From NCBI GenBank assembly GCA_021299695.1, contig JAJTEK010000012.1, forward strand, positions 1 to 63,387: 63,387 nucleotides of DNA. The letters are read 5' to 3'. Position 1 is the stretch's first letter, and each line of letters opens with the position of its first letter. This DNA is from Pirellula sp. GTDB lineage: Bacteria > Planctomycetota > Planctomycetia > Pirellulales > Pirellulaceae. The position numbers were made by a program, and so were the translations under genes. This document shows, one piece after another, positions 1 to 63,387 of the stretch. Under the pieces are notes generated by a model. That model worked only from the letters and a program-made list of their open reading frames with translations, was not told where the DNA came from and made no database searches.

Positions 1-300
1 CACCAGGAGCCTCTTGCCTGGTTCTTGGACTTGGCGACCTTAGCGTCTTTGCGGTGAAATCCGATTCCCAACGATTCTCAAGAAGATACTGTCGCACAAC
101 TCGGCCCGACCGTCCGCAAGCGTGCCAAACTCACCGCCAAGGCGCAAAGTTCGCCAAGGCTAAGAGGGGCGCCGTAGCGAAAACAAGGTTCGGTTCAACT
201 CCGCATTGGGTTTAGCTTGGCGACCTTAGCGCCTTTGCGGTGAATCGAATTCCCAACGATGCGCAAGAAGATACTGTCGCGCAACTCGGCCCGCCATCTG
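1..300. repeat. Dispersed intergenic repeat (CTTTGCGGTGAA family), copy 1
   Basis: This stretch alternates two related motifs in opposite orientation: TTGGCGACCTTAGCG followed by TCTTTGCGGTGAA (near 41-57 and again near 217-245), and the inverse form CTCACCGCCAAGGCGC with AAGTTCGCCAAG (near 131-160). Bases 1-114 recur apparently without mismatch at 8623-8736, and the same motifs recur at 2391-2670. It contains no convincing gene. Such motifs are common non-coding repeats in several bacterial genomes; their role is not known to me. The element probably continues to the left of the window. Confidence 0.85.
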
Positions 301-626
301 GGGTGGTTGTTTCCGCCATTTCAACGCGGGTCGGTAATATCTTCAAAGTGAGCTTAGTACATACAAATGACTGAGATTTCTTTGGTCGAACTCCATTGGG
401 AAAAGGGTTTGCAACTCCACTCCCTCCGAATGGAAAGGTTGCTTTTTCGAAGTCTCACGCTACACCTAGAATGAATAGGTCCGACGTTCGTTTGCCCTGT
501 GCGTTGGACCAACCAGGATTAGGTGTGGCTATCCTGATCTGGAGCGAGTGGAACACAATTTCGTTGATCGTTCGCATGGTGTCCGTAGCATCGATTTTCA
601 TCATCCTCTCGATAGAGTTGGTGGCC
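301..626. other. Intergenic region upstream of the sigma factor gene, nothing recognised
   Basis: An open frame runs through much of this stretch in phase with the downstream sigma factor, but its translation has no match to sigma region 2 or any family I know, so I read it as leader DNA and not as coding sequence. I found no clear promoter, RNA gene or repeat copy here. Confidence 0.5.
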
Positions 627-1217
627 ATGAGTCTTGAACAGCAACTCCGCGAATTTGCGAAACAAGCTTGCTTGGGCGATGCTCATGCCATGGATCGCTT
701 TGCTCGCCTGTCTATGATTCTCGCCAAACTCATCGCGCGCGAACGGCTTCACGGTAATCGGTTGGCTCGCTGGATGGACGACAGCGACATCGCGCAAGTC
801 GTTGTCTTTCGCGCCTGTCGCCGTGTCACCAATGCGGAGCAGCACGCCGAAGTCGCCAACTGGTCCGCCATGCTGAGGAGGATGACCACGAACGCCATCG
901 CGGATCAAGCTCGCATTGCTCGACGCGATTTGATGTGCCGACAGGCACCGCCCGTGCCGGCCACCCGTTCGCGGAACTCGATCGATTTGCTTGAGGATCG
1001 GTCCGTCTCGCGCAGGTTCGACGACGAACGGCAAGATCTTTTGGCTTCGATCGAATCGCAAATCACTCCTCGATTACTCCCTATCTGGCAAATGCGCCGC
1101 AACGGTTGCACTTGGACAGAAATCGGCCGTCAGGTGGGCACGAACCCGCAAGCCCTCCGCGTGCGATTCAACGCCATGCTCCGAACCGTCGCCAAGTCGC
1201 ACCATCTACGTGACTAG
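627..1217 (+). CDS. ECF-like RNA polymerase sigma factor
   Basis: This 196-residue protein has the two-domain plan of an extracytoplasmic-function sigma factor, which would direct RNA polymerase to a small promoter set. Residues 52-60 (DSDIAQVVV) followed by an Arg-rich helix fit region 2, where the core-binding and -10 contacts lie, although the usual 'DAEDLVQE' is degenerate. Residues about 153-190, with a CTWTEIGRQVG helix-turn-helix, fit region 4 (-35 recognition). I chose the ATG at 627 because homology begins there; the frame is open upstream to 396 with other possible starts. No anti-sigma gene is adjacent. The next gene, on the same strand 236 bases on, is a PEP-CTERM protein, which may or may not be a target. 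Confidence 0.75.
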   Translation: MSLEQQLREFAKQACLGDAHAMDRFARLSMILAKLIARERLHGNRLARWMDDSDIAQVVVFRACRRVTNAEQHAEVANWSAMLRRMTTNAIADQARIARRDLMCRQAPPVPATRSRNSIDLLEDRSVSRRFDDERQDLLASIESQITPRLLPIWQMRRNGCTWTEIGRQVGTNPQALRVRFNAMLRTVAKSHHLRD

Positions 1218-1453
1218 CGATGCTAACCTTCTGCATATGTTGGTGATCATTGGACAGCAACTTTTTTCCGTCAAAGTAAAGTTGTCGCCCAGGGTTCGAT
1301 TGACCAAAATGAAAATCGCTGATGGAAACTTTTCGCGTTTTTAACTTTTTTTGCTTTTTAATATGCGCTCTTTTCTGCATCCAGCGTCTTGTTCATTGGG
1401 AGAGTCAGGATCTTCCGGATTCCAGTAGCTTCTTTTTGTAGGTAGGTAAACAC

Positions 1454-2059
1454 ATGCAAAGATTATTGTTTGTCGCTTTAGCGTTCTGTACTATCGGTTC
1501 GGCAAATTGCTTCGCAGCAGTCATCACACTCAAGTTTTGTGGGGTATTTGAAAATGCTTTAGCCGGGAGTGGGGTTTTGGACGGATCCTTTTTGACTTTT
1601 GATCAATCACTCGTAAATAACGTCGGGAGCAATTACGGTTTGACTAACGCGAACATAGTGACTCGCAGAACGGATCTAGCTCCCTTTCCTTCAGATCTCA
1701 CCTACACAATGGCGAATTTTAACTCGATAGTGATGCCAACAACCAGCGTCACCAGCGTTGTGGGGCCAGGCACCCGCACCTTTCCGGAAACGGTAAAGGG
1801 ATGGAGTTTCTTACTGTTAGGTCAAGGTGAGTTTTTCGCTGTATTTCCCGAAAATTGGTTGACCACTGTTATGGTCGGGGACACACTTTCCAACAATTAC
1901 ATCACCGAGTTCAGGTCGGATGGATATCTTGCGGATGCTGATGACATTAGGGCAGTTCCTGAACCATCTGGGTTGGCCATTTTCGGATTAAGCTCAGCGT
2001 TTATCTTCCTGAAGAGGCGCTTTAAAAAGCGGACTAATTCAGTTGCTTTCAGTAGCTAA
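1454..2059 (+). CDS. PEP-CTERM sorting domain protein (exosortase substrate)
   Basis: This 201-residue secreted protein has an N-terminal signal peptide (about residues 1-21, ending CFAA) and a C-terminal PEP-CTERM signal: the tetrad VPEP near residue 168, a hydrophobic helix, then a basic tail with KRRFKKR. In this family an exosortase (EpsH type) cleaves at the motif and the body is exported to the surface or matrix; no exosortase gene is in the window. The central part is rich in Thr, Asn and Ser with no recognised domain. A Shine-Dalgarno-like AGGTAGG sits just ahead of the ATG. The gene and the 236 bases before it look more A/T-rich than the core genes further right, which fits an accessory origin. 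Confidence 0.85.
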   Translation: MQRLLFVALAFCTIGSANCFAAVITLKFCGVFENALAGSGVLDGSFLTFDQSLVNNVGSNYGLTNANIVTRRTDLAPFPSDLTYTMANFNSIVMPTTSVTSVVGPGTRTFPETVKGWSFLLLGQGEFFAVFPENWLTTVMVGDTLSNNYITEFRSDGYLADADDIRAVPEPSGLAIFGLSSAFIFLKRRFKKRTNSVAFSS

Positions 2060-2164
2060 GTATTTGAGGACGGCGAAAGACCAATAGGAAATTTGTTTCC
2101 TGCTGAGGCTAACACTACGATGAAGAAGACCATTTCGTCAACATCGCTCTAAATCCTCTAGAGA

Positions 2165-2189
2165 AAACCCGGGGACAGTCCCCGGGTTT
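2165..2189. repeat. GGGGAC-A-GTCCCC palindrome, copy 1
   Basis: A 12+1+12 perfect palindrome with AAACCC outside and GGGTTT on the other side of the core GGGGACAGTCCCC. It lies about 100 bases after the PEP-CTERM gene. It could form a strong hairpin in RNA from either strand. This is the leftmost of ten copies seen between here and 9682. Confidence 0.95.
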
Positions 2190-2248
2190 ATGAAGGTTTT
2201 GCCTGCTCTTGGCTGTTTGGTTTTAGCCCAGAGGGCGGCACTTCTCTG

Positions 2249-2269
2249 CCGGTGTGCGTAAGCCACCGG
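2249..2269. repeat. Short hairpin CCGGTG/CACCGG
   Basis: A six-base stem (CCGGTG at 2249-2254, CACCGG at 2264-2269) closes a nine-base loop. It lies in a stretch with 'gcgtaagcc', resembling widespread planctomycete intergenic hairpins; a related motif (gtggcgcaagccgtgggct) occurs near 9210-9230. There is no T-run after the stem, so a terminator role is not supported. Confidence 0.45.
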
Positions 2270-2390
2270 ACCCGGGCAACAACGCAACCGCTCTGCTTTC
2301 CGAAGAGGCGCTAGCATCCATTTAAGATACTTCGCATTTAAAAGAATATCTTATTTAGCAAGCAAATACTCTGCCTCTAAAATACCACCT

Positions 2391-2670
2391 AAGCGCCCCA
2401 AACTCACCGCCAAGGCGCAAAGTTCGCCAAGTTCAAGAGGGACGGTACAGCGAAAACAGGGTTCGATTCAACCCCGTACTGGGTTTACCTTGGCGACCTT
2501 AGCGTCTTTGCGGTGAATTCTGTTTCCCAATGATTCGCAAGCGGTCACTGTCGCGCAACTCGGCCCGACCGTCCGCAAGCGTGCCAAACTCACCGCCAAG
2601 GCGCAAAGTTCGCCAAGTTCAAGAGGGAAGGTATAGCGAAAACAGGGTTCGATTCAACCCCGTAAATCGA
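2391..2670. repeat. Dispersed intergenic repeat (CTTTGCGGTGAA family), copy 2
   Basis: The stretch holds two direct copies of an arm starting CTCACCGCCAAGGCGC and running to 'gaaaacagggttcgattcaa' (about 2402-2480 and 2588-2666), with one inverted arm (TTGGCGACCTTAGCG, TCTTTGCGGTGAA) between them at about 2490-2517. It shares these motifs with 1-300 and 8623-8736. The next 155 bases, up to the stop of the STAND gene at 2826, hold no recognised feature. Confidence 0.85.
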
Positions 2671-2825
2671 ACGTGAAGTCATAACCTCAGTCAGTCGATG
2701 CAACTTCAGCATCCTAGGGCTGCGAACCAGATCAGATGGCCAGGTCAGTTGCAGCGATTTGGTTCGGAGGCATCCTTGCGCCGATCGCACGCAATCGAAA
2801 CTAACACCGGCCGGCGATTGACTTT

Positions 2826-4718
2826 CTATCGACTCCCCGTTCCCGACGGTAGCCGGCTCACGTGCGCGGCCACAAACTGGGCGAGGTGGCTATTCTGCCG
2901 GAGGCGACAAGCTCGTTGTATGTCGTCACGCAACCCGAGAATGACCTCGTCCTCGTGGTCCCGCCGGTAACACTCGAGGGAGAGAGATACGAGAAAATCC
3001 TGAAGCGCCTTGTGCGTGAAGTACAGTCGCTCTTGCCCAAGTATGGTGTTGACAGAGGCGACAAAAAGGCCGCAACTTCTGACGTCATCCTTTGTCGCAC
3101 CGTCCGGGAATGCGACGGAGAAAAAGCCCCTGGCCTCGTTCCAGCTGAAAGTGGTGAACTCTTCACGCCTCGAATCGCCGGGTGCTGAGTTGCCTATTTC
3201 AACGCGGGCCTCGTCGATGCACAGCGCGCAAAGCATTAGGGCAGTCATCATTCGTGCCCACCACTCCCGGCTGGCGAGATCGGACCCCGGCAGGCTGCGC
3301 GTCGCGACCTCCCTGTCGCGCAGCACCTTGCGACGGATGTGCCCGAAGAGCACTTCGGCCCGATTCAAGTCCCGAATGCCGTTTTCCGCCACGTCCTCCA
3401 TGAGGTACTTGAAAAGGAGCGGGTTGTCCAGACTGTCCCCGTAATGTTCTCGGGCCTCTCCCGAGAGTAGCGCCGACCGCAACTCTGTCCACCTGGCAAC
3501 GGTGGTCTGGTCAGGTGAACTCTTCCAGGGGAGGGCGGGCTCACAGTTGATGTCGATGAGCTCGACAAGGTGTCGAATGCCCCACGGTTGGAGTTCGACC
3601 TTAGTGACGGTACGGAGACTCATCTGGGCGCACAACCGCCTCATCGAAGACTCGTAACGCCCCAGTTCCGCATCAACGAACTCACGGCGGACCGTGAAGA
3701 CGATGTTGCAGCCGAGGCGCCCCGCAACGCCGGCCAACTCGGCGAACCCGTCCGGCGTGCAGAACAACCGGTGCTCGTCAAGCCCGTCAAAAATGATTGT
3801 CTTGCGCCAATTTCTGTCCTTGAGAACGTCACCCATCGCTTCGACAACATACTGGAGTTCCTCTTCGGGGCCGACACTTGAGGGTCCCAAAAAAACCAAC
3901 AGCCATGTCAGCACATCGTGGACCGACAGCGGGTGTGCCCACCGCATCGGAAGCTCCCGGCACGGCAGGGAAAAGCACGACCCTTGTGACCCGGTAACGA
4001 GGCAGCCGACGGCGGTCGATTTGCCCGCCCCGAACATGCCGGTCAAAAGCGTCACCCGACCCTCGCCTTCGGGTGCCGACAAATCGTGGAGGTCGAAATA
4101 CTCGTCCGTCCTCTCGTCACGAGTCACCGCCCCTGCGGCATCCTCTAAACCGATGGTAGTCACGCGGGCCGGCACGCGCGGAATGACCTGGGTTTCGGCG
4201 AACACCGTTTGTAAAGCTCCGATGTGCTGCGTGACCGTCTGAATCTGAATGTCCTTATCGATTCGCTCCTTCGTCTTATTCCACGCAAGTTCCACAAGTT
4301 CGGCGGGAGACACTACATGATATGACAGTCCATGTCGGCCCGCAGAGAGCGGGGTTAGCAACTGACGCAGCTCCGCCCAGTCACCAGGGGTGATCCCCGT
4401 GGCATTTATGGCGTACACGAACGTACGCAGATCAAGGCCCGACCGGAGGAGTTTATCTACATCGGCCCGCATTTGCCCGACCAGCCAATCGATAGGAACA
4501 GGTATGCGACGGGTGGTCTTGCACTGAAAAGCTAGTTCAACGTTTCCGAACCGATCGAAGCTGACGAGATCCACGCCCGCTTTGTCGAGCGGTGACATTG
4601 GCGGGACTTGTCGCACGCCTGGCCACGCCGGGCGCAGAACCCGCTCGCAGATCGCTTCGAACTCTCGCCCGAAGCAGACGCTCAGATCCGCCAGCAGCGC
4701 CGTCCACTTCGGTCCCAT
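2826..4718 (-). CDS. STAND/NACHT NTPase with N-terminal Mrr-type nuclease domain (Avs-like, putative antiphage)
   Basis: This 630-residue protein joins an endonuclease-like domain to a signalling NTPase. Residues about 15-100 fit a PD-(D/E)XK fold of Mrr type: Asp50 in GVDL, then Gln65-Cys-Lys67 (FQCK). The P-loop is GMFGAGKS (227-234), the Walker B is the NACHT-typical FDGLDEH (310-316), and TVRRE (342-346) supplies a sensor arginine. A motif near the C-terminus (FTHKALQDFL) matches the winged-helix end of NACHT modules. No TPR, WD40 or leucine-rich repeat tail follows, so what it senses is unclear. In known Avs and related STAND proteins, ligand binding drives oligomerisation and effector activation. 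The start is firm: AGGAGG lies eight bases before the ATG. It stands alone between palindromes, next to vapBC. An antiphage role is inferred. Confidence 0.8.
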   Translation of the reverse strand: MGPKWTALLADLSVCFGREFEAICERVLRPAWPGVRQVPPMSPLDKAGVDLVSFDRFGNVELAFQCKTTRRIPVPIDWLVGQMRADVDKLLRSGLDLRTFVYAINATGITPGDWAELRQLLTPLSAGRHGLSYHVVSPAELVELAWNKTKERIDKDIQIQTVTQHIGALQTVFAETQVIPRVPARVTTIGLEDAAGAVTRDERTDEYFDLHDLSAPEGEGRVTLLTGMFGAGKSTAVGCLVTGSQGSCFSLPCRELPMRWAHPLSVHDVLTWLLVFLGPSSVGPEEELQYVVEAMGDVLKDRNWRKTIIFDGLDEHRLFCTPDGFAELAGVAGRLGCNIVFTVRREFVDAELGRYESSMRRLCAQMSLRTVTKVELQPWGIRHLVELIDINCEPALPWKSSPDQTTVARWTELRSALLSGEAREHYGDSLDNPLLFKYLMEDVAENGIRDLNRAEVLFGHIRRKVLRDREVATRSLPGSDLASREWWARMMTALMLCALCIDEARVEIGNSAPGDSRREEFTTFSWNEARGFFSVAFPDGATKDDVRSCGLFVASVNTILGQERLYFTHKALQDFLVSLSLECYRRDHEDEVILGLRDDIQRACRLRQNSHLAQFVAAHVSRLPSGTGSR

Positions 4719-4776
4719 GTCCGTTGCCTCCTGTGATTCGTTGGATAGCCTCTCCGGCCGGTATCAACTGTGAATT

Positions 4777-4809
4777 GACAAAACGCGGGGACAGTCCCCG
4801 CGTTTTGTC
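4777..4809. repeat. GGGGAC-A-GTCCCC palindrome, copy 2 (33 bp, perfect)
   Basis: A perfect 16+1+16 palindrome centred on base 4793: GACAAAACGC precedes and GCGTTTTGTC follows the GGGGACAGTCCCC core. It begins 58 bases upstream of the STAND start codon and ends 7 bases beyond the vapC stop. As RNA it would make a GC-rich hairpin followed by TTTT in either direction, so it may end vapC transcription and insulate the STAND gene. Confidence 0.95.
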
Positions 4810-4816
4810 TAAGATC

Positions 4817-5224
4817 TCAATCGAACGGGTTGACAACTTTGACGCCTGCAAACGCAAAGTCCTTGGCGTTCCTCGTTGCGATGGGCAATTGGAACTGGCG
4901 AGCCGTTGCGGCGATGAGACTGTCTTTGACCGGCATGGCACGCCCCTGTTTTCTTAAGTCTGCCAAGAGTTGTGCCCAATTCTCCGAAGTCGTCGCGTCG
5001 AAATCCAGCATCTGCAAATAGCGAATACCCGATTCAAGCCATGCGAGCAGCTCGCTACGCCTCTTGCCTTTGGGTAACATGAGGATTCCAAATCGCAGCT
5101 CACCAAGAACAATCGGATTGATCGCTAATTGTGTCTCGTGCGCCGCAAGCCACCCGACTACTTTCGGGTTAGGGTTGAGCTTCGTCGCTTCGCTGAGCAC
5201 GTTCGCATCCACCAGAAACTTCAT
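4817..5224 (-). CDS. vapC: VapC-type PIN-domain toxin ribonuclease
   Basis: This 135-residue protein is a PIN-domain ribonuclease, the toxin of a type II toxin-antitoxin pair; family members cleave tRNA or rRNA using Mg2+. The start MKFLVDANVLSE carries the first catalytic Asp, the central Glu lies in LGELRFG, and later acids in PVKDSLIAATA and NAKDF complete the acidic site. The ATG at 5224 overlaps the antitoxin stop as ATGA, so the two genes are translationally coupled; an in-frame upstream start (5266) would lie inside the antitoxin gene and is not needed. A 33-bp palindrome begins directly after the gene. Confidence 0.93.
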   Translation of the reverse strand: MKFLVDANVLSEATKLNPNPKVVGWLAAHETQLAINPIVLGELRFGILMLPKGKRRSELLAWLESGIRYLQMLDFDATTSENWAQLLADLRKQGRAMPVKDSLIAATARQFQLPIATRNAKDFAFAGVKVVNPFD

Positions 5225-5454
5225 AACAAGGAGTCCGTCGATTCCGATTCGACCGGCTGAAACCAATCAGGCGAAGGGCACTGGGCAAGCCACTGGACCA
5301 ACCCTGGCTGCCCTGGTTTGCGAATCTTTTTCAGCAAATACTCACCTTCCGAAATTCGTTCAATCTCGAATACCTGGCCCGGCACCAAATGATCTGCCTC
5401 ACGCAGTTCAACCGGCAAGACGATTTGTCCTTTGGAAGATAATTGTGTGTTCAT
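5221..5454 (-). CDS. vapB: VapB-type antitoxin, AbrB/MazE (SpoVT) fold
   Basis: This 77-residue protein has the swapped-hairpin DNA-binding motif of the AbrB/MazE superfamily near its start (LSSKGQIVLPVELREA, about residues 5-20), followed by a second strand pair and a C-terminal tail rich in Pro, Ser, Asp and Trp that would wrap around the toxin. It should neutralise the VapC next to it and repress the shared promoter. It is the first gene of the pair and ends in an ATGA overlap with vapC. Nested inverted repeats directly upstream of its start are a likely operator. Confidence 0.92.
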   Translation of the reverse strand: MNTQLSSKGQIVLPVELREADHLVPGQVFEIERISEGEYLLKKIRKPGQPGLVQWLAQCPSPDWFQPVESESTDSLL

Positions 5455-5457
5455 CCA

Positions 5458-5477
5458 CAGTAAGATACTGTCTTACT
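5458..5477 (-). promoter_or_regulatory. Candidate vapBC operator (nested inverted repeats)
   Basis: Two overlapping palindromes lie 4 to 23 bases before the vapB start: CAGTA-aga-TACTG (5458-5470) and AGTAAGA-tactg-TCTTACT (5459-5477). AbrB-type antitoxins typically bind such repeats over their own promoter. No footprint is known for this site; the role is inferred from position and symmetry. Confidence 0.6.
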
Positions 5478-5488
5478 TAGACGAAGTC

Positions 5489-5540
5489 AAGCAAACAGCC
5501 GACTTTCTCCGTTGCCGACCGAGATCGGCAGCGTCGTGAG
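5489..5540. repeat. 52-bp direct repeat, copy 1
   Basis: The segment beginning AAGCAAACAGCCGAC and running through 'gttgccgaccgagatcg' to 'cgtcgtgag' recurs at 9432-9483 in the same orientation with two or three differences. It is non-coding and lies between the vapB upstream region and a longer inverted repeat. Confidence 0.85.
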
Positions 5541-5650
5541 CCAACCAGCGCCAGCGGTTGGGCGATTTGACTAAGCCCGCCAGGAAGCTGCGTTTGGGCC
5601 CGAGCAGGATAAACAACCAAAAAACTCGGGGACAGTCCCCGAGTTTTTTG
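5538..5650. repeat. About 110-bp inverted repeat, left arm (includes palindrome copy 3)
   Basis: This segment, from GAGCCAACCAGCGCC through 'ggttgggcgatttgac', 'cccgccaggaag' and 'gagcaggataaaca' to the palindrome, is found again in reverse complement at 9655-9764 with few differences. The two arms are 4 kb apart and enclose the composite repeats, the three-gene operon and the microprotein gene. A degenerate partial copy may lie near 9255-9295. Confidence 0.85.
5619..5649. repeat. GGGGAC-A-GTCCCC palindrome, copy 3
   Basis: A perfect palindrome centred on base 5634: six A, then CTC, the core, GAG and six T. The A-run and T-run make it look like an intrinsic terminator on both strands. It sits between the vapBC upstream region and the first composite repeat. 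Confidence 0.95.
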
Positions 5651-5942
5651 AACACCGATCCGTAACCGGATCGTTTGCCCCAACGGGGCAAAATGAGATA
5701 GCCCAGGGTAGAGCGAAGCGCCACCCTGGGTCGTACGCGACCGCCCTAGGTAGGCCGCCGCCCCAATTCGCCAAAGCCCTGAAAGGGCGAAACATGTGCG
5801 CATTGATTGACGCACCGCCGGTTCCGCCCTTTCAGGGCTTGGGTTGTTTCGCGCACACGAATCCCAGGGCGGGCTTCGCTTTGCCCTGGGCTATCACCCG
5901 CCGCCCCGTTGGGGCATAAGACGATCGGGCAAACACCATCCC
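5651..5942. repeat. Composite inverted repeat of three hairpin pairs, copy A
   Basis: About 290 bp built as a large imperfect inverted repeat whose two arms each hold the same small palindromes in mirrored order. From the outside in: GCCCCAACGGGGC with GCCCCGTTGGGGC, then an arm around GCCCAGGG with GAAGCGCC and its complement, then GCCCTGAAAGGGC with GCCCTTTCAGGGC around a short centre (GACGCACCGCCGG). Copies B (5984-6276) and C (8207-8556) follow. Open frames cross it in several phases, but they follow the repeats and show no codon signature, so I read it as non-coding. Confidence 0.88.
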
Positions 5943-5983
5943 GAATAACCCACCGCAACTTGGGTCGCCTGCGATGTGCAATC

Positions 5984-6276
5984 AACACTGATCCGTAACC
6001 GGATCGTTCGCCCCAACGGGGCATAATGAGATAGCCCAGGGTAGAGCGAAGCGCCACCCTGGGTTGTACGCGATCGCCCTGGGTACGCCGATGCCCCAAT
6101 TCGCCAAAGCCCTGAAAGGGCGGAACATGCGCGCATTGATTGACGCACCGCCGGTTCCGCCCTTTCAGGGCTTGGGTTTTTTCGGGCACACCGAATCCCA
6201 GGGCGGCGCTTCGCTTTGCCCTGGGCTATCACCTTGCGCCCCGTTGGGGCGTAAGACAATCGGGCAAACGCCATCC
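5984..6276. repeat. Composite inverted repeat, copy B
   Basis: This copy shows the plan best. GCCCCAACGGGGC (6010-6022) is the reverse complement of GCCCCGTTGGGGC (6238-6250); ATAGCCCAGGG (6031-6041) pairs with CCCTGGGCTAT near 6219-6229; GCGAAGCGCC with GGCGCTTCGC; and GCCCTGAAAGGGCGG (near 6109-6123) with CCGCCCTTTCAGGGC. The whole could fold as one long cruciform or as separate hairpins. A leader shared with copy C (cccaccgcaacttgggtcgc, about 5949-5968) precedes it. The palindrome at 6280 follows at once. Bases 6311-6399 hold nothing recognised. Confidence 0.9.
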
Positions 6277-6279
6277 TTA

Positions 6280-6310
6280 AAAAAACTCGGGGACAGTCCC
6301 CGAGTTTTTT
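6280..6310. repeat. GGGGAC-A-GTCCCC palindrome, copy 4
   Basis: A perfect palindrome centred on base 6295 with A-run, CTCGGGGAC, A, GTCCCCGAG and T-run. It lies 90 bases past the stop of the three-gene operon, in the place expected for that operon's transcription terminator. Confidence 0.95.
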
Positions 6311-6399
6311 AATTGCTCTGGTCCCAATGCAATATGACGCGATGTGAAAAATCGTTTTAATGAATTGGCGGACTGGCAAACGTTTTCCGGAGTCGCCTA

Positions 6400-7080
6400 T
6401 CAGACCGCTGGTCGAGGAATAATCTGGAATGAACACTGGCGTATCGGATAGATAATGTTACCGATCTTAAGCGTTCTTTCTCCAAACAGAGCAAATGCGA
6501 AGTAATTGCCAGCGTTCTCTGTACTACTCACTGGAGGGTGTGCTAGTACTTTGAACCCGCTTTCCTGATAATCGACGATGTCATTTCGATTAAGCTCTCC
6601 AGGCCCCATGTAGTGTGTTCCCTTAGTTTGTAGGAGCCGAATTCCGTTGCTCAAACGCCGATAGACTGTCCGTGGGTGTATGCCAGTTTCTTCGGAAATC
6701 TCTTTTACTGACTTGCCATCCAACGCTGCTTCGATTACGGATCCAACCGCGACAGATAGCTTCCGTAGGTTGTATTTTAAGTCAATTAAGTCATCCTGCG
6801 TGAACTTCGGGTCAGCAACCGGCTTTTCGTATTTGCGTCGATTTTTTTCATACGCCCTTGCGATTCGCTTTCGCACGCGAGATATCAAGGTACTCAATTT
6901 AGAAGGTGACTCCTTTTCAGAGAGAATCTCCAGAACAATCATGGATGCCATTTCTTCGCGCTCAACGTCAAGCTTCCTAGCCAGCGAAATAATCCATTGC
7001 AGATCTCTAGGCTCGAAGCTGATACCTTTCTGCAAACAAAGGTCGGCGAGAACGTCTAGCTCAAGTCCTAGGGGGTACAT
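6400..7080 (-). CDS. Sigma-factor-like protein with C-terminal extension (third gene of the overlapping operon)
   Basis: A 226-residue protein I place only as sigma-like. Residues about 35-90 (DVEREEMASMIVLEIL, then a basic stretch VRKRIARAYEKNRRK) resemble region 2 of ECF sigma factors. Residues about 115-150 (AALDGKSVKEISEETG then HPRTVYRRLSNGI) form a clear helix-turn-helix of region 4 or LuxR type. The last 75 residues have no known match and may be a sensor or effector tail. The gene overlaps the one before it by 20 bases, so it belongs to the same operon. Composition looks A/T-richer than the core genes, as for its two partners. It could act as the transcriptional regulator of the module. 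Function uncertain. Confidence 0.6.
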   Translation of the reverse strand: MYPLGLELDVLADLCLQKGISFEPRDLQWIISLARKLDVEREEMASMIVLEILSEKESPSKLSTLISRVRKRIARAYEKNRRKYEKPVADPKFTQDDLIDLKYNLRKLSVAVGSVIEAALDGKSVKEISEETGIHPRTVYRRLSNGIRLLQTKGTHYMGPGELNRNDIVDYQESGFKVLAHPPVSSTENAGNYFAFALFGERTLKIGNIIYPIRQCSFQIIPRPAV

Positions 7081-7459
7081 CTAACTTCCAAACAATAATG
7101 TGCGATTCGATCCAGTTCGCCTCAAACCACACTTCCACACTGTCCATAACTCCGTCAATTATAGTCCATTGGGTTTTGTCGCTATGGCGAAAACTCCAAG
7201 GTGGTTTCTTGTGCTTCACGACGTATAGTAACGCTCGGACTTTATCAACAATGCCTGATTGTAGCCACTTATTCCAGTGCTTCCCCAGTTCCTTTGAAAA
7301 CTCGAGCCACATCTCCGGATCGAATTCCACTGAAAGTTTTTCTTCGACTGCGAGCCCTTCAAGCCACTTTAGAAGCCGACCGGCAGCCTCGTCTCCGTAG
7401 ACTTGTCGGAATTTAGCAAACTCCGATTGCGCAGACCTCTTGAAGTGAACTGTTGCCAT
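7061..7459 (-). CDS. Uncharacterised 132-aa protein, possible RelE/ParE-like toxin (second gene of the operon)
   Basis: I do not recognise the family. The start (MATVHFKRSAQSEFAKF) looks like the first strand and helix of RelE/ParE toxins, and a later strand-rich half (VRALLYVV ... WSFRHSDKTQWTIID ... VEVWFEANWIESHIIVWKLDV) could supply the remaining sheet, but the middle is longer and much richer in Trp than in that family. No catalytic residues can be named. The start overlaps the previous stop as TAATG and the end overlaps the next gene by 20 bases, so the three products should be made together. A toxin role is an inference from layout (small protein, downstream of an antitoxin-like gene). 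Confidence 0.55.
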   Translation of the reverse strand: MATVHFKRSAQSEFAKFRQVYGDEAAGRLLKWLEGLAVEEKLSVEFDPEMWLEFSKELGKHWNKWLQSGIVDKVRALLYVVKHKKPPWSFRHSDKTQWTIIDGVMDSVEVWFEANWIESHIIVWKLDVPPRT

Positions 7460-7737
7460 TACTGCACGGAGTTCCCGTCAATGTCAACGATCCCTTCGCT
7501 TGAACGCGAGAGAAGCTCATCTAGGATTTCTGGCCTACCGGCTAACCTGTGCAATATCCTGTCGTACAAATCAGCACGAAGCTGTTCGCTTGATACGACA
7601 CCACCGATGACTTCATTGTCGTCGAGAATTACTGCTCCGCTTCCGTGCGCCTTGCTCCGCAATTGCTCCACAAACCGCTTGTAGGCAACTTCGTCTTTGA
7701 ATAGATCACGGCATTTATCGAGTGCCATAACGCTCAT
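7459..7737 (-). CDS. Small protein, possible antitoxin (first gene of the operon)
   Basis: A 92-residue protein with no confident family. The middle (GAVILDDNEVIGGVVSSEQLRADLY) resembles the strand-turn-strand-helix of Phd/YefM-type antitoxins, preceded by a charged helical stretch and followed by a short acidic tail. I chose the ATG at 7737 because AAGGGGA lies seven bases before it; the frame is open to another ATG at 7773 that lacks such a site. It opens the overlapping three-gene operon (TAATG with the next gene). An inverted repeat 38-53 bases upstream may be its operator. Confidence 0.55.
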   Translation of the reverse strand: MSVMALDKCRDLFKDEVAYKRFVEQLRSKAHGSGAVILDDNEVIGGVVSSEQLRADLYDRILHRLAGRPEILDELLSRSSEGIVDIDGNSVQ

Positions 7738-7774
7738 TTCAATTCCCCTTTTCTTGGCGATCACTGGGTGCATT

Positions 7775-7790
7775 CCGGTTACATACCGGT
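7775..7790 (-). promoter_or_regulatory. Candidate operator upstream of the three-gene operon
   Basis: CCGGT (7775-7779) and ACCGG (7785-7789) form an inverted repeat with a five-base spacer; the same bases also give a direct repeat CCGGTT-acat-ACCGGT. It is 38-53 bases before the chosen start of the first gene, where a promoter would be expected. Binding by the antitoxin-like or sigma-like product is inferred only. Confidence 0.4.
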
Positions 7791-8126
7791 TGCGACTCCA
7801 TCAGTAAGGGACAGCTCGTCTCCCTTTTTTGTCAAACAATAATCAAACCGCATGGAAGACGTAAGTCCTTTTCGGGGATAGCTTTGCGTTCGATCGAACC
7901 CGGATTGCAGGCGAAAAATCCCGAGATTTTCTCCGAAATTCGCCACGGCCGCTCGAAAACGCCCCCAAAAAACATCACGCCGCACCCCGGTGCTACTGCG
8001 TAAGTGTACAGGAGCCTTGAAGTGGACCCCATTATTCGGACCACGGGCGGCCCCGCATTTGATAGCGGCCGCCGGTCGTTTTCGACCCCGTGCGATCGAA
8101 CAGCGGGAGCGATGCCCATTCCAAAT
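7791..8126. other. Intergenic stretch, nothing firmly recognised
   Basis: An open frame of about 140 codons crosses this region on the minus strand but runs into the palindrome and composite repeat, and its product has no recognisable domain. Near 8020-8045 the text 'gaagtggaccccattattcg' recalls the ends of some IS3-type elements, but no second end, target duplication or transposase remnant can be seen. I regard it as non-coding. Confidence 0.5.
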
Positions 8127-8159
8127 TAAAAAAACCGGGGACAGTCCCCGAGTTTTTTT
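8127..8159. repeat. GGGGAC-A-GTCCCC palindrome, copy 5
   Basis: Centred on base 8143, with A-run and T-run; one mismatch breaks the outer stem (ACCGGGG against CCCCGAG). It lies between the upstream region of the three-gene operon and composite repeat C. Confidence 0.92.
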
Positions 8160-8206
8160 GATCGTGAGTAACCCACCGCAACTTGGGTCGCCTGCTATTT
8201 GCAATC

Positions 8207-8556
8207 AACACCGATCCGTAACCGGATCGTTTGCCCCAACGGGGCATAATGAGATAGCCCAGGGTAGAGCGCAGCGCCACCCTGGGTCGTACGCGATCGC
8301 CCTGGGTACGCCGACGCCCCAATTCGCCAAAGCCCTGAAAGGGCCGAACATGTGCGCATCGATTGACGCACCGCCGGTTCCGCCCTTTCAGGGCTTGGGT
8401 TGTTTCGGGCACACCGAATCCCAGGGCGGCGCTTCGCTTTGCCCTGGGCTATCCCCTTGCGCCCCGTTGGGGCATAAAACCATCGGGCTTCGTTCAATGA
8501 ACCATCGATCCCTGCGCCCCGTTGGGGCATAAGATCATCGGGCAAACGCCATCCTG
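8207..8556. repeat. Composite inverted repeat, copy C
   Basis: Same plan as copies A and B, preceded by the shared leader (cccaccgcaacttgggtcgc at about 8172-8191). It is longer because the right outer hairpin, GCCCCGTTGGGGC followed by 'ataa' and 'catcgggc', is present twice (about 8461-8488 and 8516-8542). This internal duplication suggests growth by slippage or recombination between short repeats. Confidence 0.88.
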
Positions 8557-8560
8557 AACA

Positions 8561-8585
8561 AAACGCTGGGACTGTCCCCGCGTTT
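8561..8585. repeat. GGGGAC-type palindrome, copy 6 (degenerate)
   Basis: AAACGCTGGGAC, T, GTCCCCGCGTTT: one mismatch in the left arm, and the central base is T where most copies have A. It follows composite repeat C directly. Confidence 0.85.
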
Positions 8586-8622
8586 CCCCCCGTGTTTTGT
8601 CTATGCACGATAGGCGGATCCG

Positions 8623-8736
8623 CACCAGGAGCCTCTTGCCTGGTTCTTGGACTTGGCGACCTTAGCGTCTTTGCGGTGAAATCCGATTCCCAACGATTCT
8701 CAAGAAGATACTGTCGCACAACTCGGCCCGACCGTC
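8623..8736. repeat. Dispersed intergenic repeat (CTTTGCGGTGAA family), copy 3, identical to 1-114
   Basis: The 114 bases starting CACCAGGAGCCTCTTGCC match window positions 1-114 with no difference that I can see and in the same orientation. Such identity over 8.6 kb suggests recent duplication or gene conversion. Deletion between the two copies would remove most of the island. Confidence 0.9.
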
Positions 8737-8808
8737 TACCCCATCACTAGATACTCAGTGCTCGCAGAAACAACTGGCAATCGAAGCATATCCCACTTAC
8801 TAACAACC

Positions 8809-8839
8809 AAAAAACTCGGGGACTGTCCCCGAGTTTTTT
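8809..8839. repeat. GGGGAC-T-GTCCCC palindrome, copy 7
   Basis: Perfect palindrome centred on T8824, with A-run, CTC, core, GAG and T-run, 42 bases past the stop of the small membrane protein gene. It is placed and built as that gene's terminator would be. Confidence 0.94.
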
Positions 8840-8881
8840 AGCCCAAACGAAACCAGGATGAACCTCCTTAGGAAGATAGAA

Positions 8882-9052
8882 TCAAGATCCTATCCTCTTC
8901 TTTGCTACCCCCAGACCAATAGCCAGAAAGACCATCGATATCGCGAAGAACGTAACATTGAACTTACCTCCCATAAACATCGGTAAGACCGCGGCGTCCA
9001 TAAACAAAAAAGCTGTTATCAAAAAAGCCGATACGCGATTTTCTCTTGACAT
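8882..9052 (-). CDS. Two-helix membrane microprotein (56 aa)
   Basis: A 56-residue protein with two likely membrane helices (about residues 8-25 and 30-50), joined by a short turn with MGGKF and ending in a basic tail (KKRIGS). I chose the ATG at 9052 since GGAGGTG lies about ten bases before it, which also argues that the gene is real. An in-frame start at 9139 would add 29 residues with no membrane signature and is unlikely. I do not know the family. It stands alone between palindromes, like the other island units. Small hydrophobic proteins in such settings can be toxins or abortive-infection effectors, but nothing here shows that. Confidence 0.6.
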   Translation of the reverse strand: MSRENRVSAFLITAFLFMDAAVLPMFMGGKFNVTFFAISMVFLAIGLGVAKKRIGS

Positions 9053-9167
9053 TGATTCCACACCTCCAAATCCTCCACCTTTTTCCCTTCGTGCAATCAT
9101 TATAGTGTTGAAGCGCACGCACCGCATGCTTCTTCGCAACAGTCCACTATTTTCTAAATAAACTTGA

Positions 9168-9197
9168 GAAACATCAGGGGACAGTCCCCGAGTTTTT
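9168..9197. repeat. GGGGAC-A-GTCCCC palindrome, copy 8 (left arm degenerate)
   Basis: The core GGGGACAGTCCCC and right arm GAGTTTTT are intact, but the left arm reads AACATCA where AAAAACTC is expected, so the outer stem is lost. Confidence 0.88.
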
Positions 9198-9398
9198 GGG
9201 TGTTAGCCGCGTGGCGCAAGCCGTGGGCTATTTCGTTTAACCCGCAGCCAACGGCGAGGAACTTAACCAAGCCCGCCAGGATGCTATGTATGGGGTCGAA
9301 ACGAGTTTGTGTTGCTACTGGTAGCAAGGACGTCAGCGAGCAGCCGATCGACTGGCAGAACTGCGCGGTGTGACATCCTACCTTTCGCCCAAGATCTA

Positions 9399-9427
9399 AA
9401 AAACTCGGGGACAGTCCCCGAGTTTTT
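9399..9427. repeat. GGGGAC-A-GTCCCC palindrome, copy 9
   Basis: Perfect palindrome centred on A9413 with A-run and T-run. It directly precedes the second copy of the 52-bp direct repeat (9432-9483). Confidence 0.94.
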
Positions 9428-9431
9428 GGTT

Positions 9432-9483
9432 AAGCAAACAGCCGACTTTCTCCGTTGCCGACCGAGATCGACTGCGTCGTGAG
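9432..9483. repeat. 52-bp direct repeat, copy 2
   Basis: Same orientation as 5489-5540, beginning AAGCAAACAGCCGAC, with a few differences near its end. It follows a palindrome here, whereas copy 1 precedes one. Confidence 0.85.
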
Positions 9484-9653
9484 ATTACCAGGGGCGGATT
9501 ACGGGATCGCCTGCGGCGTTTGAGGGATTGGGGTGCGCGTGGGTTTTGTGTCGGAAAGTAGGTGGTCTCATCACCGGTACGTGCGGGCTCGGAGGCCCAC
9601 ACTACGGACTAATTGGCTACGCGACGCTGAAAGTGATTGATCTGAATGGCTAG

Positions 9654-9682
9654 AACAACTCGGGGACAGTCCCCGAGTTTTT
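9654..9682. repeat. GGGGAC-A-GTCCCC palindrome, copy 10
   Basis: Centred on A9668; core and GAGTTTTT arm are intact, and the left arm AACAACTC has one change from the consensus. It is the last copy seen in the window and forms the edge of the right inverted-repeat arm. Confidence 0.92.
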
Positions 9683-9764
9683 GGCTGTTTATCCTGCTCG
9701 AGCCCAAACGCCGCTTCCTGGCGGGATTCGTCAAATCGCCCAACCGCTGGCGCTGGTTGGCTCA
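9655..9764. repeat. About 110-bp inverted repeat, right arm
   Basis: This is the reverse complement of 5538-5650, differing at only a few positions (for example CGGCGTTTGGG against CTGCGTTTGGG when read in the left-arm direction). With the left arm it encloses about 4 kb; recombination between the arms would invert that part. Confidence 0.85.
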
Positions 9765-9884
9765 CAGGGTCGCTAAATGGTATCATCTCAGTCGTTGCGG
9801 ATTCCTGATTCTCAACCCCTCCCCCCCATCTAATCCTCCCGAATCATTCCCCCTAGGCTCTGTGACATAGGCTCTGTGAACACC

Positions 9885-12800
9885 ATGGTGCTTCGATCCT
9901 CGCTGCTGTTGATCTCGCTTTGGTCAACCTGGTGCTCTTGGTGTATCGGACAAGAATCACCGCCCCCTGGCATCGCCCATACCATCGATCTCGGAAACCG
10001 CAGGGAACTGTTTGTCGACCGGTTTTTGATCGAGTCCCTCGACGGTCTGTCTCATAAACTCCATGAGCCCAAAGCGACCGAACCCATGGAACAACCGGCC
10101 GACCCCATGGAGTACGGGACGATCATTCAGGACGGCTCCCTTTTCCGTATGTACACCCGCGATGGCCGCGGGGCACGATTCGACGGAGATCAGACCGAGG
10201 TCACCCGATACTGCGAAAGCAAGGATGGAATCCATTGGACCAAGCCGAACCTGGGACTGGTCCAAGTCGATGGATCCAATGAAAACAATGTCGTCTTGAA
10301 CGAAGCTCCGTTTTGCCACAACTTTGCTCCCTTTCTCGATGAGAATCCAGTCGCGCCCAAAGAGGCACGCTTCAAGGCGCTCGCCGGAACGGTCAAATCC
10401 GGATTGGTCGCGTTCCAATCCGCAGATGGCATCGCCTGGTCAAAAATCCGCAATGAACCGGTGATTCAATACACCAAAGAATACGCATTCGACTCTCAAA
10501 ACGTCGCGTTCTGGTCCGCCCACGAAGGGCTCTACGTGTGCTACTTCAGACACTTCCTCGACGGCAAACTGCGTTCGATCTGCCGCACAACCTCCAAAAA
10601 CTTTATCGATTGGACCGAACCCATCGCGATGCGCCCCAATTTGCCCAATGAGCATCTCTACACTTCATTGACTCACCCTTACTTTCGCGCCCCACATATC
10701 TATATCGCAACCCCCACACGCTTCTTTCCCAATCAAGGCGATCGAACGGACATTCTCTTCATGTCCGCAAGAGGTGACCAACCCTTCGATCGGACGTTTC
10801 GCCAAGCGTTCCTTCGGCCAGGTTTGGATGGCGATCGGTGGGGAAACCGCGCGAACTATGCCGCTTGGCATATCGTCCAGACCAGCGATAGCGAAATGTC
10901 CCTCTACACGACCCCCTTTCGGCGATTCACTCTGCGACTCGATGGATTCGCCTCGATCCACGCCGATGCCGATGCAGGACGGATGACATCCAAGGTCTTT
11001 ACAATGGCTGGTGATCGTTTGGTCATCAACGCTTCGACCAGCGCCGCAGGTTCCATCCGCGTCGAATTGACCGATCCGCAAGGTAACCCTATCGAGGGCT
11101 TTGCCTTCGAAGATTGCCAGCCGTTCGTCGGTGATGCGATCGATGCGACGGTGACTTGGTCGTCCCAAACGGCACTGCGCGCATTGGCCGGCCGCCCCAT
11201 CCGCGCCCGATTCGAAATGACCGATGCGGATCTTTACGCAATCGAATTTCCAGTCGATGAATCAAGCCGAGTCGACTTTCGACAACAGGTCCGCCCGATC
11301 CTCGAGCAACGATGCTTCGCTTGCCACGGCGCACTCAAGCAAGAAGCCGGCTTGCGATTGGATTCCGCTACGGCAATCCACCAAGGGAGCAGTTCCGGGC
11401 CCGTGATCGAAACGAAGGACGCAAACTCAAGCGTCCTTGTTCGACGAATCCTCGCTGAGGATCCACAAATTAGGATGCCCCCCGAAGGCCACTCGCTTGC
11501 CGAATCTCAGATTCAAACCATCCTCGCTTGGATCGAACAAGGTGCACAGGTTCCCCGGATCGATTCCCCGGAACCGGATCCTAATGAGCATTGGGCTTTC
11601 CAAATCCCTGTTCGACCCAAAATCCCCAACCTCCAACCCTCGAACGCTCCGATCCATCCGGTCGATGCGTTCTTGCAAGAGTCCTGGCAATCCGAAGGTC
11701 TCGTTGGGCAACCCCAAGCCGATCCGTATACCCGACTGCGGAGAGTCTACCTCGACCTTATCGGGCTGCCACCTAGCCCAGAGTCCCTCGCCGATTTCTC
11801 CCGAAATCCTTCCCAAGAAAATTACGAACAGATCGTCGATAAACTGCTCGCTTCTCCCATGTACGCAGAACGCTGGGCTCGGCATTGGATGGATGTTTGG
11901 AGGTACGCAGACTGGTTCGGCAGACGGTATGTACCCGACGTTTGGAACAGCGCTCCACAGGTTTGGCGCTGGCGCGATTGGATCGTCGAGTCCCTCAACG
12001 CCGATGCGGGTTACGACCACATGGTCACTCAAATGCTCGCGGCCGACGAAGTCAACCCAGGTGATCCGAAATCGAATGTCGCTACCGGTTACCTGGTTCG
12101 AAACTGGTATGCATTGAATCCCAACGACTGGATGCGCAGCAACGTCGAGCATTCGAGCAAGGCTTTTTTAGGTTTGACGTTCCACTGTGCCCACTGCCAT
12201 GACCACAAATACGATCCGATCAGCCAGGAAAACTACTTTCAATTGCGAGCCTTCTTCGAACCGATCGCGGTCCGGCAGGATCGACTCGCCGGCCAAGCAG
12301 ACCCCGGGCCGTTTCAAGAGTACGAGTACAGCACCCTGCGAAAAGTACAACGCCTCGGTCGGGTGGGCATCTATGACAAATCACCCGATTCGCACACCTG
12401 GTTTTATACCGGAGGAGACGAGCGGAATCGACAAACCGACCGCGGATCGGTCTTGCCCAATGTACCGGATTTCCTCAAAGCCGCTTTCGAGCAACCGATC
12501 GAACCTGTCTCTCTACCGACGACAGCCTGGTACCCTGGTCTCGATCCTGAAATTCTAAAAACGGTGCTTATGGAAGCAGACCAAGCCATCGCGCAAGCGC
12601 AAACCGAACTCGATGCGTCAACCGCCGCGTCCTTGGCAGCGCAAGCGGATGCAAACAAAAGCGATGCAAGCCGAGCCCTTGAGCAGGAGGCACTCGAAAC
12701 GGCCAAGATCCTTGGCCGACAGATCCAGGAACTTCAGGCCGCCCACAGCCCCGAGGAGACCGGGATCCTCAGCGGCCGGCAATCGCTCCTGATGGATGCC

Positions 12801-14729
12801 TCGCAAGGTCGACGCATGATCTACCGGAGCGTCCCTGAGATCTCTTCGGTCCAGGAAGACGATCGCATCGAATTCCTGGTCCAAATCCTAGCCGACACGC
12901 ACTGGAATTTTCAGTTGACTCGCGACAACTCCACAGGTGCCACGGCCACCTACATCGGTTTTGAAAAGGGGCAGATCAAGTCCTACAAACCCGCGTCGTT
13001 CGATGAGTTCGAGGTCGGTAAGTTCGATCCGCAAACTCCCGATGTCCTGGCCGTTGAACTGACCTTGCACCCCAAGGACGATCGGTGCACGCTCAAGGTG
13101 CACTCTCTTAAGGACCAACGAGTGCTGGTCGAAGGACTGAGCGTTGCACTCAATGGATGGAATCCTCTCGGGGATCCGACCAAGGGGATTTTGTTCGACG
13201 CTCGGCCCGGCTCGATCGCTGCAATCGACGATTGGCGTTATCGCAGGAAAGTTCCAGATGGACCAAATGGACCAGATGGACCAGATGGAGTCGGACCAGC
13301 CGAGTCGATCCTGGAATTCACGTTCGAGACTCCCGAACACGCCGACAAGGATCTTGTCGGAATCCTCGAATGGACCTCAGCTCAAAACTACTCGATCGCC
13401 CCTGCCAGGTCGGTGATAGTTCGCAAGTTGCCATCGTTGCACTTGAGCAAACTCCAACAGGAGCTTGCACGCGCTCAGCGGTCCATCGATCGAATGCGAC
13501 TGCCGACCGAAACGGCCAGAGCCAAGCTCGAGTCGAGCCAAGCCAATCGCCGCCAACTCGAGTCGCGAATCGAAGCCGAGAGGCTCAAGTACATGGCAGA
13601 CCCTCCCTCGAGTCTTGAATCGATCCAACGCTCGGCGCATCGAGCCATGATCGACGAGAAAAACGCCGAGTTTGCAAGACAACGGGTCGAATGGCACGAG
13701 GCCAGAAAGCAATTGGCCGACGTCGAAGCGAAACCGCTCGGGGATTCCAATCGAGCGAAAGAACTCGATACTGCGAATGCAAGATGGGCCAAGGCCCAAG
13801 TGGATTTCGAAGCGGCCAGACAGGTGCTCGACCAAAGCGAGCAGATCGCACCCGAGCAAGCGACCTACAAGCCACTTTCACCGCAGTATCCGCGGACCAG
13901 TACCGGGCGTCGACGCGCCTTGGCCGCTTGGATCGCTTCCTCTAAAAACCCACTGACGGCTCGAGTCGGAGTCAATCACATTTGGATGCGGCATTTCCAC
14001 GAACCGCTGGTCAAAACCACTTTCGATTTCGGACGCAATGGCAGCTTGCCAACGCATCCGAAATTGCTCGATTGGTTGGCCGTCGAATGGATGGAATCCG
14101 GTTGGAGCATGAAGCATTTACACCGATTGCTTGTCACGAGCCAAGCTTACCAACGCGAGTCGGTTGTCGCAGAGAATCCCTCGCAGATCAAAGATCCTCA
14201 AAACCAAAAGTACTGGCGAATGAACGCAGGACGCATGGAGGTCGAGGTTCTACGCGATTCGATCCTCGAAATCGCCGGCAAGTTGGATCCCGAAATGGGC
14301 GGACAGGAGTTGGAGAACAAAGATATGTTTTCTACGTCGAGGCGCACGCTCTATTACTCGTGTCAACCTGAAGAAGATGGCAAGAGCGCTTTGGGCATGC
14401 TCTTTGATGGACCCGATGCGAGCGATTGCTACCGCCGGACCAGGACCGTTATCCCCCAGCAATCGCTGGCGCTGACCAATAGTCCTCTGGTCCACGAGGT
14501 TGCGCCACAGATCGCTCAGCGGATCGAGTTGAGCTTGTCACAAACAGACCGAAGCGACGCAGGTAGATTTCTCGATGCAGCTTATACGCTCCTATTGAAT
14601 CGGCCAGCAACCCTTCAGGAAAGGGAATTGTGTTTGGAGTATCTGAACTCCTCAAGCGATTCAACGTCCCAGCGATCGAGCTTGATTCGCGTCCTATTGA
14701 ACCACAACGACTTTATCACGATCCGCTAA
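9885..14729 (+). CDS. Secreted propeller/PSCyt1/DUF1549/DUF1553 (PSD1) multidomain protein
   Basis: About 1,614 residues. After a signal peptide (to about residue 25), residues about 30-430 look like the beta-propeller glycosidase-like module frequent in planctomycetes (ELFVDRFLIE, then SKDGIHWTKPNLG). Next is PSCyt1 with a haem-c motif CFACH near residue 480, then PSCyt2/DUF1549 with a second CAHCH near 770 (CHDHKYDP), a middle part with coiled-coil stretches (about 890-950 and 1200-1330) around a concanavalin-like segment, and a PSD1/DUF1553 domain to the end. Families of this type are thought to serve periplasmic electron transfer linked to polysaccharide use; the substrate is unknown. A GTG nine bases earlier (9876) could also start it. 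A nine-base repeat codes GPNGPDGPDG near 13258. It is followed 39 bases on by its usual DUF1501 partner. Confidence 0.9.
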   Translation: MVLRSSLLLISLWSTWCSWCIGQESPPPGIAHTIDLGNRRELFVDRFLIESLDGLSHKLHEPKATEPMEQPADPMEYGTIIQDGSLFRMYTRDGRGARFDGDQTEVTRYCESKDGIHWTKPNLGLVQVDGSNENNVVLNEAPFCHNFAPFLDENPVAPKEARFKALAGTVKSGLVAFQSADGIAWSKIRNEPVIQYTKEYAFDSQNVAFWSAHEGLYVCYFRHFLDGKLRSICRTTSKNFIDWTEPIAMRPNLPNEHLYTSLTHPYFRAPHIYIATPTRFFPNQGDRTDILFMSARGDQPFDRTFRQAFLRPGLDGDRWGNRANYAAWHIVQTSDSEMSLYTTPFRRFTLRLDGFASIHADADAGRMTSKVFTMAGDRLVINASTSAAGSIRVELTDPQGNPIEGFAFEDCQPFVGDAIDATVTWSSQTALRALAGRPIRARFEMTDADLYAIEFPVDESSRVDFRQQVRPILEQRCFACHGALKQEAGLRLDSATAIHQGSSSGPVIETKDANSSVLVRRILAEDPQIRMPPEGHSLAESQIQTILAWIEQGAQVPRIDSPEPDPNEHWAFQIPVRPKIPNLQPSNAPIHPVDAFLQESWQSEGLVGQPQADPYTRLRRVYLDLIGLPPSPESLADFSRNPSQENYEQIVDKLLASPMYAERWARHWMDVWRYADWFGRRYVPDVWNSAPQVWRWRDWIVESLNADAGYDHMVTQMLAADEVNPGDPKSNVATGYLVRNWYALNPNDWMRSNVEHSSKAFLGLTFHCAHCHDHKYDPISQENYFQLRAFFEPIAVRQDRLAGQADPGPFQEYEYSTLRKVQRLGRVGIYDKSPDSHTWFYTGGDERNRQTDRGSVLPNVPDFLKAAFEQPIEPVSLPTTAWYPGLDPEILKTVLMEADQAIAQAQTELDASTAASLAAQADANKSDASRALEQEALETAKILGRQIQELQAAHSPEETGILSGRQSLLMDASQGRRMIYRSVPEISSVQEDDRIEFLVQILADTHWNFQLTRDNSTGATATYIGFEKGQIKSYKPASFDEFEVGKFDPQTPDVLAVELTLHPKDDRCTLKVHSLKDQRVLVEGLSVALNGWNPLGDPTKGILFDARPGSIAAIDDWRYRRKVPDGPNGPDGPDGVGPAESILEFTFETPEHADKDLVGILEWTSAQNYSIAPARSVIVRKLPSLHLSKLQQELARAQRSIDRMRLPTETARAKLESSQANRRQLESRIEAERLKYMADPPSSLESIQRSAHRAMIDEKNAEFARQRVEWHEARKQLADVEAKPLGDSNRAKELDTANARWAKAQVDFEAARQVLDQSEQIAPEQATYKPLSPQYPRTSTGRRRALAAWIASSKNPLTARVGVNHIWMRHFHEPLVKTTFDFGRNGSLPTHPKLLDWLAVEWMESGWSMKHLHRLLVTSQAYQRESVVAENPSQIKDPQNQKYWRMNAGRMEVEVLRDSILEIAGKLDPEMGGQELENKDMFSTSRRTLYYSCQPEEDGKSALGMLFDGPDASDCYRRTRTVIPQQSLALTNSPLVHEVAPQIAQRIELSLSQTDRSDAGRFLDAAYTLLLNRPATLQERELCLEYLNSSSDSTSQRSSLIRVLLNHNDFITIR

Positions 14730-14768
14730 GGCCACGCGCCGGCCGACGGCGCCCCATGGAGCGACACG

Positions 14769-16220
14769 ATGGCATTGAGTACACGCAGGATGTTTCTATC
14801 CGATTACGGGATGGGTTTTACGGGAATCGTCCTCGGTTCGATGCTCGCTCAAGACCGCATCGTCCGTGGGGCTCCCTTGCCGCAAACGAACACGGCCAAA
14901 GAGCCGAAGGCCAAGTCGGTGATTTGGGTGTTTTTATCCGGGGGCTATAGCCATCTCGAGACGTTCGATCCGAAACCTGCATTGAACCAATACGCAGGAA
15001 AGACCTTCAATGAAATCCCTTTGGCCAACCCAGTCGATTCCCCGCTGCACAAGAAACGCTTTCGTTCGGTACCTGCCGAAGAGATCAACGTGCGCGACGT
15101 CTACCCGACGATCTATCCGATGCAAGTCGGCTGGAAAAAGTGCGGGCAAGCTGGCATCGAGGTGACCGACTGGTGGCCCCATTTAGGCAATCAAGTCGAT
15201 GAGCTGTGCTTCGTACGCAATATGTGGACCACCGATAACGACCATGCGGCCGAGAATCAAATCCACACCGGAAGGCATCGCCTAGACGAACCCCAGCCGA
15301 GCATCGGAGCCTGGGCCAATTACGGCTTGGGAAGTTTCAACGAAAACCTACCGAAGTTCGTCGTGCTCGGTGGTCCGACCCGTTCGGACACCCGCCAGTC
15401 GATCGATTCGTACTATCTTGGCCCTCAGCATGCCGGAGTCCCTTTGACGTTGGATCCGAAGAACCCACTCCCTTTTGGCCAAAGGTCCGACAAGCAGACG
15501 CTCGAGGAGCAAGCCAAAGAGTTCGAGCTTATCGGGAAGCTCAACGGATTGTCCGGCGCGCTTTACCCCGAGGACCAAGAGCTCCGCGCCCGGATCCGCG
15601 CGTACGAATTGGCCTTCCGCATGCAGGCCGCGGTGCCCGAAGGGATCGATATGGCCAGCGAGACCGAACCGACTCGCAAACTCTATGGGTTGGATCAAGA
15701 GGCGACGAAGGTTGCAGGTGAGCGATTTTTGGCGGCTCGACGGTTGGTCGAACGTGGGGTCCGGTTCGTCCAGGTTTTTCCCTCTGCCTACGGAGTCTGG
15801 GACTCCCATCAGAAACTCAAGGAGAATCACACCAAACTCTGTGCAAGCGTCGATCTGCCGATTGCCGGTCTGATCGCCGACTTGAAACAGCGAGGTCTCC
15901 TCGAATCGACCTTGGTGGTTTTCTGCACCGAATTCGGAAGAACTCCCGGTCTGGAACGTCGCAGCGGCGGGGTCGACGGACGCGACCATCATCCCAACGG
16001 CTTTACCATCTGGCTTGCAGGCGCGGGAGTCAAGCGGGGGTTTGTGCACGGACAGACCGACGAACTCGGATACCATGCCCTCGGAGAAGGACACTACGTG
16101 ACGGACTTGCACGCAACGGTCTTGCACTTGCTCGGACTCGAATCGAGAAGCCTAGAAATTCCTGGGAGAAAAAGGCTCGATATCGATCATGGCCAAGTCA
16201 TTTCAGATATCTTGGCCTGA
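14769..16220 (+). CDS. DUF1501 domain protein (alkaline-phosphatase/sulfatase-like fold)
   Basis: A 483-residue protein of the DUF1501 family, which has the fold of sulfatases and alkaline phosphatases and in planctomycetes nearly always follows a PSD1 protein. The N-terminus (STRRMFLSDYGMG) is Tat-like, with twin Arg and a hydrophobic stretch to about residue 27. Conserved family segments seen are WVFLSGGYSHLETFDPKP near residue 53, FVRNMWTTDNDHAAENQ near 150, HTGRHR, and EFGRTPGLE with DGRDHHP near 395-415, the last a probable metal site. It is probably exported and works with the upstream cytochrome-type protein; the reaction is not established. Confidence 0.93.
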   Translation: MALSTRRMFLSDYGMGFTGIVLGSMLAQDRIVRGAPLPQTNTAKEPKAKSVIWVFLSGGYSHLETFDPKPALNQYAGKTFNEIPLANPVDSPLHKKRFRSVPAEEINVRDVYPTIYPMQVGWKKCGQAGIEVTDWWPHLGNQVDELCFVRNMWTTDNDHAAENQIHTGRHRLDEPQPSIGAWANYGLGSFNENLPKFVVLGGPTRSDTRQSIDSYYLGPQHAGVPLTLDPKNPLPFGQRSDKQTLEEQAKEFELIGKLNGLSGALYPEDQELRARIRAYELAFRMQAAVPEGIDMASETEPTRKLYGLDQEATKVAGERFLAARRLVERGVRFVQVFPSAYGVWDSHQKLKENHTKLCASVDLPIAGLIADLKQRGLLESTLVVFCTEFGRTPGLERRSGGVDGRDHHPNGFTIWLAGAGVKRGFVHGQTDELGYHALGEGHYVTDLHATVLHLLGLESRSLEIPGRKRLDIDHGQVISDILA

Positions 16221-16363
16221 TGGAATCCAGGGTGTCGACAGGCAAGCCACTGTGCTGCACAATGAACATTGGACCCTAGCAGAATTTGGCTAGGCCTCGA
16301 TCCCCCACGAAGTTCCGGTGGCTCGCGAATGTCCTGTCCCCAATCCCATCTGAAGAAAGATTT

Positions 16364-16891
16364 ATGCATCAGGAAATTCAACCGACCCAAGAGCAGGTCG
16401 ATCGCGCCAACGCGAGCACCGTTGGGATTGTTGTCTCAGAGTACAACGACCAGATCACGGGCAAACTCTGCCATGGAGCCATCGAAACGCTAGTCCAATC
16501 AGGCATCGCTCGCGAGCGGATTGTCGTGACCCGTGTCCCAGGAGCTTGGGAACTCCCCTTTGCAACCCAGCGGCTAGTCGCACTGCGGAGTATCGCCGGG
16601 GTGATCGCTCTAGGGGCTGTCATCAAGGGTGAGACATCGCACGATCAGCACATCAATCGGGCCGTCAGCTCTGCCCTGATGCAGTTATCGTTGGACCACA
16701 ACAAACCGATTGCCTTCGGGCTCCTGACGGTCAATACCCTGGAGCAAGCCTTGCATCGCAGCGGCGGAAACAAAGGAAACAAAGGCCAGGAATGCGCTCT
16801 GGCTCTCCTAGCATGCCTACGACTTGGCAAAGCTTTCGACGAATTCCAGGAATACCACGAATCCAACGACGAGCAAACGACGAGGAATTGA
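16364..16891 (+). CDS. ribH: 6,7-dimethyl-8-ribityllumazine synthase
   Basis: This 175-residue protein catalyses the penultimate step of riboflavin synthesis, condensing 5-amino-6-ribitylaminouracil with 3,4-dihydroxy-2-butanone 4-phosphate in the cytoplasm. Family marks: VVSEYND near the start (substrate aromatic residue), VPGAWELP, ALGAVIKGETSHD with the catalytic His, and FGLLTVNTLEQALHRSGG with the phosphate-binding Arg. GNKGNKG follows, as in other lumazine synthases. I chose the ATG at 16364 since homology starts shortly after it; the frame is open upstream to 16286 without similarity. No other rib gene lies in the window. Confidence 0.96.
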   Translation: MHQEIQPTQEQVDRANASTVGIVVSEYNDQITGKLCHGAIETLVQSGIARERIVVTRVPGAWELPFATQRLVALRSIAGVIALGAVIKGETSHDQHINRAVSSALMQLSLDHNKPIAFGLLTVNTLEQALHRSGGNKGNKGQECALALLACLRLGKAFDEFQEYHESNDEQTTRN

Positions 16892-17057
16892 GTAATCGTA
16901 CTCGTCATGCCTTCACTTGGACTCCCCACAAGATGGGATTACACTAACGTCTCGCAAAAGCCGATTCGATTGAAAACATCGCCCCTGAAACCATCGTCCC
17001 GGTAACCATCACCCCGTCAAACGCAATCTCATCAGGGGTATAGCTCAAGGATCCAGA

Positions 17058-17831
17058 ATGTTATTTCCCATCAGCGATGACGATCGCGATGTCCAAATCG
17101 TTCCGTTCATCACCTACGCGCTGCTTGCGGCCAACGTGGTCCTTTTTCTCGTGCAGATCCGCAACCCCGAGTTCACTTACGGATGGAGTGTGATCCCTAA
17201 AGAGATCACCTCCGGCGTCGATCTTGTGGAACCCCAATCGATGTCTGTCGAAGGACATGGCACCGTCGAGATTCCACAAGCCCCAGGTCCCGTTCCGATT
17301 TGGCTCACGCTCTTGTCCTCGATGTTCATGCATGGTGGTTTTGGACACATCGCGGGCAACATGCTCTATCTTTGGATTTTTGGAAACAACGTGGAAAACC
17401 GATTCGGCCACCGTTGGTTCTTGATCTTCTATCTGATCTCGGGCTTGGTCGCGAGCTTCGCGCAGATCTTTATCTCCCCGCAGAGCATCATCCCGAACCT
17501 GGGGGCCTCAGGCGCCATCGCCGGCGTGATGGGAGCTTATCTGGTTCTCTTTCCTCACAATCGGGTCAATGCCGTTTTTCTCTATCACATAGTCACGATC
17601 CCTGCGATTCTTGTTTTGGGGATGTGGATCGCCATGCAGCTCTTCAGCGGCTACGGATCGATCGCCAGCACCTCGAGCAGCGCCGGAGGGGTCGCCTATA
17701 TGGCCCACATCGGTGGCTTTGTCGCAGGCGTTCTTGCGGCCTTAGCCTATCGCTTCACCCTGCAAAGCGAACCGGACTCGATTCTCAAACGCCAGTACGA
17801 TCGGGATCCGATGGCACGTCGCTTTTGGTAA
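17058..17831 (+). CDS. Rhomboid family intramembrane serine protease
   Basis: A 257-residue polytopic membrane protein of the rhomboid family, which cuts membrane-anchored substrates within the bilayer. The catalytic serine is in LGASGAIAGVMGAY and the partner His in YMAHIGGFVAGV; the HGGFGHIAGNMLYLWIFG segment before them is also typical. The first helix (FITYALLAANVVLFLV) is followed by a loop of about 50 residues before the core. AAGGA lies ahead of the ATG. The substrate is unknown. It ends eight bases before the convergent nrdR stop. Confidence 0.95.
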   Translation: MLFPISDDDRDVQIVPFITYALLAANVVLFLVQIRNPEFTYGWSVIPKEITSGVDLVEPQSMSVEGHGTVEIPQAPGPVPIWLTLLSSMFMHGGFGHIAGNMLYLWIFGNNVENRFGHRWFLIFYLISGLVASFAQIFISPQSIIPNLGASGAIAGVMGAYLVLFPHNRVNAVFLYHIVTIPAILVLGMWIAMQLFSGYGSIASTSSSAGGVAYMAHIGGFVAGVLAALAYRFTLQSEPDSILKRQYDRDPMARRFW

Positions 17832-17839
17832 AGCGGGAC

Positions 17840-18310
17840 TCAACGAGGGCTGCGGGGATCGTTTGGAGCGAGGATCGGCGTGAGCTCTTTGACAAAGTCT
17901 TGGGCATCTCGGAAACTGCGATAGACGCTCGCAAAACGGACAAAAGCGACTTCATCGAGATCTCGCAGATACTGCATGCAGAGATTTCCGACGTCCTCTG
18001 AACCGACCTCGCGCTCGTAATTGTCCAGAATGTGCGACTCGATCTCGATGGCCAAGCGTTGGATTTCCTCCTGCTTGATCTTCCGCTTCCAGCAAGCGGC
18101 CGAGAGGCCACGCTCGATTTTTGCCCTGCTGAAATCCTGGCAGGTCCCGTCGCGTTTTCGAACCTGCAAGAGCCCTTCGACACGTTCATAGGTCGTGAAG
18201 CGTCGCTTGCAGTGATTGCAAAAACGCCTTCGGCGAATCGCTCGACCATCCTCAACGATTCGAGAATCGCGGACGCCGTCATTGTCATTAGCGCAAAATG
18301 GACATCGCAT
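17840..18310 (-). CDS. nrdR: Transcriptional repressor NrdR
   Basis: A 156-residue repressor of ribonucleotide reductase genes that senses ATP/dATP. The N-terminal zinc ribbon has CPFC at residues 3-6 and CNHC near 31-34, followed by RRFTTYERVE, and an ATP-cone domain fills residues about 48-140. I chose the ATG at 18310 (MRCPFC), the standard family start; 33 upstream in-frame codons have no similarity. No ribonucleotide reductase gene and no clear NrdR box is in the window. Confidence 0.96.
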   Translation of the reverse strand: MRCPFCANDNDGVRDSRIVEDGRAIRRRRFCNHCKRRFTTYERVEGLLQVRKRDGTCQDFSRAKIERGLSAACWKRKIKQEEIQRLAIEIESHILDNYEREVGSEDVGNLCMQYLRDLDEVAFVRFASVYRSFRDAQDFVKELTPILAPNDPRSPR

Positions 18311-18541
18311 GGAACGCAGGGATCTGTAGTTTTCGGCTCGCGAATTCCGATTTGAGAATTTCGCATCGCTCCAAAAGTTTCTATCATTGTCGCAGAGTTT
18401 CTCAATCAATCAACTATGCAAAACGCACCCTTTGCTACAAAAATCCCCGCTATCCGAGGGTGTTTGGCTAGCTATCATAGAAGGTCGCGCCAGATCCCAT
18501 TTCCTGACTCGCTCACCCCTTGGGGCAATCCGCAGCTATCG

Positions 18542-19180
18542 ATGTCCAACGACTCCAATACCGATCCGTCCACGGGACCTCTTGAATCCCCACGTTCCTC
18601 GCCAGCCTACAAATACCTGCTCTATGCAGGCTTGTTCATGCTCCTGGGAATCAGCTTCCTGATTTTCTTAGGTCGAGAACGCCAAAGTTTTGCCGGACGA
18701 CAGATCCCTGACTTGGACCTCAAGCCGCTGCTCAACGCTACCGATGTACCCACGGAGCTGATTTCCAAGTCGGACTATGTTCTGCTCCACTTTTGGGGGA
18801 CTTGGTGCGGCCCGTGCGTCCAGGAATATCCAGACATCATCAAACTCCAACGCAAGTACGCCGAAGACTCCCGCGTGGCGATCCTGAGCGTCTCGTGCGG
18901 TACCACCTCACCCGAGTCGACCGAGGAACTCGAGTTCAACACCAAGATTTTTGTCCAAGGTGTCGGCGGAGATCTGCCTGTCTATTGCGATCCGGCGATG
19001 TACTCGCGCATCCAAGTCGCCAACGTCATCGGCCGAAACGGTTTCGCCTACCCAACATCCTTGCTCTTGGACAAAAATCGCAAGATCGTCGATGCCTGGA
19101 TCGGGTCGACTGGCCCAGGGGAACTTGAACAAGCCATCGAAAAGGCGCTCAAGACCCGGTCGCTTGCGGCGGCCCCATAA
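18542..19180 (+). CDS. Membrane-anchored thioredoxin-like (TlpA/ResA-type) protein
   Basis: A 212-residue protein with one N-terminal membrane helix (about residues 25-43) and a periplasm-facing thioredoxin domain. The active site WCGPC has Cys89 and Cys92, and the cis-Pro loop is AYPTSLLLD. Relatives reduce disulfides in exported proteins or in apocytochrome c. In-frame codons upstream of the ATG at 18542 show no family match. The next gene, pdxA, follows about 60 bases on; no cytochrome maturation genes are nearby, so the partner is unknown. Confidence 0.9.
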   Translation: MSNDSNTDPSTGPLESPRSSPAYKYLLYAGLFMLLGISFLIFLGRERQSFAGRQIPDLDLKPLLNATDVPTELISKSDYVLLHFWGTWCGPCVQEYPDIIKLQRKYAEDSRVAILSVSCGTTSPESTEELEFNTKIFVQGVGGDLPVYCDPAMYSRIQVANVIGRNGFAYPTSLLLDKNRKIVDAWIGSTGPGELEQAIEKALKTRSLAAAP

Positions 19181-19239
19181 GGCCCTCTTTGAACTCCTCG
19201 ACGCTTCAGGATCGGATCTATCGATTGACGAAAACTGCC

Positions 19240-20301
19240 ATGAAACCCACCCTTGCGATCTCGATGGGGGACCCGACCGGAATTGGCCCCGAAATCATCG
19301 CAGGCGCACTGACGGACCCTGCCGTTGCGACTTGGTGCACCCCGATAGTCGTCGGCCGTACCGAGATCATGCGACGCGCCAGCCGCGTCCTCGGAGCGAA
19401 CATCGATTGGATCGCCTGTTCGGCATCGGAACAACTCCAAGTCCCGGAGTCCTCAGCCCAACGACCACGGATACTGTGCCTAGAGGCAGCCTCCGAGGAG
19501 TCCGAACATGCACCCCCCGGACAGATCGATGCAAGGGGAGGGCAAGCGGCCTACGATTCACTGGTCGCTGCCACACGACTTTGCTTGGACAAGCGAGTCG
19601 ACGGGATCGTCACAGCGCCGTTGCAGAAAAAATCGCTGGATTTGGCTGGGCATTCATGGCCCGGTCACACAGAACTCTTGGGGCATCTGTGCGGCGTCGC
19701 GACGACTGCGATGATGCTTTATTTGCCTGCGGGCAAGCCCAATCATGGCGGCCCAAGCGGCTTGGGTGTCGTCCATGTGACTCTGCATATGGCACTGCGT
19801 GAGGTGTTCGAGCATATCACGCATGCGAACATTCTCAAGACGATCGAACTGACCCATGATTATTTCTCGCGGCTCGCAAATGCCGAAGGTCGCCACAGCC
19901 CACCGAGAATCGCCGTCTCGGCCCTGAATCCCCATGCCGGAGAATCGGGTCGGTTCGGCACCGAGGAGATCGATTGCATCGCACCTGCGGTCCTGGCTGC
20001 CCAAAGGCTTGGAATCGACGCAAGTGGTCCATGGGCCGTCGATACCCTCATGCCCAAAGCGGCCCAAGGTCAGTTCGATGCGGTCGTCGCGATGTACCAT
20101 GACCAAGGTCATATCGCGCTGAAGCTGCTCGACATGTTTGAGGCGGTCAATATCACCCTAGGACTGCCGATCGTGCGAACGAGCGTCGCTCATGGCACAG
20201 CCCACGATATCGCTTGGAAAGGCATCGCGCAATGCGGAGGGATGGTCCAAGCCATCTTGGCCGCAGCGAAACTCTCCAACCGCTCGTCGGCTAATCGCTA
20301 A
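19240..20301 (+). CDS. pdxA: 4-hydroxythreonine-4-phosphate dehydrogenase
   Basis: This 353-residue enzyme oxidises 4-phosphohydroxy-L-threonine with NAD in the DXP-dependent pathway to pyridoxal phosphate. The signature MGDPTGIGPEI is at the N-terminus, followed by the metal-site histidines in GHTELLGHL, in the TLHMALREVFEHIT segment, and in YHDQGHIALK; NPHAGESG is also typical. I start at the ATG at 19240 because the family begins there; a start at 19189 would add 17 unmatched residues. Its stop overlaps the convergent gene by four bases. No pdxJ is in the window. Confidence 0.95.
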   Translation: MKPTLAISMGDPTGIGPEIIAGALTDPAVATWCTPIVVGRTEIMRRASRVLGANIDWIACSASEQLQVPESSAQRPRILCLEAASEESEHAPPGQIDARGGQAAYDSLVAATRLCLDKRVDGIVTAPLQKKSLDLAGHSWPGHTELLGHLCGVATTAMMLYLPAGKPNHGGPSGLGVVHVTLHMALREVFEHITHANILKTIELTHDYFSRLANAEGRHSPPRIAVSALNPHAGESGRFGTEEIDCIAPAVLAAQRLGIDASGPWAVDTLMPKAAQGQFDAVVAMYHDQGHIALKLLDMFEAVNITLGLPIVRTSVAHGTAHDIAWKGIAQCGGMVQAILAAAKLSNRSSANR

Positions 20302-20960
20302 ACGAGCGAATTCAAAATGGTCAATGCTTCTGCAAACCTGTCTTGGATCTTGTAGGGTTGAAGCCGCAGGTTATTGTGGACCACGATCAAGCAGTCACCG
20401 CAAGCCTCGAAGGCAGGTACTGAATTTCGTATCAAGCCTTCTCTTCGTTCCGCGGTCAGAAACGCTCTGAGAGCTTCCTCGGATTCCCCTCGAATGAGAT
20501 ATCGGGATTGGAACTCAGGGTCCTCTGGGAATTCGATGAACTTAAATCCAAACCACTTCGAAACCGATGCCGACAAAGAAGCATTCCAAGTCTTCTGCTG
20601 CAAACTCAGGGCTGGAGCATCGAGCCGAGGGTCCCACACCAGTAGAACAATGGACGTCGTAGACGATGAGTTTTTGCCCGTGTTGACAACGATCGTGTAT
20701 TCGCACACGGTGATTCGTGTGCTGTCGGTCTGCGCGACGAATGCTAGATCTACGGTATGCTTCCGACCCTTGCTGTTGTAGAGATCAAATCGTTCGATTC
20801 GATCCCAATCCTCCTGCGGAAGATCGAAGTGGATTTCCACGCCGAGTTGCTCGGCAGCTTTGGTGAATGCTTCCCGGCGTTTTTTGATGTACCAGACGTT
20901 TCCCAAAACGATCAGTGCAATCACACCAATCGCAGAAGCGATGATCAAATAAACGGCCAT
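20298..20960 (-). CDS. Uncharacterised membrane-anchored protein (220 aa)
   Basis: The protein opens with one membrane helix (about residues 3-24), then a basic KKRREAF and a soluble domain of about 190 residues with alternating strands and several Trp and Phe. I recognise no family. It ends convergent with pdxA, sharing four bases, and begins about 30 bases after the stop of the thioredoxin lipoprotein gene on the same strand, so the two may be co-transcribed. It is a plausible immunity- or housekeeping-type hypothetical; nothing more can be said. Confidence 0.75.
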   Translation of the reverse strand: MAVYLIIASAIGVIALIVLGNVWYIKKRREAFTKAAEQLGVEIHFDLPQEDWDRIERFDLYNSKGRKHTVDLAFVAQTDSTRITVCEYTIVVNTGKNSSSTTSIVLLVWDPRLDAPALSLQQKTWNASLSASVSKWFGFKFIEFPEDPEFQSRYLIRGESEEALRAFLTAERREGLIRNSVPAFEACGDCLIVVHNNLRLQPYKIQDRFAEALTILNSLV

Positions 20961-20992
20961 CGAAGCAACTCCGATTCAAAACGTCCGATCCA

Positions 20993-22774
20993 CTAGGGTT
21001 TCGCACCGAGCAATTGCTGGACCTTTTCATCCAACGCTTTACCGCGCACGTGCACCGCAACGACGTTTCCGTCACGGCCGATAAGCATCGTAAAGGGGAT
21101 CGCACTGATCGATAACTCTTGGGCCAAAGCCGTATCCATCCCGGCCTTGGACGGGTCGTTACTGACGTAGACGCTCCAAGGCATCTTGTTTTCGCCTAGG
21201 AACTCGTCGAGGTCCGAGCGCTTATCATCAAGGTTTACCGCGATGACCTCGAAGCCTTCGGCGTGTTTCTCGTCATAGACCCGACGTATGTTCGGGATTT
21301 CGGCCACGCAAGGCCCGCACCAAGTCGCCCAGAAGTCGACCAAAACGACCTTCCCCTCATACTTGGACTTATCCAACGCTTGACCTTGGGTGTCGACGAG
21401 GCCTTCGAGAGCCAGGGGCTGGCCGATGCTACCAATTCGTTTTTGGAAGCCTTTGACGGCCATTTCGATCTGCGCTTTGATCTCAGGCGTCTTGGTCGAC
21501 TCGAGCTGAGTTGCTGCTAGATCGAGCAAACTCTTGGCGACATCGACATTGCCGGAGTATTCGAATTGGGTGGCGCATTGGGATAAGGCCATAGCGGTCC
21601 AGGGCGATGGGATCTTTTCCATCAGGCTCGATGCCTTTTGAGTTAAAGCCACCGGATCGGCGGCCATGGCCTGACGCGTATCGAGGACTTGAAGATAGCT
21701 TTCGAAGTCAGGTAGTCGTTGGATTTTCATGCGCCATGCCATCATGCCGATGTTCGGGTCGGGAACATCCCGGAACTTGGCTTCGAGGGCATCGACGATT
21801 TGATTGCATGCGATCTGGGCCTCGCTGGCTGGCTCGGCAGCCCCGGGATTTGCTGGATCGCCAGGATTGGCAGGATCGCCGGGATTGGCTCCCTGGGACT
21901 CGCTCGATAGAGCTTCGGCCGCTTGGGCCACCGCCATAAACACACCTTTGTCTGGCCCTTGGGCCTGATCGAGCAATCCCTTGGCCGCCGCGACGATTTG
22001 GTCGGCCGTTGCGGTCTGATTGCGATAGTCGACCAGCATCAACTGCAGTTGGATCCTCTGAGCGATCTTGGCCACGCGAGGATCCTCGTTGGACGAGAGC
22101 TCTTTGCTCAACGTACGAACTTCATCGGCCGACGGGACATCTCGGAACATCGCCATTTGCTGCAAGGCTTCGAGTTTACCGATCCAGCCCTTGGCCGTCT
22201 GATCGGGTGTAGTGGACTTATTCCGCAATCGGTCCGATGCGGTGAGTTTCATCCGAAGCAAATCCAGGCCTTGATTGAGAATCGTGTCGGAATTGACCTG
22301 CTTGCTATTCGCATCGGTTTGCAGATCCATCATCGCCCGATCGATCGAAGCGACGAATTTGACGAGCTCCTCTGGCGCTTCGGAATCGGTCATCTTCAAG
22401 GTCATATAGCTTTTGGCCGCAATCGCCGGATCGACCTGACCGGGGGTGAAGCTCGGCAGTCCAGCGGCCGATCCAGGAACCGCATCGGGCCGACTCGGGT
22501 CTCCTTGGGCAACCTCTTGCGGCTTGGGCTTGCTCGCCCCGGCGGTCGCATCCGCGGGGCGAAAGCCACTGGTCTCGGCGCTGACTTCTTTGGGTTTCGA
22601 CTCTGGCGAACAACCCATGGGCACACCTAGGACGGCGCAGGCAAGAGCCAACGACACTCCCACTGGCATTGCTTTCGTCGCAGAGAAGAGCTCCTGTGTA
22701 AGGCTCCGACGAACCCGTCGATGCTGAGTCTTATTCATCCGAGCATTGGTTTCCTGGGCAAAAATCTTTTTCAC
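20993..22774 (-). CDS. Thioredoxin-domain (TlpA-like) lipoprotein with long helical N-terminal region
   Basis: A 593-residue exported lipoprotein. The signal peptide ends in a lipobox (GVPMGC), with an unusually long basic leader before it. Residues about 115-440 are mostly helical, interrupted near residues 295-310 by a repeat of Asn-Pro-Gly-Asp-Pro-Ala units. The last 140 residues are a TlpA-type thioredoxin domain with WATWCGPC and the cis-Pro segment SAIPFTMLIG. A GTG at 22774 preceded by GGAG is the best-supported start. The domain should act on disulfides outside the cytoplasmic membrane; the helical part may bind a partner. A downstream membrane protein gene may be in the same transcript. 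Confidence 0.88.
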   Translation of the reverse strand: MKKIFAQETNARMNKTQHRRVRRSLTQELFSATKAMPVGVSLALACAVLGVPMGCSPESKPKEVSAETSGFRPADATAGASKPKPQEVAQGDPSRPDAVPGSAAGLPSFTPGQVDPAIAAKSYMTLKMTDSEAPEELVKFVASIDRAMMDLQTDANSKQVNSDTILNQGLDLLRMKLTASDRLRNKSTTPDQTAKGWIGKLEALQQMAMFRDVPSADEVRTLSKELSSNEDPRVAKIAQRIQLQLMLVDYRNQTATADQIVAAAKGLLDQAQGPDKGVFMAVAQAAEALSSESQGANPGDPANPGDPANPGAAEPASEAQIACNQIVDALEAKFRDVPDPNIGMMAWRMKIQRLPDFESYLQVLDTRQAMAADPVALTQKASSLMEKIPSPWTAMALSQCATQFEYSGNVDVAKSLLDLAATQLESTKTPEIKAQIEMAVKGFQKRIGSIGQPLALEGLVDTQGQALDKSKYEGKVVLVDFWATWCGPCVAEIPNIRRVYDEKHAEGFEVIAVNLDDKRSDLDEFLGENKMPWSVYVSNDPSKAGMDTALAQELSISAIPFTMLIGRDGNVVAVHVRGKALDEKVQQLLGAKP

Positions 22775-22915
22775 GACGATTCTCCGAAAAACGCGATATC
22801 CGAGACCGCTAGTAGCTTGAACGAATCGGGCTCACTAGGCAATACTGCTTGCTCTTTGCCCGGTTTGATTTCCTCGGGAAACATCCAAAATCGTTCTCAA
22901 TCGTCACAAGAAACC

Positions 22916-23878
22916 ATGATAAACCCGCTCTGCATCCCTCCCGTCGGATTGGGATTTTGGAAGATCCCCAACGCATCAACAGCCGAATTGGCGGTCCAGG
23001 CCGCCCAACTCGGTTATCGCCATTTCGATTGCGCTTCGGATTACGGCAATGAGCCAGAGGTGGGGCAGGGAATTGAAAAGATAGTCACGACTGGAGTTTG
23101 TCGCCGAGAGGAACTTTGGGTTACCAGCAAGCTTTGGAATACATTCCACCGCAAAGAACATGTCCGACGCGCGTGCGAACGGAGCCTCAAGGATCTGCGT
23201 CTAGACTATCTGGATCTCTATCTGATCCACTTCCCGATCGCACTGGCTTATGTTCCCTTCGAACACCGCTACCCAGCGGGTTGGTTCTTTGACCCCCAAA
23301 CCTCCCCTCCGATGATGATCCCAGACGCCGTCCCGATCAGCGAAACCTGGGAGGCTATGGAACGACTCGTCGAGGCCGGACTGGTTTGCAACGTGGGGAT
23401 CAGCAACTTTGGCGTTTCGCTCATCCGCGATCTGTTGTCCTATGCAAGGATTCGACCCGGGGTATTGCAAGTCGAATCGCACCCTTATTTGACGCAGCAA
23501 AAACTCCTTAGGTACTGTCAGCAAGAACGGATCGCTTTTACCGCTTTTAGCCCTCTGGGAGCACCGTCCTACGTCCCGCTAGGGATGGCCCAGGCCTCTG
23601 AATCGGTCTTGGAACTACCCGCCATCAAGGCTATCGCCCAAGACGTAGCTCGCACGCCCGCTCAAGTCGTTCTGCGATGGGGCGTGCAGCGCGGTACTTC
23701 GGTGATCCCCAAGACGCAGAACCTTCAACGGCTCGGCGAAAACCTCAGCCTTCTGGACTTCGAGCTCTCCGAGGAGCAAATGGCCACGATCGGTCGGTTG
23801 GATCGCGGCCAACGCTTCAACGACCCAGGGGTATTCTGCGAACAGGCCTTCGGGTGCTACTACCCAATTTACGAGTAG
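22916..23878 (+). CDS. Aldo/keto reductase
   Basis: A 320-residue NAD(P)H-dependent oxidoreductase with the aldo/keto reductase barrel. The catalytic tetrad is seen as Asp and Tyr in FDCASDYGNE, Lys in VTSKLWN and His in LIHFPI; the cofactor segment near the end reads VIPKTQNLQRLGENLSLLDF. The PWYFFD-like stretch AGWFFDPQTSP matches xylose/aldose reductase-like members, so a sugar or aldehyde substrate is likely. I chose the ATG at 22916, where homology begins. It is divergent from the thioredoxin lipoprotein gene. Confidence 0.93.
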   Translation: MINPLCIPPVGLGFWKIPNASTAELAVQAAQLGYRHFDCASDYGNEPEVGQGIEKIVTTGVCRREELWVTSKLWNTFHRKEHVRRACERSLKDLRLDYLDLYLIHFPIALAYVPFEHRYPAGWFFDPQTSPPMMIPDAVPISETWEAMERLVEAGLVCNVGISNFGVSLIRDLLSYARIRPGVLQVESHPYLTQQKLLRYCQQERIAFTAFSPLGAPSYVPLGMAQASESVLELPAIKAIAQDVARTPAQVVLRWGVQRGTSVIPKTQNLQRLGENLSLLDFELSEEQMATIGRLDRGQRFNDPGVFCEQAFGCYYPIYE

Positions 23879-23923
23879 AGGATTGGCTGGTAGTTTCAAT
23901 TGGCAGGCGAATCACTAGGAGTC

Positions 23924-25165
23924 CTAGGGCCCTGTCGATTGCTGCTTGCGCAGGATTTCATAGAGGTCCAAATCACTGCGTCCGCCGAGAATTGCAAAAA
24001 TCGTCCGGAGCCGTTCCAAGCCGATCTCCCAGAGAGAATCGGCCCGAAGTCGAAAGTACCCAGGCTCTGGCGTCAGGACATCTCGCGCACGTCGCAAATG
24101 CTGATCTTGCGAAGGATCCGATAGATCGTACTGCTGCAGACTCGACTCCAGGAAGTTCGATGCATGAGGGTTGTATGCTAGGAGTGTTGGACCAAGGGGT
24201 GTTTCTTGATACTCGGTCCTGCTAACGATGCGATCGACCTGAAGCTCAACACTCGAGTCGTCCTCTTTGAGCAGTCGAACTTGCCAAGAGCCTTGCTCTT
24301 GTGGAGTGATCGACTCGACACCCAGGCTGTCGATCATCACGAAACTCGGAGAAGCTCTTTGGGCCAGTTCCAGCCTCGCCTTGGCAAGAAATTCAGGCTC
24401 ATCGCTTTGAGCAGGGGGCAGAACCCATACGAGCCTCTCATGGCCAGCGTACTCGAGGCACTCGCCGAGAGTCCGGCAAGCATCCTGCGTCGAGCCTGCG
24501 ATGAGGATCGATTTGGCATCGTACTTTTTCGGGTCGAATTTCCGGTCGCCGGGCAGATGTTCGAGAAACTCTTTCCGAGCTTCGAGTTCACCGATGGCCA
24601 ATCCGCCGGCCGGACCGAGCCCGACTCGAGTGTTTCGATTTCCTCGGCAGTCGATGATGCAATCGGCGCGCGAGACCCACGTACCCCGATGTCGGCCCTC
24701 GACGAGGATTCGGAATTCATCGTTGCAGCGCTCTTGCCAAGGATACTCATCGAAGCGTCCGGCGATAGGTTGACTTGCGACACGAAATCGAGAGATATCG
24801 ATCACAGGGCTCAGGAAGTGGATGTCGTCGAAGAGCAGATCGGTTTTCGCCAAGGGCAGAAGATATTCTTCGGCGTACTGTTTGCCGTTGAAGATCCTGC
24901 CAGGTTCCGGCGGTACGTACGCCGGGTCCTGGGCCTGCAAGGCCGAGAGTCCTAGGCTCGTGGTGATCTTGCCGGCAGGTTCTTCCAAGGGGCGCAGGTT
25001 CCAGTCGAGCATCCGGTGTGCGACGCGTCGGGTCTCGAAGATCGAGACATGGTAACCCAGGAAGCGTGCATAGAGTGCCGCTTCGATCCCCAGTGGTCCT
25101 GCTCCGAGAATGGCGATCGTCGCAGGACTTTCCATCTCGGGATCCCAGGCAAGCGAGTCGATCAT
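23924..25165 (-). CDS. FAD/NAD(P)-binding oxidoreductase
   Basis: A 413-residue flavoprotein-like enzyme. The N-terminal Rossmann motif is AILGAGPLGIEAALYARFLG (about residues 18-37) with an acidic end (FE) to bind the dinucleotide. A second nucleotide segment appears at SILIAGSTQDACRTLGECLEYAG (about residues 220-242), and CIIDCRGN fits the FAD/NAD link of thioredoxin-reductase-like proteins. No redox CxxC pair is seen, so the substrate is open. Bacillithiol-pathway YpdA-like or monooxygenase-like roles are possible but unproved. It begins 42 bases after the stop of the secreted protein gene upstream, probably as the last gene of a rarA operon. Confidence 0.8.
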   Translation of the reverse strand: MIDSLAWDPEMESPATIAILGAGPLGIEAALYARFLGYHVSIFETRRVAHRMLDWNLRPLEEPAGKITTSLGLSALQAQDPAYVPPEPGRIFNGKQYAEEYLLPLAKTDLLFDDIHFLSPVIDISRFRVASQPIAGRFDEYPWQERCNDEFRILVEGRHRGTWVSRADCIIDCRGNRNTRVGLGPAGGLAIGELEARKEFLEHLPGDRKFDPKKYDAKSILIAGSTQDACRTLGECLEYAGHERLVWVLPPAQSDEPEFLAKARLELAQRASPSFVMIDSLGVESITPQEQGSWQVRLLKEDDSSVELQVDRIVSRTEYQETPLGPTLLAYNPHASNFLESSLQQYDLSDPSQDQHLRRARDVLTPEPGYFRLRADSLWEIGLERLRTIFAILGGRSDLDLYEILRKQQSTGP

Positions 25166-25207
25166 AGGCTGAGCATTTCTTGGATCAAAAGGGAGTTGAG
25201 TGAATGT

Positions 25208-26545
25208 TCAAGGAAACGAAATGTTGTTGAATTCATACTCGACGGTCTGAAGAATCACCGAATCGGGTGCCTTATAGACGAATCGGTATTGGCTCAGGTC
25301 CTCCTCGATGTCAAAGAGATAACTCAGCCCGATGTCGTTTTTGGTAAGTCGGGTCGTCGCCCAACCGGCATGTTCGATCTTCTTGCCATCTTTGTCCAAA
25401 AGATAAGCATCCGTGAGGGCGATCCAGCCTTGGAGCACATCGCTCGAGGGCTGATTGGCTAACGATACGCCGATTTGGATCTCTTGCAAATCCCGATTCT
25501 TTCGGGCCGACTCGAGCACAACTTTCATGTCGCCAGTACTGAGGCTTTTACCGCTATTTTCGGTCGGAGAGCTGAATTCGATCGTCGATAGTCGACCAGG
25601 TACGGCGATTTGAAGCTCCCCTTTCCAGGATCCAATCTTCAAGGCCGCTGGGGTCGGTTTGATCACTCGCATCGAGGTGATCATTTGGGAGCCCGAGGGG
25701 ACATACTCGCTGGACTGATCCTTGGGTACCAACAGAAGTTCGCTGTTGTCGGTGCGGACTGCCAAGTTGTCCATGGGAAAACGGACAAAGACAGGATGGA
25801 AACGGGGTTCCCAGTGCAAGGAGAATTCGAGGGTAGCGGTGCTTTGCAATGGGTCCAGAAAGTTCACCGATTTGCTCAGAGAAATCGGTTGCATACGGAG
25901 AATACCGATGTAGATAGGCGCTGGGGGCTCGACGGAGTTTGCCTTGAGCAACTCGGATTGCTCCTCTGGGATTGCGAATTTGGGACCAAACAACAATCCA
26001 GCGCCGTCCCTTGGGATAATCTGCCAGTTGATTTTCTCGAGCACCTCGTCGATGGCTTCCCAGAAGGTCACTCCTTGGATGTCGAAATCAAATTTCTCCT
26101 GAAATGCGTCTTGGCCTCGAAACGGGTCGAGCCCGATGGGATTTCGCGTTTGCTTTTGGATCGTTTCGAGTGCCTCGAAAACGCTCAGAGTGCCTTGAAT
26201 ATTGACCATGGCCGGTTCATGGAAATCGAAGGTGGAATCCTCGATAAACCGGGCACGAATCCGTTCGATGCGCATGGTCCATTCCTCGGATGCTAGGTCG
26301 TCGGTTTGCGGAAGGAACTCGAGCGCATCGGGTCCGATTTCCAGCAGGGCTTTTTCAGCAGCGTCTCGTTGCTGCTCCTTGTCCGCATCGAGTTCTTTGG
26401 AGAGCGATTCGACCCGTTGTTTCAGGGAGATGCTCTCGGGCGGCTCTTGGATCGGGGCCGATAAAACAAAACTCGTTAGGCATGCAAGGCAACCCCAGAA
26501 GAGGGACTTGGATCGATCGTTCGATCGGTGGCAGCGAGAATTCAT
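25208..26545 (-). CDS. Secreted protein of unknown function
   Basis: A 445-residue protein with a signal peptide (to about residue 30, ending VLSAP), a charged helical stretch (about 38-75) and then mixed alpha/beta sequence. The segment around residues 105-180 (FEALETIQKQTRNPIGLD, then VTFWEAIDEVLEKINW) resembles the secretin-N or STN-like repeats often seen in secreted planctomycete proteins. No enzyme motif is seen. Its start overlaps the rarA stop as ATGA, so translation is coupled to rarA, an odd link between a repair ATPase and an exported protein. Confidence 0.8.
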   Translation of the reverse strand: MNSRCHRSNDRSKSLFWGCLACLTSFVLSAPIQEPPESISLKQRVESLSKELDADKEQQRDAAEKALLEIGPDALEFLPQTDDLASEEWTMRIERIRARFIEDSTFDFHEPAMVNIQGTLSVFEALETIQKQTRNPIGLDPFRGQDAFQEKFDFDIQGVTFWEAIDEVLEKINWQIIPRDGAGLLFGPKFAIPEEQSELLKANSVEPPAPIYIGILRMQPISLSKSVNFLDPLQSTATLEFSLHWEPRFHPVFVRFPMDNLAVRTDNSELLLVPKDQSSEYVPSGSQMITSMRVIKPTPAALKIGSWKGELQIAVPGRLSTIEFSSPTENSGKSLSTGDMKVVLESARKNRDLQEIQIGVSLANQPSSDVLQGWIALTDAYLLDKDGKKIEHAGWATTRLTKNDIGLSYLFDIEEDLSQYRFVYKAPDSVILQTVEYEFNNISFP

Positions 26546-27891
26546 CGGTTGCTCTCCATCGTAGAACCGGGAAGTTCGGGGGGTGGTTTGAGTTTGTTGC
26601 GAATGGCATGGTAGCGGAGCGCCAGTTCACTCTCCGCGCCGCGCTCTATCGGATAGTAGAATTGGCGATCGACCCCCAAGTAGTCTTGGGAGGCAATTCC
26701 GTCGGGCGCATCGTGGGAGTACTGATAACCGACGCCATGGCCTAGTTGTTTGGAGCCCGCATAGTGGCCATCGCGAAGGTGGATGGGTACAGGGATCAAA
26801 GTCCCTTCTTGGACTTCACGGCGCGCGGCCATGATGGCCGTCGTAGCGGAATTGCTTTTCGGTGCTAACGCCAAGTAGATCACGGTCTGAGACAGGTTCA
26901 GTTGGCATTCGGGCAGACCGACAAATTCGCAGGCTTGCATCGTTGCGACCGCAAGGCTCAGCGCACGCGGGTCCGCATTGCCGATGTCTTCGCTGGCAAA
27001 GATAACCAGTCTTCGTGTCAGAAACCGGATCTCCTCGCCACTTTCGATGGCGCGTGCAAGCCAGTACAAGGCCGCATCGGCATCGGATCCTCGAAGGCTC
27101 TTGATCAACGCGCTTGCCATGTCATAGTGTTGGTCACCGGCAGGATCGAATTGGAGTATTTTCTTCTGCATGCTCTCTTGCATCAGCTCGACGGTCAGTT
27201 CGATCGGGTGTCGATTCGAGGACAGGACCGAAATCTCCAAAGCGTTCAAAGCTCGCCGAGCATCCCCCTCTGCAATCCGAGCACAGTACTCAAGGGCTCG
27301 CTCGTCGACCCGGATCGCATATCGCCCAAACCCTACTTGCGGGTCCTCGATGGCGCGTCGAAGCAGTCCGACCAATTCCGCTTCCGACAGTGGATGAAGT
27401 TCGAAGACTTGGGAGCGACTGAGCAATGCACCATTGACGGCAAAAAAGGGATTGCTCGTCGTCGCGCCGACCAGAGCGATCGTTCCGGATTCGACGTCGG
27501 GCAACAAGGCGTCCTGTTGGGAACGGTTGAAGCGGTGGATTTCGTCGATAAAGAGGATCGGCCGAGAGCCCGTGACTCTCAATTCGCTTCGAGCCCAATC
27601 GAGCGCTTCGCGCAGCTCCTTGATCCCACTTGTGACGGCATTGATCTGCCGGAAAGCAGCTTGGGTCTCTGCGGCGATGAGTCTTGCCAGGGTTGTCTTG
27701 CCGGTCCCTGGGGGGCCGTAGAACAGCAACGACTGGACACGGCGAGCCTCGACCAGTCGCCTCAGAAGCTTTCCGGGAGAGAGAATATGGGATTGTCCGA
27801 CCATCTGATCGAGGGTCGCTGGCCGCATTCGGGCGGCCAAAGGCTGAGCGCTTTGGCGGTTGGCTTCCTCGGCTTTTGAAAATAAATCCAT
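26542..27891 (-). CDS. rarA: Replication-associated recombination protein RarA (MgsA) AAA+ ATPase
   Basis: A clamp-loader-like AAA+ ATPase acting at stalled replication forks. Seen: Walker A in LLFYGPPGTGKTTLAR (about residues 45-60), Walker B in PILFIDEIHRFNR, sensor 1 in LVGATTSNP, and the C-terminal MgsA tetramer domain with SGEEIRFLTRRLVIFASEDIG and HYAGSKQLGHG. I favour the ATG at 27891 (MDLFSKAEEAN); an ATG at 27912 would add seven residues. It is divergent from lysS across about 120 bases. Length (449 aa) is normal for the family. Confidence 0.96.
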   Translation of the reverse strand: MDLFSKAEEANRQSAQPLAARMRPATLDQMVGQSHILSPGKLLRRLVEARRVQSLLFYGPPGTGKTTLARLIAAETQAAFRQINAVTSGIKELREALDWARSELRVTGSRPILFIDEIHRFNRSQQDALLPDVESGTIALVGATTSNPFFAVNGALLSRSQVFELHPLSEAELVGLLRRAIEDPQVGFGRYAIRVDERALEYCARIAEGDARRALNALEISVLSSNRHPIELTVELMQESMQKKILQFDPAGDQHYDMASALIKSLRGSDADAALYWLARAIESGEEIRFLTRRLVIFASEDIGNADPRALSLAVATMQACEFVGLPECQLNLSQTVIYLALAPKSNSATTAIMAARREVQEGTLIPVPIHLRDGHYAGSKQLGHGVGYQYSHDAPDGIASQDYLGVDRQFYYPIERGAESELALRYHAIRNKLKPPPELPGSTMESNR

Positions 27892-28009
27892 TGTTTCTTG
27901 GCCGCTTGGCATAGGGTTGCTCAGTGGGGGGGCGAATGAGCTTGGTTTTCCCGAGTTATTCCCTACAATCTCGGGCTTTCGGTTTTCCTACTCCTACGGA
28001 TTTTAGACA

Positions 28010-29596
28010 ATGTCTGACCCGAAGTCCGATTCTGGCTCGCAAAATTCTCATGAACTTGGGGTGCACCAAGCTGCTCGGCTCGAAAAGCTCAAGAAGATCG
28101 AGGCGATGGGAATCGACCCTTGGGGCCATCGTTTTGACCAACGACTCTTTATCGACGCAGTCCGAGCCAAAGCTCCGGAAGTGCACTTTGAGAAACAAGA
28201 CGGCTCGATCGTCGAGTTGCCTGACTTCGAGGCTTCTACACCGGTCGATTACAGAGCCTGGAAGACCCAGCAGGGGGAAGGCCAAGAGGTCGGTCCCCAG
28301 GTCCGTATCGCAGGCCGAATTCTCCTGATGCGAACGGCCGGCAAATTGGTTTTCTTGAATATCCGAGATCTGACCGGCGACATCCAAGTGATGATCCCCA
28401 AGGGGCACCTACCCGACGAGGATTTCGAGCTCACGAAGCTTCTGGATTTCGGAGATTTGATCGGCGTCGACGGACGACTAGGACGGACCAACACCGGTGA
28501 ATTGACCGTCTTCGCATCGAAGTTGCACTACATGACCAAGACGCTCGAACCACCACCGGAGAAGCATGCTGGCTTGCAAGATCCGGAGTTGCGACAGCGA
28601 ATGCGCTATGTCGATCTGACTTACAACCCAGAGTCGCTCCATACGTTTTTAAATCGAACGAAAATCATTCAATCGATCCGCAAAACCCTGTCCAAGCATG
28701 AGTTTGTCGAGGTCGAGGGGCCAACCCTTCACACCATCGCCGGCGGCGCGGCCGCCAAACCTTTCCAAACCCACCACAATGCTTTGGACATGAAGCTGGT
28801 CCTGCGAATTGCGCTGGAACTGCACTTGAAGCGTCTCATGGTCGGCGGGATCGAGCGCGTGTACGAAATCGGCCGAGTCTACCGCAACGAAGGGATCAGC
28901 CCAAAGCACAATCCTGAATTCACCATGATCGAATTGTATTGGGCTTATGCCGATTACAAAGTCATGATGGACCTGACCCAACAAATCATCGTCGAAGCGA
29001 TCGAGGCGACGGGCCAAGGCTACCAGTTGATGTGGGGCGATCTTGCGATCGATTTCACCCCCCCATTCGCCAGAAAAACGTACTCGGAACTCTTCGAAGA
29101 GCACACCGGACTGAAGATTGACGATGCCGAAGGGATCGCCACACTGGCCAAAAAGATCGGACTGGATCCTCAAGGCAAACACCCCGACGTCGTCGTCAGC
29201 GAGGTCTTCGAGGAGAAAGTCGAAGACTCCTTGGTAGGCCCTATTTTTGTTACCGACTACCCAGCGAGCCTATGCCCACTGACCAAGCGAAGCGCCACGA
29301 ACCCCAACATCGCCGAACGCTTCGAGCTTTTCATCCACGGCATGGAACTCGCAAATGCATACACAGAACTCAACGATCCAATCCTGCAAGAATCCCTCTT
29401 CAAAACCCAGCTAGAGGGGATGTCCGAGGAAGACTCGATGGCCAAGATGGATAGCGATTTCATCCGAGCCTTGAGATACGGGATGCCCCCCGCAGGAGGA
29501 TTGGGGATCGGAATCGATCGATTGGTGATGCTTTTGACGAACTCTCGAAGCATCCGCGATGTGATTCTCTTCCCGCTGTTGCGGCATGAATCCTAA
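28010..29596 (+). CDS. lysS: Lysyl-tRNA synthetase, class II
   Basis: A 528-residue enzyme that charges tRNA-Lys. After a short leader, an OB-fold anticodon domain (about residues 60-180, with AGRILLMRTAGKLVF) leads to the class II core: motif 2 in YEIGRVYRNEGIS followed by HNPEFTMIELYWAY, and motif 3 in GLGIGIDRLVMLLTN near the end. The length is normal. It is followed 39 bases on by ychF, so it may be the first gene of a lysS-ychF-ygfZ transcript. Confidence 0.97.
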   Translation: MSDPKSDSGSQNSHELGVHQAARLEKLKKIEAMGIDPWGHRFDQRLFIDAVRAKAPEVHFEKQDGSIVELPDFEASTPVDYRAWKTQQGEGQEVGPQVRIAGRILLMRTAGKLVFLNIRDLTGDIQVMIPKGHLPDEDFELTKLLDFGDLIGVDGRLGRTNTGELTVFASKLHYMTKTLEPPPEKHAGLQDPELRQRMRYVDLTYNPESLHTFLNRTKIIQSIRKTLSKHEFVEVEGPTLHTIAGGAAAKPFQTHHNALDMKLVLRIALELHLKRLMVGGIERVYEIGRVYRNEGISPKHNPEFTMIELYWAYADYKVMMDLTQQIIVEAIEATGQGYQLMWGDLAIDFTPPFARKTYSELFEEHTGLKIDDAEGIATLAKKIGLDPQGKHPDVVVSEVFEEKVEDSLVGPIFVTDYPASLCPLTKRSATNPNIAERFELFIHGMELANAYTELNDPILQESLFKTQLEGMSEEDSMAKMDSDFIRALRYGMPPAGGLGIGIDRLVMLLTNSRSIRDVILFPLLRHES

Positions 29597-29635
29597 GGCG
29601 AACGAAATAGCAATTGGTAATAGAAAGACAAGTCG

Positions 29636-30727
29636 ATGGAAGCTGGAATTGTAGGTTTGCCCAATGTCGGTAAAAGCACTCTGTTCAATGCATTGACCGG
29701 ATCGCAAGGAGCCCAAGCTGCGAATTATCCGTTCTGCACCATCGAGCCCAACGAAGGGATCGTCAGTATCCCCGACAGCAGGCTCAAACGAATCGAGCAT
29801 TTCATCAAAACCCAAAAGATCATCCCCGCAATGTTCAAATTGGTCGACATCGCCGGGATCGTCAAAGGTGCAAGCGAGGGAGAAGGGCTAGGAAATAAAT
29901 TCCTAAGCCACATCCGAGAGGTCGACGCGATCTTACAGGTCGTACGCTGCTTTGAAGATCCGGATGTGACCCACGTAGCAGGCAAAATCGATCCGGTTTC
30001 CGATATGGAAACGATCGAAATGGAACTGCTCTTTTCCGATATCCAAAGCGTCGAGACCGCGATTCCGAAAGCCGAACGCGCCGCGAGAACCGGCGACAAA
30101 GAAGCCAAATTCCGAGTTGGCGTTATGCAAAAGTGCTTAGAGCACCTCAACTCCGAACAACCATTGCGATCCCTCAAACTCGATGAAGCAGAGTCCAAGG
30201 CCATACGCAGCTTCGGACTCATGACAGCCAAGCCTATCCTCTACATCGCCAACGTCGACGAAACCGATCTGCACGGCCAAGGACCCATGGTGCAAAGCGT
30301 CCGTCAACTCGCAGAGAAAAAAGGTGCACTGGTCGTTCCTGTATGCGCCAAACTCGAGTCGGAAATCGCGGAACTCGAAGACCCCGATCGGAGCGAAATG
30401 CTCGCTGCGGTCGGACTCGATGAACCCGCGCTGCAATCAGTAGCAAGGCAAACTTACAAGACCCTCGGATTGCAAAGCTACTTCACGGCCGGGGAAAAAG
30501 AAATCCGAGCCTGGACCATTCCCATCGGTGCAACCGCACCCCAAGCCGCCGGAGTTATCCACACCGACTTCGAACGAGGCTTCATCCGCTGCGAATGCTA
30601 TGCCCTTGAGGACTTAGAAAAGTTCTGCAACGAAAAGGAAATCCGAGCCAACGGCAAGATGCGTACCGAAGGCAAGAGCTATATCATGCAAGACGGCGAT
30701 ATCTGCCACTTCCTGTTCAACGTCTGA
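29636..30727 (+). CDS. ychF: Redox-regulated ATPase YchF (Obg family)
   Basis: A 363-residue Obg-family P-loop protein that binds ATP and ribosomes. G1 is GLPNVGKST (residues 7-15), G3 is [16 protein letters not shown], and the G4 position reads NVDETD, the YchF variant that favours ATP over GTP. A coiled-coil insert follows and the C-terminal 80 residues are a TGS domain ([18 protein letters not shown]). It precedes ygfZ by six bases. Confidence 0.97.
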
Positions 30728-30733
30728 AAATCC

Positions 30734-31702
30734 ATGAGCCTACCTGAAGGATTTGCCATCGGTCCACTGACCGTCCTCGAGTTGACAGGAGCGGATCGCA
30801 ACAAGATCCTCAACAACCTCTGCACGCAAGACCTGCGCTCGTTGCAAAGCGGACAAAGCAAAGAGTCGTTCATGCTCGATGTCAAAGGGCGGACAATCTC
30901 CCATGGCTCGGTCGCTTGCCTCGATTCGCGTACGCTCTGGATCTCTGCTCCAGGGCAAGCCCATCGACTGGTCCCACATATCGATCGGTACATCATCCGA
31001 GAGGATGCGATCGTCCGTGATGCCTCCGATGAATTTCTTGCCTACCTGCTAAAACCTCAATCCCCCTGGATGCAAACTCACCTCGCAGAGCTGCTGGCAA
31101 CCAAACAATGCTCAGAAATATTTGGCAAGCAAGCCATCAGCATTCAGGTCCCATGGTTAGGGCCCGGTACGATCCTGGTCCTGGCAGCACCAGAAACCCA
31201 GTGTCCGGAGATCTCCCAATTGTCCGGCGTTTGTCATCCCAGCCAAACCCCTAGCCTCCAAACGCATGATGGCTCGGCCTGGGAGACGCTTCGAATCAAA
31301 AACTTTTGGCCCTGGTATGGCGTCGATATCGATGAACGGAATCTGCCCCAGGAAATCGGTATCGATGCGCGAGCCATTTCGTTCAACAAGGGTTGCTATC
31401 TAGGACAGGAAACCGTCGCACGGCTCGATGCCTTAGGACAAGTTCAAAAAAAACTAGCACTGGTCGAACTGCAAACCGACTCGGCCTGGCAGTTTCAAGG
31501 GCCCACCGAATGGATGCTCAACGGAAAATCTATCGGGACCTTAACCTCAGCTAGCCCATCTAATGACAAAACAGAAAGCAACAAAAGGCTATGGGTCGGG
31601 CTTGCCATGCTCCGAAGAGGGCACATGGAACCAGGAAGCCAGTTTGCCACCGATGACGGGGTCTTTGTAAATGTCCTTAATTTACTCCCTCAACAGCAAT
31701 AA
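30734..31702 (+). CDS. ygfZ: Folate-binding YgfZ/GcvT-like protein
   Basis: A 322-residue member of the YgfZ branch of the aminomethyltransferase fold, which uses folate and supports iron-sulfur protein repair. The signature KGCYLGQETVAR (with the conserved Cys) is at about residues 223-234, and the N-terminus (GADRNKILNNLCTQD) also fits. It is close behind ychF and probably co-transcribed. Confidence 0.92.
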   Translation: MSLPEGFAIGPLTVLELTGADRNKILNNLCTQDLRSLQSGQSKESFMLDVKGRTISHGSVACLDSRTLWISAPGQAHRLVPHIDRYIIREDAIVRDASDEFLAYLLKPQSPWMQTHLAELLATKQCSEIFGKQAISIQVPWLGPGTILVLAAPETQCPEISQLSGVCHPSQTPSLQTHDGSAWETLRIKNFWPWYGVDIDERNLPQEIGIDARAISFNKGCYLGQETVARLDALGQVQKKLALVELQTDSAWQFQGPTEWMLNGKSIGTLTSASPSNDKTESNKRLWVGLAMLRRGHMEPGSQFATDDGVFVNVLNLLPQQQ

Positions 31703-31944
31703 ACTGGTTTCCGGGAAACGAGCTCTTTGCTCTTGACCAGGAGATCCAGTCGAATCGAGCGCAAGTGGAACAAGATAAGACCGTCCCAGAGTCATCCGAA
31801 TGATGCTTCGATGGAATGAGGATTCCTCGGGAGAGCCCAAGGAATGATTGACAGCGTACCACCGCTGGTGTAAATTACTCACCCCGGATAACAGGCTTTA
31901 CACAGTTCTCACTTTCGTTCCCCACGATTCGGTGGTTGGACCCT

Positions 31945-33648
31945 ATGCCTGACGTCGTTTGTCGTTGCGGTACCTATGTTCGCGCGTATGTTGAGTCCGG
32001 GACAAAGATCAATTGCCCGCAGTGCGGTGTTGTTCTTACCATGGGTCCGAGTCCGAACTCTCCGAGTTCTGATATTCCAGGCTCTTATGGCGAGGATTCC
32101 GACACCCCAAAACCCATCGAGTATCAAGCTAGCCGCAAACCTGACAAAAGAACCGGAACCCTAAGGAAGCTCGTTCTTCCACTTCTGTCTCTGATCATTT
32201 TGGCGACCGTTGGAGCGATTTCGATTTTCGCTCCAGGACAAATAAGTCTTAGCGATTGGGCCAAACGGCAGTTAATGGCCCAAGATCCAAAAGTTCCAAA
32301 ACTCCCCCCCCAGCAGGACCAAGAATTACTCCCTCCCGAGCCTCAAACAACCCAATCCTCTTCGTTGTGGTCCTCATCTGGAAACTGGCAAACCAATTTA
32401 TCAAAGGCTCCCGCGGACTCTAATATCGAAGTCCTTTCCCAAGAGATTTCCCACCTCGGAGCCTTGATGAACCCATCGGCCTTCTGGGATCGGATCGATC
32501 ATTCAAATGAACCCAAACCATCGACAGAGACCAAGCGACTCATCGAATATCTCAAATCCCAGCCGATCGACTCACTCTCCTCAATAACCAATACATCCAG
32601 TAGTGACTGGAGCGTTCTTGGAACCTTTCAGTCCGACCATAAACTAGGGGTCCTCGTAAGATATTTCTACGAGCCTCTTTCTATCGACACCGGCGACGCC
32701 GGCGAATGGGCCTTGGCATGCCGCAAAATGCTAAGCCAAGAGGAGATAAACAACGCGACCCAAGAAATCGCTCGATCGAACACCGAGATTTCGACTCTCA
32801 ACCCCACGGATAGTCCTGCAGCAGACCTGCAGACCACCCCCAAACACCTACTTATTACACCTCGCTTCGGTTACCTAGTCCTCCTGTTCCAGGATAGAAA
32901 CGACCAAATCATCTGCACCGACTTGGTCGGTATCCCAGGCGATGTCCCTCTGAGCCAAACGGCAGGAGCAACCTCTAAGGAAAGTCCAGAGGAAGAAACC
33001 GACGATGTGCCCGTCGATTCAATCGATGTGTTTGGCCAATACCAATCCTTCGCCAAGCGTTATCTGGCCGGCACGATTTTTTTCAGAACACGCGAAGATC
33101 AAACTTATACAATCGCCGAGATTCGTAGGTTCATCGGGTCGATCTCCAACCCCCGAGCAAAGCGACTCGCGGAAATCGCTGAAGCTGCGACCATCGACCC
33201 AAGCCAACTAAATAACCGTCTGGCACGATTCCGAAAAGAGTTCCCGAATGATCTCGGCGCCGATTCTCTCCTGATCTCGCTATGGTTTACAGTCGACAAA
33301 GGAAAGCGATCGAGCGTCTCTTACGAGGAGGCTGGAAAAGTCTACGTGGAATCAGCACACCGACTCTACATGAAGACCTCCGATCCGCTGATGCTCGAAG
33401 TCAAGTCCCGGATCTACCGATTCCATGGCCGAATGAACGATGCAGATAAATCTCTGCTGGATGCGGAAAAGGAAAACCATCAATCCATCTACCTGCTACA
33501 GCGCAGAATCCGAGAAGCGATCGATGCAGGCAACAAGCAAGGTGTCATCGATTATCTCACTAAGCTTAATAACTTAGCCCTGGGTCAATCGACAAAAATA
33601 GTCAACCCGACAATCCAAGCCAAATGGAAACAACTGCTGGGCAACTGA
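31945..33648 (+). CDS. Zinc-ribbon membrane protein of unknown function
   Basis: A 567-residue protein. The N-terminal 30 residues form a zinc ribbon (Cys6-x-Cys8 and Cys24-Pro-Gln-Cys27), then a Ser/Pro-rich linker, one membrane helix near residues 74-95, a Pro/Gln-rich linker, and a large domain whose last 130 residues look like TPR-type helices. This plan, ribbon plus helix plus extracytoplasmic domain, is common in planctomycetes and not functionally defined. I start at the ATG at 31945; a TTG nine bases earlier is the alternative. Confidence 0.8.
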   Translation: MPDVVCRCGTYVRAYVESGTKINCPQCGVVLTMGPSPNSPSSDIPGSYGEDSDTPKPIEYQASRKPDKRTGTLRKLVLPLLSLIILATVGAISIFAPGQISLSDWAKRQLMAQDPKVPKLPPQQDQELLPPEPQTTQSSSLWSSSGNWQTNLSKAPADSNIEVLSQEISHLGALMNPSAFWDRIDHSNEPKPSTETKRLIEYLKSQPIDSLSSITNTSSSDWSVLGTFQSDHKLGVLVRYFYEPLSIDTGDAGEWALACRKMLSQEEINNATQEIARSNTEISTLNPTDSPAADLQTTPKHLLITPRFGYLVLLFQDRNDQIICTDLVGIPGDVPLSQTAGATSKESPEEETDDVPVDSIDVFGQYQSFAKRYLAGTIFFRTREDQTYTIAEIRRFIGSISNPRAKRLAEIAEAATIDPSQLNNRLARFRKEFPNDLGADSLLISLWFTVDKGKRSSVSYEEAGKVYVESAHRLYMKTSDPLMLEVKSRIYRFHGRMNDADKSLLDAEKENHQSIYLLQRRIREAIDAGNKQGVIDYLTKLNNLALGQSTKIVNPTIQAKWKQLLGN

Positions 33649-33660
33649 AGCCCAGTTCGT

Positions 33661-35172
33661 TCACCGCTTGGCCTTGCGAATCCGCTGCAACTCCTGACGC
33701 ATCGAGTGGACTTTCCCACCATTCAAATCAGCGTGCAATCCATAGAGATTCTCTCGTTGTCCAAGATCGATATCCAAACGATACAACTCCCCGGGCATCT
33801 GGTCCTGTTGATAACCGTTCTCGCGATCAAACCACTCAGGAACCTTGCTGATCGACCCCGATTCCGAATCGATAAGCAACCAAGCACCCTGACGGATCGC
33901 ATAGCCCTTAGGATTGGTGTTATGAACCAACGTTTCGCGTGAGGATTCGCCGGCCCCAAAGACCATCCGCCCCTGATCGAGACTGTCCTCGGCGTTCCCC
34001 TCCGGAATCTCGATGGCTAGAACCCCTGCGATCGTCGCAAACAAATCGATTTGACTCATAAGCCCATCGCAAACCCTATCAGAAGGTATCTTTCCAGGCC
34101 AGCGCATAAGCATCGGCACCCGATGACCACCCTCATACAAATCACGCTTAACCCCCCTTAAGGGTCCCATGCTGCGATGTCCGTAGTTCTTGAGCCTGGC
34201 GTAAGCATACGTCTCAGGACCGTTGTCGCTCGAAAAAATCACCCAAGTGTTTTCTGAAAATCCCTTCGACTCCAAGGCCGCAAGTATCCTTCCGACACTC
34301 GCGTCGGTCTGCACCATAAAGTCCCCATATCCATCGGCCCCAGATCGCCCCTCAAAGGACCGGTCAGGAACAATCGGGGCATGAGGCGAGGTCATCGGGA
34401 AATAAAGGAAAAATGGCCTCTCGGGTGATTGCTCCGATATCCAATCGACGGCCCGTTGAGTAAGTGTCGGCATGACCGCCCAAAAGTCCCAGTCCTTAAC
34501 GCTCGGACCCGGACGTGCTTCCCATGCTCCTTCGGCCGTCGGTTTCGGCGTCGATAAAGGAACATCCGGAGCCCTTTGAACCCGATCGTTTTCGATCCAA
34601 GCATAAGGTGGAAAGTTCGGGACATCATCCCCAAAATAGTAGTCAAACCCATGCGATAACGGACCGTCGGGAATCGGTAAGCTCCAATCAAAAGCATCTG
34701 GTGCATAGCCGGTCTTTGGATCCGCCTTGGCCCCAGGACGCTGAATCGCTTTCCAGCCCCAACCTAAATGCCATTTGCCAATGCACGCCGATTGATATCC
34801 CTTGGTTTTGACCAACTCGGCCAACGTCCAGCGAGGGGAATCCAACACGCTGCCTTCGAAGGAATTGACGATCCCATGAAATTTGCGCCAGTGGTATCGC
34901 CCTTGCAAAAGCGCGTAGCGACTCGGGGTACATATTCCCGACGAGCTATGCGCATCGGTGAATCGAGTTCCTTCTCGTGCTAACCGATCCAAATGAGGAG
35001 TTGGGATCTTGGACTCCCCGTTTTGCACACCTAAGTCCCCGTAACCCATATCATCGGCATAAAGCAGGACAATATTCGGGAGACCTTGATATCCCTGCGA
35101 GAAGACTTCCCCCCAGGAGAAAAAATGAATCAGCACACAAAGAAATACCGTTTGATTCACCGTTCGATACAT
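33661..35172 (-). CDS. Secreted sulfatase (arylsulfatase type)
   Basis: A 503-residue sulfatase, hydrolysing sulfate esters of polysaccharide or other substrates outside the cytoplasm. A signal peptide runs to about residue 25. Metal-site residues are in LLYADDMGYGDLG, and the formylglycine site is SGICTPSRYALLQGRY, a Cys-type CxPSR motif that a formylglycine-generating enzyme or radical-SAM maturase must oxidise; neither is in the window. I prefer the ATG at 35172, which has GGGAG seven bases before it; an ATG six bases upstream is also possible. Confidence 0.94.
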   Translation of the reverse strand: MYRTVNQTVFLCVLIHFFSWGEVFSQGYQGLPNIVLLYADDMGYGDLGVQNGESKIPTPHLDRLAREGTRFTDAHSSSGICTPSRYALLQGRYHWRKFHGIVNSFEGSVLDSPRWTLAELVKTKGYQSACIGKWHLGWGWKAIQRPGAKADPKTGYAPDAFDWSLPIPDGPLSHGFDYYFGDDVPNFPPYAWIENDRVQRAPDVPLSTPKPTAEGAWEARPGPSVKDWDFWAVMPTLTQRAVDWISEQSPERPFFLYFPMTSPHAPIVPDRSFEGRSGADGYGDFMVQTDASVGRILAALESKGFSENTWVIFSSDNGPETYAYARLKNYGHRSMGPLRGVKRDLYEGGHRVPMLMRWPGKIPSDRVCDGLMSQIDLFATIAGVLAIEIPEGNAEDSLDQGRMVFGAGESSRETLVHNTNPKGYAIRQGAWLLIDSESGSISKVPEWFDRENGYQQDQMPGELYRLDIDLGQRENLYGLHADLNGGKVHSMRQELQRIRKAKR

Positions 35173-35199
35173 GTCCATACTCCCATCGTTGTGTTCGCT

Positions 35200-35877
35200 C
35201 TACCGACCCACCAGTATCTCAGAGATCAGTCGCTGCAAGCGTTCCATGTCCTTATCGATCCAGTACGTAGCAAGAGCCAAGCTCATGCCCCCTAGGGCAA
35301 GTAGCAAAAGGGACCGAACCCAATTCGCAGACCCGGTTGTACCCCTGGCCTTAGAAAACAAAGGGGACGAGACCACAAGCCTTTCGAGTTGATACCAACC
35401 CAAAACATTGCGTTGCTTACCCGTAGCGTTCAAATGCGATACGCCCTGAAACCCTCGACTCGGCTCGATCATCGCTTGCAAATCCCACTCGGAAATCTGC
35501 AAGTGATTCCCCAACCAAGCATGCTCGATATCTCCCTTCTGAAGTATTTCACCAAGCAGGTTCCGCAACCCGTGGCTGTCTAAACCGAGGACCGTCCACC
35601 CAGGTTGCCGCTGCAATGCAAACAACAAAACCAACAAACCATACAAAGCAATAAGAAGGATCCATGTCTTCTGACCCAAGGCCGCATAAGCACCCGTAGG
35701 GAAAAACAACTCGATCGGGCCAATCAAGGCAAACCCCATCAATGCAAATCCCAGGAGCAAGGCTTCTTGACCAGAAGTCAACAGGGTGGGCCTGCGACGC
35801 AACGCCAGAAAACCCATCACGATCAAATAAACACCCAGCGGGATCAATCCGAACGAAAGCCTCAAATAATCAATCAT
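35200..35877 (-). CDS. Uncharacterised membrane protein (225 aa)
   Basis: Three hydrophobic helices in the first 90 residues (about 8-26, 38-60 and 72-88), a soluble middle of about 100 residues with several Trp and Gln, and a fourth helix near 188-206. I know no family for it. It lies between the cupin gene and the sulfatase on the same strand, 27 bases before the sulfatase, and could be in one transcript with them. Confidence 0.75.
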   Translation of the reverse strand: MIDYLRLSFGLIPLGVYLIVMGFLALRRRPTLLTSGQEALLLGFALMGFALIGPIELFFPTGAYAALGQKTWILLIALYGLLVLLFALQRQPGWTVLGLDSHGLRNLLGEILQKGDIEHAWLGNHLQISEWDLQAMIEPSRGFQGVSHLNATGKQRNVLGWYQLERLVVSSPLFSKARGTTGSANWVRSLLLLALGGMSLALATYWIDKDMERLQRLISEILVGR

Positions 35878-35909
35878 CGACCATCCATCCCGAAGCTCCC
35901 CAACTTACT

Positions 35910-36272
35910 TCAATTCTCTAAAACCGTATCGGCATGTTCATAGCCAGGTGCACAAGAACAAAGGAAGACCAAGTCCTCCGAGCCGGTGTTCTCGATGCAA
36001 TGGGAGCATCCCGGCGGAATCGCCACCGCATCGCCCGGCCCGACTTCACGGATCTGTCCGTCGATCTCCATCCGACCAGTCCCAACCAGAATATAGTATA
36101 TCTCCTCGGTTTGAGGATGATGATGACGCTCCGTAAGCACACCTGGCGGTAAGGTCGCCTCAGCCAAACTCTGTTTACGGATCCCGGAATTCCGATGCGA
36201 TAAAAGCTCTCGGATCGTCGATCCATCCTTGGTCACAAACGGCTCGCACCCATTTCGATTGATCACATCCAT
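35910..36272 (-). CDS. Cupin domain protein
   Basis: A 120-residue single-domain cupin. Metal ligands are seen in ERHHHPQTEEIYYILVG (two or three His and Glu) with a partner His in AIPPGCSHCIENTG, together the two cupin motifs. Such small cupins may be isomerases, dioxygenases or sugar-binding proteins; the sequence does not say which. I chose the ATG at 36272 because the ten codons upstream look unrelated. It probably begins the transcript that includes the membrane protein and sulfatase. Confidence 0.9.
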   Translation of the reverse strand: MDVINRNGCEPFVTKDGSTIRELLSHRNSGIRKQSLAEATLPPGVLTERHHHPQTEEIYYILVGTGRMEIDGQIREVGPGDAVAIPPGCSHCIENTGSEDLVFLCSCAPGYEHADTVLEN

Positions 36273-36462
36273 CGCGCAACTCCTGCAATCGCACCAAAAC
36301 AAAAAACCGCCCCGGCGTTCCGGACCATCGAGCTAAAAGGCATGCGGATTATTAGCTACAATAGAACCCAAAATCGTCCCAACAACCACCCTTTGTCGTT
36401 GTTTCCTGCTTTGCATCTCTTGAACCAATCCGCTCGGAATCACACTACATGAATCCTACCGC

Positions 36463-37629
36463 ATGAACCGTATCCGTGTCCTTTTTTGCTCCTCGACCAT
36501 GGATGGCGGTGGCAGCGAACGCCAACTGCTCTATCTGCTCAAAGGCCTGGATCGATCGCGGTTCGAACCCTCGCTCTACCTGCTAAGAGCCACCGGTCCA
36601 CTCCTGACCCAGATACCTGAAGACTGCCCGATGACGGCGTTCTGGACCGATCGGACCGCCCCCAAATTCAACTGGCCAGGACGCATCCACCACCAGCAAA
36701 TCCAACACTTAGCTGACCACATTCGCTCCCATCGTATCGAGGTCCTCTACGATCGCCTCTTCCACATGACGATGATCAGTGGCCCCGCCTCTCGCGATGC
36801 CCACTGCGCGCGGGTCTCGACCATCGTTTCGCCACCCCAATTCGATGTGATGCGACGCGATAACCGCTGGAGATGGATCAAACGACGCCGATTGGCAAAA
36901 GCCTACAGGACTAGCCAAGCTCTCCTGAGCGTCTCGGCTGGAACGGCTCAGGCGGCCGCCGATTTCTATCGCATTCCTATAAATCGATTCGAAATCGTTC
37001 CTAGCCCCATCGACATCCAAACCATCGAAACCAAATCCCAAGAACCAATCCCGTTTCCTAGCTGGACCGGGACTGCAAAAAAAATCGTCGCTGTCGGTAG
37101 ACTCGGAACCGAAAAAGGACACACAGAACTACTCGAGGCTTTCGCCCTGCTGATCGCCAATAGCGGAAAAAAATATCAACTCCATATCGCCGGGGAAGGA
37201 CCCCTGCGGCGAGCCCTGGAAAATCGAATCCGTGAACTCAACCTCAACGACTGCGCTTTTCTCCACGGCCATGTCTCAAACCCCTACCCCCTGCTCAAGC
37301 AAGCCGACTTGTTCGTCCTGCCATCCCATTACGAAGGGTTGCCGAATGTCATGTTAGAAGCCATGCTCTGCCATTGCCCAATCCTCGCGACCAACACCCA
37401 GCAAGGTGCAGGGGAATACCTGCGTGCAGAGCCCCTTGGCGAACTGGTCCCTGTGGCAAGTATCTCAGGGCTACTCAACGCGATGATCGACCGATTTGAG
37501 AATCCAAACCCATGGACCGCACGAGCCAATCTGGCTTATCACCATGTACAAAAACACCACAACCTCGAACATTGGATCCAAACCCTCTCGGGAATCCTCC
37601 AACGCGCAGCGCAGAGCCATGTCTCATGA
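36463..37629 (+). CDS. Glycosyltransferase, GT4 family
   Basis: A 388-residue GT-B fold glycosyltransferase. The start (FCSSTMDGGGSERQLLYLLKGL) has the Gly-rich loop, and the C-terminal half holds the nucleotide-sugar site: VAVGRLGTEKGHTELLEAF, then AGEGPLRRALE, VLPSHYEGLPNVMLEAMLCH with the E-x7-E motif, and TNTQQGAGEYL. It should add a hexose to a cell-surface or secreted glycan. No signal peptide is seen. Its stop overlaps the polX start (ATGA). Confidence 0.94.
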   Translation: MNRIRVLFCSSTMDGGGSERQLLYLLKGLDRSRFEPSLYLLRATGPLLTQIPEDCPMTAFWTDRTAPKFNWPGRIHHQQIQHLADHIRSHRIEVLYDRLFHMTMISGPASRDAHCARVSTIVSPPQFDVMRRDNRWRWIKRRRLAKAYRTSQALLSVSAGTAQAAADFYRIPINRFEIVPSPIDIQTIETKSQEPIPFPSWTGTAKKIVAVGRLGTEKGHTELLEAFALLIANSGKKYQLHIAGEGPLRRALENRIRELNLNDCAFLHGHVSNPYPLLKQADLFVLPSHYEGLPNVMLEAMLCHCPILATNTQQGAGEYLRAEPLGELVPVASISGLLNAMIDRFENPNPWTARANLAYHHVQKHHNLEHWIQTLSGILQRAAQSHVS

Positions 37630-39374
37630 CCAGTAAAACGAACCTCTCGAATCAACAACTAGCAGCTCTCTTCGAAGAACTGGCAGATTTACTCGAACTC
37701 TCGGGCGAAAACGCATTTCGAATCCGGGCCTATCGCAGCGGCGCTGCGGCCATCGCAGGACTCCCTCAACGCGTCGAGGAACTCCTCGCCCAAGGCTTTG
37801 ACCTCACCTCAGTCGATGGCATCGGCGCGACACTCGCAGAGAAATCCAAAATCGCTATCCAGACCGGTTCGATCCCAGCCTTGGAAAAAATCCGCCAAGA
37901 AGTCCCAACAACGCTCCGCGATGTGATGAAAGTCCCCGGCCTGGGGGCCAAGAAGGCCATGAAACTCCACCAAGAACTCGGTGTGATGGACCTTGCTTCC
38001 CTAAAACAAGCCTGTTTGCAAGGTAGCGTCGCGGATCTCAAAGGGTTCGGACCCAAAACACAACAAAGCATTTTGCAGAATATCGATATCGTCGCCCAAG
38101 CCGCCGAACGCTTGGGCATCGATGATGCCGATCGTCTCACCCAAAGACTCAAAGGTCACTTCTCCCAATGCAAAGCCGTCAAGCGACTCGATTTCGCCGG
38201 AAGCTACCGACGCAGCAAAGAAACCGTTGGCGATCTGGACATGCTCGTCGTTAGCCAATCCCCCTCCGAAGTCATGGATCGCTTCGCCGAATTTCCAGGC
38301 ATCGCGGAAGTCCTCGCCCGAGGCGACACGAAAATGAGCGTTCGCATCGCCGGAGCATTCCAGGTCGATCTGCGCGTCGTCGAGGAATCCTGCTGGGGGG
38401 CAGCTCTGCAATACTTCACCGGCAGCAAAGAGCACAATGTCCATGTGCGATCGCTCGCCAAATCCCTAGGCCTGAAGATCAGCGAATACGGCGTTTTTCG
38501 CGAAACCGAACCCTCGGTTGCCATCGCTGGCAAAGACGAAGAAAGCCTCTACCGCGCCATCGGGATGCCCTGGGTCCCACCCGAACTTCGCGAAAATCGC
38601 TTCGAGTTCCAAAAGGATCTGGAACATCGACTCGAACACTTGATCCAACTCTCAGATATCCGAGGCGATTTGCATATGCACACCGACTCGACCGACGGTA
38701 GCGAAACTCTCGATGCGATGGCCAATGCCGCTATCGAACGGGGACTCGAATACATCGCCATTACCGACCACTCCAAACGGGTCAGTATCGCGAGGGGACT
38801 CAATGACCAACAAGTTCAAGAGCAATGGGCCTACATCGATCGGATCAAACCCGAACTGGAAGGTCGATTGATGCTCCTCAAGGGAATCGAATGCGATATC
38901 CTCGAAGACGGATCACTGGACCTGTCCGACGATTCCTTAGCAAAAGCCGACTGGGTGACTGCAAGCATCCATTTCGGATTTAAGCAGTCCAGGCAAGAGA
39001 TCACCGACCGAATCCTGGGCGCAATCGCCCATCGAAGCGTGCACTCGATCTCCCACCCCTCGGGTCGACTGATCTCCCGCAGACCTGCCTACGAGTTCGA
39101 CCTTACTGCGGTCATCCAAGCTGCCAAGGAACACGGCAAATGCTTGGAAATCAACGCCAATCCCGCTCGCCTGGATCTCAACGATCTCCAGGCCGCTGCC
39201 GCAGCCCAAGCCGGGGTCATGATCGTGATCAATACCGACGCTCACTCGATCGGAAATCTCGACCTCATGAAATACGGTCTCGGGGTTGCTCGAAGAGCCG
39301 GTATCATGAAACACCAAGTTTTAAACACCAAGTCAGCCAAGCAACTTGCCGACTGGCTCGGAAAACACAAGTAG
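37626..39374 (+). CDS. polX: DNA polymerase/3'-5' exonuclease PolX
   Basis: A 582-residue family X polymerase with a C-terminal PHP exonuclease, acting in base excision repair. Helix-hairpin-helix segments at residues about 50-120 (VDGIGATLAEKSKIAI, VPGLGAKKAMKL, LKGFGPKTQQSI) precede the palm with SYRRSKETVGDLDMLV (two catalytic Asp). The PHP part starts near residue 345 with GDLHMHTDSTDGSETL and has AITDHSKR and NTDAHSIGNL. Its ATG at 37626 overlaps the glycosyltransferase stop, so the two are translationally coupled even though their roles differ. Confidence 0.95.
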   Translation: MTSKTNLSNQQLAALFEELADLLELSGENAFRIRAYRSGAAAIAGLPQRVEELLAQGFDLTSVDGIGATLAEKSKIAIQTGSIPALEKIRQEVPTTLRDVMKVPGLGAKKAMKLHQELGVMDLASLKQACLQGSVADLKGFGPKTQQSILQNIDIVAQAAERLGIDDADRLTQRLKGHFSQCKAVKRLDFAGSYRRSKETVGDLDMLVVSQSPSEVMDRFAEFPGIAEVLARGDTKMSVRIAGAFQVDLRVVEESCWGAALQYFTGSKEHNVHVRSLAKSLGLKISEYGVFRETEPSVAIAGKDEESLYRAIGMPWVPPELRENRFEFQKDLEHRLEHLIQLSDIRGDLHMHTDSTDGSETLDAMANAAIERGLEYIAITDHSKRVSIARGLNDQQVQEQWAYIDRIKPELEGRLMLLKGIECDILEDGSLDLSDDSLAKADWVTASIHFGFKQSRQEITDRILGAIAHRSVHSISHPSGRLISRRPAYEFDLTAVIQAAKEHGKCLEINANPARLDLNDLQAAAAAQAGVMIVINTDAHSIGNLDLMKYGLGVARRAGIMKHQVLNTKSAKQLADWLGKHK

Positions 39375-39421
39375 CCCCCCACATCCGTAACACCCAAAAA
39401 CCGACGTTAGGAGATTCCAAA

Positions 39422-39871
39422 ATGCATCGCGCCATGGTCGCTTGGGCCCTCAGCTTAACCTCAATCATGCTATCCCCCCTTTTTCTCTGGTCGGCCAACG
39501 AACAACCTCCAGAGCCTCCCAACCTGCCAAATACTCAAACCCAGGAAATTCGCAGGATCGATCCAAAGGACCCTCTTTTTCAATCGATCCAAGAGAGGAT
39601 GGGCAAGCTACCTCGCTTGGATCCCGATTCTGCCGACACTCCTTCTGCAGGCTCATCGAAAGCACCCTCGTCACTAAAGAAAAACAAAGGATCGAAAGTC
39701 TCCAGAAAGAATCGAGCGGCCGAATGGATGCTCAAGTCGGCTAGGTTGCTCGAAGACCAAGCAAACGAACTCGAACTCCATGATCCGGAGGCTCGAACTC
39801 AATCCGAGCAACTCGCCTCGATGGCCAAAGACCTTCGCAAACAAGTACGGATTCTCCTAGAGACCCCTTAG
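39422..39871 (+). CDS. Small secreted protein of unknown function
   Basis: A 149-residue protein with a signal peptide (about 1-25), a Pro-rich linker and a charged helical C-terminal half (AAEWMLKSARLLEDQANELELHD) that looks like a short coiled coil. AGGAG lies eight bases before the ATG, supporting the start; the frame is open upstream but overlaps polX. No family is recognised. It is the last plus-strand gene before the minus-strand envelope block and ends four bases into the convergent lspA stop. Confidence 0.7.
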   Translation: MHRAMVAWALSLTSIMLSPLFLWSANEQPPEPPNLPNTQTQEIRRIDPKDPLFQSIQERMGKLPRLDPDSADTPSAGSSKAPSSLKKNKGSKVSRKNRAAEWMLKSARLLEDQANELELHDPEARTQSEQLASMAKDLRKQVRILLETP

Positions 39872-40464
39872 ACTCGCTCCGAGGATCCCTGACTTGCCGA
39901 TCCACCGGGTCCTGCTGTTTCTCTGGGTCCTGCTGTTTCTCTGGGGCCTGCTGTTTCTATGGGGCCATCGGCCAGGAACAACGAATAGACAGCGAGCATG
40001 ATCGCCCCGGCGACCAAGAGACTGTCGGCGATGTTGAAGTTCGGCCACGTGTACTGGCCGTATCGCAGGAGAATCCAGTCTCGAACTCCACCGGCAAACG
40101 GCACGGGTAAACCATGCAGATTGAGTCGGTCGTAGAGGTTCCCCAAAATCCCACCCGTGACGAGCCCCAGGGTAACTGTCAGCCACAGCGAATGGCAAGC
40201 GCGGTAGAGAAATAGCCACGAGACGAGCCCAAAGATCGCGGCCATCGAGACGATCGCAAAAAGCCAACCGTAGCCTTGGCCAAGCCCAAAGACCGCACCT
40301 TGATTGACCGCCGTTTCGATTCCAAAATAGTTTTCAATCCACCAAGCAGGCGGTTGCTCTCCTGGCAGTCCCTTCCAGGCAAAAACCCAATCCTTGGTGA
40401 CCAGATCGAGGCCTGTTCCGAGGGTTGCAAGAAGGCTGAAAACCAAGATACGGCTTAGGATCAT
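39868..40464 (-). CDS. lspA: Lipoprotein signal peptidase (signal peptidase II)
   Basis: A 198-residue integral membrane aspartyl protease that cuts prolipoproteins before the lipidated Cys. Seen: DLVTKDWVF near residue 20, GGILGNLYDRL with one catalytic Asp near residue 113, WPNFNIADSLLVAGA with the other near 146, and four membrane helices. The C-terminal 30 residues are a tandem repeat of ETAGPR coded by 18-base units (near 39906-39965), an odd tail on this enzyme. It is the last gene of the recO-bamD-lptE-lspA set. Confidence 0.95.
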   Translation of the reverse strand: MILSRILVFSLLATLGTGLDLVTKDWVFAWKGLPGEQPPAWWIENYFGIETAVNQGAVFGLGQGYGWLFAIVSMAAIFGLVSWLFLYRACHSLWLTVTLGLVTGGILGNLYDRLNLHGLPVPFAGGVRDWILLRYGQYTWPNFNIADSLLVAGAIMLAVYSLFLADGPIETAGPRETAGPRETAGPGGSASQGSSERV

Positions 40465-40485
40465 TCGAGTGCTCGATAGGTTGGA

Positions 40486-41019
40486 TTACCAACGCGATTC
40501 CATCTGATCGACAATGTGGTTGGCCAATCGCTCTGCGTTGCGTTGAAAGGCCGTGGAGATCGACTGACCCGCTTCGGGAACAAAGTCAGTTCGTTCCGCA
40601 AAATAATGCGTGATTTCACCCGGTGGAAGAAACCTTGTCGTGACGAGATTCATGCCCCGCCGGTCAGTCCAGTTCAGTTCCACTGCCACCACAGTTTCCA
40701 AGAGTCTAGGTTCGTCGGTGTTGGTCTCGGCAATGACACGCTTGGAGTCGCTGGTCAATCGGATCGATAGGATCGAATCGGCTACGGAGTTGTCTGCGAG
40801 TTTATAAGGCGTGCGGCGCTCGATTTCCTTTTGGACCGCCTCAGTCAATTGCACCCCCAACTCGGGTCGAAAGCTATCGCTCCTTACAATCGGCACGTTG
40901 ATGGTCCGCACATCGGTTCGGTACACATTGCGAGTCCCAATTCGGTATCCAAAACAACCGGTGGCAAAAACCATCGTCAGAGCGATCAGCAGGGAATGCA
41001 TTCGAGCAGCCATGGACAT
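40486..41019 (-). CDS. LptE-like LPS-assembly lipoprotein
   Basis: A 177-residue lipoprotein with a lipobox (FATGC) near residue 22. The mature part (TINVPIVRSDSFRPELGVQLTEAVQKEI and the strand-rich segment after it) matches the LptE family, which with LptD inserts lipopolysaccharide in the outer membrane. Family identity is fair; LptD is not in the window. The ATG at 41019 overlaps the stop of the bamD-like gene as TGATG, so they are coupled. Confidence 0.82.
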   Translation of the reverse strand: MSMAARMHSLLIALTMVFATGCFGYRIGTRNVYRTDVRTINVPIVRSDSFRPELGVQLTEAVQKEIERRTPYKLADNSVADSILSIRLTSDSKRVIAETNTDEPRLLETVVAVELNWTDRRGMNLVTTRFLPPGEITHYFAERTDFVPEAGQSISTAFQRNAERLANHIVDQMESRW

Positions 41020-42386
41020 CACCGCTTGACGGGTTCTACGCTGCCGGCGGTTCGGACCTGGGAATCCCCGGACGTAGGATCGAGGGGATTCGACGGTGAC
41101 TTAGGTCGGTTCCGCGTGATCAAAGACTGTCGCTCGGCGGCTTCCTGCTCCGTAGGTTTGAGCAGCGGTGTGACCTTGTCCCGCGTCGGGAAAACATAAG
41201 TCATCCAGTGCATGTACGGGGTAGGGACCGCTGGCTTGCCTTCAGCGTTGTCGATGATTTCCTGGGCCTTTTGGGCATAAGGAGTATCCGGGTAATTGTC
41301 CAGGATCCGATCGCAGTACACGATCGCTGCGGCATACTCTTGCTTGTTGTTCCGATAGGTGGCCTCCTCGTAGAGCCGCTCGGCTTGCCGGTACTGGACC
41401 TCGGCTAGCATTTCTGCGATAGGTTCTTTCCGCTCGCTGGATTGCTTTTGAAACTGACGGACCATTTGCTTGAGCAGTTTATCGGCTTGCTCCAACGGCT
41501 CCGAGGAGTACTGGGGACCTTGATAGGCCAGCAAGGCGGACTTGGCCCCGAGGAAGTGCGCGTCGAATTGATGGGGACTATCGGTGTAGACGGAAATCAA
41601 GTCGCGATAGCGATCGAGGGCTTCGGCCCAATTCTCCCGCTTGAATTCCGTATTGGCGATGTCCATGGTCGCATCATCGGCCAAGCGTCCAGTGGGGCTA
41701 TCGAGCAGCATTTTTTCCAAAACCCGTTTACCGTGGTTTTGAGTGTCGTTCCAAGGGCGCGTTTTGTCGGTCCAATTGACATTGTAGAATTTGTCAGGGA
41801 ATTGAAGCCAATAGTTCCCGATCTCCATGCGCCGCTGGTCGACGCGGTCTTGGTATCGCGTACGAGGGTACTCCTTGATCAACTTGACGTAGTAATCTTC
41901 CGCTTTGGGATAATCCTCAGCGAAGAAATAAGATTCGGCGGCCATGTAGTGGGCATCTTGTTCCAGGGAACTACTGGCCCAATTTTTTCCCGCCTCGATG
42001 TAGCTCGCAGCGGCTTTCCTCAATAGTTCCTTGCGCTCCTGGCCCTGGGCATTCGTACCGGCTTGGTAGTAACCGTTGGCTTCCTGGAGCTTGGCGCGAG
42101 CGAGGTCTTTGTCGACTTTGCGCTCGCCCAAACCGGGGATTTTTCGAAGTATCTTGGGAACGTCGGAATTCATCGCCTTGTCGGCTCGGGAACCCTCGGG
42201 ACGAATCCAATTCCCTTCCTTGTCCTCATAGCCCTCGATCGCGTTCTTGGCCCGCGAATATTCGTCTTCTTGCCATGGGCTGAAAATCTTGCAACCCGGC
42301 GAGGTCAGGACTGCCAGGAATGCCAGGACTAGGACAGCAGGGCACCTTAACGCTTGAGATCCCCGAGGAAATCGAGCATTCGCAAT
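41019..42386 (-). CDS. BamD/YfiO-like outer membrane assembly lipoprotein (start uncertain)
   Basis: The product has a lipobox (TSPGC), then TPR-type helices typical of BamD/YfiO proteins that help fold outer membrane proteins: YYQAGTNAQGQERKELLRKAAASY, AAESYFFAEDYPKAEDYYVKL with YPRTRYQDR, and AAAIVYCDRILDNYPDTPYAQKA near the end. It runs about 455 residues, longer than enterobacterial BamD. No ATG, GTG or TTG lies just ahead of the signal sequence in this frame. An ATT at 42386 would give a good lipoprotein signal (basic start, AVLVLAFLAVL, TSPGC); CTG at 42326 or a distant TTG are the other choices. It overlaps the 3' end of recO. Confidence 0.8.
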   Translation of the reverse strand: MANARFPRGSQALRCPAVLVLAFLAVLTSPGCKIFSPWQEDEYSRAKNAIEGYEDKEGNWIRPEGSRADKAMNSDVPKILRKIPGLGERKVDKDLARAKLQEANGYYQAGTNAQGQERKELLRKAAASYIEAGKNWASSSLEQDAHYMAAESYFFAEDYPKAEDYYVKLIKEYPRTRYQDRVDQRRMEIGNYWLQFPDKFYNVNWTDKTRPWNDTQNHGKRVLEKMLLDSPTGRLADDATMDIANTEFKRENWAEALDRYRDLISVYTDSPHQFDAHFLGAKSALLAYQGPQYSSEPLEQADKLLKQMVRQFQKQSSERKEPIAEMLAEVQYRQAERLYEEATYRNNKQEYAAAIVYCDRILDNYPDTPYAQKAQEIIDNAEGKPAVPTPYMHWMTYVFPTRDKVTPLLKPTEQEAAERQSLITRNRPKSPSNPLDPTSGDSQVRTAGSVEPVKR

Positions 42387-43141
42387 CGCCGTTCCGAGAG
42401 ATTCACCATGACTTGCTCCATGACAAGCCTTAGCTCGGCTCGGACCTTCGGAGCCAGGATCGCAGGTGCTCTTGTTGCTGTTGGTTCGCAAAGCTCCATC
42501 GCTAAATCCGATCGACTTAAATGCGCCGCTCGCGTTTCGAGAACCTGCAAAGTCTGCCGGTCTATACGCAAATAACCGCGCTGGGTCGGTGTGCAATTTG
42601 GGCACAGCACTCCCCCGCCGAGGGGACTGAAGGCAATCGATTGCCGATCGGTTTCGATCTCTTCTCCGCATGCCACACACCATCTCCAACTCGGCATATG
42701 ACCGAGTCGTTGGATTGTTTGGAGTTCAAAATCAAGGATGGTCCATGCAGGACTCGCTTGGCGATCAAGCTCCTGAAGTGTCATGCACAGCGATTCCATC
42801 AAGCCCGCAACAGGCTCGTGGTTCTCGGTAAGCGCGTTGATCACCTCACCCGCATAGTATCCGCAGTAAAGGGGTAAAAGTCCCACTTGGGCCGAACGAA
42901 ACCGCCGCTGCAATTTCGCTTCGGTCAACAAGTCCAGGGACTCTCCCGACTTCTTCAAGAACACTACGGAGGAAAGGGACAGAAGGTCAAGAGCAGATTC
43001 AAAAGGGCTTTTCAAGCGTCGTGCACCCTTGGCAATCGCCGAAATCTTACCGAAGTCCCTGGTAAAAAGCGTCACGATCAGGCTCGTCTCGCTCCACTCG
43101 ACGGTCTTGAGAACCACACCATCGGTCTTTTCCAATGACAT
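42347..43141 (-). CDS. recO: DNA repair protein RecO
   Basis: A 264-residue mediator of RecA loading in RecF-pathway repair. The N-terminal OB-fold begins GVVLKTVEWSETSLIVTLFTRDFGKISAIAKGARR, and a zinc site is seen at CVACG (about residue 153) and CPNC (about 178). The 3' end codes MLDFLGDLKR and overlaps the start zone of the bamD-like gene. It follows the uvrA stop by nine bases, suggesting one transcript. Confidence 0.94.
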   Translation of the reverse strand: MSLEKTDGVVLKTVEWSETSLIVTLFTRDFGKISAIAKGARRLKSPFESALDLLSLSSVVFLKKSGESLDLLTEAKLQRRFRSAQVGLLPLYCGYYAGEVINALTENHEPVAGLMESLCMTLQELDRQASPAWTILDFELQTIQRLGHMPSWRWCVACGEEIETDRQSIAFSPLGGGVLCPNCTPTQRGYLRIDRQTLQVLETRAAHLSRSDLAMELCEPTATRAPAILAPKVRAELRLVMEQVMVNLSERRLRMLDFLGDLKR

Positions 43142-43150
43142 CGAAGTCTC

Positions 43151-45613
43151 CTAGCCGAGGAACCCGCGCAGAGCCTTACCCGTGGGGGTCGAGAGCCGGG
43201 CGATTTGCTCAGGGGGGCCGACCCCGACGATCTTTCCACCCTTGGACCCACCCTCGGGACCCAAATCGATGATCCAGTCGCAGCAAGATATCAAATCCAG
43301 TTGGTGTTCGACAACGATCACGGTGTTCCCTTTTTCCACGAGCCCGAGCAAGAGCTTAACAACACGCTCGATGTCCGCTAGATGAAGCCCCGTAGTCGGT
43401 TCATCCAACACATACAACGTCTTGCCGCTGGACTTCTTCTGGAGCTCTGTCGCCAACTTGATTCGCTGAGCTTCGCCACCGCTGAGGGTGGTCGAACGTT
43501 GTCCTAAGGTCAGGTAGCCGAGTCCGACCGATTGGAGACACTCGAGGGCATTTTGAAGATCCGGAACATTCTGAAAAAACTCAGCGGCTTGATCGATGGG
43601 CATCTCCAAGACCTCTGCGATATTTTTCTCCTTGAATCGAACCGACAGCGTCGATCGATTGAATCGCTTGGCGTTGCAGGCCGCACATGGCACATCGACC
43701 TGCTCGAGAAAACTCATCTCGAGCTTAACCCGCCCGGCCCCTGCGCAGGTGTCGCAGCGTCCATCGCCAGCATTGAAGCTGAATCGGTTGGCCTGGTAGC
43801 CCCGAATTTTCGCATCGCGGCTGGCCGCAAAGACCTTGCGCACCGAATCCCACAATCCGCAATAGGTCGCAGGTGTGCTCCGGGGCGTACGTCCGATCGG
43901 AGATTGATCGATCTCCAAGAGCCGTTCGATCGCATCGACCCCGTAGAGCCCTCGCCAATGCTCTCCGGACTTCTTCGAATCGGTGAGCCAGCCCGTGACC
44001 GCAGGGACCAACGTATCGTGAATCAAAGTACTTTTGCCACTGCCGCTGACTCCGCTGATGGCGATCAATCGACCGATAGGAAATTCGGCACTGACATCTT
44101 GAAGGTTGTTTTTGCAGACCCCTTCGAGCCGTAGCATGGGATGATTTTTCCCGACCGACCTGAGCTCGGCGGCTCGCATCCTGTAGCCCGGCGATAAGTA
44201 CTTGCCGGTGAGCGATCCGGGTGCATCGAGAATCTCATCCAAGGATCCTTGAGCTACGACCGAACCGCCCAAAGTCCCTGCACCGGGCCCCATGTCGACG
44301 ACCAGATCTGCGGCCCGCATCATCGATTCGTCATGCTCGACAACGACAATGCTGTTGCCCTTGGATTGGAGAGAACGGAGGATTCCAATAAGTCGTTCGG
44401 TATCGCGGGCATGCAGGCCGATCGAGGGTTCATCCAAGACATAGCATACGCCCGTCAGACCAGTTCCCACGCTGGTTGCCAAGCGGACGCGTTGCAATTC
44501 GCCACCGCTGAGGGTCTGACCCGGACGGTCCAGCGAGAGATACCCCAGACCGACCTGATCGAGATAGGCCAAGCGGGGGAGGATTTCCTGAAGGATTGGC
44601 AGGGCGATCTTTTGCCGCTCGGGGTCCCAGCGCAAGTCCCTTAGCCAGACTCGCAGCTCTTCGATAGTCTTGGAGGTGATTTCAGCGATCGATAGATTTT
44701 CCAAGCGGATAGCCAGCGACTCTCGCTTGAGCCGTGTGCCTTGGCATGTCGGGCATCGAATCTCTTTGGACTCTCCGATCGCCCCGTAGCCCTCGCATTT
44801 AGGGCATGCCCCGTAGGCACTGTTGAAACTGAAAGTTCTCGGTTCGATCTCGGGCAAACTGATCGAGCACCGTACGCACGCGAATCGAGTCGAGTAGAGA
44901 TGCTCTTGGTCGTCGGCCAAGGTACGGACAAGACCCGAGGTCAATTGCAAGGCACTCAGAATTGCCTTTTCAATGCGCTCTTGGCTATCTTCCCGGACCA
45001 CGATGCGATCGACGACCGCTTCGATGGTATGCTCTTTGCGGACCGCCAGTTTAGGCACTTCGTCGAGCTCAAAAAACTCTCCATCGACGCGGACTTTAAG
45101 CAGGCCGGCCTTTTCGATTTTGCTGAAGACCTCCCCATGGGCCCCTTTTCGGTCCAGGACCATCGGAGCCATGATCGTCAGTTTGGTCCCCCGGACCGAT
45201 CGCATGACGGCCCCGACAATCGCTTCGGAGGACTGCCGCAGGATTGGCTCGTTGCACTGATAGCAAGAAGGTATCGCAACGCGAGCCATCAGGAGTCTGA
45301 AGTAGTCGTAGATTTCCGTGATCGTCCCGACGGTACTCCGAGGGCTTTGAACGCCTTGCGATTGGTCGATGCTCAAGCATGGTTGCAGGCCCCGGACCGA
45401 GTCGAGTTTGGGCCGCTCCAATTGGTCGAGGAACTGACGGGTGTAGCTCGATAGACTCTGAAGGTACTGACGCTGACTCTCAGCAAAGAGGGTATCGAAG
45501 GCCAATGAACTTTTGCCACTACCGCTTACCCCAGTCAGAACGATCAACTGGCCGCGAGGCAGATCGATGTCGATGTGGCGAAGGTTGTGGGTCGCCGCGC
45601 CGCGAATCTGCAT
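43151..45613 (-). CDS. uvrA: UvrA-type excinuclease ABC subunit A, lacking the insertion domain
   Basis: An 820-residue ATPase of nucleotide excision repair, about 120 residues shorter than most UvrA. Both Walker A motifs are present (LTGVSGSGKSSLAFD and ISGVSGSGKSTLI), both ABC signatures (LSGGELQRVRL, LSGGEAQRIKL), and the UvrB-binding segment (PMVLDRKGAHGEVF, then RVDGEFFELDEVP). The first zinc module CVRC/CPKC is followed after only about a dozen residues by CPTCQGTRL, so the insertion domain that normally lies between them is missing. The later zinc module (CDTC/CAAC) is kept. I start at 45613 (MQIRGAATHNL), the usual family start, ten bases past the upstream stop; in-frame starts further up overlap that gene. 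Confidence 0.9.
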   Translation of the reverse strand: MQIRGAATHNLRHIDIDLPRGQLIVLTGVSGSGKSSLAFDTLFAESQRQYLQSLSSYTRQFLDQLERPKLDSVRGLQPCLSIDQSQGVQSPRSTVGTITEIYDYFRLLMARVAIPSCYQCNEPILRQSSEAIVGAVMRSVRGTKLTIMAPMVLDRKGAHGEVFSKIEKAGLLKVRVDGEFFELDEVPKLAVRKEHTIEAVVDRIVVREDSQERIEKAILSALQLTSGLVRTLADDQEHLYSTRFACVRCSISLPEIEPRTFSFNSAYGACPKCEGYGAIGESKEIRCPTCQGTRLKRESLAIRLENLSIAEITSKTIEELRVWLRDLRWDPERQKIALPILQEILPRLAYLDQVGLGYLSLDRPGQTLSGGELQRVRLATSVGTGLTGVCYVLDEPSIGLHARDTERLIGILRSLQSKGNSIVVVEHDESMMRAADLVVDMGPGAGTLGGSVVAQGSLDEILDAPGSLTGKYLSPGYRMRAAELRSVGKNHPMLRLEGVCKNNLQDVSAEFPIGRLIAISGVSGSGKSTLIHDTLVPAVTGWLTDSKKSGEHWRGLYGVDAIERLLEIDQSPIGRTPRSTPATYCGLWDSVRKVFAASRDAKIRGYQANRFSFNAGDGRCDTCAGAGRVKLEMSFLEQVDVPCAACNAKRFNRSTLSVRFKEKNIAEVLEMPIDQAAEFFQNVPDLQNALECLQSVGLGYLTLGQRSTTLSGGEAQRIKLATELQKKSSGKTLYVLDEPTTGLHLADIERVVKLLLGLVEKGNTVIVVEHQLDLISCCDWIIDLGPEGGSKGGKIVGVGPPEQIARLSTPTGKALRGFLG

Positions 45614-45623
45614 CGTCGGAAGA

Positions 45624-47018
45624 CTATTCCCTGTCTTGGGTTTCGCGGATGGGGCCATCGGCATGTTCGTTCTTAAAGTAGGTCGCGTTGTAGCCGAGTT
45701 CTTGAAGCTTCTTTTGAAACGCCTCCTTGGCATGCTCCTCGCCATGGACGAGTCGAATCTCTTTCGGGGGAGTCGCGATGCCTTGGACAAACTGGATCAG
45801 ATCCAATTGGTCGGCGTGGGCGGAGTATCCGCTAAGGGTATGCGTTTTGGCTCGAACTGGGAATTCCTTATGGTCGATATGGACCGAGCACTTGCCCAAT
45901 TCGCAGTTTTGGATCGCTCGACCCGTCGTTCCATTGGCTTGGTATCCGACAAAAACGATGTCGGTGTTGGGACGATGGAGGAAGGCCTTGAGATACTCCA
46001 TGATGCGGCCTCCGGTGCACATGCCACTACCTGCGATGACGATCGCAGGTTTCCCTGAGCGTTTGAGGTACTCAAGATTTCCTCTGGACTCTCCACCCCG
46101 ATCGATCTCGATCAGATTATCAAAGACAAACGGCTGGCTGTCGACGGTGAGCACCTCTCGGGCTTCCTGGCTCCAATAAGGTTCCATCTGCTCGTAGATA
46201 TCGGTCAACTTGATCGCCAAGGGGGAGTCGACGATGATGTCGTATGCACTCAGGGCCGAGCTTCCGTGTCTCTTGCCGATCCCTTCGATGATTTGATTCA
46301 ACTCAAAAAGTATTTCTTGGGTCCGCCCAAGGCTAAAAGCAGGAATTAATGTCACGCCACGATTTTCAAGCGACTCGAGCAAGATCGCCTCGAGCCGTTC
46401 CATGCGAGTCTCGCGGCCCTCGTGAATACGATCTCCATAAGTGCTCTCGAGAACGAGGATATCGGCTCGCTCGGGAGAAACCGGAGGTTTGAGGATCGGC
46501 GTGCAACGCGAGCCGATGTCTCCACTAAAACAGATCCACATGTCCTTGTTGCGGACTTCAATCACCGCCGCCCCAAGGATATGGCCCGCGGTCGAAAAAC
46601 GAAATTCCGCGTTGCCAGGCAAACTCTGCCATTTCCCATAGGAGACCGGTTGGATCAAATCAGTGATCGACTTGAGCAAACTCCCAATCACCTTTTGGTT
46701 GCGAGTCATCCCGAGACGAATCGCATCCTCGAGCATCACCGGTAGGAACTTGGCCGTCGGAGGAGTGCAGTAGATCGGACGGTGGAAACCGGCTTCGATC
46801 AAATAAGGAATCCGTCCGATGTGGTCGATGTGCACGTGGGTGAGCAACAACGCGTCGATTCCATCGAGCGGAAAATCGATTTGTGGAGAACTCCTACGCT
46901 TCGCGTCGGCTCCCTGAAAAGACCCACAATCGATCAAAATCGACCGCGAATGATTCAAATGGAGCTGGTGGCACGAGCCGGTGACACCCAAGTACCCGCC
47001 GTGATGAACGATTTCCAT
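45624..47018 (-). CDS. Metallo-beta-lactamase/beta-CASP RNA-processing nuclease
   Basis: A 464-residue MBL-fold protein of the CPSF/RNase type with the beta-CASP region. The zinc site is in LLTHVHIDHIGRIPYL (HxHxDH) with further ligands in STAGHILGAAVIEV and CFSGDIG; the beta-CASP part holds VLESTYGDRIHEG, PAFSLGRTQEILFEL and the final SGYSAHADQLDLIQF. It should act on RNA in the cytoplasm. It heads the minus-strand set that continues with uvrA, recO, bamD, lptE and lspA, separated by about 85 bases from dedA. Confidence 0.92.
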   Translation of the reverse strand: MEIVHHGGYLGVTGSCHQLHLNHSRSILIDCGSFQGADAKRRSSPQIDFPLDGIDALLLTHVHIDHIGRIPYLIEAGFHRPIYCTPPTAKFLPVMLEDAIRLGMTRNQKVIGSLLKSITDLIQPVSYGKWQSLPGNAEFRFSTAGHILGAAVIEVRNKDMWICFSGDIGSRCTPILKPPVSPERADILVLESTYGDRIHEGRETRMERLEAILLESLENRGVTLIPAFSLGRTQEILFELNQIIEGIGKRHGSSALSAYDIIVDSPLAIKLTDIYEQMEPYWSQEAREVLTVDSQPFVFDNLIEIDRGGESRGNLEYLKRSGKPAIVIAGSGMCTGGRIMEYLKAFLHRPNTDIVFVGYQANGTTGRAIQNCELGKCSVHIDHKEFPVRAKTHTLSGYSAHADQLDLIQFVQGIATPPKEIRLVHGEEHAKEAFQKKLQELGYNATYFKNEHADGPIRETQDRE

Positions 47019-47103
47019 GGAAGAGGTTTCTCCTGTGAACGATCCTGCCAGAGCACAAGCTGGAAGTATACCACCCGATTCGACGGTATCGAAAGGACCG
47101 AGA

Positions 47104-47781
47104 TCAAGTCCCCAAGGAGTCAGACTCCAAGGACCTTCGACGCCTCTCCTGCCAAAGCTCCCAGACGATCGGGATGACGCTCAAGAGGATAATACCGATG
47201 GTCACGAGGAAAAAGTTCTTCTGAATCCAAACCACCTTGGCCAACAAGTATCCGGCGAAAAGAAACAGCGTCACCCAAACGACCCCGCCGGTGATATTGT
47301 AAAACCAAAACTTGAAAAAATTCATCTTGCCAATCCCCGCGACAAATGGGGCAAAGGTCCGGACAATCGGGACAAATCGAGCCAAAATGATAGTTTTCGC
47401 CCCGTAGCGATCATAAAACCGCTGAGCTCGATCCAAATGCTCGCGATGAAACCACCTGGAACTCTCGCTCCGGAAAACCTGCGGACCGACCTTGTACCCA
47501 ATCCAGTAGTTGACCGCATCTCCCAAGATCGCAGCGACGATGAGCAAGGGCCAAAGAACCCAAATACACATCGGACTACCCTCGATCGCGCAGAGCGATC
47601 CGGCAGCAAAAAGTAATGAATCCCCAGGGAGAAACGGCAAAACCACCAGTCCCGTCTCACAAAACACGATCAGAAACAGAATCGTGTAGAGCCACGGAGC
47701 ACCGACGACGTCCATCAATTCCCGCAAATGCTTGTCGACATGCAAAATCCAGTCGATCCATTGTCGCATGCCCAGACTCAC
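47104..47781 (-). CDS. DedA family membrane protein
   Basis: A 225-residue polytopic protein of the DedA/SNARE-associated family, linked to lipid flipping and envelope stress. Motifs seen are FCETGLVVLPFLPGDSLLF near residue 40, VNYWIGYKVG, and FYDRYGAKTIILARFVPIVRTFAPFVAGIGKM near 120-150, the family's conserved half-helix pair. An ATG four codons in (47769) is an alternative start. It is divergent from fusA. Confidence 0.93.
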   Translation of the reverse strand: MSLGMRQWIDWILHVDKHLRELMDVVGAPWLYTILFLIVFCETGLVVLPFLPGDSLLFAAGSLCAIEGSPMCIWVLWPLLIVAAILGDAVNYWIGYKVGPQVFRSESSRWFHREHLDRAQRFYDRYGAKTIILARFVPIVRTFAPFVAGIGKMNFFKFWFYNITGGVVWVTLFLFAGYLLAKVVWIQKNFFLVTIGIILLSVIPIVWELWQERRRRSLESDSLGT

Positions 47782-47961
47782 AAAAATGGGGGGTATTCGG
47801 AGGAGTTAAGTTCTTCAACGGCAGCATTTTAGTTCGCTCGATGCACTCGAGTAACCCTCGATTTGGTCTTTTCCTAAACCGGGAGTTCTGTAAACTCTTC
47901 TCTCGTCAATTACTAGGAAATGACGGACTTTTTCGTTTTCTGCGGGTGAATTAAGAAGACT

Positions 47962-50055
47962 ATGGACCTAACCAAATTACGCAACATCGGTATCAGCGCT
48001 CACATCGACTCGGGAAAAACCACCCTCAGCGAACGAATCCTGTTCTATGCAGGTCGGATCCATAAAATCGAAGAAGTCAAAGGCGGTGGCGACGGTGCGA
48101 CGATGGATTACATGGAACTCGAGAAGGAACGGGGTATCACCATCACCTCGGCAGCCACTCAGTTGCTCTGGCACGATAACGTGATCAACCTGATCGATAC
48201 CCCAGGACACGTCGACTTTACGATCGAAGTCGAACGCTCCTTGCGAGTTCTCGACGGCGCGGTGTTGGTCCTCTGCTCCGTCGGTGGCGTTCAGAGCCAA
48301 TCCTTGACGGTCGATCGACAAATGCGTCGCTACAAGGTTCCACGCCTAGCGTTCGTCAACAAAATGGACCGCACCGGTGCGGACGCTTACCGCGTCGCCC
48401 AACAGGTTCGCGACAAACTCAACGCCAACGCCATCATGATGCAAATCCCCATCGGCGCCGGTGAAACCTTCGACGGGGTTATCGATCTGCCCACCATGAA
48501 AGCCTTTTACTTCGATGGCAAGGACGGGGAAGAAGTTCGAGAAGAGGAAATCCCATCCGATTACCTCGCCAAGGCCAAGGAAATGCGCCAAAAGATGCTC
48601 GACGGCCTGTCCGACTTCAACGAAGAACTCGTCGAACTGCTGTTCAACGAACAAGAAGTCCCCGTCGATCTGATCTACAAAGCCTGCAAAGATGCGACCC
48701 AAGCGCTCAAGATCACTCCGGTTTTCTGCGGATCTGCCTACAAAAACAAAGGTGTTCAACTCCTTCTCGATGCCGTTCTGCGCTACCTGCCAAGCCCCCT
48801 TGAACGAGAAATCTCGGCCCGCAAAGTCGGTAACGAAGACGAAAAACTCACCCTCAAACCCGATCCAGAACTCCCATTCGTCGGCATGGCCTTCAAAATC
48901 GTCGAAGACCCATTCGGTCAGCTGACCTTCATGCGGATCTACCAAGGCAAAATCGCCAAAGGTGAGATGTACATCAACCAACGGACCAGCAAAAAAGAAC
49001 GCTTCAGCCGAATCGTTCGCATGCATGCCGACAAACGCGAAGAAATCGATATCGCAGAAGCCGGCGATATCGTCGCTATCATGGGCATCGATTGCGCTAG
49101 TGGAGAAACCTACAGCAACGAACGGGACTTCTGCACCCTCGAAAGCATGTACGTCCCCGAACCGGTCATCCGAGTCGCTGTGACGCCCGCCAGCCGCGCT
49201 GATGCCGACAAAATGGGCAAAGCACTCGCTCGCTTCCGAAAAGAAGATCCCACGTTCCAAATCTTCAACGACGAAGAAACCAGCGAAACGATCATCTGCG
49301 GGATGGGTGAACTCCACCTCGATATCTACGTCGAACGCATGCGACGTGAATACAAAGTTGAAGTCCAAGTCGGGGCCCCCAAAGTTAGCTACCGCGAAAC
49401 TCCCGGCCAGGCCCAGGAATTCAACTACAAACACAAGAAACAAACCGGTGGATCCGGACAATTTGCCCACATCGTCGGCAAACTCTCCCCCATGGACCCC
49501 GAAGGAGAAACGACCTTCGTTTTCGAAGACCACGTCACCGGTGGACGTATCCCCAAACAGTTCATCCCGCCTGTGGAAAAAGGCTTCCGCGACTCGATGT
49601 TCAAAGGCCCGCTTGCAGAGTTCCCCGTTGTAGGGGTGAAAATCGATCTCGAAGACGGTAGCTACCACGACGTCGACTCGAGCGAAAGGGCCTTCTACAT
49701 CGCCGCCTGCGATTGCTTCCGCGAAACCATGCGGGCCTCAAGCCCCATGCTCCTCGAACCGATCATGAAATGCGATATCGAATGCCCCGAAAACGACCAA
49801 GGTTCGGTCGTAGGTGACGTCATCTCCCGACGCGGCCTGGTCAATAATACCGATGCCCGAGATGGTGTCTCCTACATCACCGCAGAAGTCCCGCTGGCAA
49901 ACACCTTCGGTTATGCCACCGACCTGCGAAGCATGACCAAGGGCCAAGGTACCTTTGCCATGGAACTGGCCCGATACTCGGCCGTTCCACGAAGCCTTCA
50001 AGATGACATCATCAACGAACGCAAAAAGCAACTGGCCCAAAGAGCGAAAGCCTAA
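47962..50055 (+). CDS. fusA: Elongation factor G (mitochondrial/spirochaete/planctomycete type)
   Basis: A 697-residue GTPase that drives ribosomal translocation. G1 is AHIDSGKTTLSERILFYAGR, switch I contains MELEKERGITITSAA, G3 is DTPGHVDFT and G4 is NKMD; domains II-V follow normally. Ser and Leu in HIDSGKTTL where classic bacterial EF-G has HIDAGKTTT, and the Tyr in MDYMELEKERG, match the mitochondrial EF-G1-like or spdEFG1 group known from spirochaetes and planctomycetes. AAGAAG precedes the ATG. A second EF-G is common in such genomes but is not in this window. Confidence 0.97.
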   Translation: MDLTKLRNIGISAHIDSGKTTLSERILFYAGRIHKIEEVKGGGDGATMDYMELEKERGITITSAATQLLWHDNVINLIDTPGHVDFTIEVERSLRVLDGAVLVLCSVGGVQSQSLTVDRQMRRYKVPRLAFVNKMDRTGADAYRVAQQVRDKLNANAIMMQIPIGAGETFDGVIDLPTMKAFYFDGKDGEEVREEEIPSDYLAKAKEMRQKMLDGLSDFNEELVELLFNEQEVPVDLIYKACKDATQALKITPVFCGSAYKNKGVQLLLDAVLRYLPSPLEREISARKVGNEDEKLTLKPDPELPFVGMAFKIVEDPFGQLTFMRIYQGKIAKGEMYINQRTSKKERFSRIVRMHADKREEIDIAEAGDIVAIMGIDCASGETYSNERDFCTLESMYVPEPVIRVAVTPASRADADKMGKALARFRKEDPTFQIFNDEETSETIICGMGELHLDIYVERMRREYKVEVQVGAPKVSYRETPGQAQEFNYKHKKQTGGSGQFAHIVGKLSPMDPEGETTFVFEDHVTGGRIPKQFIPPVEKGFRDSMFKGPLAEFPVVGVKIDLEDGSYHDVDSSERAFYIAACDCFRETMRASSPMLLEPIMKCDIECPENDQGSVVGDVISRRGLVNNTDARDGVSYITAEVPLANTFGYATDLRSMTKGQGTFAMELARYSAVPRSLQDDIINERKKQLAQRAKA

Positions 50056-50101
50056 TCCCCCGTTTGCTCGCAATCACCACCGCCCATTCCATCAAACCAC
50101 G

Positions 50102-50138
50102 AAAGACGCAAGCCCAAGGGCCTGCGTCTTTTTTTTTC
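50102..50138 (+). terminator. Rho-independent terminator of fusA
   Basis: AAAGACGCA (50102-50110) pairs with TGCGTCTTT (50123-50131), GCCC with GGGC inside it, and the stem is followed by a run of T. It lies about 45 bases after the fusA stop, ahead of cysD. Confidence 0.9.
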
Positions 50139-50302
50139 AGGCCCATCCTCCCATCGACTCACACCCATCGAGGAAATCCACAAGCTTGGACAATCCTCCG
50201 TCGAGAGCAGGTTTTTGCCCCCAGATCCGTTGACCTAGCGACCAAGAATTCAGTAAAAACGATTCGCCATGGACATCCGCCATCAGTGAGCAACCAACAC
50301 CC

Positions 50303-51214
50303 ATGAATTCCTACAACCTGACCCACCTAAAACAACTCGAATCCGAAAGCATCCACGTCATCCGCGAAGTGGCTGCCGAATTCAAAAAGCCCGTCATGCT
50401 TTACTCCATCGGTAAAGACTCGGCCGTCATGACCCACCTGGCACTCAAAGCCTTCTACCCAGGCAAGCCACCCTTTCCTTTCCTCCACGTCGATACAACC
50501 TGGAAATTCCGTGAGATGATCGCGTTTCGCGACTCCTACGTAAAAAACCAACTCGGAATCGAACTAATCGTCAACATCAATCACGAAGGCCTCAAACTCG
50601 GTATCGATCCCTTCGAAAACAGCGATAAACACACCGAGGTGATGAAGACCGATTCTCTCAAAGCCTCCTTGTCCAAATACGGCTTCGATGCGGCTTTCGG
50701 CGGTGCAAGACGCGATGAAGAAAAGTCCCGAGCCAAAGAACGTGTGTTCTCCTTCCGAGATAAATTCCATCGATGGGACCCCAAGAACCAACGACCCGAA
50801 CTGTGGAACCTCTACAACTGCCGTGTCAACCCACAAGAGAGCATCCGCGTGTTCCCCTTGTCGAACTGGACCGAATTGGACGTCTGGCAATACATCTACC
50901 TAGAAAACATCCCACTTCCCGATCTTTACTTGGCCAAACTACGACCCGTCGTCGAACGCAACGGGGTCTTGATCAGCCCCAATGACGATCGATTCAAACT
51001 CCGCGAAGGCGAAGTGATCGAACACAAAATGGTACGCTTCCGGACCCTCGGATGCTGGCCCCTGACAGGAGCTGTGGAATCCAATGCAACCACCCTGCCA
51101 GAGATCATCCAAGAAATGCTCCTGACGAAAACCTCCGAAAGACAAGGCCGCGTGATCGACAAAGACGGTGGCGGTGCCGGTATGGAAATGAAAAAGATGC
51201 AAGGATACTTCTAA
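50303..51214 (+). CDS. cysD: Sulfate adenylyltransferase subunit 2
   Basis: A 303-residue ATP pyrophosphatase subunit that makes adenosine 5'-phosphosulfate from sulfate and ATP. The PP-loop is [11 protein letters not shown] near residue 37, with [37 protein letters not shown] and [14 protein letters not shown] as further family marks. It works with CysN, whose gene starts one base after this stop. Confidence 0.97.
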
Positions 51215-51215
51215 G

Positions 51216-53153
51216 ATGTCCCACCAAAGTGAACTGATCGCCAAGGATATCTTGGCTTACCTCGAACAACACGAACGCAAAGAACTTCTGCGATTCATCA
51301 CCTGCGGCAGCGTAGACGACGGAAAGAGCACCCTGATCGGTAGGCTCCTTTACGACAGCAAAATGATCTACGAGGATCAGCTAGCCCAACTCGAAAACGA
51401 AAGCAAAGTCCACGGCACAACCGGAGGTAAATTCGATCCGGCCCTAGTGACCGATGGACTCAGAGCCGAACGCGAACAGGGCATCACCATCGATGTGGCC
51501 TACCGGTATTTCTCTACGGCCAAACGAAAATTCATCATCGCCGATACCCCAGGCCATGAACAATACACACGCAATATGGCCACCGGCGCCTCGACAGCCG
51601 ATCTTGCGATCATTCTTATCGACGCTAGACACGGTGTTCTGACCCAAACCAAACGACACAGCTTCATCGTCTCGCTGCTGGGGATTCGACACGTCGTTGT
51701 GACCATCAATAAAATGGACCTGGTCAACTATAGCCAAGCTCGATTCGATGAGATTTGCGAAGACTACAAGCAGTTCGTCTCCAGACTCGACCTGCCCGAT
51801 CTGCACTTCATTCCCCTGGCTGCTCTCCACGGCGAAAACGTCGTCGACCCAAGCCCCAATATGCCTTGGTACCGTGGCAATACCCTGATGAACTTCCTCG
51901 AGTCGGTCTACATCGGCTCGGATCGAAACCTCGAAGACTTCCGACTCCCTATCCAGTACGTCAATCGCCCTAACCTGGACTTCCGTGGCTTCTGCGGAAC
52001 CATCGCCTCGGGTATCCTTCGCAAAGGCGACGAAATCATGGTCCTGCCATCGAAGCGGACCAGTCGCGTCAAACGTCTTGTCACCCAAGATGGGGATTTA
52101 GACGAAGCCTTCTGCCCCCAATCGATCACCGTGGTACTCGACGACGAAGTCGATTGCTCACGCGGCGATATGATCGTTCGACCAGGGAACGTGCCCAAAT
52201 CCTCAAATCAATTCGATGCGACCATCGTTTGGCTTAACGCCGATGCCCTCCTGCCAGGCAAGTCCTATCTGTTCAAACACACCTCGCAGACCATCCCCGG
52301 CCAAATCGATTCGCTCCGTTACCGAGTCGATGTCAATACACTCCACCGCTCTCCGGCACCCGAACTGCAACTGAACGAAATCGGACGCTGCTCGATCACC
52401 CTGAGCCAATCGATCTATTTCGACGCCTACAAACGAAATCGATCCACCGGGGCCTTCATCATCATCGATCGACTCACCAATGCAACCGTCGGTGCGGGCA
52501 TGATCACCGACCGAGATACCGCTAGACCCAAAGCAGCTTGGGAATCCACCGAACAAGACTCTTCAAAAACCGAGTCGATGACCGAGGTCAACACCCAAGA
52601 ACGCTCGGCTCGGTTCGGTCAATCTCCCGCGACGATTCTCTTCACAGGACTTACAGGAACCGGAAAATCAACCATCGCACGCGCCGTCGAACGCGCCTTG
52701 TTCGACCAAGGCCGCGCGGTCATGGTCCTCGACGGTGAAAAAATGCGAAACGGGGTCAACCAAGACCTCGGATACTCCATCGAAGATCGAAGCGAAAACC
52801 TCCGACGATCAGCACACATCGCTCGTATCATGAACGATGCCGGGTTGATCTGCCTAGCCGCTTTCGTCGCACCGAGCGAATCGATCCGCGCTCGCGTCGC
52901 AGAACTCGTCGGCAAAGACAAATTCTTCGTCGTCCACCTGACGGCCGATGAACCAATCCGAATCGCTCGCGACTCCAAAGGTCACTACGCCAAAGCTCAA
53001 GCCGGTGTGCTACCGAACTTCCCAGGTGTCAGCGCCCTGTACGAAGCCCCCGAAAAAGCAGACCTAGTCGTCGACTCAGGAAAACATCCCCTCGAGTCCT
53101 GCGTTCAACAGGTCCTCGAACTCCTGACCCGTCGCGGTGTGATCAAGAACTAA
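51216..53153 (+). CDS. cysNC: Bifunctional sulfate adenylyltransferase subunit 1/APS kinase
   Basis: A 645-residue fusion. Residues about 20-440 are the CysN GTPase ([39 protein letters not shown]), which energises CysD. Residues about 465-645 are APS kinase CysC ([14 protein letters not shown], then [18 protein letters not shown] and [20 protein letters not shown]), giving PAPS. With CysD it supplies activated sulfate. No PAPS reductase or sulfite reductase is nearby, so the PAPS may serve sulfation of glycans or be used elsewhere for assimilation. The stop shares four bases with the convergent gene. Confidence 0.96.
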
Positions 53154-53572
53154 GTCCCTGCAAAGCCCTGTAGTACCCGAACCATGTCCCGATCGAACTG
53201 GCCTCGGGTCAACACCACATCGAGTCCCAACTCCGTGGCCGTATCGAGCCGGTCGGCCTGGACGTGCGCTCCATAACCGAGCCACTTGGACGTCGGCCAT
53301 ATCCGCCGGCCCGAGGCAAGCACCTCCTCTAAATCAAGATTCGCAAGCCCCAAGTCCACTACGATCAATCTCGGAACACCAGCTATCGATGGAGCACCTA
53401 CCGAAGCACCACCGAGAACCTTGGGGTTTCGAATCACCCCGAGCGACATTCCCGATTGCTTACAAGCCGAGGAAATCTTCGATTGAAACATCAAATCATT
53501 GCCGATGAAAAGTACGCTCGCTTGTCCCGCAGCCTCTGGCACTTTGCTCTCTTGCGATTTATCAGGTTCCAT
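53150..53572 (-). CDS. Degenerate response-regulator receiver-like protein
   Basis: A 140-residue protein with a fold pattern like CheY receivers: [14 protein letters not shown] (first strand and acid pair, reduced to Asn-Asp), [17 protein letters not shown] with Asp73 at the phosphorylation position, and VVLTRGQF at the last strand, where the conserved Lys is replaced (Thr-Arg). The loss of the acidic pair and of Lys suggests it may bind a partner without normal phosphotransfer. No histidine kinase is nearby. It is the last gene of the minus-strand group with the PTPS and MazG proteins. Confidence 0.65.
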
Positions 53573-53580
53573 CGTCGGTC

Positions 53581-54060
53581 CTAATCCCCAGCAATCGCTG
53601 ATTGGTAGATCGTCGAAATCGCATCCTCTTGCAGAGAAACACTCGCCTCGGCATACGATTCGTCAGTCTCCCAAATCCTAACGCGAGTTGCAACCGCTCC
53701 GCTCCCCTCGAGGATCGATGGGCAAACCTCCTCGAGCAAGTACTTGGCCATGTTCTCGGCCGTCGGATTGTAAGGCAAAACGAATAGGCGACAGGGCGTG
53801 ACAACCTTCAAGGCTGCAATCGCATTGTCGTCGTCCTTGCAGATCAAAAAACTATGATCCCAGTGCTCGTCAATCCACCCCTTGCAACGCGACTTGAGGT
53901 CCGAAAAGTCGATCACTCGACCCACCGAATCCTGGGTCTGGCTAGTGACAAAAAAATCACAAACGTAATTGTGCCCGTGGAAATTCTCGCACTTGCCACC
54001 GTGGCCGTACAAGCGGTGACCGGCGCAAAACTTGATGCGTCGCATGATCGTCAGGTTCAT
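53581..54060 (-). CDS. 6-pyruvoyltetrahydropterin synthase/QueD family protein
   Basis: A 159-residue protein of the PTPS/6-carboxytetrahydropterin synthase family. Zinc ligands are His in FCAGHRLYGHGGKCENFHGHNY (three His) and the Cys in GKCENFHGHN is the catalytic one; HWDHSFLI and WETDESYAEA complete the family pattern. It may be QueD of queuosine synthesis or a tetrahydrobiopterin-type enzyme; no other queuosine gene is in the window to decide. It ends eight bases before the receiver-like gene. Confidence 0.9.
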   Translation of the reverse strand: MNLTIMRRIKFCAGHRLYGHGGKCENFHGHNYVCDFFVTSQTQDSVGRVIDFSDLKSRCKGWIDEHWDHSFLICKDDDNAIAALKVVTPCRLFVLPYNPTAENMAKYLLEEVCPSILEGSGAVATRVRIWETDESYAEASVSLQEDAISTIYQSAIAGD

Positions 54061-54096
54061 AAAGATGCGTTTCCGTTGTTCGTTGGTGACAAAAAC

Positions 54097-54450
54097 TCAA
54101 GGACCTTGAAGCTTTGGGTTGTCTCGATGACGATCGATGTCCCGCTGAGTCTTTTTCAACAGGTTCGCCCGCATGGCCGAATCCAAGTCGACTCCGGTTT
54201 GGTTCGCTAAGCAGACCAAAACAAACAACACATCGGCCATCTCGTCAGAGAGATTGTAGGCAGGGTCGCTTTTTTTAAAGCTCTGATCGCCATAAGTTCT
54301 CGCAAAAATCCGCGCCAACTCCCCGACTTCCTCCATCAATACCGCAACGTTGGTCAATTCCGAGAAATATCGGACCCCGATCGTTTGTATCCAACGATCT
54401 ACCGTCTGCTGCAATTCGTTGAGTGACAGGGACTCTTGGGGGTTTTCCAT
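54097..54450 (-). CDS. MazG-like nucleotide pyrophosphohydrolase
   Basis: A 117-residue all-helical NTP pyrophosphohydrolase of the MazG/iMazG type. The metal site is in LMEEVGELARIFARTYG (E-E-x-x-E) and LSDEMADVLFVLVCLANQ (E-x-x-D). Small members hydrolyse house-cleaning nucleotides or dUTP-like substrates. It sits 36 bases upstream of the PTPS gene on the same strand. Confidence 0.9.
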   Translation of the reverse strand: MENPQESLSLNELQQTVDRWIQTIGVRYFSELTNVAVLMEEVGELARIFARTYGDQSFKKSDPAYNLSDEMADVLFVLVCLANQTGVDLDSAMRANLLKKTQRDIDRHRDNPKLQGP

Positions 54451-54492
54451 AGTCGATCGAAATCCAAAGCCTTGGCCCTCAAGCCAAACCTA

Positions 54493-54918
54493 TCAGCTCT
54501 CTGGGCTCGTCGAGGCTAGCCTTCGACGCTCAGCCGTCGATTCATCGTGCCAATGAAAATCACTCACATCATCCTGACCCATCTGCCAAGTGAAAAAAGC
54601 TCGCCGATCATCGATCAAGGTCGGAAAATCGACGATCCCCTCATGGGCCGATCGAAGAATCACCCCGAGACGCTCAAGTTCACTGATGTACTCGTCCAAA
54701 TGCCTTGCCTCGTCTGCCAACTCCTTTTGCATTTCAACGATCTCCTGATCGTACACCTGGTACCTAGCCTTGCCCTGGTGACTCCGGAGCATCCGACGCA
54801 AATGCGAGCGACGATCGGTAAGCTCCCGATGCGACAACGAAATGTCAGCGACGATCAGCCGAAGTAACGGCAACATCGAGCGAGCTTGTTCATGCGAAAA
54901 ATGAAATGTGGCGGGCAC
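54493..54918 (-). CDS. DUF2203 family protein
   Basis: A 141-residue protein. The N-terminal helix pair (FSHEQARSMLPLLRLIVADI) and the C-terminal segment (GIVDFPTLIDDRRAFFTWQMGQDDVSDFHWHDE) are the hallmarks of the DUF2203 family, whose function is unknown. The C-terminal motif Trp-His-Trp-His-like is typical of members. It heads the small minus-strand set that continues with mazG. Confidence 0.9.
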   Translation of the reverse strand: MPATFHFSHEQARSMLPLLRLIVADISLSHRELTDRRSHLRRMLRSHQGKARYQVYDQEIVEMQKELADEARHLDEYISELERLGVILRSAHEGIVDFPTLIDDRRAFFTWQMGQDDVSDFHWHDESTAERRRLASTSPES

Positions 54919-55159
54919 GACCCAAAACCTCTGTAAAGGCGCAACGCTCGGAACAAAACAATCGAATGCAAAGTGATAACCGCATTGACAATAACCAGAA
55001 AACTGAGGTTCGTATAGCTCATTTGCTCAACGCCATATCCGTCTTGCCGAATCAGTCGACCTAATTGAGTGCTAACTCCGACTTTTCGTGACCCGTGGGA
55101 TAGGCCTCCGGCCTGTCGGCGCCCCTGGGCTCAGTGCCCGGCACCGACTTTTCGTGCGT
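54919..55159. other. Intergenic, upstream of DUF2203 and before the tandem repeat
   Basis: The first part is likely the promoter region of the minus-strand DUF2203 set. Around 55077-55160 two stretches with 'gacttttcgtg' flank a GC-rich palindromic text (ataggcctccggcctgtc), apparently a degenerate leader of the tandem repeat. Nothing coding is recognised. Confidence 0.55.
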
Positions 55160-55620
55160 CGAAATGGTAGATCGATTGTCCCCAATCGATCGGAACCTGA
55201 GACCACCGCAGACAGCAACAAAACAGCCGAAAAAGCCGTAAGACGCCTCCGCTGCGCGTCGTCGCGGAGCCATTGGGGACAATGTCTCTACACTGTAAGA
55301 CTCCTCCGCTGCGCGTCGAAATGGTAGATCGATTGTCCCCAATCGATCAGAACCTGAGACCACCGCAGAAAGTAAAACAAAACCGCCGAAAAAGCCATAA
55401 GACGCCGCCGCTGTGCGTCGTCGGGGAGCCATTGGTGACAATGGCTCTACACTGTAAGACCCCTCCGCTGCGCGTCGAAATGGTAGATCGATTGTCCCCA
55501 ATCGATCGGAACTTGAAACCACCGCAGAGAGCAACAAAACAGCCGAAAAAGCCGTAAGACGCCTCCGCTGCGCGCCGTCGCGGAGCCATTAGGGACAGAG
55601 TCTCTACACTGTAAGTTGCC
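55160..55620. repeat. Tandem repeat, unit about 157-159 bp, nearly three copies
   Basis: Successive copies begin at 'atggtagatcgattg' (55164, 55321, 55480), giving units of 157 and 159 bases. Each unit holds the hairpin GATCGATTG/CAATCGATC, an A-rich spacer (aacaaaacagccgaaaaagcc), and the mirrored sites CGCCTCCGCTGCGCG and CTCCGCTGCGCGTCG about a 45-base block containing 'ggagccattggggaca'. Copies differ by scattered changes. Open frames across it exist because unit length and codon phase drift, and look spurious. It lies directly before the ABC permease gene. Confidence 0.92.
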
Positions 55621-55683
55621 TTCGGCCTGGATTTGCGAGGCCAGATATAGCTTGGATTCCCACCCTTCGTTAGACTGGTGTCT

Positions 55684-57384
55684 ATGATTGGACCGATTTT
55701 TCAACGCGAAACCGCCGTGCTACCGCGCCGCCCACGGCACTTTGCCGCGCGGGTTGTTTTCCTCGTCATGGTCTTTGCGATCATCAGCACGACATGGCTG
55801 TTGCTCGCCGGCGTTCAACCGGTCCAAAACGCCGGGGATTTGGCCCGGTTCGGGGTCCTGATTTTTCAGCTCATCGCTCCCGAGGTGGTCTTGGGCAAAG
55901 TCGGCTCAGGGCTTTTGGGAGCATTCAACGCGTTGTTGGCCGTCGCCCCCATTCTTTTTCTCCCTCCGTTGCTCGGTGGGGTCTCGCTCGAACAATCCGC
56001 CAGTGTCGCTCTGATCACGGCCAGCACCATCGTTCTGACTTGCACTCTGGGAGCGACCATCGCGTTTTGGAGAGAGAAAACATTTCAGGCCATTGCCGTG
56101 ACTCTCCTGGCCGTAGCGATCTGGCTTGCCGTCGGCGAAGCGATCCAATTGGGCGCCATTCCAGGAATCGCCCCCGAGTTGGCGACTGCTTTGAGTCCGA
56201 TTCGGGCCGTATGGCAGGTTGCGCAACCAATCCTGCGCAGCGCAACGGCCTCACCCCTAGGGGTTTGGGAGCAGGCGATCGAGAGCTCCTCGGTCTTGCT
56301 CATAGGTGCCCTGATGCTCATGGGGCTTTCCATCCTCAGGCTCAGGGTCTGGAACCCCAACCGAGAGCGTCGCAAGGTCTCGGCAGAATACTCTGATGCA
56401 CAGAACGAATCGAGCGACCTCGGAGCACCTGAGTTGCCCGCTGGCTCAAGGGCCATCAAGTCCTGGAAGAGTCGAGACCCGCGTCCCATGTGGTCCAACC
56501 CGATCCTCTGGCGCGAGATGCGGACTTGGGCCTACGGCAAAAAAGTTCTGATCATTCGGGTTGCCTACTTGATCCTTGCCGCCTGTGTGGCCTTCGGCCT
56601 GTTCCAAATCGCACGCGGTGGGCCCGGTTCGATGGCCGACCGTGGGTACCAGGAGCAATTGGTCGCTCCGGCCGTTACGATCCTGGCACCCATTTTGGTT
56701 TTCTCGCTGATCTTGATCAATGCTCTGGCGGTCAATTCGGTGACCAACGAGCGCGACGGCGGAGCCCTCGATTTGCTCTTGGTCACCGAGATTACCCCGG
56801 TCGATTTCATTTTCGGCAAAATCCTCGGAGTCCTCTATGTGATGAAGGAGATGGTCCTCCTACCGATTCTCCTACTGATGATCCCTTGGTTTTACGGGGG
56901 GCTCTCTACCGAAAACCTGATTTTTTCGGGCATCGCAATGCTGGTCATGGACCTGTTTGTTTGCATGCTTGGAATCCACTGCGGGATGATCTACCACCAA
57001 AGTCGCACAGCCATCGGCACGAGCCTCGGAACGGTTTTCTTCCTGTTCCTCGGAGTCGCGACTTGCATGCTGATCATGCTCATGTTCCGCGGTTCGTTTG
57101 GTCGGCAGTTGGCCCCCTTCTTGATGATCATCCTCGGGGGCGGTACCGGATTGTATTTGGCCATCGGCAATCGAAACCCTTCACCAGCCATCGCGCTGAC
57201 TTCTTTTCTACTCCCCTTCCTTACCTTTTTTGCGATCACCAGTTTTATTCTTCGCGACCAAGAGCTCACCGTGTTTTCTACGGTCGTCGTCTCTTACGCG
57301 TTTGCCACCGCTGCGATGCTTATCCCGGCGCTGAGCGAGTTCGAATTCTCATTCGGTCGGGGCAAAATGCAGCAGGAGGAGTAA
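55684..57384 (+). CDS. ABC-2 type transporter permease-like membrane protein
   Basis: A 566-residue polytopic protein. The first 20 residues (GPIFQRETAVLPRRPRHF) lead to a helix pair, a long loop, and several more helices; the pattern repeats in the second half (PILWREMRTWAYGKKVLIIRVAYLIL; NERDGGALDLLLVTEITPVDFIFGKILGVLYVMKEM), as in ABC-2 permeases where two halves are fused. Its ATPase is not adjacent. I prefer the ATG at 55684; a GTG two codons earlier is possible. The stop is nine bases from the convergent trpG-like stop. Confidence 0.82.
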   Translation: MIGPIFQRETAVLPRRPRHFAARVVFLVMVFAIISTTWLLLAGVQPVQNAGDLARFGVLIFQLIAPEVVLGKVGSGLLGAFNALLAVAPILFLPPLLGGVSLEQSASVALITASTIVLTCTLGATIAFWREKTFQAIAVTLLAVAIWLAVGEAIQLGAIPGIAPELATALSPIRAVWQVAQPILRSATASPLGVWEQAIESSSVLLIGALMLMGLSILRLRVWNPNRERRKVSAEYSDAQNESSDLGAPELPAGSRAIKSWKSRDPRPMWSNPILWREMRTWAYGKKVLIIRVAYLILAACVAFGLFQIARGGPGSMADRGYQEQLVAPAVTILAPILVFSLILINALAVNSVTNERDGGALDLLLVTEITPVDFIFGKILGVLYVMKEMVLLPILLLMIPWFYGGLSTENLIFSGIAMLVMDLFVCMLGIHCGMIYHQSRTAIGTSLGTVFFLFLGVATCMLIMLMFRGSFGRQLAPFLMIILGGGTGLYLAIGNRNPSPAIALTSFLLPFLTFFAITSFILRDQELTVFSTVVVSYAFATAAMLIPALSEFEFSFGRGKMQQEE

Positions 57385-57392
57385 TTCTCAAG

Positions 57393-57998
57393 CTACGCAA
57401 GATCCGAAATCGGAATCTCCGCAGTGCTAAGCCCTGCATTGCTCAAAAAGTTGCTCAAGATGCAATAACCGTACTCGGTCAAAATCGACTCGGGGTGGAA
57501 CTGAACCCCAAAGACCGGATGCTCGGTGTGCTCGATCGCCATGATCGTCCCGTCATACGTCCAGGCCGTCGGCCTCAGGACCGACGGTAGACCCGTCGGA
57601 TCGATCGCCAAGGAATGGTAGCGGCCGACCTGAAACTCCTGCGGCAAGCCCCTGAGCAATCGATCGCTCGTATGGTGAATCCGAGTCGCCTTGCCATGCA
57701 TGGGTTGGGTCGCTCGAACGATCCGGCCACCCAAGGCTTGACCGATCGCCTGATGCCCCAAACAGACACCTAAGATCGGGATCGATCCGCAAAAACGACG
57801 GATGACCTCCATCGAGCATCCCGCATGATCCGGGTCCTTAGGTCCCGGGGAAATCACAATCGCCGAGGGCCTCAACCTAGCGACCCCCTCGCAACCGATC
57901 GAATCGCTTCGGAGCACCAATGTCGCTTGCCCAAGACGCTGTAGATAACGGTCCAGGTTGTAGACGAAACTATCGTAGTTATCCAGCAGGAGGATCAT
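57393..57998 (-). CDS. Glutamine amidotransferase, anthranilate/aminodeoxychorismate synthase component II type
   Basis: A 201-residue class I glutamine amidotransferase. The catalytic Cys is in [11 protein letters not shown] (about residue 80), His and Glu in FGVQFHPES; the start ([18 protein letters not shown]) is diagnostic of TrpG/PabA. It gives ammonia to chorismate for anthranilate or p-aminobenzoate. The partner synthase is not in the window. Its ATG at 57998 overlaps the stop of the dehydratase gene (ATGA), an unexpected coupling. Confidence 0.93.
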
Positions 57999-59995
57999 CG
58001 GGATTCCGTCGCCTTGATGCCCGCAGCAAGCAGCTCGATGATCCGATCCGGATCGTAGACACAGCCTCCCCAAGTCCCACCGCTTGCACCTTGCAACGCA
58101 GCCCACAATCGCGTGTCGGTCGGAAGTCTCGGATCGGGTGCAAGTCCCCCATGGGGTTCTCGATCGGCGAGTATCTGACTACCTCGCTGGGCTGAAAAAA
58201 TCGCTCCATCACACCCGACAAAGTCAACGCTGGCCTGCAAGCTGGTTCGGTCGATGGTAATCTCGATCCGATCGCCATCGCGAAGTTTACCGATCGGACC
58301 ACCTGCAAGCGCTTCGGGTCCGATATGGCCAATGCATGCCCCGGTGCTTACTCCAGAGAATCGAGCATCGGTCAGAACCGCTACGTGCTTGCCATACTCT
58401 AGATATCGAAGCACGCTGGTCAATTGGTAAGTTTCTTCCATCCCAGTACCCATCGGCCCGCAGCCGATGAGGACCACAATATCCCCGGCTTTCAATGGAT
58501 GAGGGTGTTGACCCTTGGCCGCTGCAACCGCTTCTTTTTCGGAAGTAAATACGCGAGCCGGTCCCTGTTTTCGGTACACGCCATCCGGGTCGATCACGCT
58601 CGGGTCGATCGCCGTCGATTTGATCACAGAACCCTCCGGGGCGATGTTCCCCTTCGGAAAACACACGGTGCTGGTCATCCCCATCTGCTTGGCTTTCGGC
58701 GGAGGTAGGATCACATCGTCGGGATCCACATTGTCCCGCGCCTTGAGCAACTCCCGCATCGCCTTACGGCGTGGTGAATCTTTCCATCGGTCCAGGATTT
58801 CATGCCAAGTCATCCCAGTGACGGTCTTGCAGTCGCATTTGGCGATCCCTAACTCTCGAAGATGCCACATGATTTCAGGAACGCCGCCAGCAAGGAACAG
58901 CCGGAGGGTCGGATGGTACTGAGGTCCGTTGGGAAGCACATCGACAAAGCGACTGACTTGGCGATTCAACGAGGTCCAAGTTTCAAGGCTCGGGCGCTGG
59001 ATTCCAGCAGCAAACGCGACGGCCGGAATATGCAAAAGCAAGTTGGTCGATCCACCGCAAGCCGCATGCACGGCGATCGCGTTGTGAAACGAATCCTCAC
59101 ATAGAATATCGGATAGCTTGGCCTTGCGATGATGCTGATCCCAAAGAATCTTGGCCGATTGCCTTGCAATGTCCAACCATACAGGCTGTCCGCTCGGAGC
59201 CAAGGCCGCATGCGGAGCCGTCATTCCCAAAGCCTCTGCAACGACGGGGCTCGTCGCGGCAGTCCCTAAAAACTGACAACCACCACCGGCTGAACCACAG
59301 GCTTTGCAGCCAGCGGCGGAAGCATCTTCAAGCGAGATCATCCCATTGATGTACCTCGCTCCAATGGTCTGGACTTTACCCAAGTCCTCCTCGGGACCAT
59401 CGGCGTTGCGAGCCGGTAATGTCACCCCTCCTGGGACCACAATGCTCGGAAGGTTCGACGCACCGGCGAGTGCAAGCATCATCGCCGGAAGCCCCTTGTC
59501 ACAGGTTGCTACCCCGAGCACGCCACGACGCGTCGGCAAAGATCGAATCAATCTCCGAAAGACGATGGCCGCATCGTTGCGATAAGGGAGCGAATCGAAC
59601 ATCCCTGTTGTGCCTTGGGTGCGACCATCGCAAGGATCGCTGACATATCCGGCAAAAGGCACCCCACCGTTCTCAAAGAACCACTCGGCCGCAGCCCTCA
59701 CCAACAACCCAACCTCCCAATGCCCCGTGTGATAACCCAATGCGATCGGTTGCCCATCCTCGGCCCGCAATCCACCCTGGGTGCTCAAAAGCAAGAACTG
59801 TGGGCCAAGCATCTTCTTCGGGTCCCAACCCATCCCGGCGTTCTGGGTAAATCCGAACAAATCTCCGCTAGACCACGTCCTAAGCATTTCGTCGGTCAGT
59901 GGCAAAGAGCCCTCAGGACCGGTTCCCGAAGTTTTTAATGCGACATCGCTGCCGGTATTGGCCAAAAAGGAATCGAAATCAAAAGCGGCAGACAT
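57995..59995 (-). CDS. IlvD/Edd superfamily dehydratase, YjhG/YagF (xylonate dehydratase) type
   Basis: A 666-residue iron-sulfur dehydratase. The cluster Cys are likely in [36 protein letters not shown] and [19 protein letters not shown]. The length and N-terminus match YjhG/YagF D-xylonate dehydratases more than IlvD (about 550-610 residues). The substrate would be a sugar acid converted to a 2-keto-3-deoxy acid; the aldo/keto reductase far upstream is not evidence for a pathway. Its stop overlaps the next gene by four bases. Confidence 0.9.
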
Positions 59996-60112
59996 GGGTC
60001 GATCGACTCGTGGTTAGGGACTCTCAACTCCTGACAAGCAGGAAACGGAAAACATCAGTAATTGATAATGGATAATCCATAATTGGCAATGGTCGATGCC
60101 AAACCCAAAGGA

Positions 60113-63100
60113 TCAATCAGGCCGCTGGCCGGTCCGATCCCCAAACCTCCAATACAAGGCTGGAGTGACCAATTGATCGAGGATCGTCGAGGATAACATC
60201 CCTCCGAAAACCACCACCGACAAGGGATGCAAAATCTCCTTTCCCGATTCATCGGCTCCCATGAGCAACGGCAAAAGCCCCACGAAACTTGTAAAAGCCG
60301 TCATCATCACCGGCGTGAGCCGCTCAAGACTCCCTCGGATAATCATCTCCTTACTAAAAGTCTCTTTCTCGTGTTTCATCAGATGTTGATAGTGCGAAAT
60401 CATCAGAATTCCATTGCGGCTGACAATCCCCAAGAGCGTGATAAAGCCAACCCAATGTGCGACTGAAAGCGTGATCGATTGGACCCATGCGCCCGGCCAA
60501 GACCACCAAGGCAACCCCGCGAAAACCGACGCATCAGGCCTCTCAAACCACAATAGCATCGCCACTGCACCGATGGCTGCAAGTGGAACATTGACCAAGA
60601 TCTGCAACGCCGCAGACCACGAATGCAAACACTGGTAAAGCAAGAGCACGATCGCGATGATCGCCAGCGAACCAAAAAGCGCCAAGCGCGCATTGGCCTG
60701 CTGCTGAGCTTCAAACTGACCTCCGACCTCCAATCGATAACTCCCTCCGAGTCCTGCCATTCGCTCTTCGATCGGTTTTAGTCGGGCCTGGATGTCTCGG
60801 ACAACACTCGATAAATCACGCCCTTGCACATTGCACTGCACCACGATCCGACGCTGAACCCCTTCGCGCTGGAGGGTGTTCGGGCCCGTCGTATCGACCA
60901 CTTCGGCAACCTGACCCAACGACACTCGACGCCCAGAGGGTGTGTCGAGAATCGTCGACTGAATCCTCTCTGGAGAACTTCGAGACTCCTCGTCGTACCA
61001 TACGACCAAGTCATGGAACTGCTCCCCATCGAGAACCTGCGAAACCGTCCGACCCTTGTAAGCTGTCTGGAGCAAATCGGCCAAGTCCCCCGGGCTCAAG
61101 CCATACCTTGCAGCCTCTTGACGCTTGATCTGAAGACGGATCTGCGAGATCTCCACCTGCGGTTCAGCTTGCAAATCCACCACGCCCGGTACCTGACCGA
61201 TCGTATCGAGAAGATCGTGACTGAACTCGCGAAGCTTCCGAAGGTCTTCACCGAAAGCCTTCACGGCTATCTGCGCCCGCACCCCTGACATGATATGGTC
61301 CAAACGATGGGAGATCGGTTGACCTATGTTGACTTGGACCCCGGGAATGCTCGTTACTTTGTCTCTGATCTCCTCGACGACCTTTTCCGATGAACGCCCC
61401 TGGACCTGATATCCTAAATGCTGAAGTCCAGGGATGCGGCGGGCCAAAGCAGCCCCAAAACCGGGCAATGCCACTCGACTCGACTGGGTCTGTATGTCGA
61501 TCTCCGAGGAGTGGACTCCCTCGGCATGCTCGTCGAGTTCCGCTCGCCCGGTCCGCCTCGATAGCGAAAGGACCTCGGGTATCTCCAAGAGCAACTGCTC
61601 GCACCGTTGGGCCACGCGCCGACTCTCCTGCAAACTCGTACCGGGTGAACATTGCAAATTGACGGTGTAGCTGCCCTCATGAAACTCCGGTAAAAACGAG
61701 CCGCCCATCCAACCGACCGTACCTATCGAAATCAACACGCCCAAGGCCGTCGCTACGAATACCCAGCCAGTGTGATCCAAAGTCCATTCCAAAACCCTTC
61801 GCACGATCGCTTTGAGCCCACGCACCACCGACGTTTCGCGTCGGTCCGATAGGAATCTAGCGCCTGGCAGAAGATACGATGCGACGACAGGCGTTACCGT
61901 CAAAGAAATCAAGAGCGAACAGACCAACGATACAATATAGGAAACACCCAATGGAGCGAATATTCGCCCCTCGAGTCCCGACAAACCAAATAACGGGATG
62001 ACCACCAGTACGACAATCATCGTCGCATACACGATCGATCCTCGTACCTCCCGAGAAGCTTGGTAAACTACCTCGAGCGGTGTTTGACGCTCGCCCTCAA
62101 TCCGCTGATGGTTCTCCTTGAGCCTGCGAAAAATATTTTCCACGTCGACAATCGAATCGTCGACCAAGTCCCCTATCGCTACGGCGATCCCCCCTAGCGT
62201 CATGGTGTTGATCGTCGCTCCCATGCTTCGAAACACCAGAAAGGTCATCAAGATCGATAAAGGCATGGCGATCAAAGAACAAACGCTGACTCGAAAGTTC
62301 CACAGAAATACAAACAGGATCACGACCACCCAAACCGCGCCGTCCTGGACCGCTTCGGTGACGTTTGAAACAGCCGACGCGATGAAACTCGATTGCTGGA
62401 ACAATCGCCGCTCCAATTCCATCCCCACAGGCAACTCTTTTTGAATCGAATCCAAGGCCACCTGGATTTTGCGATCCAACACCAACGTGTCGACTCCCGG
62501 TTGCTTCTGGACCGCTAAGATCACCCCTTGGCCACCCTCGATTCGGTCGCTCTGCGAATCCCGAACTTGAATCCCACTGTCCCCGCGTTGAATCGGGCCC
62601 CCAAAACGAACATCAGCAACCTCGCGAACCAATACCGGACGCTGCTCGCGCCAAATCACCGGCGTCTCCTCGATGTCGCTGAGCGAAAGAGACTGGCCAC
62701 TGATACGCAAAATCGACTCCTCGGTATCGCGTACCATCAATCCACCACCCGAAAGCACATTGGCTTTCTCAATCGCTGCGCTTAGCTGGGCAAGCGTAAT
62801 GTTTTGCGAAGCGAGTCGCTCAGGGGACGTGACGACCTGGTACTGCTTGAGCACACCCCCCATGACCGTCACCTGCGATACCCCTTGGATCGACATCAAA
62901 CGATTGCGGAGCCGAAACTCTCCAAACGTTCGCATCGCCATCTGAAGCTCTCGGTCTTTCGACGGATCCTCTGCCCCAATTCGTCCCTCCTGCTTCGACG
63001 GACGAATGCCCAAGAGCAGGATCTCTCCCATGATCGACGAAACCGGAGCGATCGTCGGATTGGTACCAGAGGCCATGCGTTCCCGAGCCGTCGCTAATCT

Positions 63101-63387
63101 CTCAAAGACGATCTGACGGTCCCGATAAATATCAGTCCCCCAGCCGAATTCAACCCATACGATCGATAACCCAATTCCCGATGCCGATCGAATCCTCTCG
63201 ACACCATTCAATCCATTCATCGCGTACTCCAAAGGTCGAGTCACAAGCAGTTCGACCTCCTCGGGAGCCAATCCGGGCGCTTCGGTCATGATCGTCACGG
63301 TCGGACGGTTCAAATCCGGAAAAACATCGACAGGGATTCGCGCAAGCTCCCAAAGCCCTCCACAAGCGCACACGACCGCCAGAAAAA
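60113..63387 (-). CDS. RND heavy-metal efflux pump inner membrane protein, CusA/CzcA family (5' end cut by window)
   Basis: The frame stays open to the window edge, so the start and the first membrane helix are only partly present. Seen from the N-terminus: RIPVDVFPDLNRPTVTIMTEAPGLAPEEVE typical of RND pumps, GDLVDDSIVDVENIFRRLKENH for helix 4 with the family's acidic residues, the paired loops, a repeat of this plan in the second half, and a Glu-rich periplasmic porter region. About 1,090 residues are visible, nearly full length. It likely exports Cu/Ag or Zn/Co/Cd. Partner adaptor (CusB/CzcB) genes would lie to the right of the window. Confidence 0.93.
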   Translation of the reverse strand, partial: FLAVVCACGGLWELARIPVDVFPDLNRPTVTIMTEAPGLAPEEVELLVTRPLEYAMNGLNGVERIRSASGIGLSIVWVEFGWGTDIYRDRQIVFERLATARERMASGTNPTIAPVSSIMGEILLLGIRPSKQEGRIGAEDPSKDRELQMAMRTFGEFRLRNRLMSIQGVSQVTVMGGVLKQYQVVTSPERLASQNITLAQLSAAIEKANVLSGGGLMVRDTEESILRISGQSLSLSDIEETPVIWREQRPVLVREVADVRFGGPIQRGDSGIQVRDSQSDRIEGGQGVILAVQKQPGVDTLVLDRKIQVALDSIQKELPVGMELERRLFQQSSFIASAVSNVTEAVQDGAVWVVVILFVFLWNFRVSVCSLIAMPLSILMTFLVFRSMGATINTMTLGGIAVAIGDLVDDSIVDVENIFRRLKENHQRIEGERQTPLEVVYQASREVRGSIVYATMIVVLVVIPLFGLSGLEGRIFAPLGVSYIVSLVCSLLISLTVTPVVASYLLPGARFLSDRRETSVVRGLKAIVRRVLEWTLDHTGWVFVATALGVLISIGTVGWMGGSFLPEFHEGSYTVNLQCSPGTSLQESRRVAQRCEQLLLEIPEVLSLSRRTGRAELDEHAEGVHSSEIDIQTQSSRVALPGFGAALARRIPGLQHLGYQVQGRSSEKVVEEIRDKVTSIPGVQVNIGQPISHRLDHIMSGVRAQIAVKAFGEDLRKLREFSHDLLDTIGQVPGVVDLQAEPQVEISQIRLQIKRQEAARYGLSPGDLADLLQTAYKGRTVSQVLDGEQFHDLVVWYDEESRSSPERIQSTILDTPSGRRVSLGQVAEVVDTTGPNTLQREGVQRRIVVQCNVQGRDLSSVVRDIQARLKPIEERMAGLGGSYRLEVGGQFEAQQQANARLALFGSLAIIAIVLLLYQCLHSWSAALQILVNVPLAAIGAVAMLLWFERPDASVFAGLPWWSWPGAWVQSITLSVAHWVGFITLLGIVSRNGILMISHYQHLMKHEKETFSKEMIIRGSLERLTPVMMTAFTSFVGLLPLLMGADESGKEILHPLSVVVFGGMLSSTILDQLVTPALYWRFGDRTGQRPD

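Follow-up and report, generated by a model that had tools for sequence, protein, structure and literature searches.

A compact protein with a likely Mrr-like nuclease domain and STAND motifs, probably an antiphage protein, at a variable site in Pirellula

The 630-residue protein described here is probably a divergent STAND nuclease that acts against phages as a single protein and is encoded in a variable defence site; we put the probability of this reading at about two in three. Its gene lies near one end of the window, the whole stretch of 63,387 nucleotides of Pirellula sp. DNA that we analyzed. The N terminus carries an Mrr catalytic pattern, STAND motifs follow it in order, the chain ends shortly behind them, and the flank that holds the gene is occupied by known defence genes in two relatives. 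Coordinates are collected in Table 1.

Table 1. Features of the nuclease-STAND gene and its surroundings (positions in the window)
Feature	Position	Strand	Details
STAND nuclease gene	2826-4718	minus	630 aa, ATG start, stop TAG; from the ORF list
Mrr-like PD-(D/E)XK domain (likely), residues 1-160	4239-4718	minus	own Mrr profile; match proper is residues 8-69, including Asp50 and Gln65-x-Lys67
STAND/NACHT-like module, residues 227-578	2985-4040	minus	motif positions; weak profile and Pfam matches; NPLL motif included
C-terminal tail, residues 579-630, 52 aa	2829-2984	minus	behind the winged-helix motif; no recognised sensor
Palindromic repeat, CGGGGACAGTCCCCG type	4775-4806	.	between PIN toxin gene and STAND gene
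VapC-like PIN toxin gene	4817-5227	minus	Pfam PIN E 1.4e-11
VapB/MazE-like antitoxin gene	5221-5454	minus	Pfam MazE_antitoxin E 2.4e-5, 24.6 bits, slightly short of the cut-off of 24.7
Palindrome where the G010 match stops	5616-5647	.	G010 runs on into a type I restriction-like gene
Conserved anchor gene of the site	9876-14729	plus	96% in G010, 92% in G018

An earlier, sequence-only reading of this DNA had described a 630-residue frame with its own strong ribosome site, and both descriptions are borne out: the frame is real, with the strand, start and stop given in Table 1, and an AGGAGG lies 8 nt 5' of the ATG. Among the open reading frames overlapping the first 9 kb of the window it is the longest in the ORF list. 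Its third-position GC of 0.71 is the highest among the listed non-overlapping window ORFs of at least 80 aa. The codon score is 0.034 and falls inside the range of eleven window genes (-0.001 to 0.239); codon usage thus gives no sign of foreign origin.

We analyzed the N terminus with a profile built from the Mrr_cat proteins of relatives, found at 20 loci in 40 genomes. Nineteen of these went through motif extraction (the partial locus L066 was left out), and eight were dropped because the wrong stretch had been cut or the domain missed, leaving 11 cleanly cut domains. Residues 1-160 scored 15.0 bits against this profile, compared with 5.6 bits for the top of 500 shuffles of that stretch. In the alignment, conserved columns of the family are occupied by Phe-Glu (20-21), Gly-x-Asp50 (within GVDL, 48-51), and Gln65-x-Lys67 (QCK, 65-67), and hhalign gave probabilities of 80.8 in local and 38.2 in global mode. 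The PD-(D/E)XK-type N terminus proposed earlier from Asp50 and Gln65-x-Lys67 is thus supported, with these residues on the catalytic columns. The Glu/Phe-Glu, Asp, and Gln-x-Lys elements are in register with those of Mrr-type restriction endonucleases (PF04471), but no PF04471 match, nor one to any other Mrr family in Pfam, was found at E up to 1, and only our own profile of the relatives' Mrr proteins matches. NCBIfam returned nothing for the protein beyond a stray FtsY match (E 0.072), and phmmer against PDB sequences gave no match for the whole protein and one irrelevant regulator (E 0.32) for residues 1-160. Single-sequence structure models were poor, both for the whole protein (pLDDT 38.3) and for residues 1-175 (pLDDT 46.1, pTM 0.43); a Foldseek search with the latter, poor model found nothing at E up to 0.001 and no nuclease among the 50 matches listed. 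Residues 1-160 are likely an Mrr-like PD-(D/E)XK domain, and it is predicted to be an active nuclease because its catalytic residues are intact.

The central part of the protein contains, in order, GMFGAGKS (227-234), IIFDGLDE (308-315), FTVRRE (341-346), and YFTHKALQDFLVS (566-578), which we take to be the Walker A, Walker B, sensor, and winged-helix motifs, respectively. All Pfam matches are under cut-off, with AAA_22 best (E 0.0029), then AAA_16 (E 0.015) and NACHT (E 0.023); the NACHT family PF05729 reaches 15 bits against a cut-off of 26.7. A NACHT search of the organism's own genome (E up to 0.01) listed nine matches, all on contigs other than that of our gene. We scored the whole protein with a profile made from five NACHT sequences (L014, L073, L075, and L077 were left out). 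It ranked first with 12.9 bits; the highest-scoring of the 96 other window ORFs reached 8.5 bits, and 500 shuffles of residues 191-630, the proper control for this profile and a general one for the Mrr profile, gave at most 3.5 bits. The 12.9 bits add up from small pieces, of which the best, at Walker B, contributes 7.6 bits. The NACHT module proposed earlier therefore stands as to its motifs, which are present in order, but its family match is weak. By its motifs the protein is classed as a STAND protein, and its membership of the NACHT clade is likely but falls short of proof, since Pfam stays under cut-off and the profile score is summed from small pieces. In the genus, three long STAND proteins (L071, L072, and L014, from the relatives G009 and G017) have by eye an apparent TIR front and a formylglycine-generating-enzyme-like end.

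The protein ends close behind the winged-helix motif, as had been noted, with 52 of its 630 residues left. The sequence-only reading had placed a possible sensor in the roughly 240 residues after the NTPase core. Since the winged-helix motif reaches to residue 578, a separate sensor domain in that stretch is improbable; most of the stretch is probably the NACHT module's helical and winged-helix portion, with no spare sensor. Pfam, PHROGs, PADLOC, and NCBIfam yielded no family match over residues 579-630. Elsewhere in the protein, PHROGs matched one unknown family over residues 461-514 (E 0.0068) and another at E 0.22.

Avs proteins are STAND NTPases with an N-terminal effector, in some cases an Mrr-like nuclease, and they carry long C-terminal sensor regions. 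The Avs-type layout suggested for our protein holds for the N-terminal effector joined to a STAND NTPase, but the long sensor is replaced by 52 residues behind the winged helix, and PADLOC, Avs models included, matched no family at E up to 1. The clades of bNACHT proteins were reportedly named in a 2023 paper. Closer in layout are bNACHT25 and bNACHT32 (clade 6), which combine an N-terminal PD-(D/E)XK DNase, a NACHT module, and a helical C-terminal NCH1 without long repeats, and in which D48A abolishes defence (PMC12169576); the catalytic Asp48 there compares with Asp50 here. This comparison is one of descriptions rather than of sequences, and our protein differs in having no NCH-type match in Pfam at E up to 1, NCH1 included, and a NACHT match under the Pfam cut-off. 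The clade 14 bNACHTs of the same source resemble it in the short C terminus (SNaCT) behind NACHT but have no discernible effector, in place of the Mrr-like one found here (PMC12169576). Conflict systems with Mrr-like REase effectors and NACHT-clade STAND NTPases (PMC7159879), and further effector-STAND and NACHT defence proteins (PMC8195603, PMC13092281), are described in other papers. A compact nuclease-NACHT protein is thus not an undescribed kind, as had been supposed, given bNACHT25, bNACHT32, and their Asp48 requirement (PMC12169576); the layout is known, and the novelty lies in the sequence family and its genomic place. Nor does the short C terminus by itself call for the dedicated sensing partner that the earlier reading offered as its other option, since bNACHT25 is reported to sense phage via host DnaJ and clade 14 proteins to have short C termini (PMC12169576).

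We searched for relatives of the protein in several genome collections. At E up to 0.001 the whole-genome protein search found it in its own genome alone among 27 of the genus (26 congeners had none), as would be expected of a fast-turnover gene, with the same single hit among 40 relatives, among 392 genomes of the phylum, and among 397 of the class, which are overlapping sets. Relaxing the threshold to E 0.03 gave 8 of 346 genomes of the order, the own genome included; the seven others were rejected by eye as unrelated. A pattern scan of genome contigs returned one locus, by eye an ABC transporter. Nothing in the plasmid and phage collections matched at E up to 0.001, and scans of viral contigs found no relative of the protein. 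With the limit raised to E 10, plasmids yielded five records for the N terminus and four for the whole protein; of two inspected and set aside, one (L010) is a long STAND protein whose repeats are WD40-like and the other (L011) is unrelated. Genomes of other phyla were searched for close relatives only. Within the searches made, the sequence looks unlike any other.

The location of the gene is the best hint that its role is in defence. A sister genome (G010) matches the window at ~96% over 9654-15000 and 5902-8506, with 8507-9653 mostly absent, up to a palindrome. Beyond this palindrome G010 carries a gene that encodes 718 residues or more before running off the contig end and that matches Pfam ResIII (E 2.7e-36) and PADLOC REase_I (E 1.3e-49); the corresponding place in the window holds VapBC and the STAND gene. 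A second relative (G018) matches at 91% over 9841-15000, with a short piece (8869-9204) at 84%; upstream of the anchor gene it carries SIR2 (PADLOC E 1.1e-159) and HerA (E 2.5e-252). HTH-ImmA-like and PIN-like genes are also found in the G018 flank, as are a lipase-like gene and a histidine kinase after SIR2 and HerA. Repeats aside, neither genome matches window 1-5534, be it VapBC, the STAND gene, or the remainder, and a follow-up comparison of 1-5620 found no matching piece of at least 100 nt. The three systems lie at unequal distances of about 3.7, 4.7, and 5.2 kb from the anchor gene; the same site here therefore means the same variable flank. By eye, no known defence system lies beside the anchor gene in the more distant G013 and G001, and G013 has a zeta-toxin-like pair near it; known defence genes thus occur at the site in two of the four relatives examined. 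On the far side, all three close contigs break off, so the site is seen from the anchor side, and assemblies can err at repeats. A sulfatase-like gene beside the anchor gene in G001 and G013 was considered as a far boundary and rejected, because its relative in the own genome sits inside another contig among neighbours of its own. As a separate observation, the clear SIR2-HerA pair of G018 (L042, 10339-13805) adjoins the HTH-ImmA-like and PIN-like genes.

Palindromes are a conspicuous element of this flank. CGGGGACWGTCCCCG occurs in the window in 10 copies at up to one mismatch, all within 2170-9675, where 0.01 would be expected; there are 37 copies in the own genome (G000), 32 in G010, and 16 in G018, and the reversed control gave none. 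The gene had been described as standing alone between palindromes beside vapBC. VapBC and the palindrome at 4775-4806 are there, but the nearest one on the other side (2159-2190) lies 636 nt past the stop, so that the gene is only loosely flanked. Across the genus, CGGGGACWGTCCCCG clusters in few regions, among them G000:C107 at ~32.5-41.6 kb, where an Xre-type HTH gene accompanies an Abi_2 gene (Pfam E 5e-53), and G010:C96 at ~0.3-10.3 kb, with a PARG-like gene. The variable left part of the window also contains direct repeats, one of 300 nt in three copies (5605, 5938, and 8161) and one of 174 nt in three copies (30, 2489, and 8652). A bolder account, which as a whole we consider unlikely, is that the protein represents a new sequence family and works as a minimal nuclease-STAND sensor, whose helical and winged-helix part and 52-residue tail alone would detect infection, directly or via a host protein as with bNACHT25 and DnaJ; as a cassette, its gene would trade places with SIR2-HerA and restriction systems, and a genus-wide palindrome that promotes exchange would bound the site.

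Recombination at the repeats could also have damaged the gene, leaving an inactive remnant of a longer Avs-like gene that has lost its 3' sensor. We regard this as quite improbable. Direct repeats do lie near the 3' end (D2 copy 2489-2662, D4 copy 2577-2704), the C terminus is short, and past the stop the Mrr-STAND frame is not continued in any frame, none running on for long before the repeats. Yet the stop lies ~120 nt outside the nearest repeat copy, the frame is intact behind a strong ribosome site, third-position GC is even along the whole gene (0.66-0.78), and short NACHT proteins are functional (PMC12169576).

The VapBC genes lie directly upstream of the STAND gene on the same strand, with ~100 nt between, and may be co-transcribed with it; a promoter-like site 5' of vapB occurs at near chance frequency (2 found, 0.9 expected). 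This arrangement, in a block that is strain-specific, would also suit a conflict protein that is not antiphage and instead keeps out plasmids or other mobile DNA, or joins VapBC in retaining the island. To this we assign a similarly low likelihood: the alternative occupants of the flank in two relatives are antiphage-type systems, and such roles and phage defence are not mutually exclusive. The genes at 6400-7080, 7061-7459, and 7459-7773 all occur in G010, where the STAND gene is absent, and are thus unlikely to be its dedicated partners. Two of them, at 7061-7773, are small overlapping genes in a toxin-antitoxin-like layout with no Pfam match over cut-off, followed by an HTH gene at 6400-7080. 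Less probable still is that the protein is a restriction enzyme of the Mrr type, driven by an ATPase motor, which recognises modified DNA directly and has no inflammasome-like switching: the Mrr-like N terminus and the generic AAA_22 as best Pfam match would fit it, but the motif order FDGLDE, VRRE, FTHKALQDF is of NACHT/STAND type, and neither Pfam nor PADLOC recognised a domain that reads DNA modification.

For a single-protein antiphage STAND nuclease, the mode of action may be outlined by analogy with bNACHT and other STAND proteins, from which its nuclease activity, oligomerisation, sensing route, and phage phenotype are all drawn. In the resting cell the NACHT-type module would be closed, with nucleotide bound. 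The helical and winged-helix region and the short tail would read the trigger, which could be a product of the phage or a host protein that infection has disturbed. The triggered module would then swap ADP for ATP and oligomerise, and the clustered N-terminal Mrr-type domains would cut DNA, stopping the phage while the infected cell is sacrificed.

If this reading is true, the sequence range of nuclease-STAND defence proteins would extend well past what PADLOC and Pfam recognise. The protein would also provide a very small case for studying how infection is sensed by a STAND protein that has no repeats, and the variable site could be mined for more defence genes of the genus.
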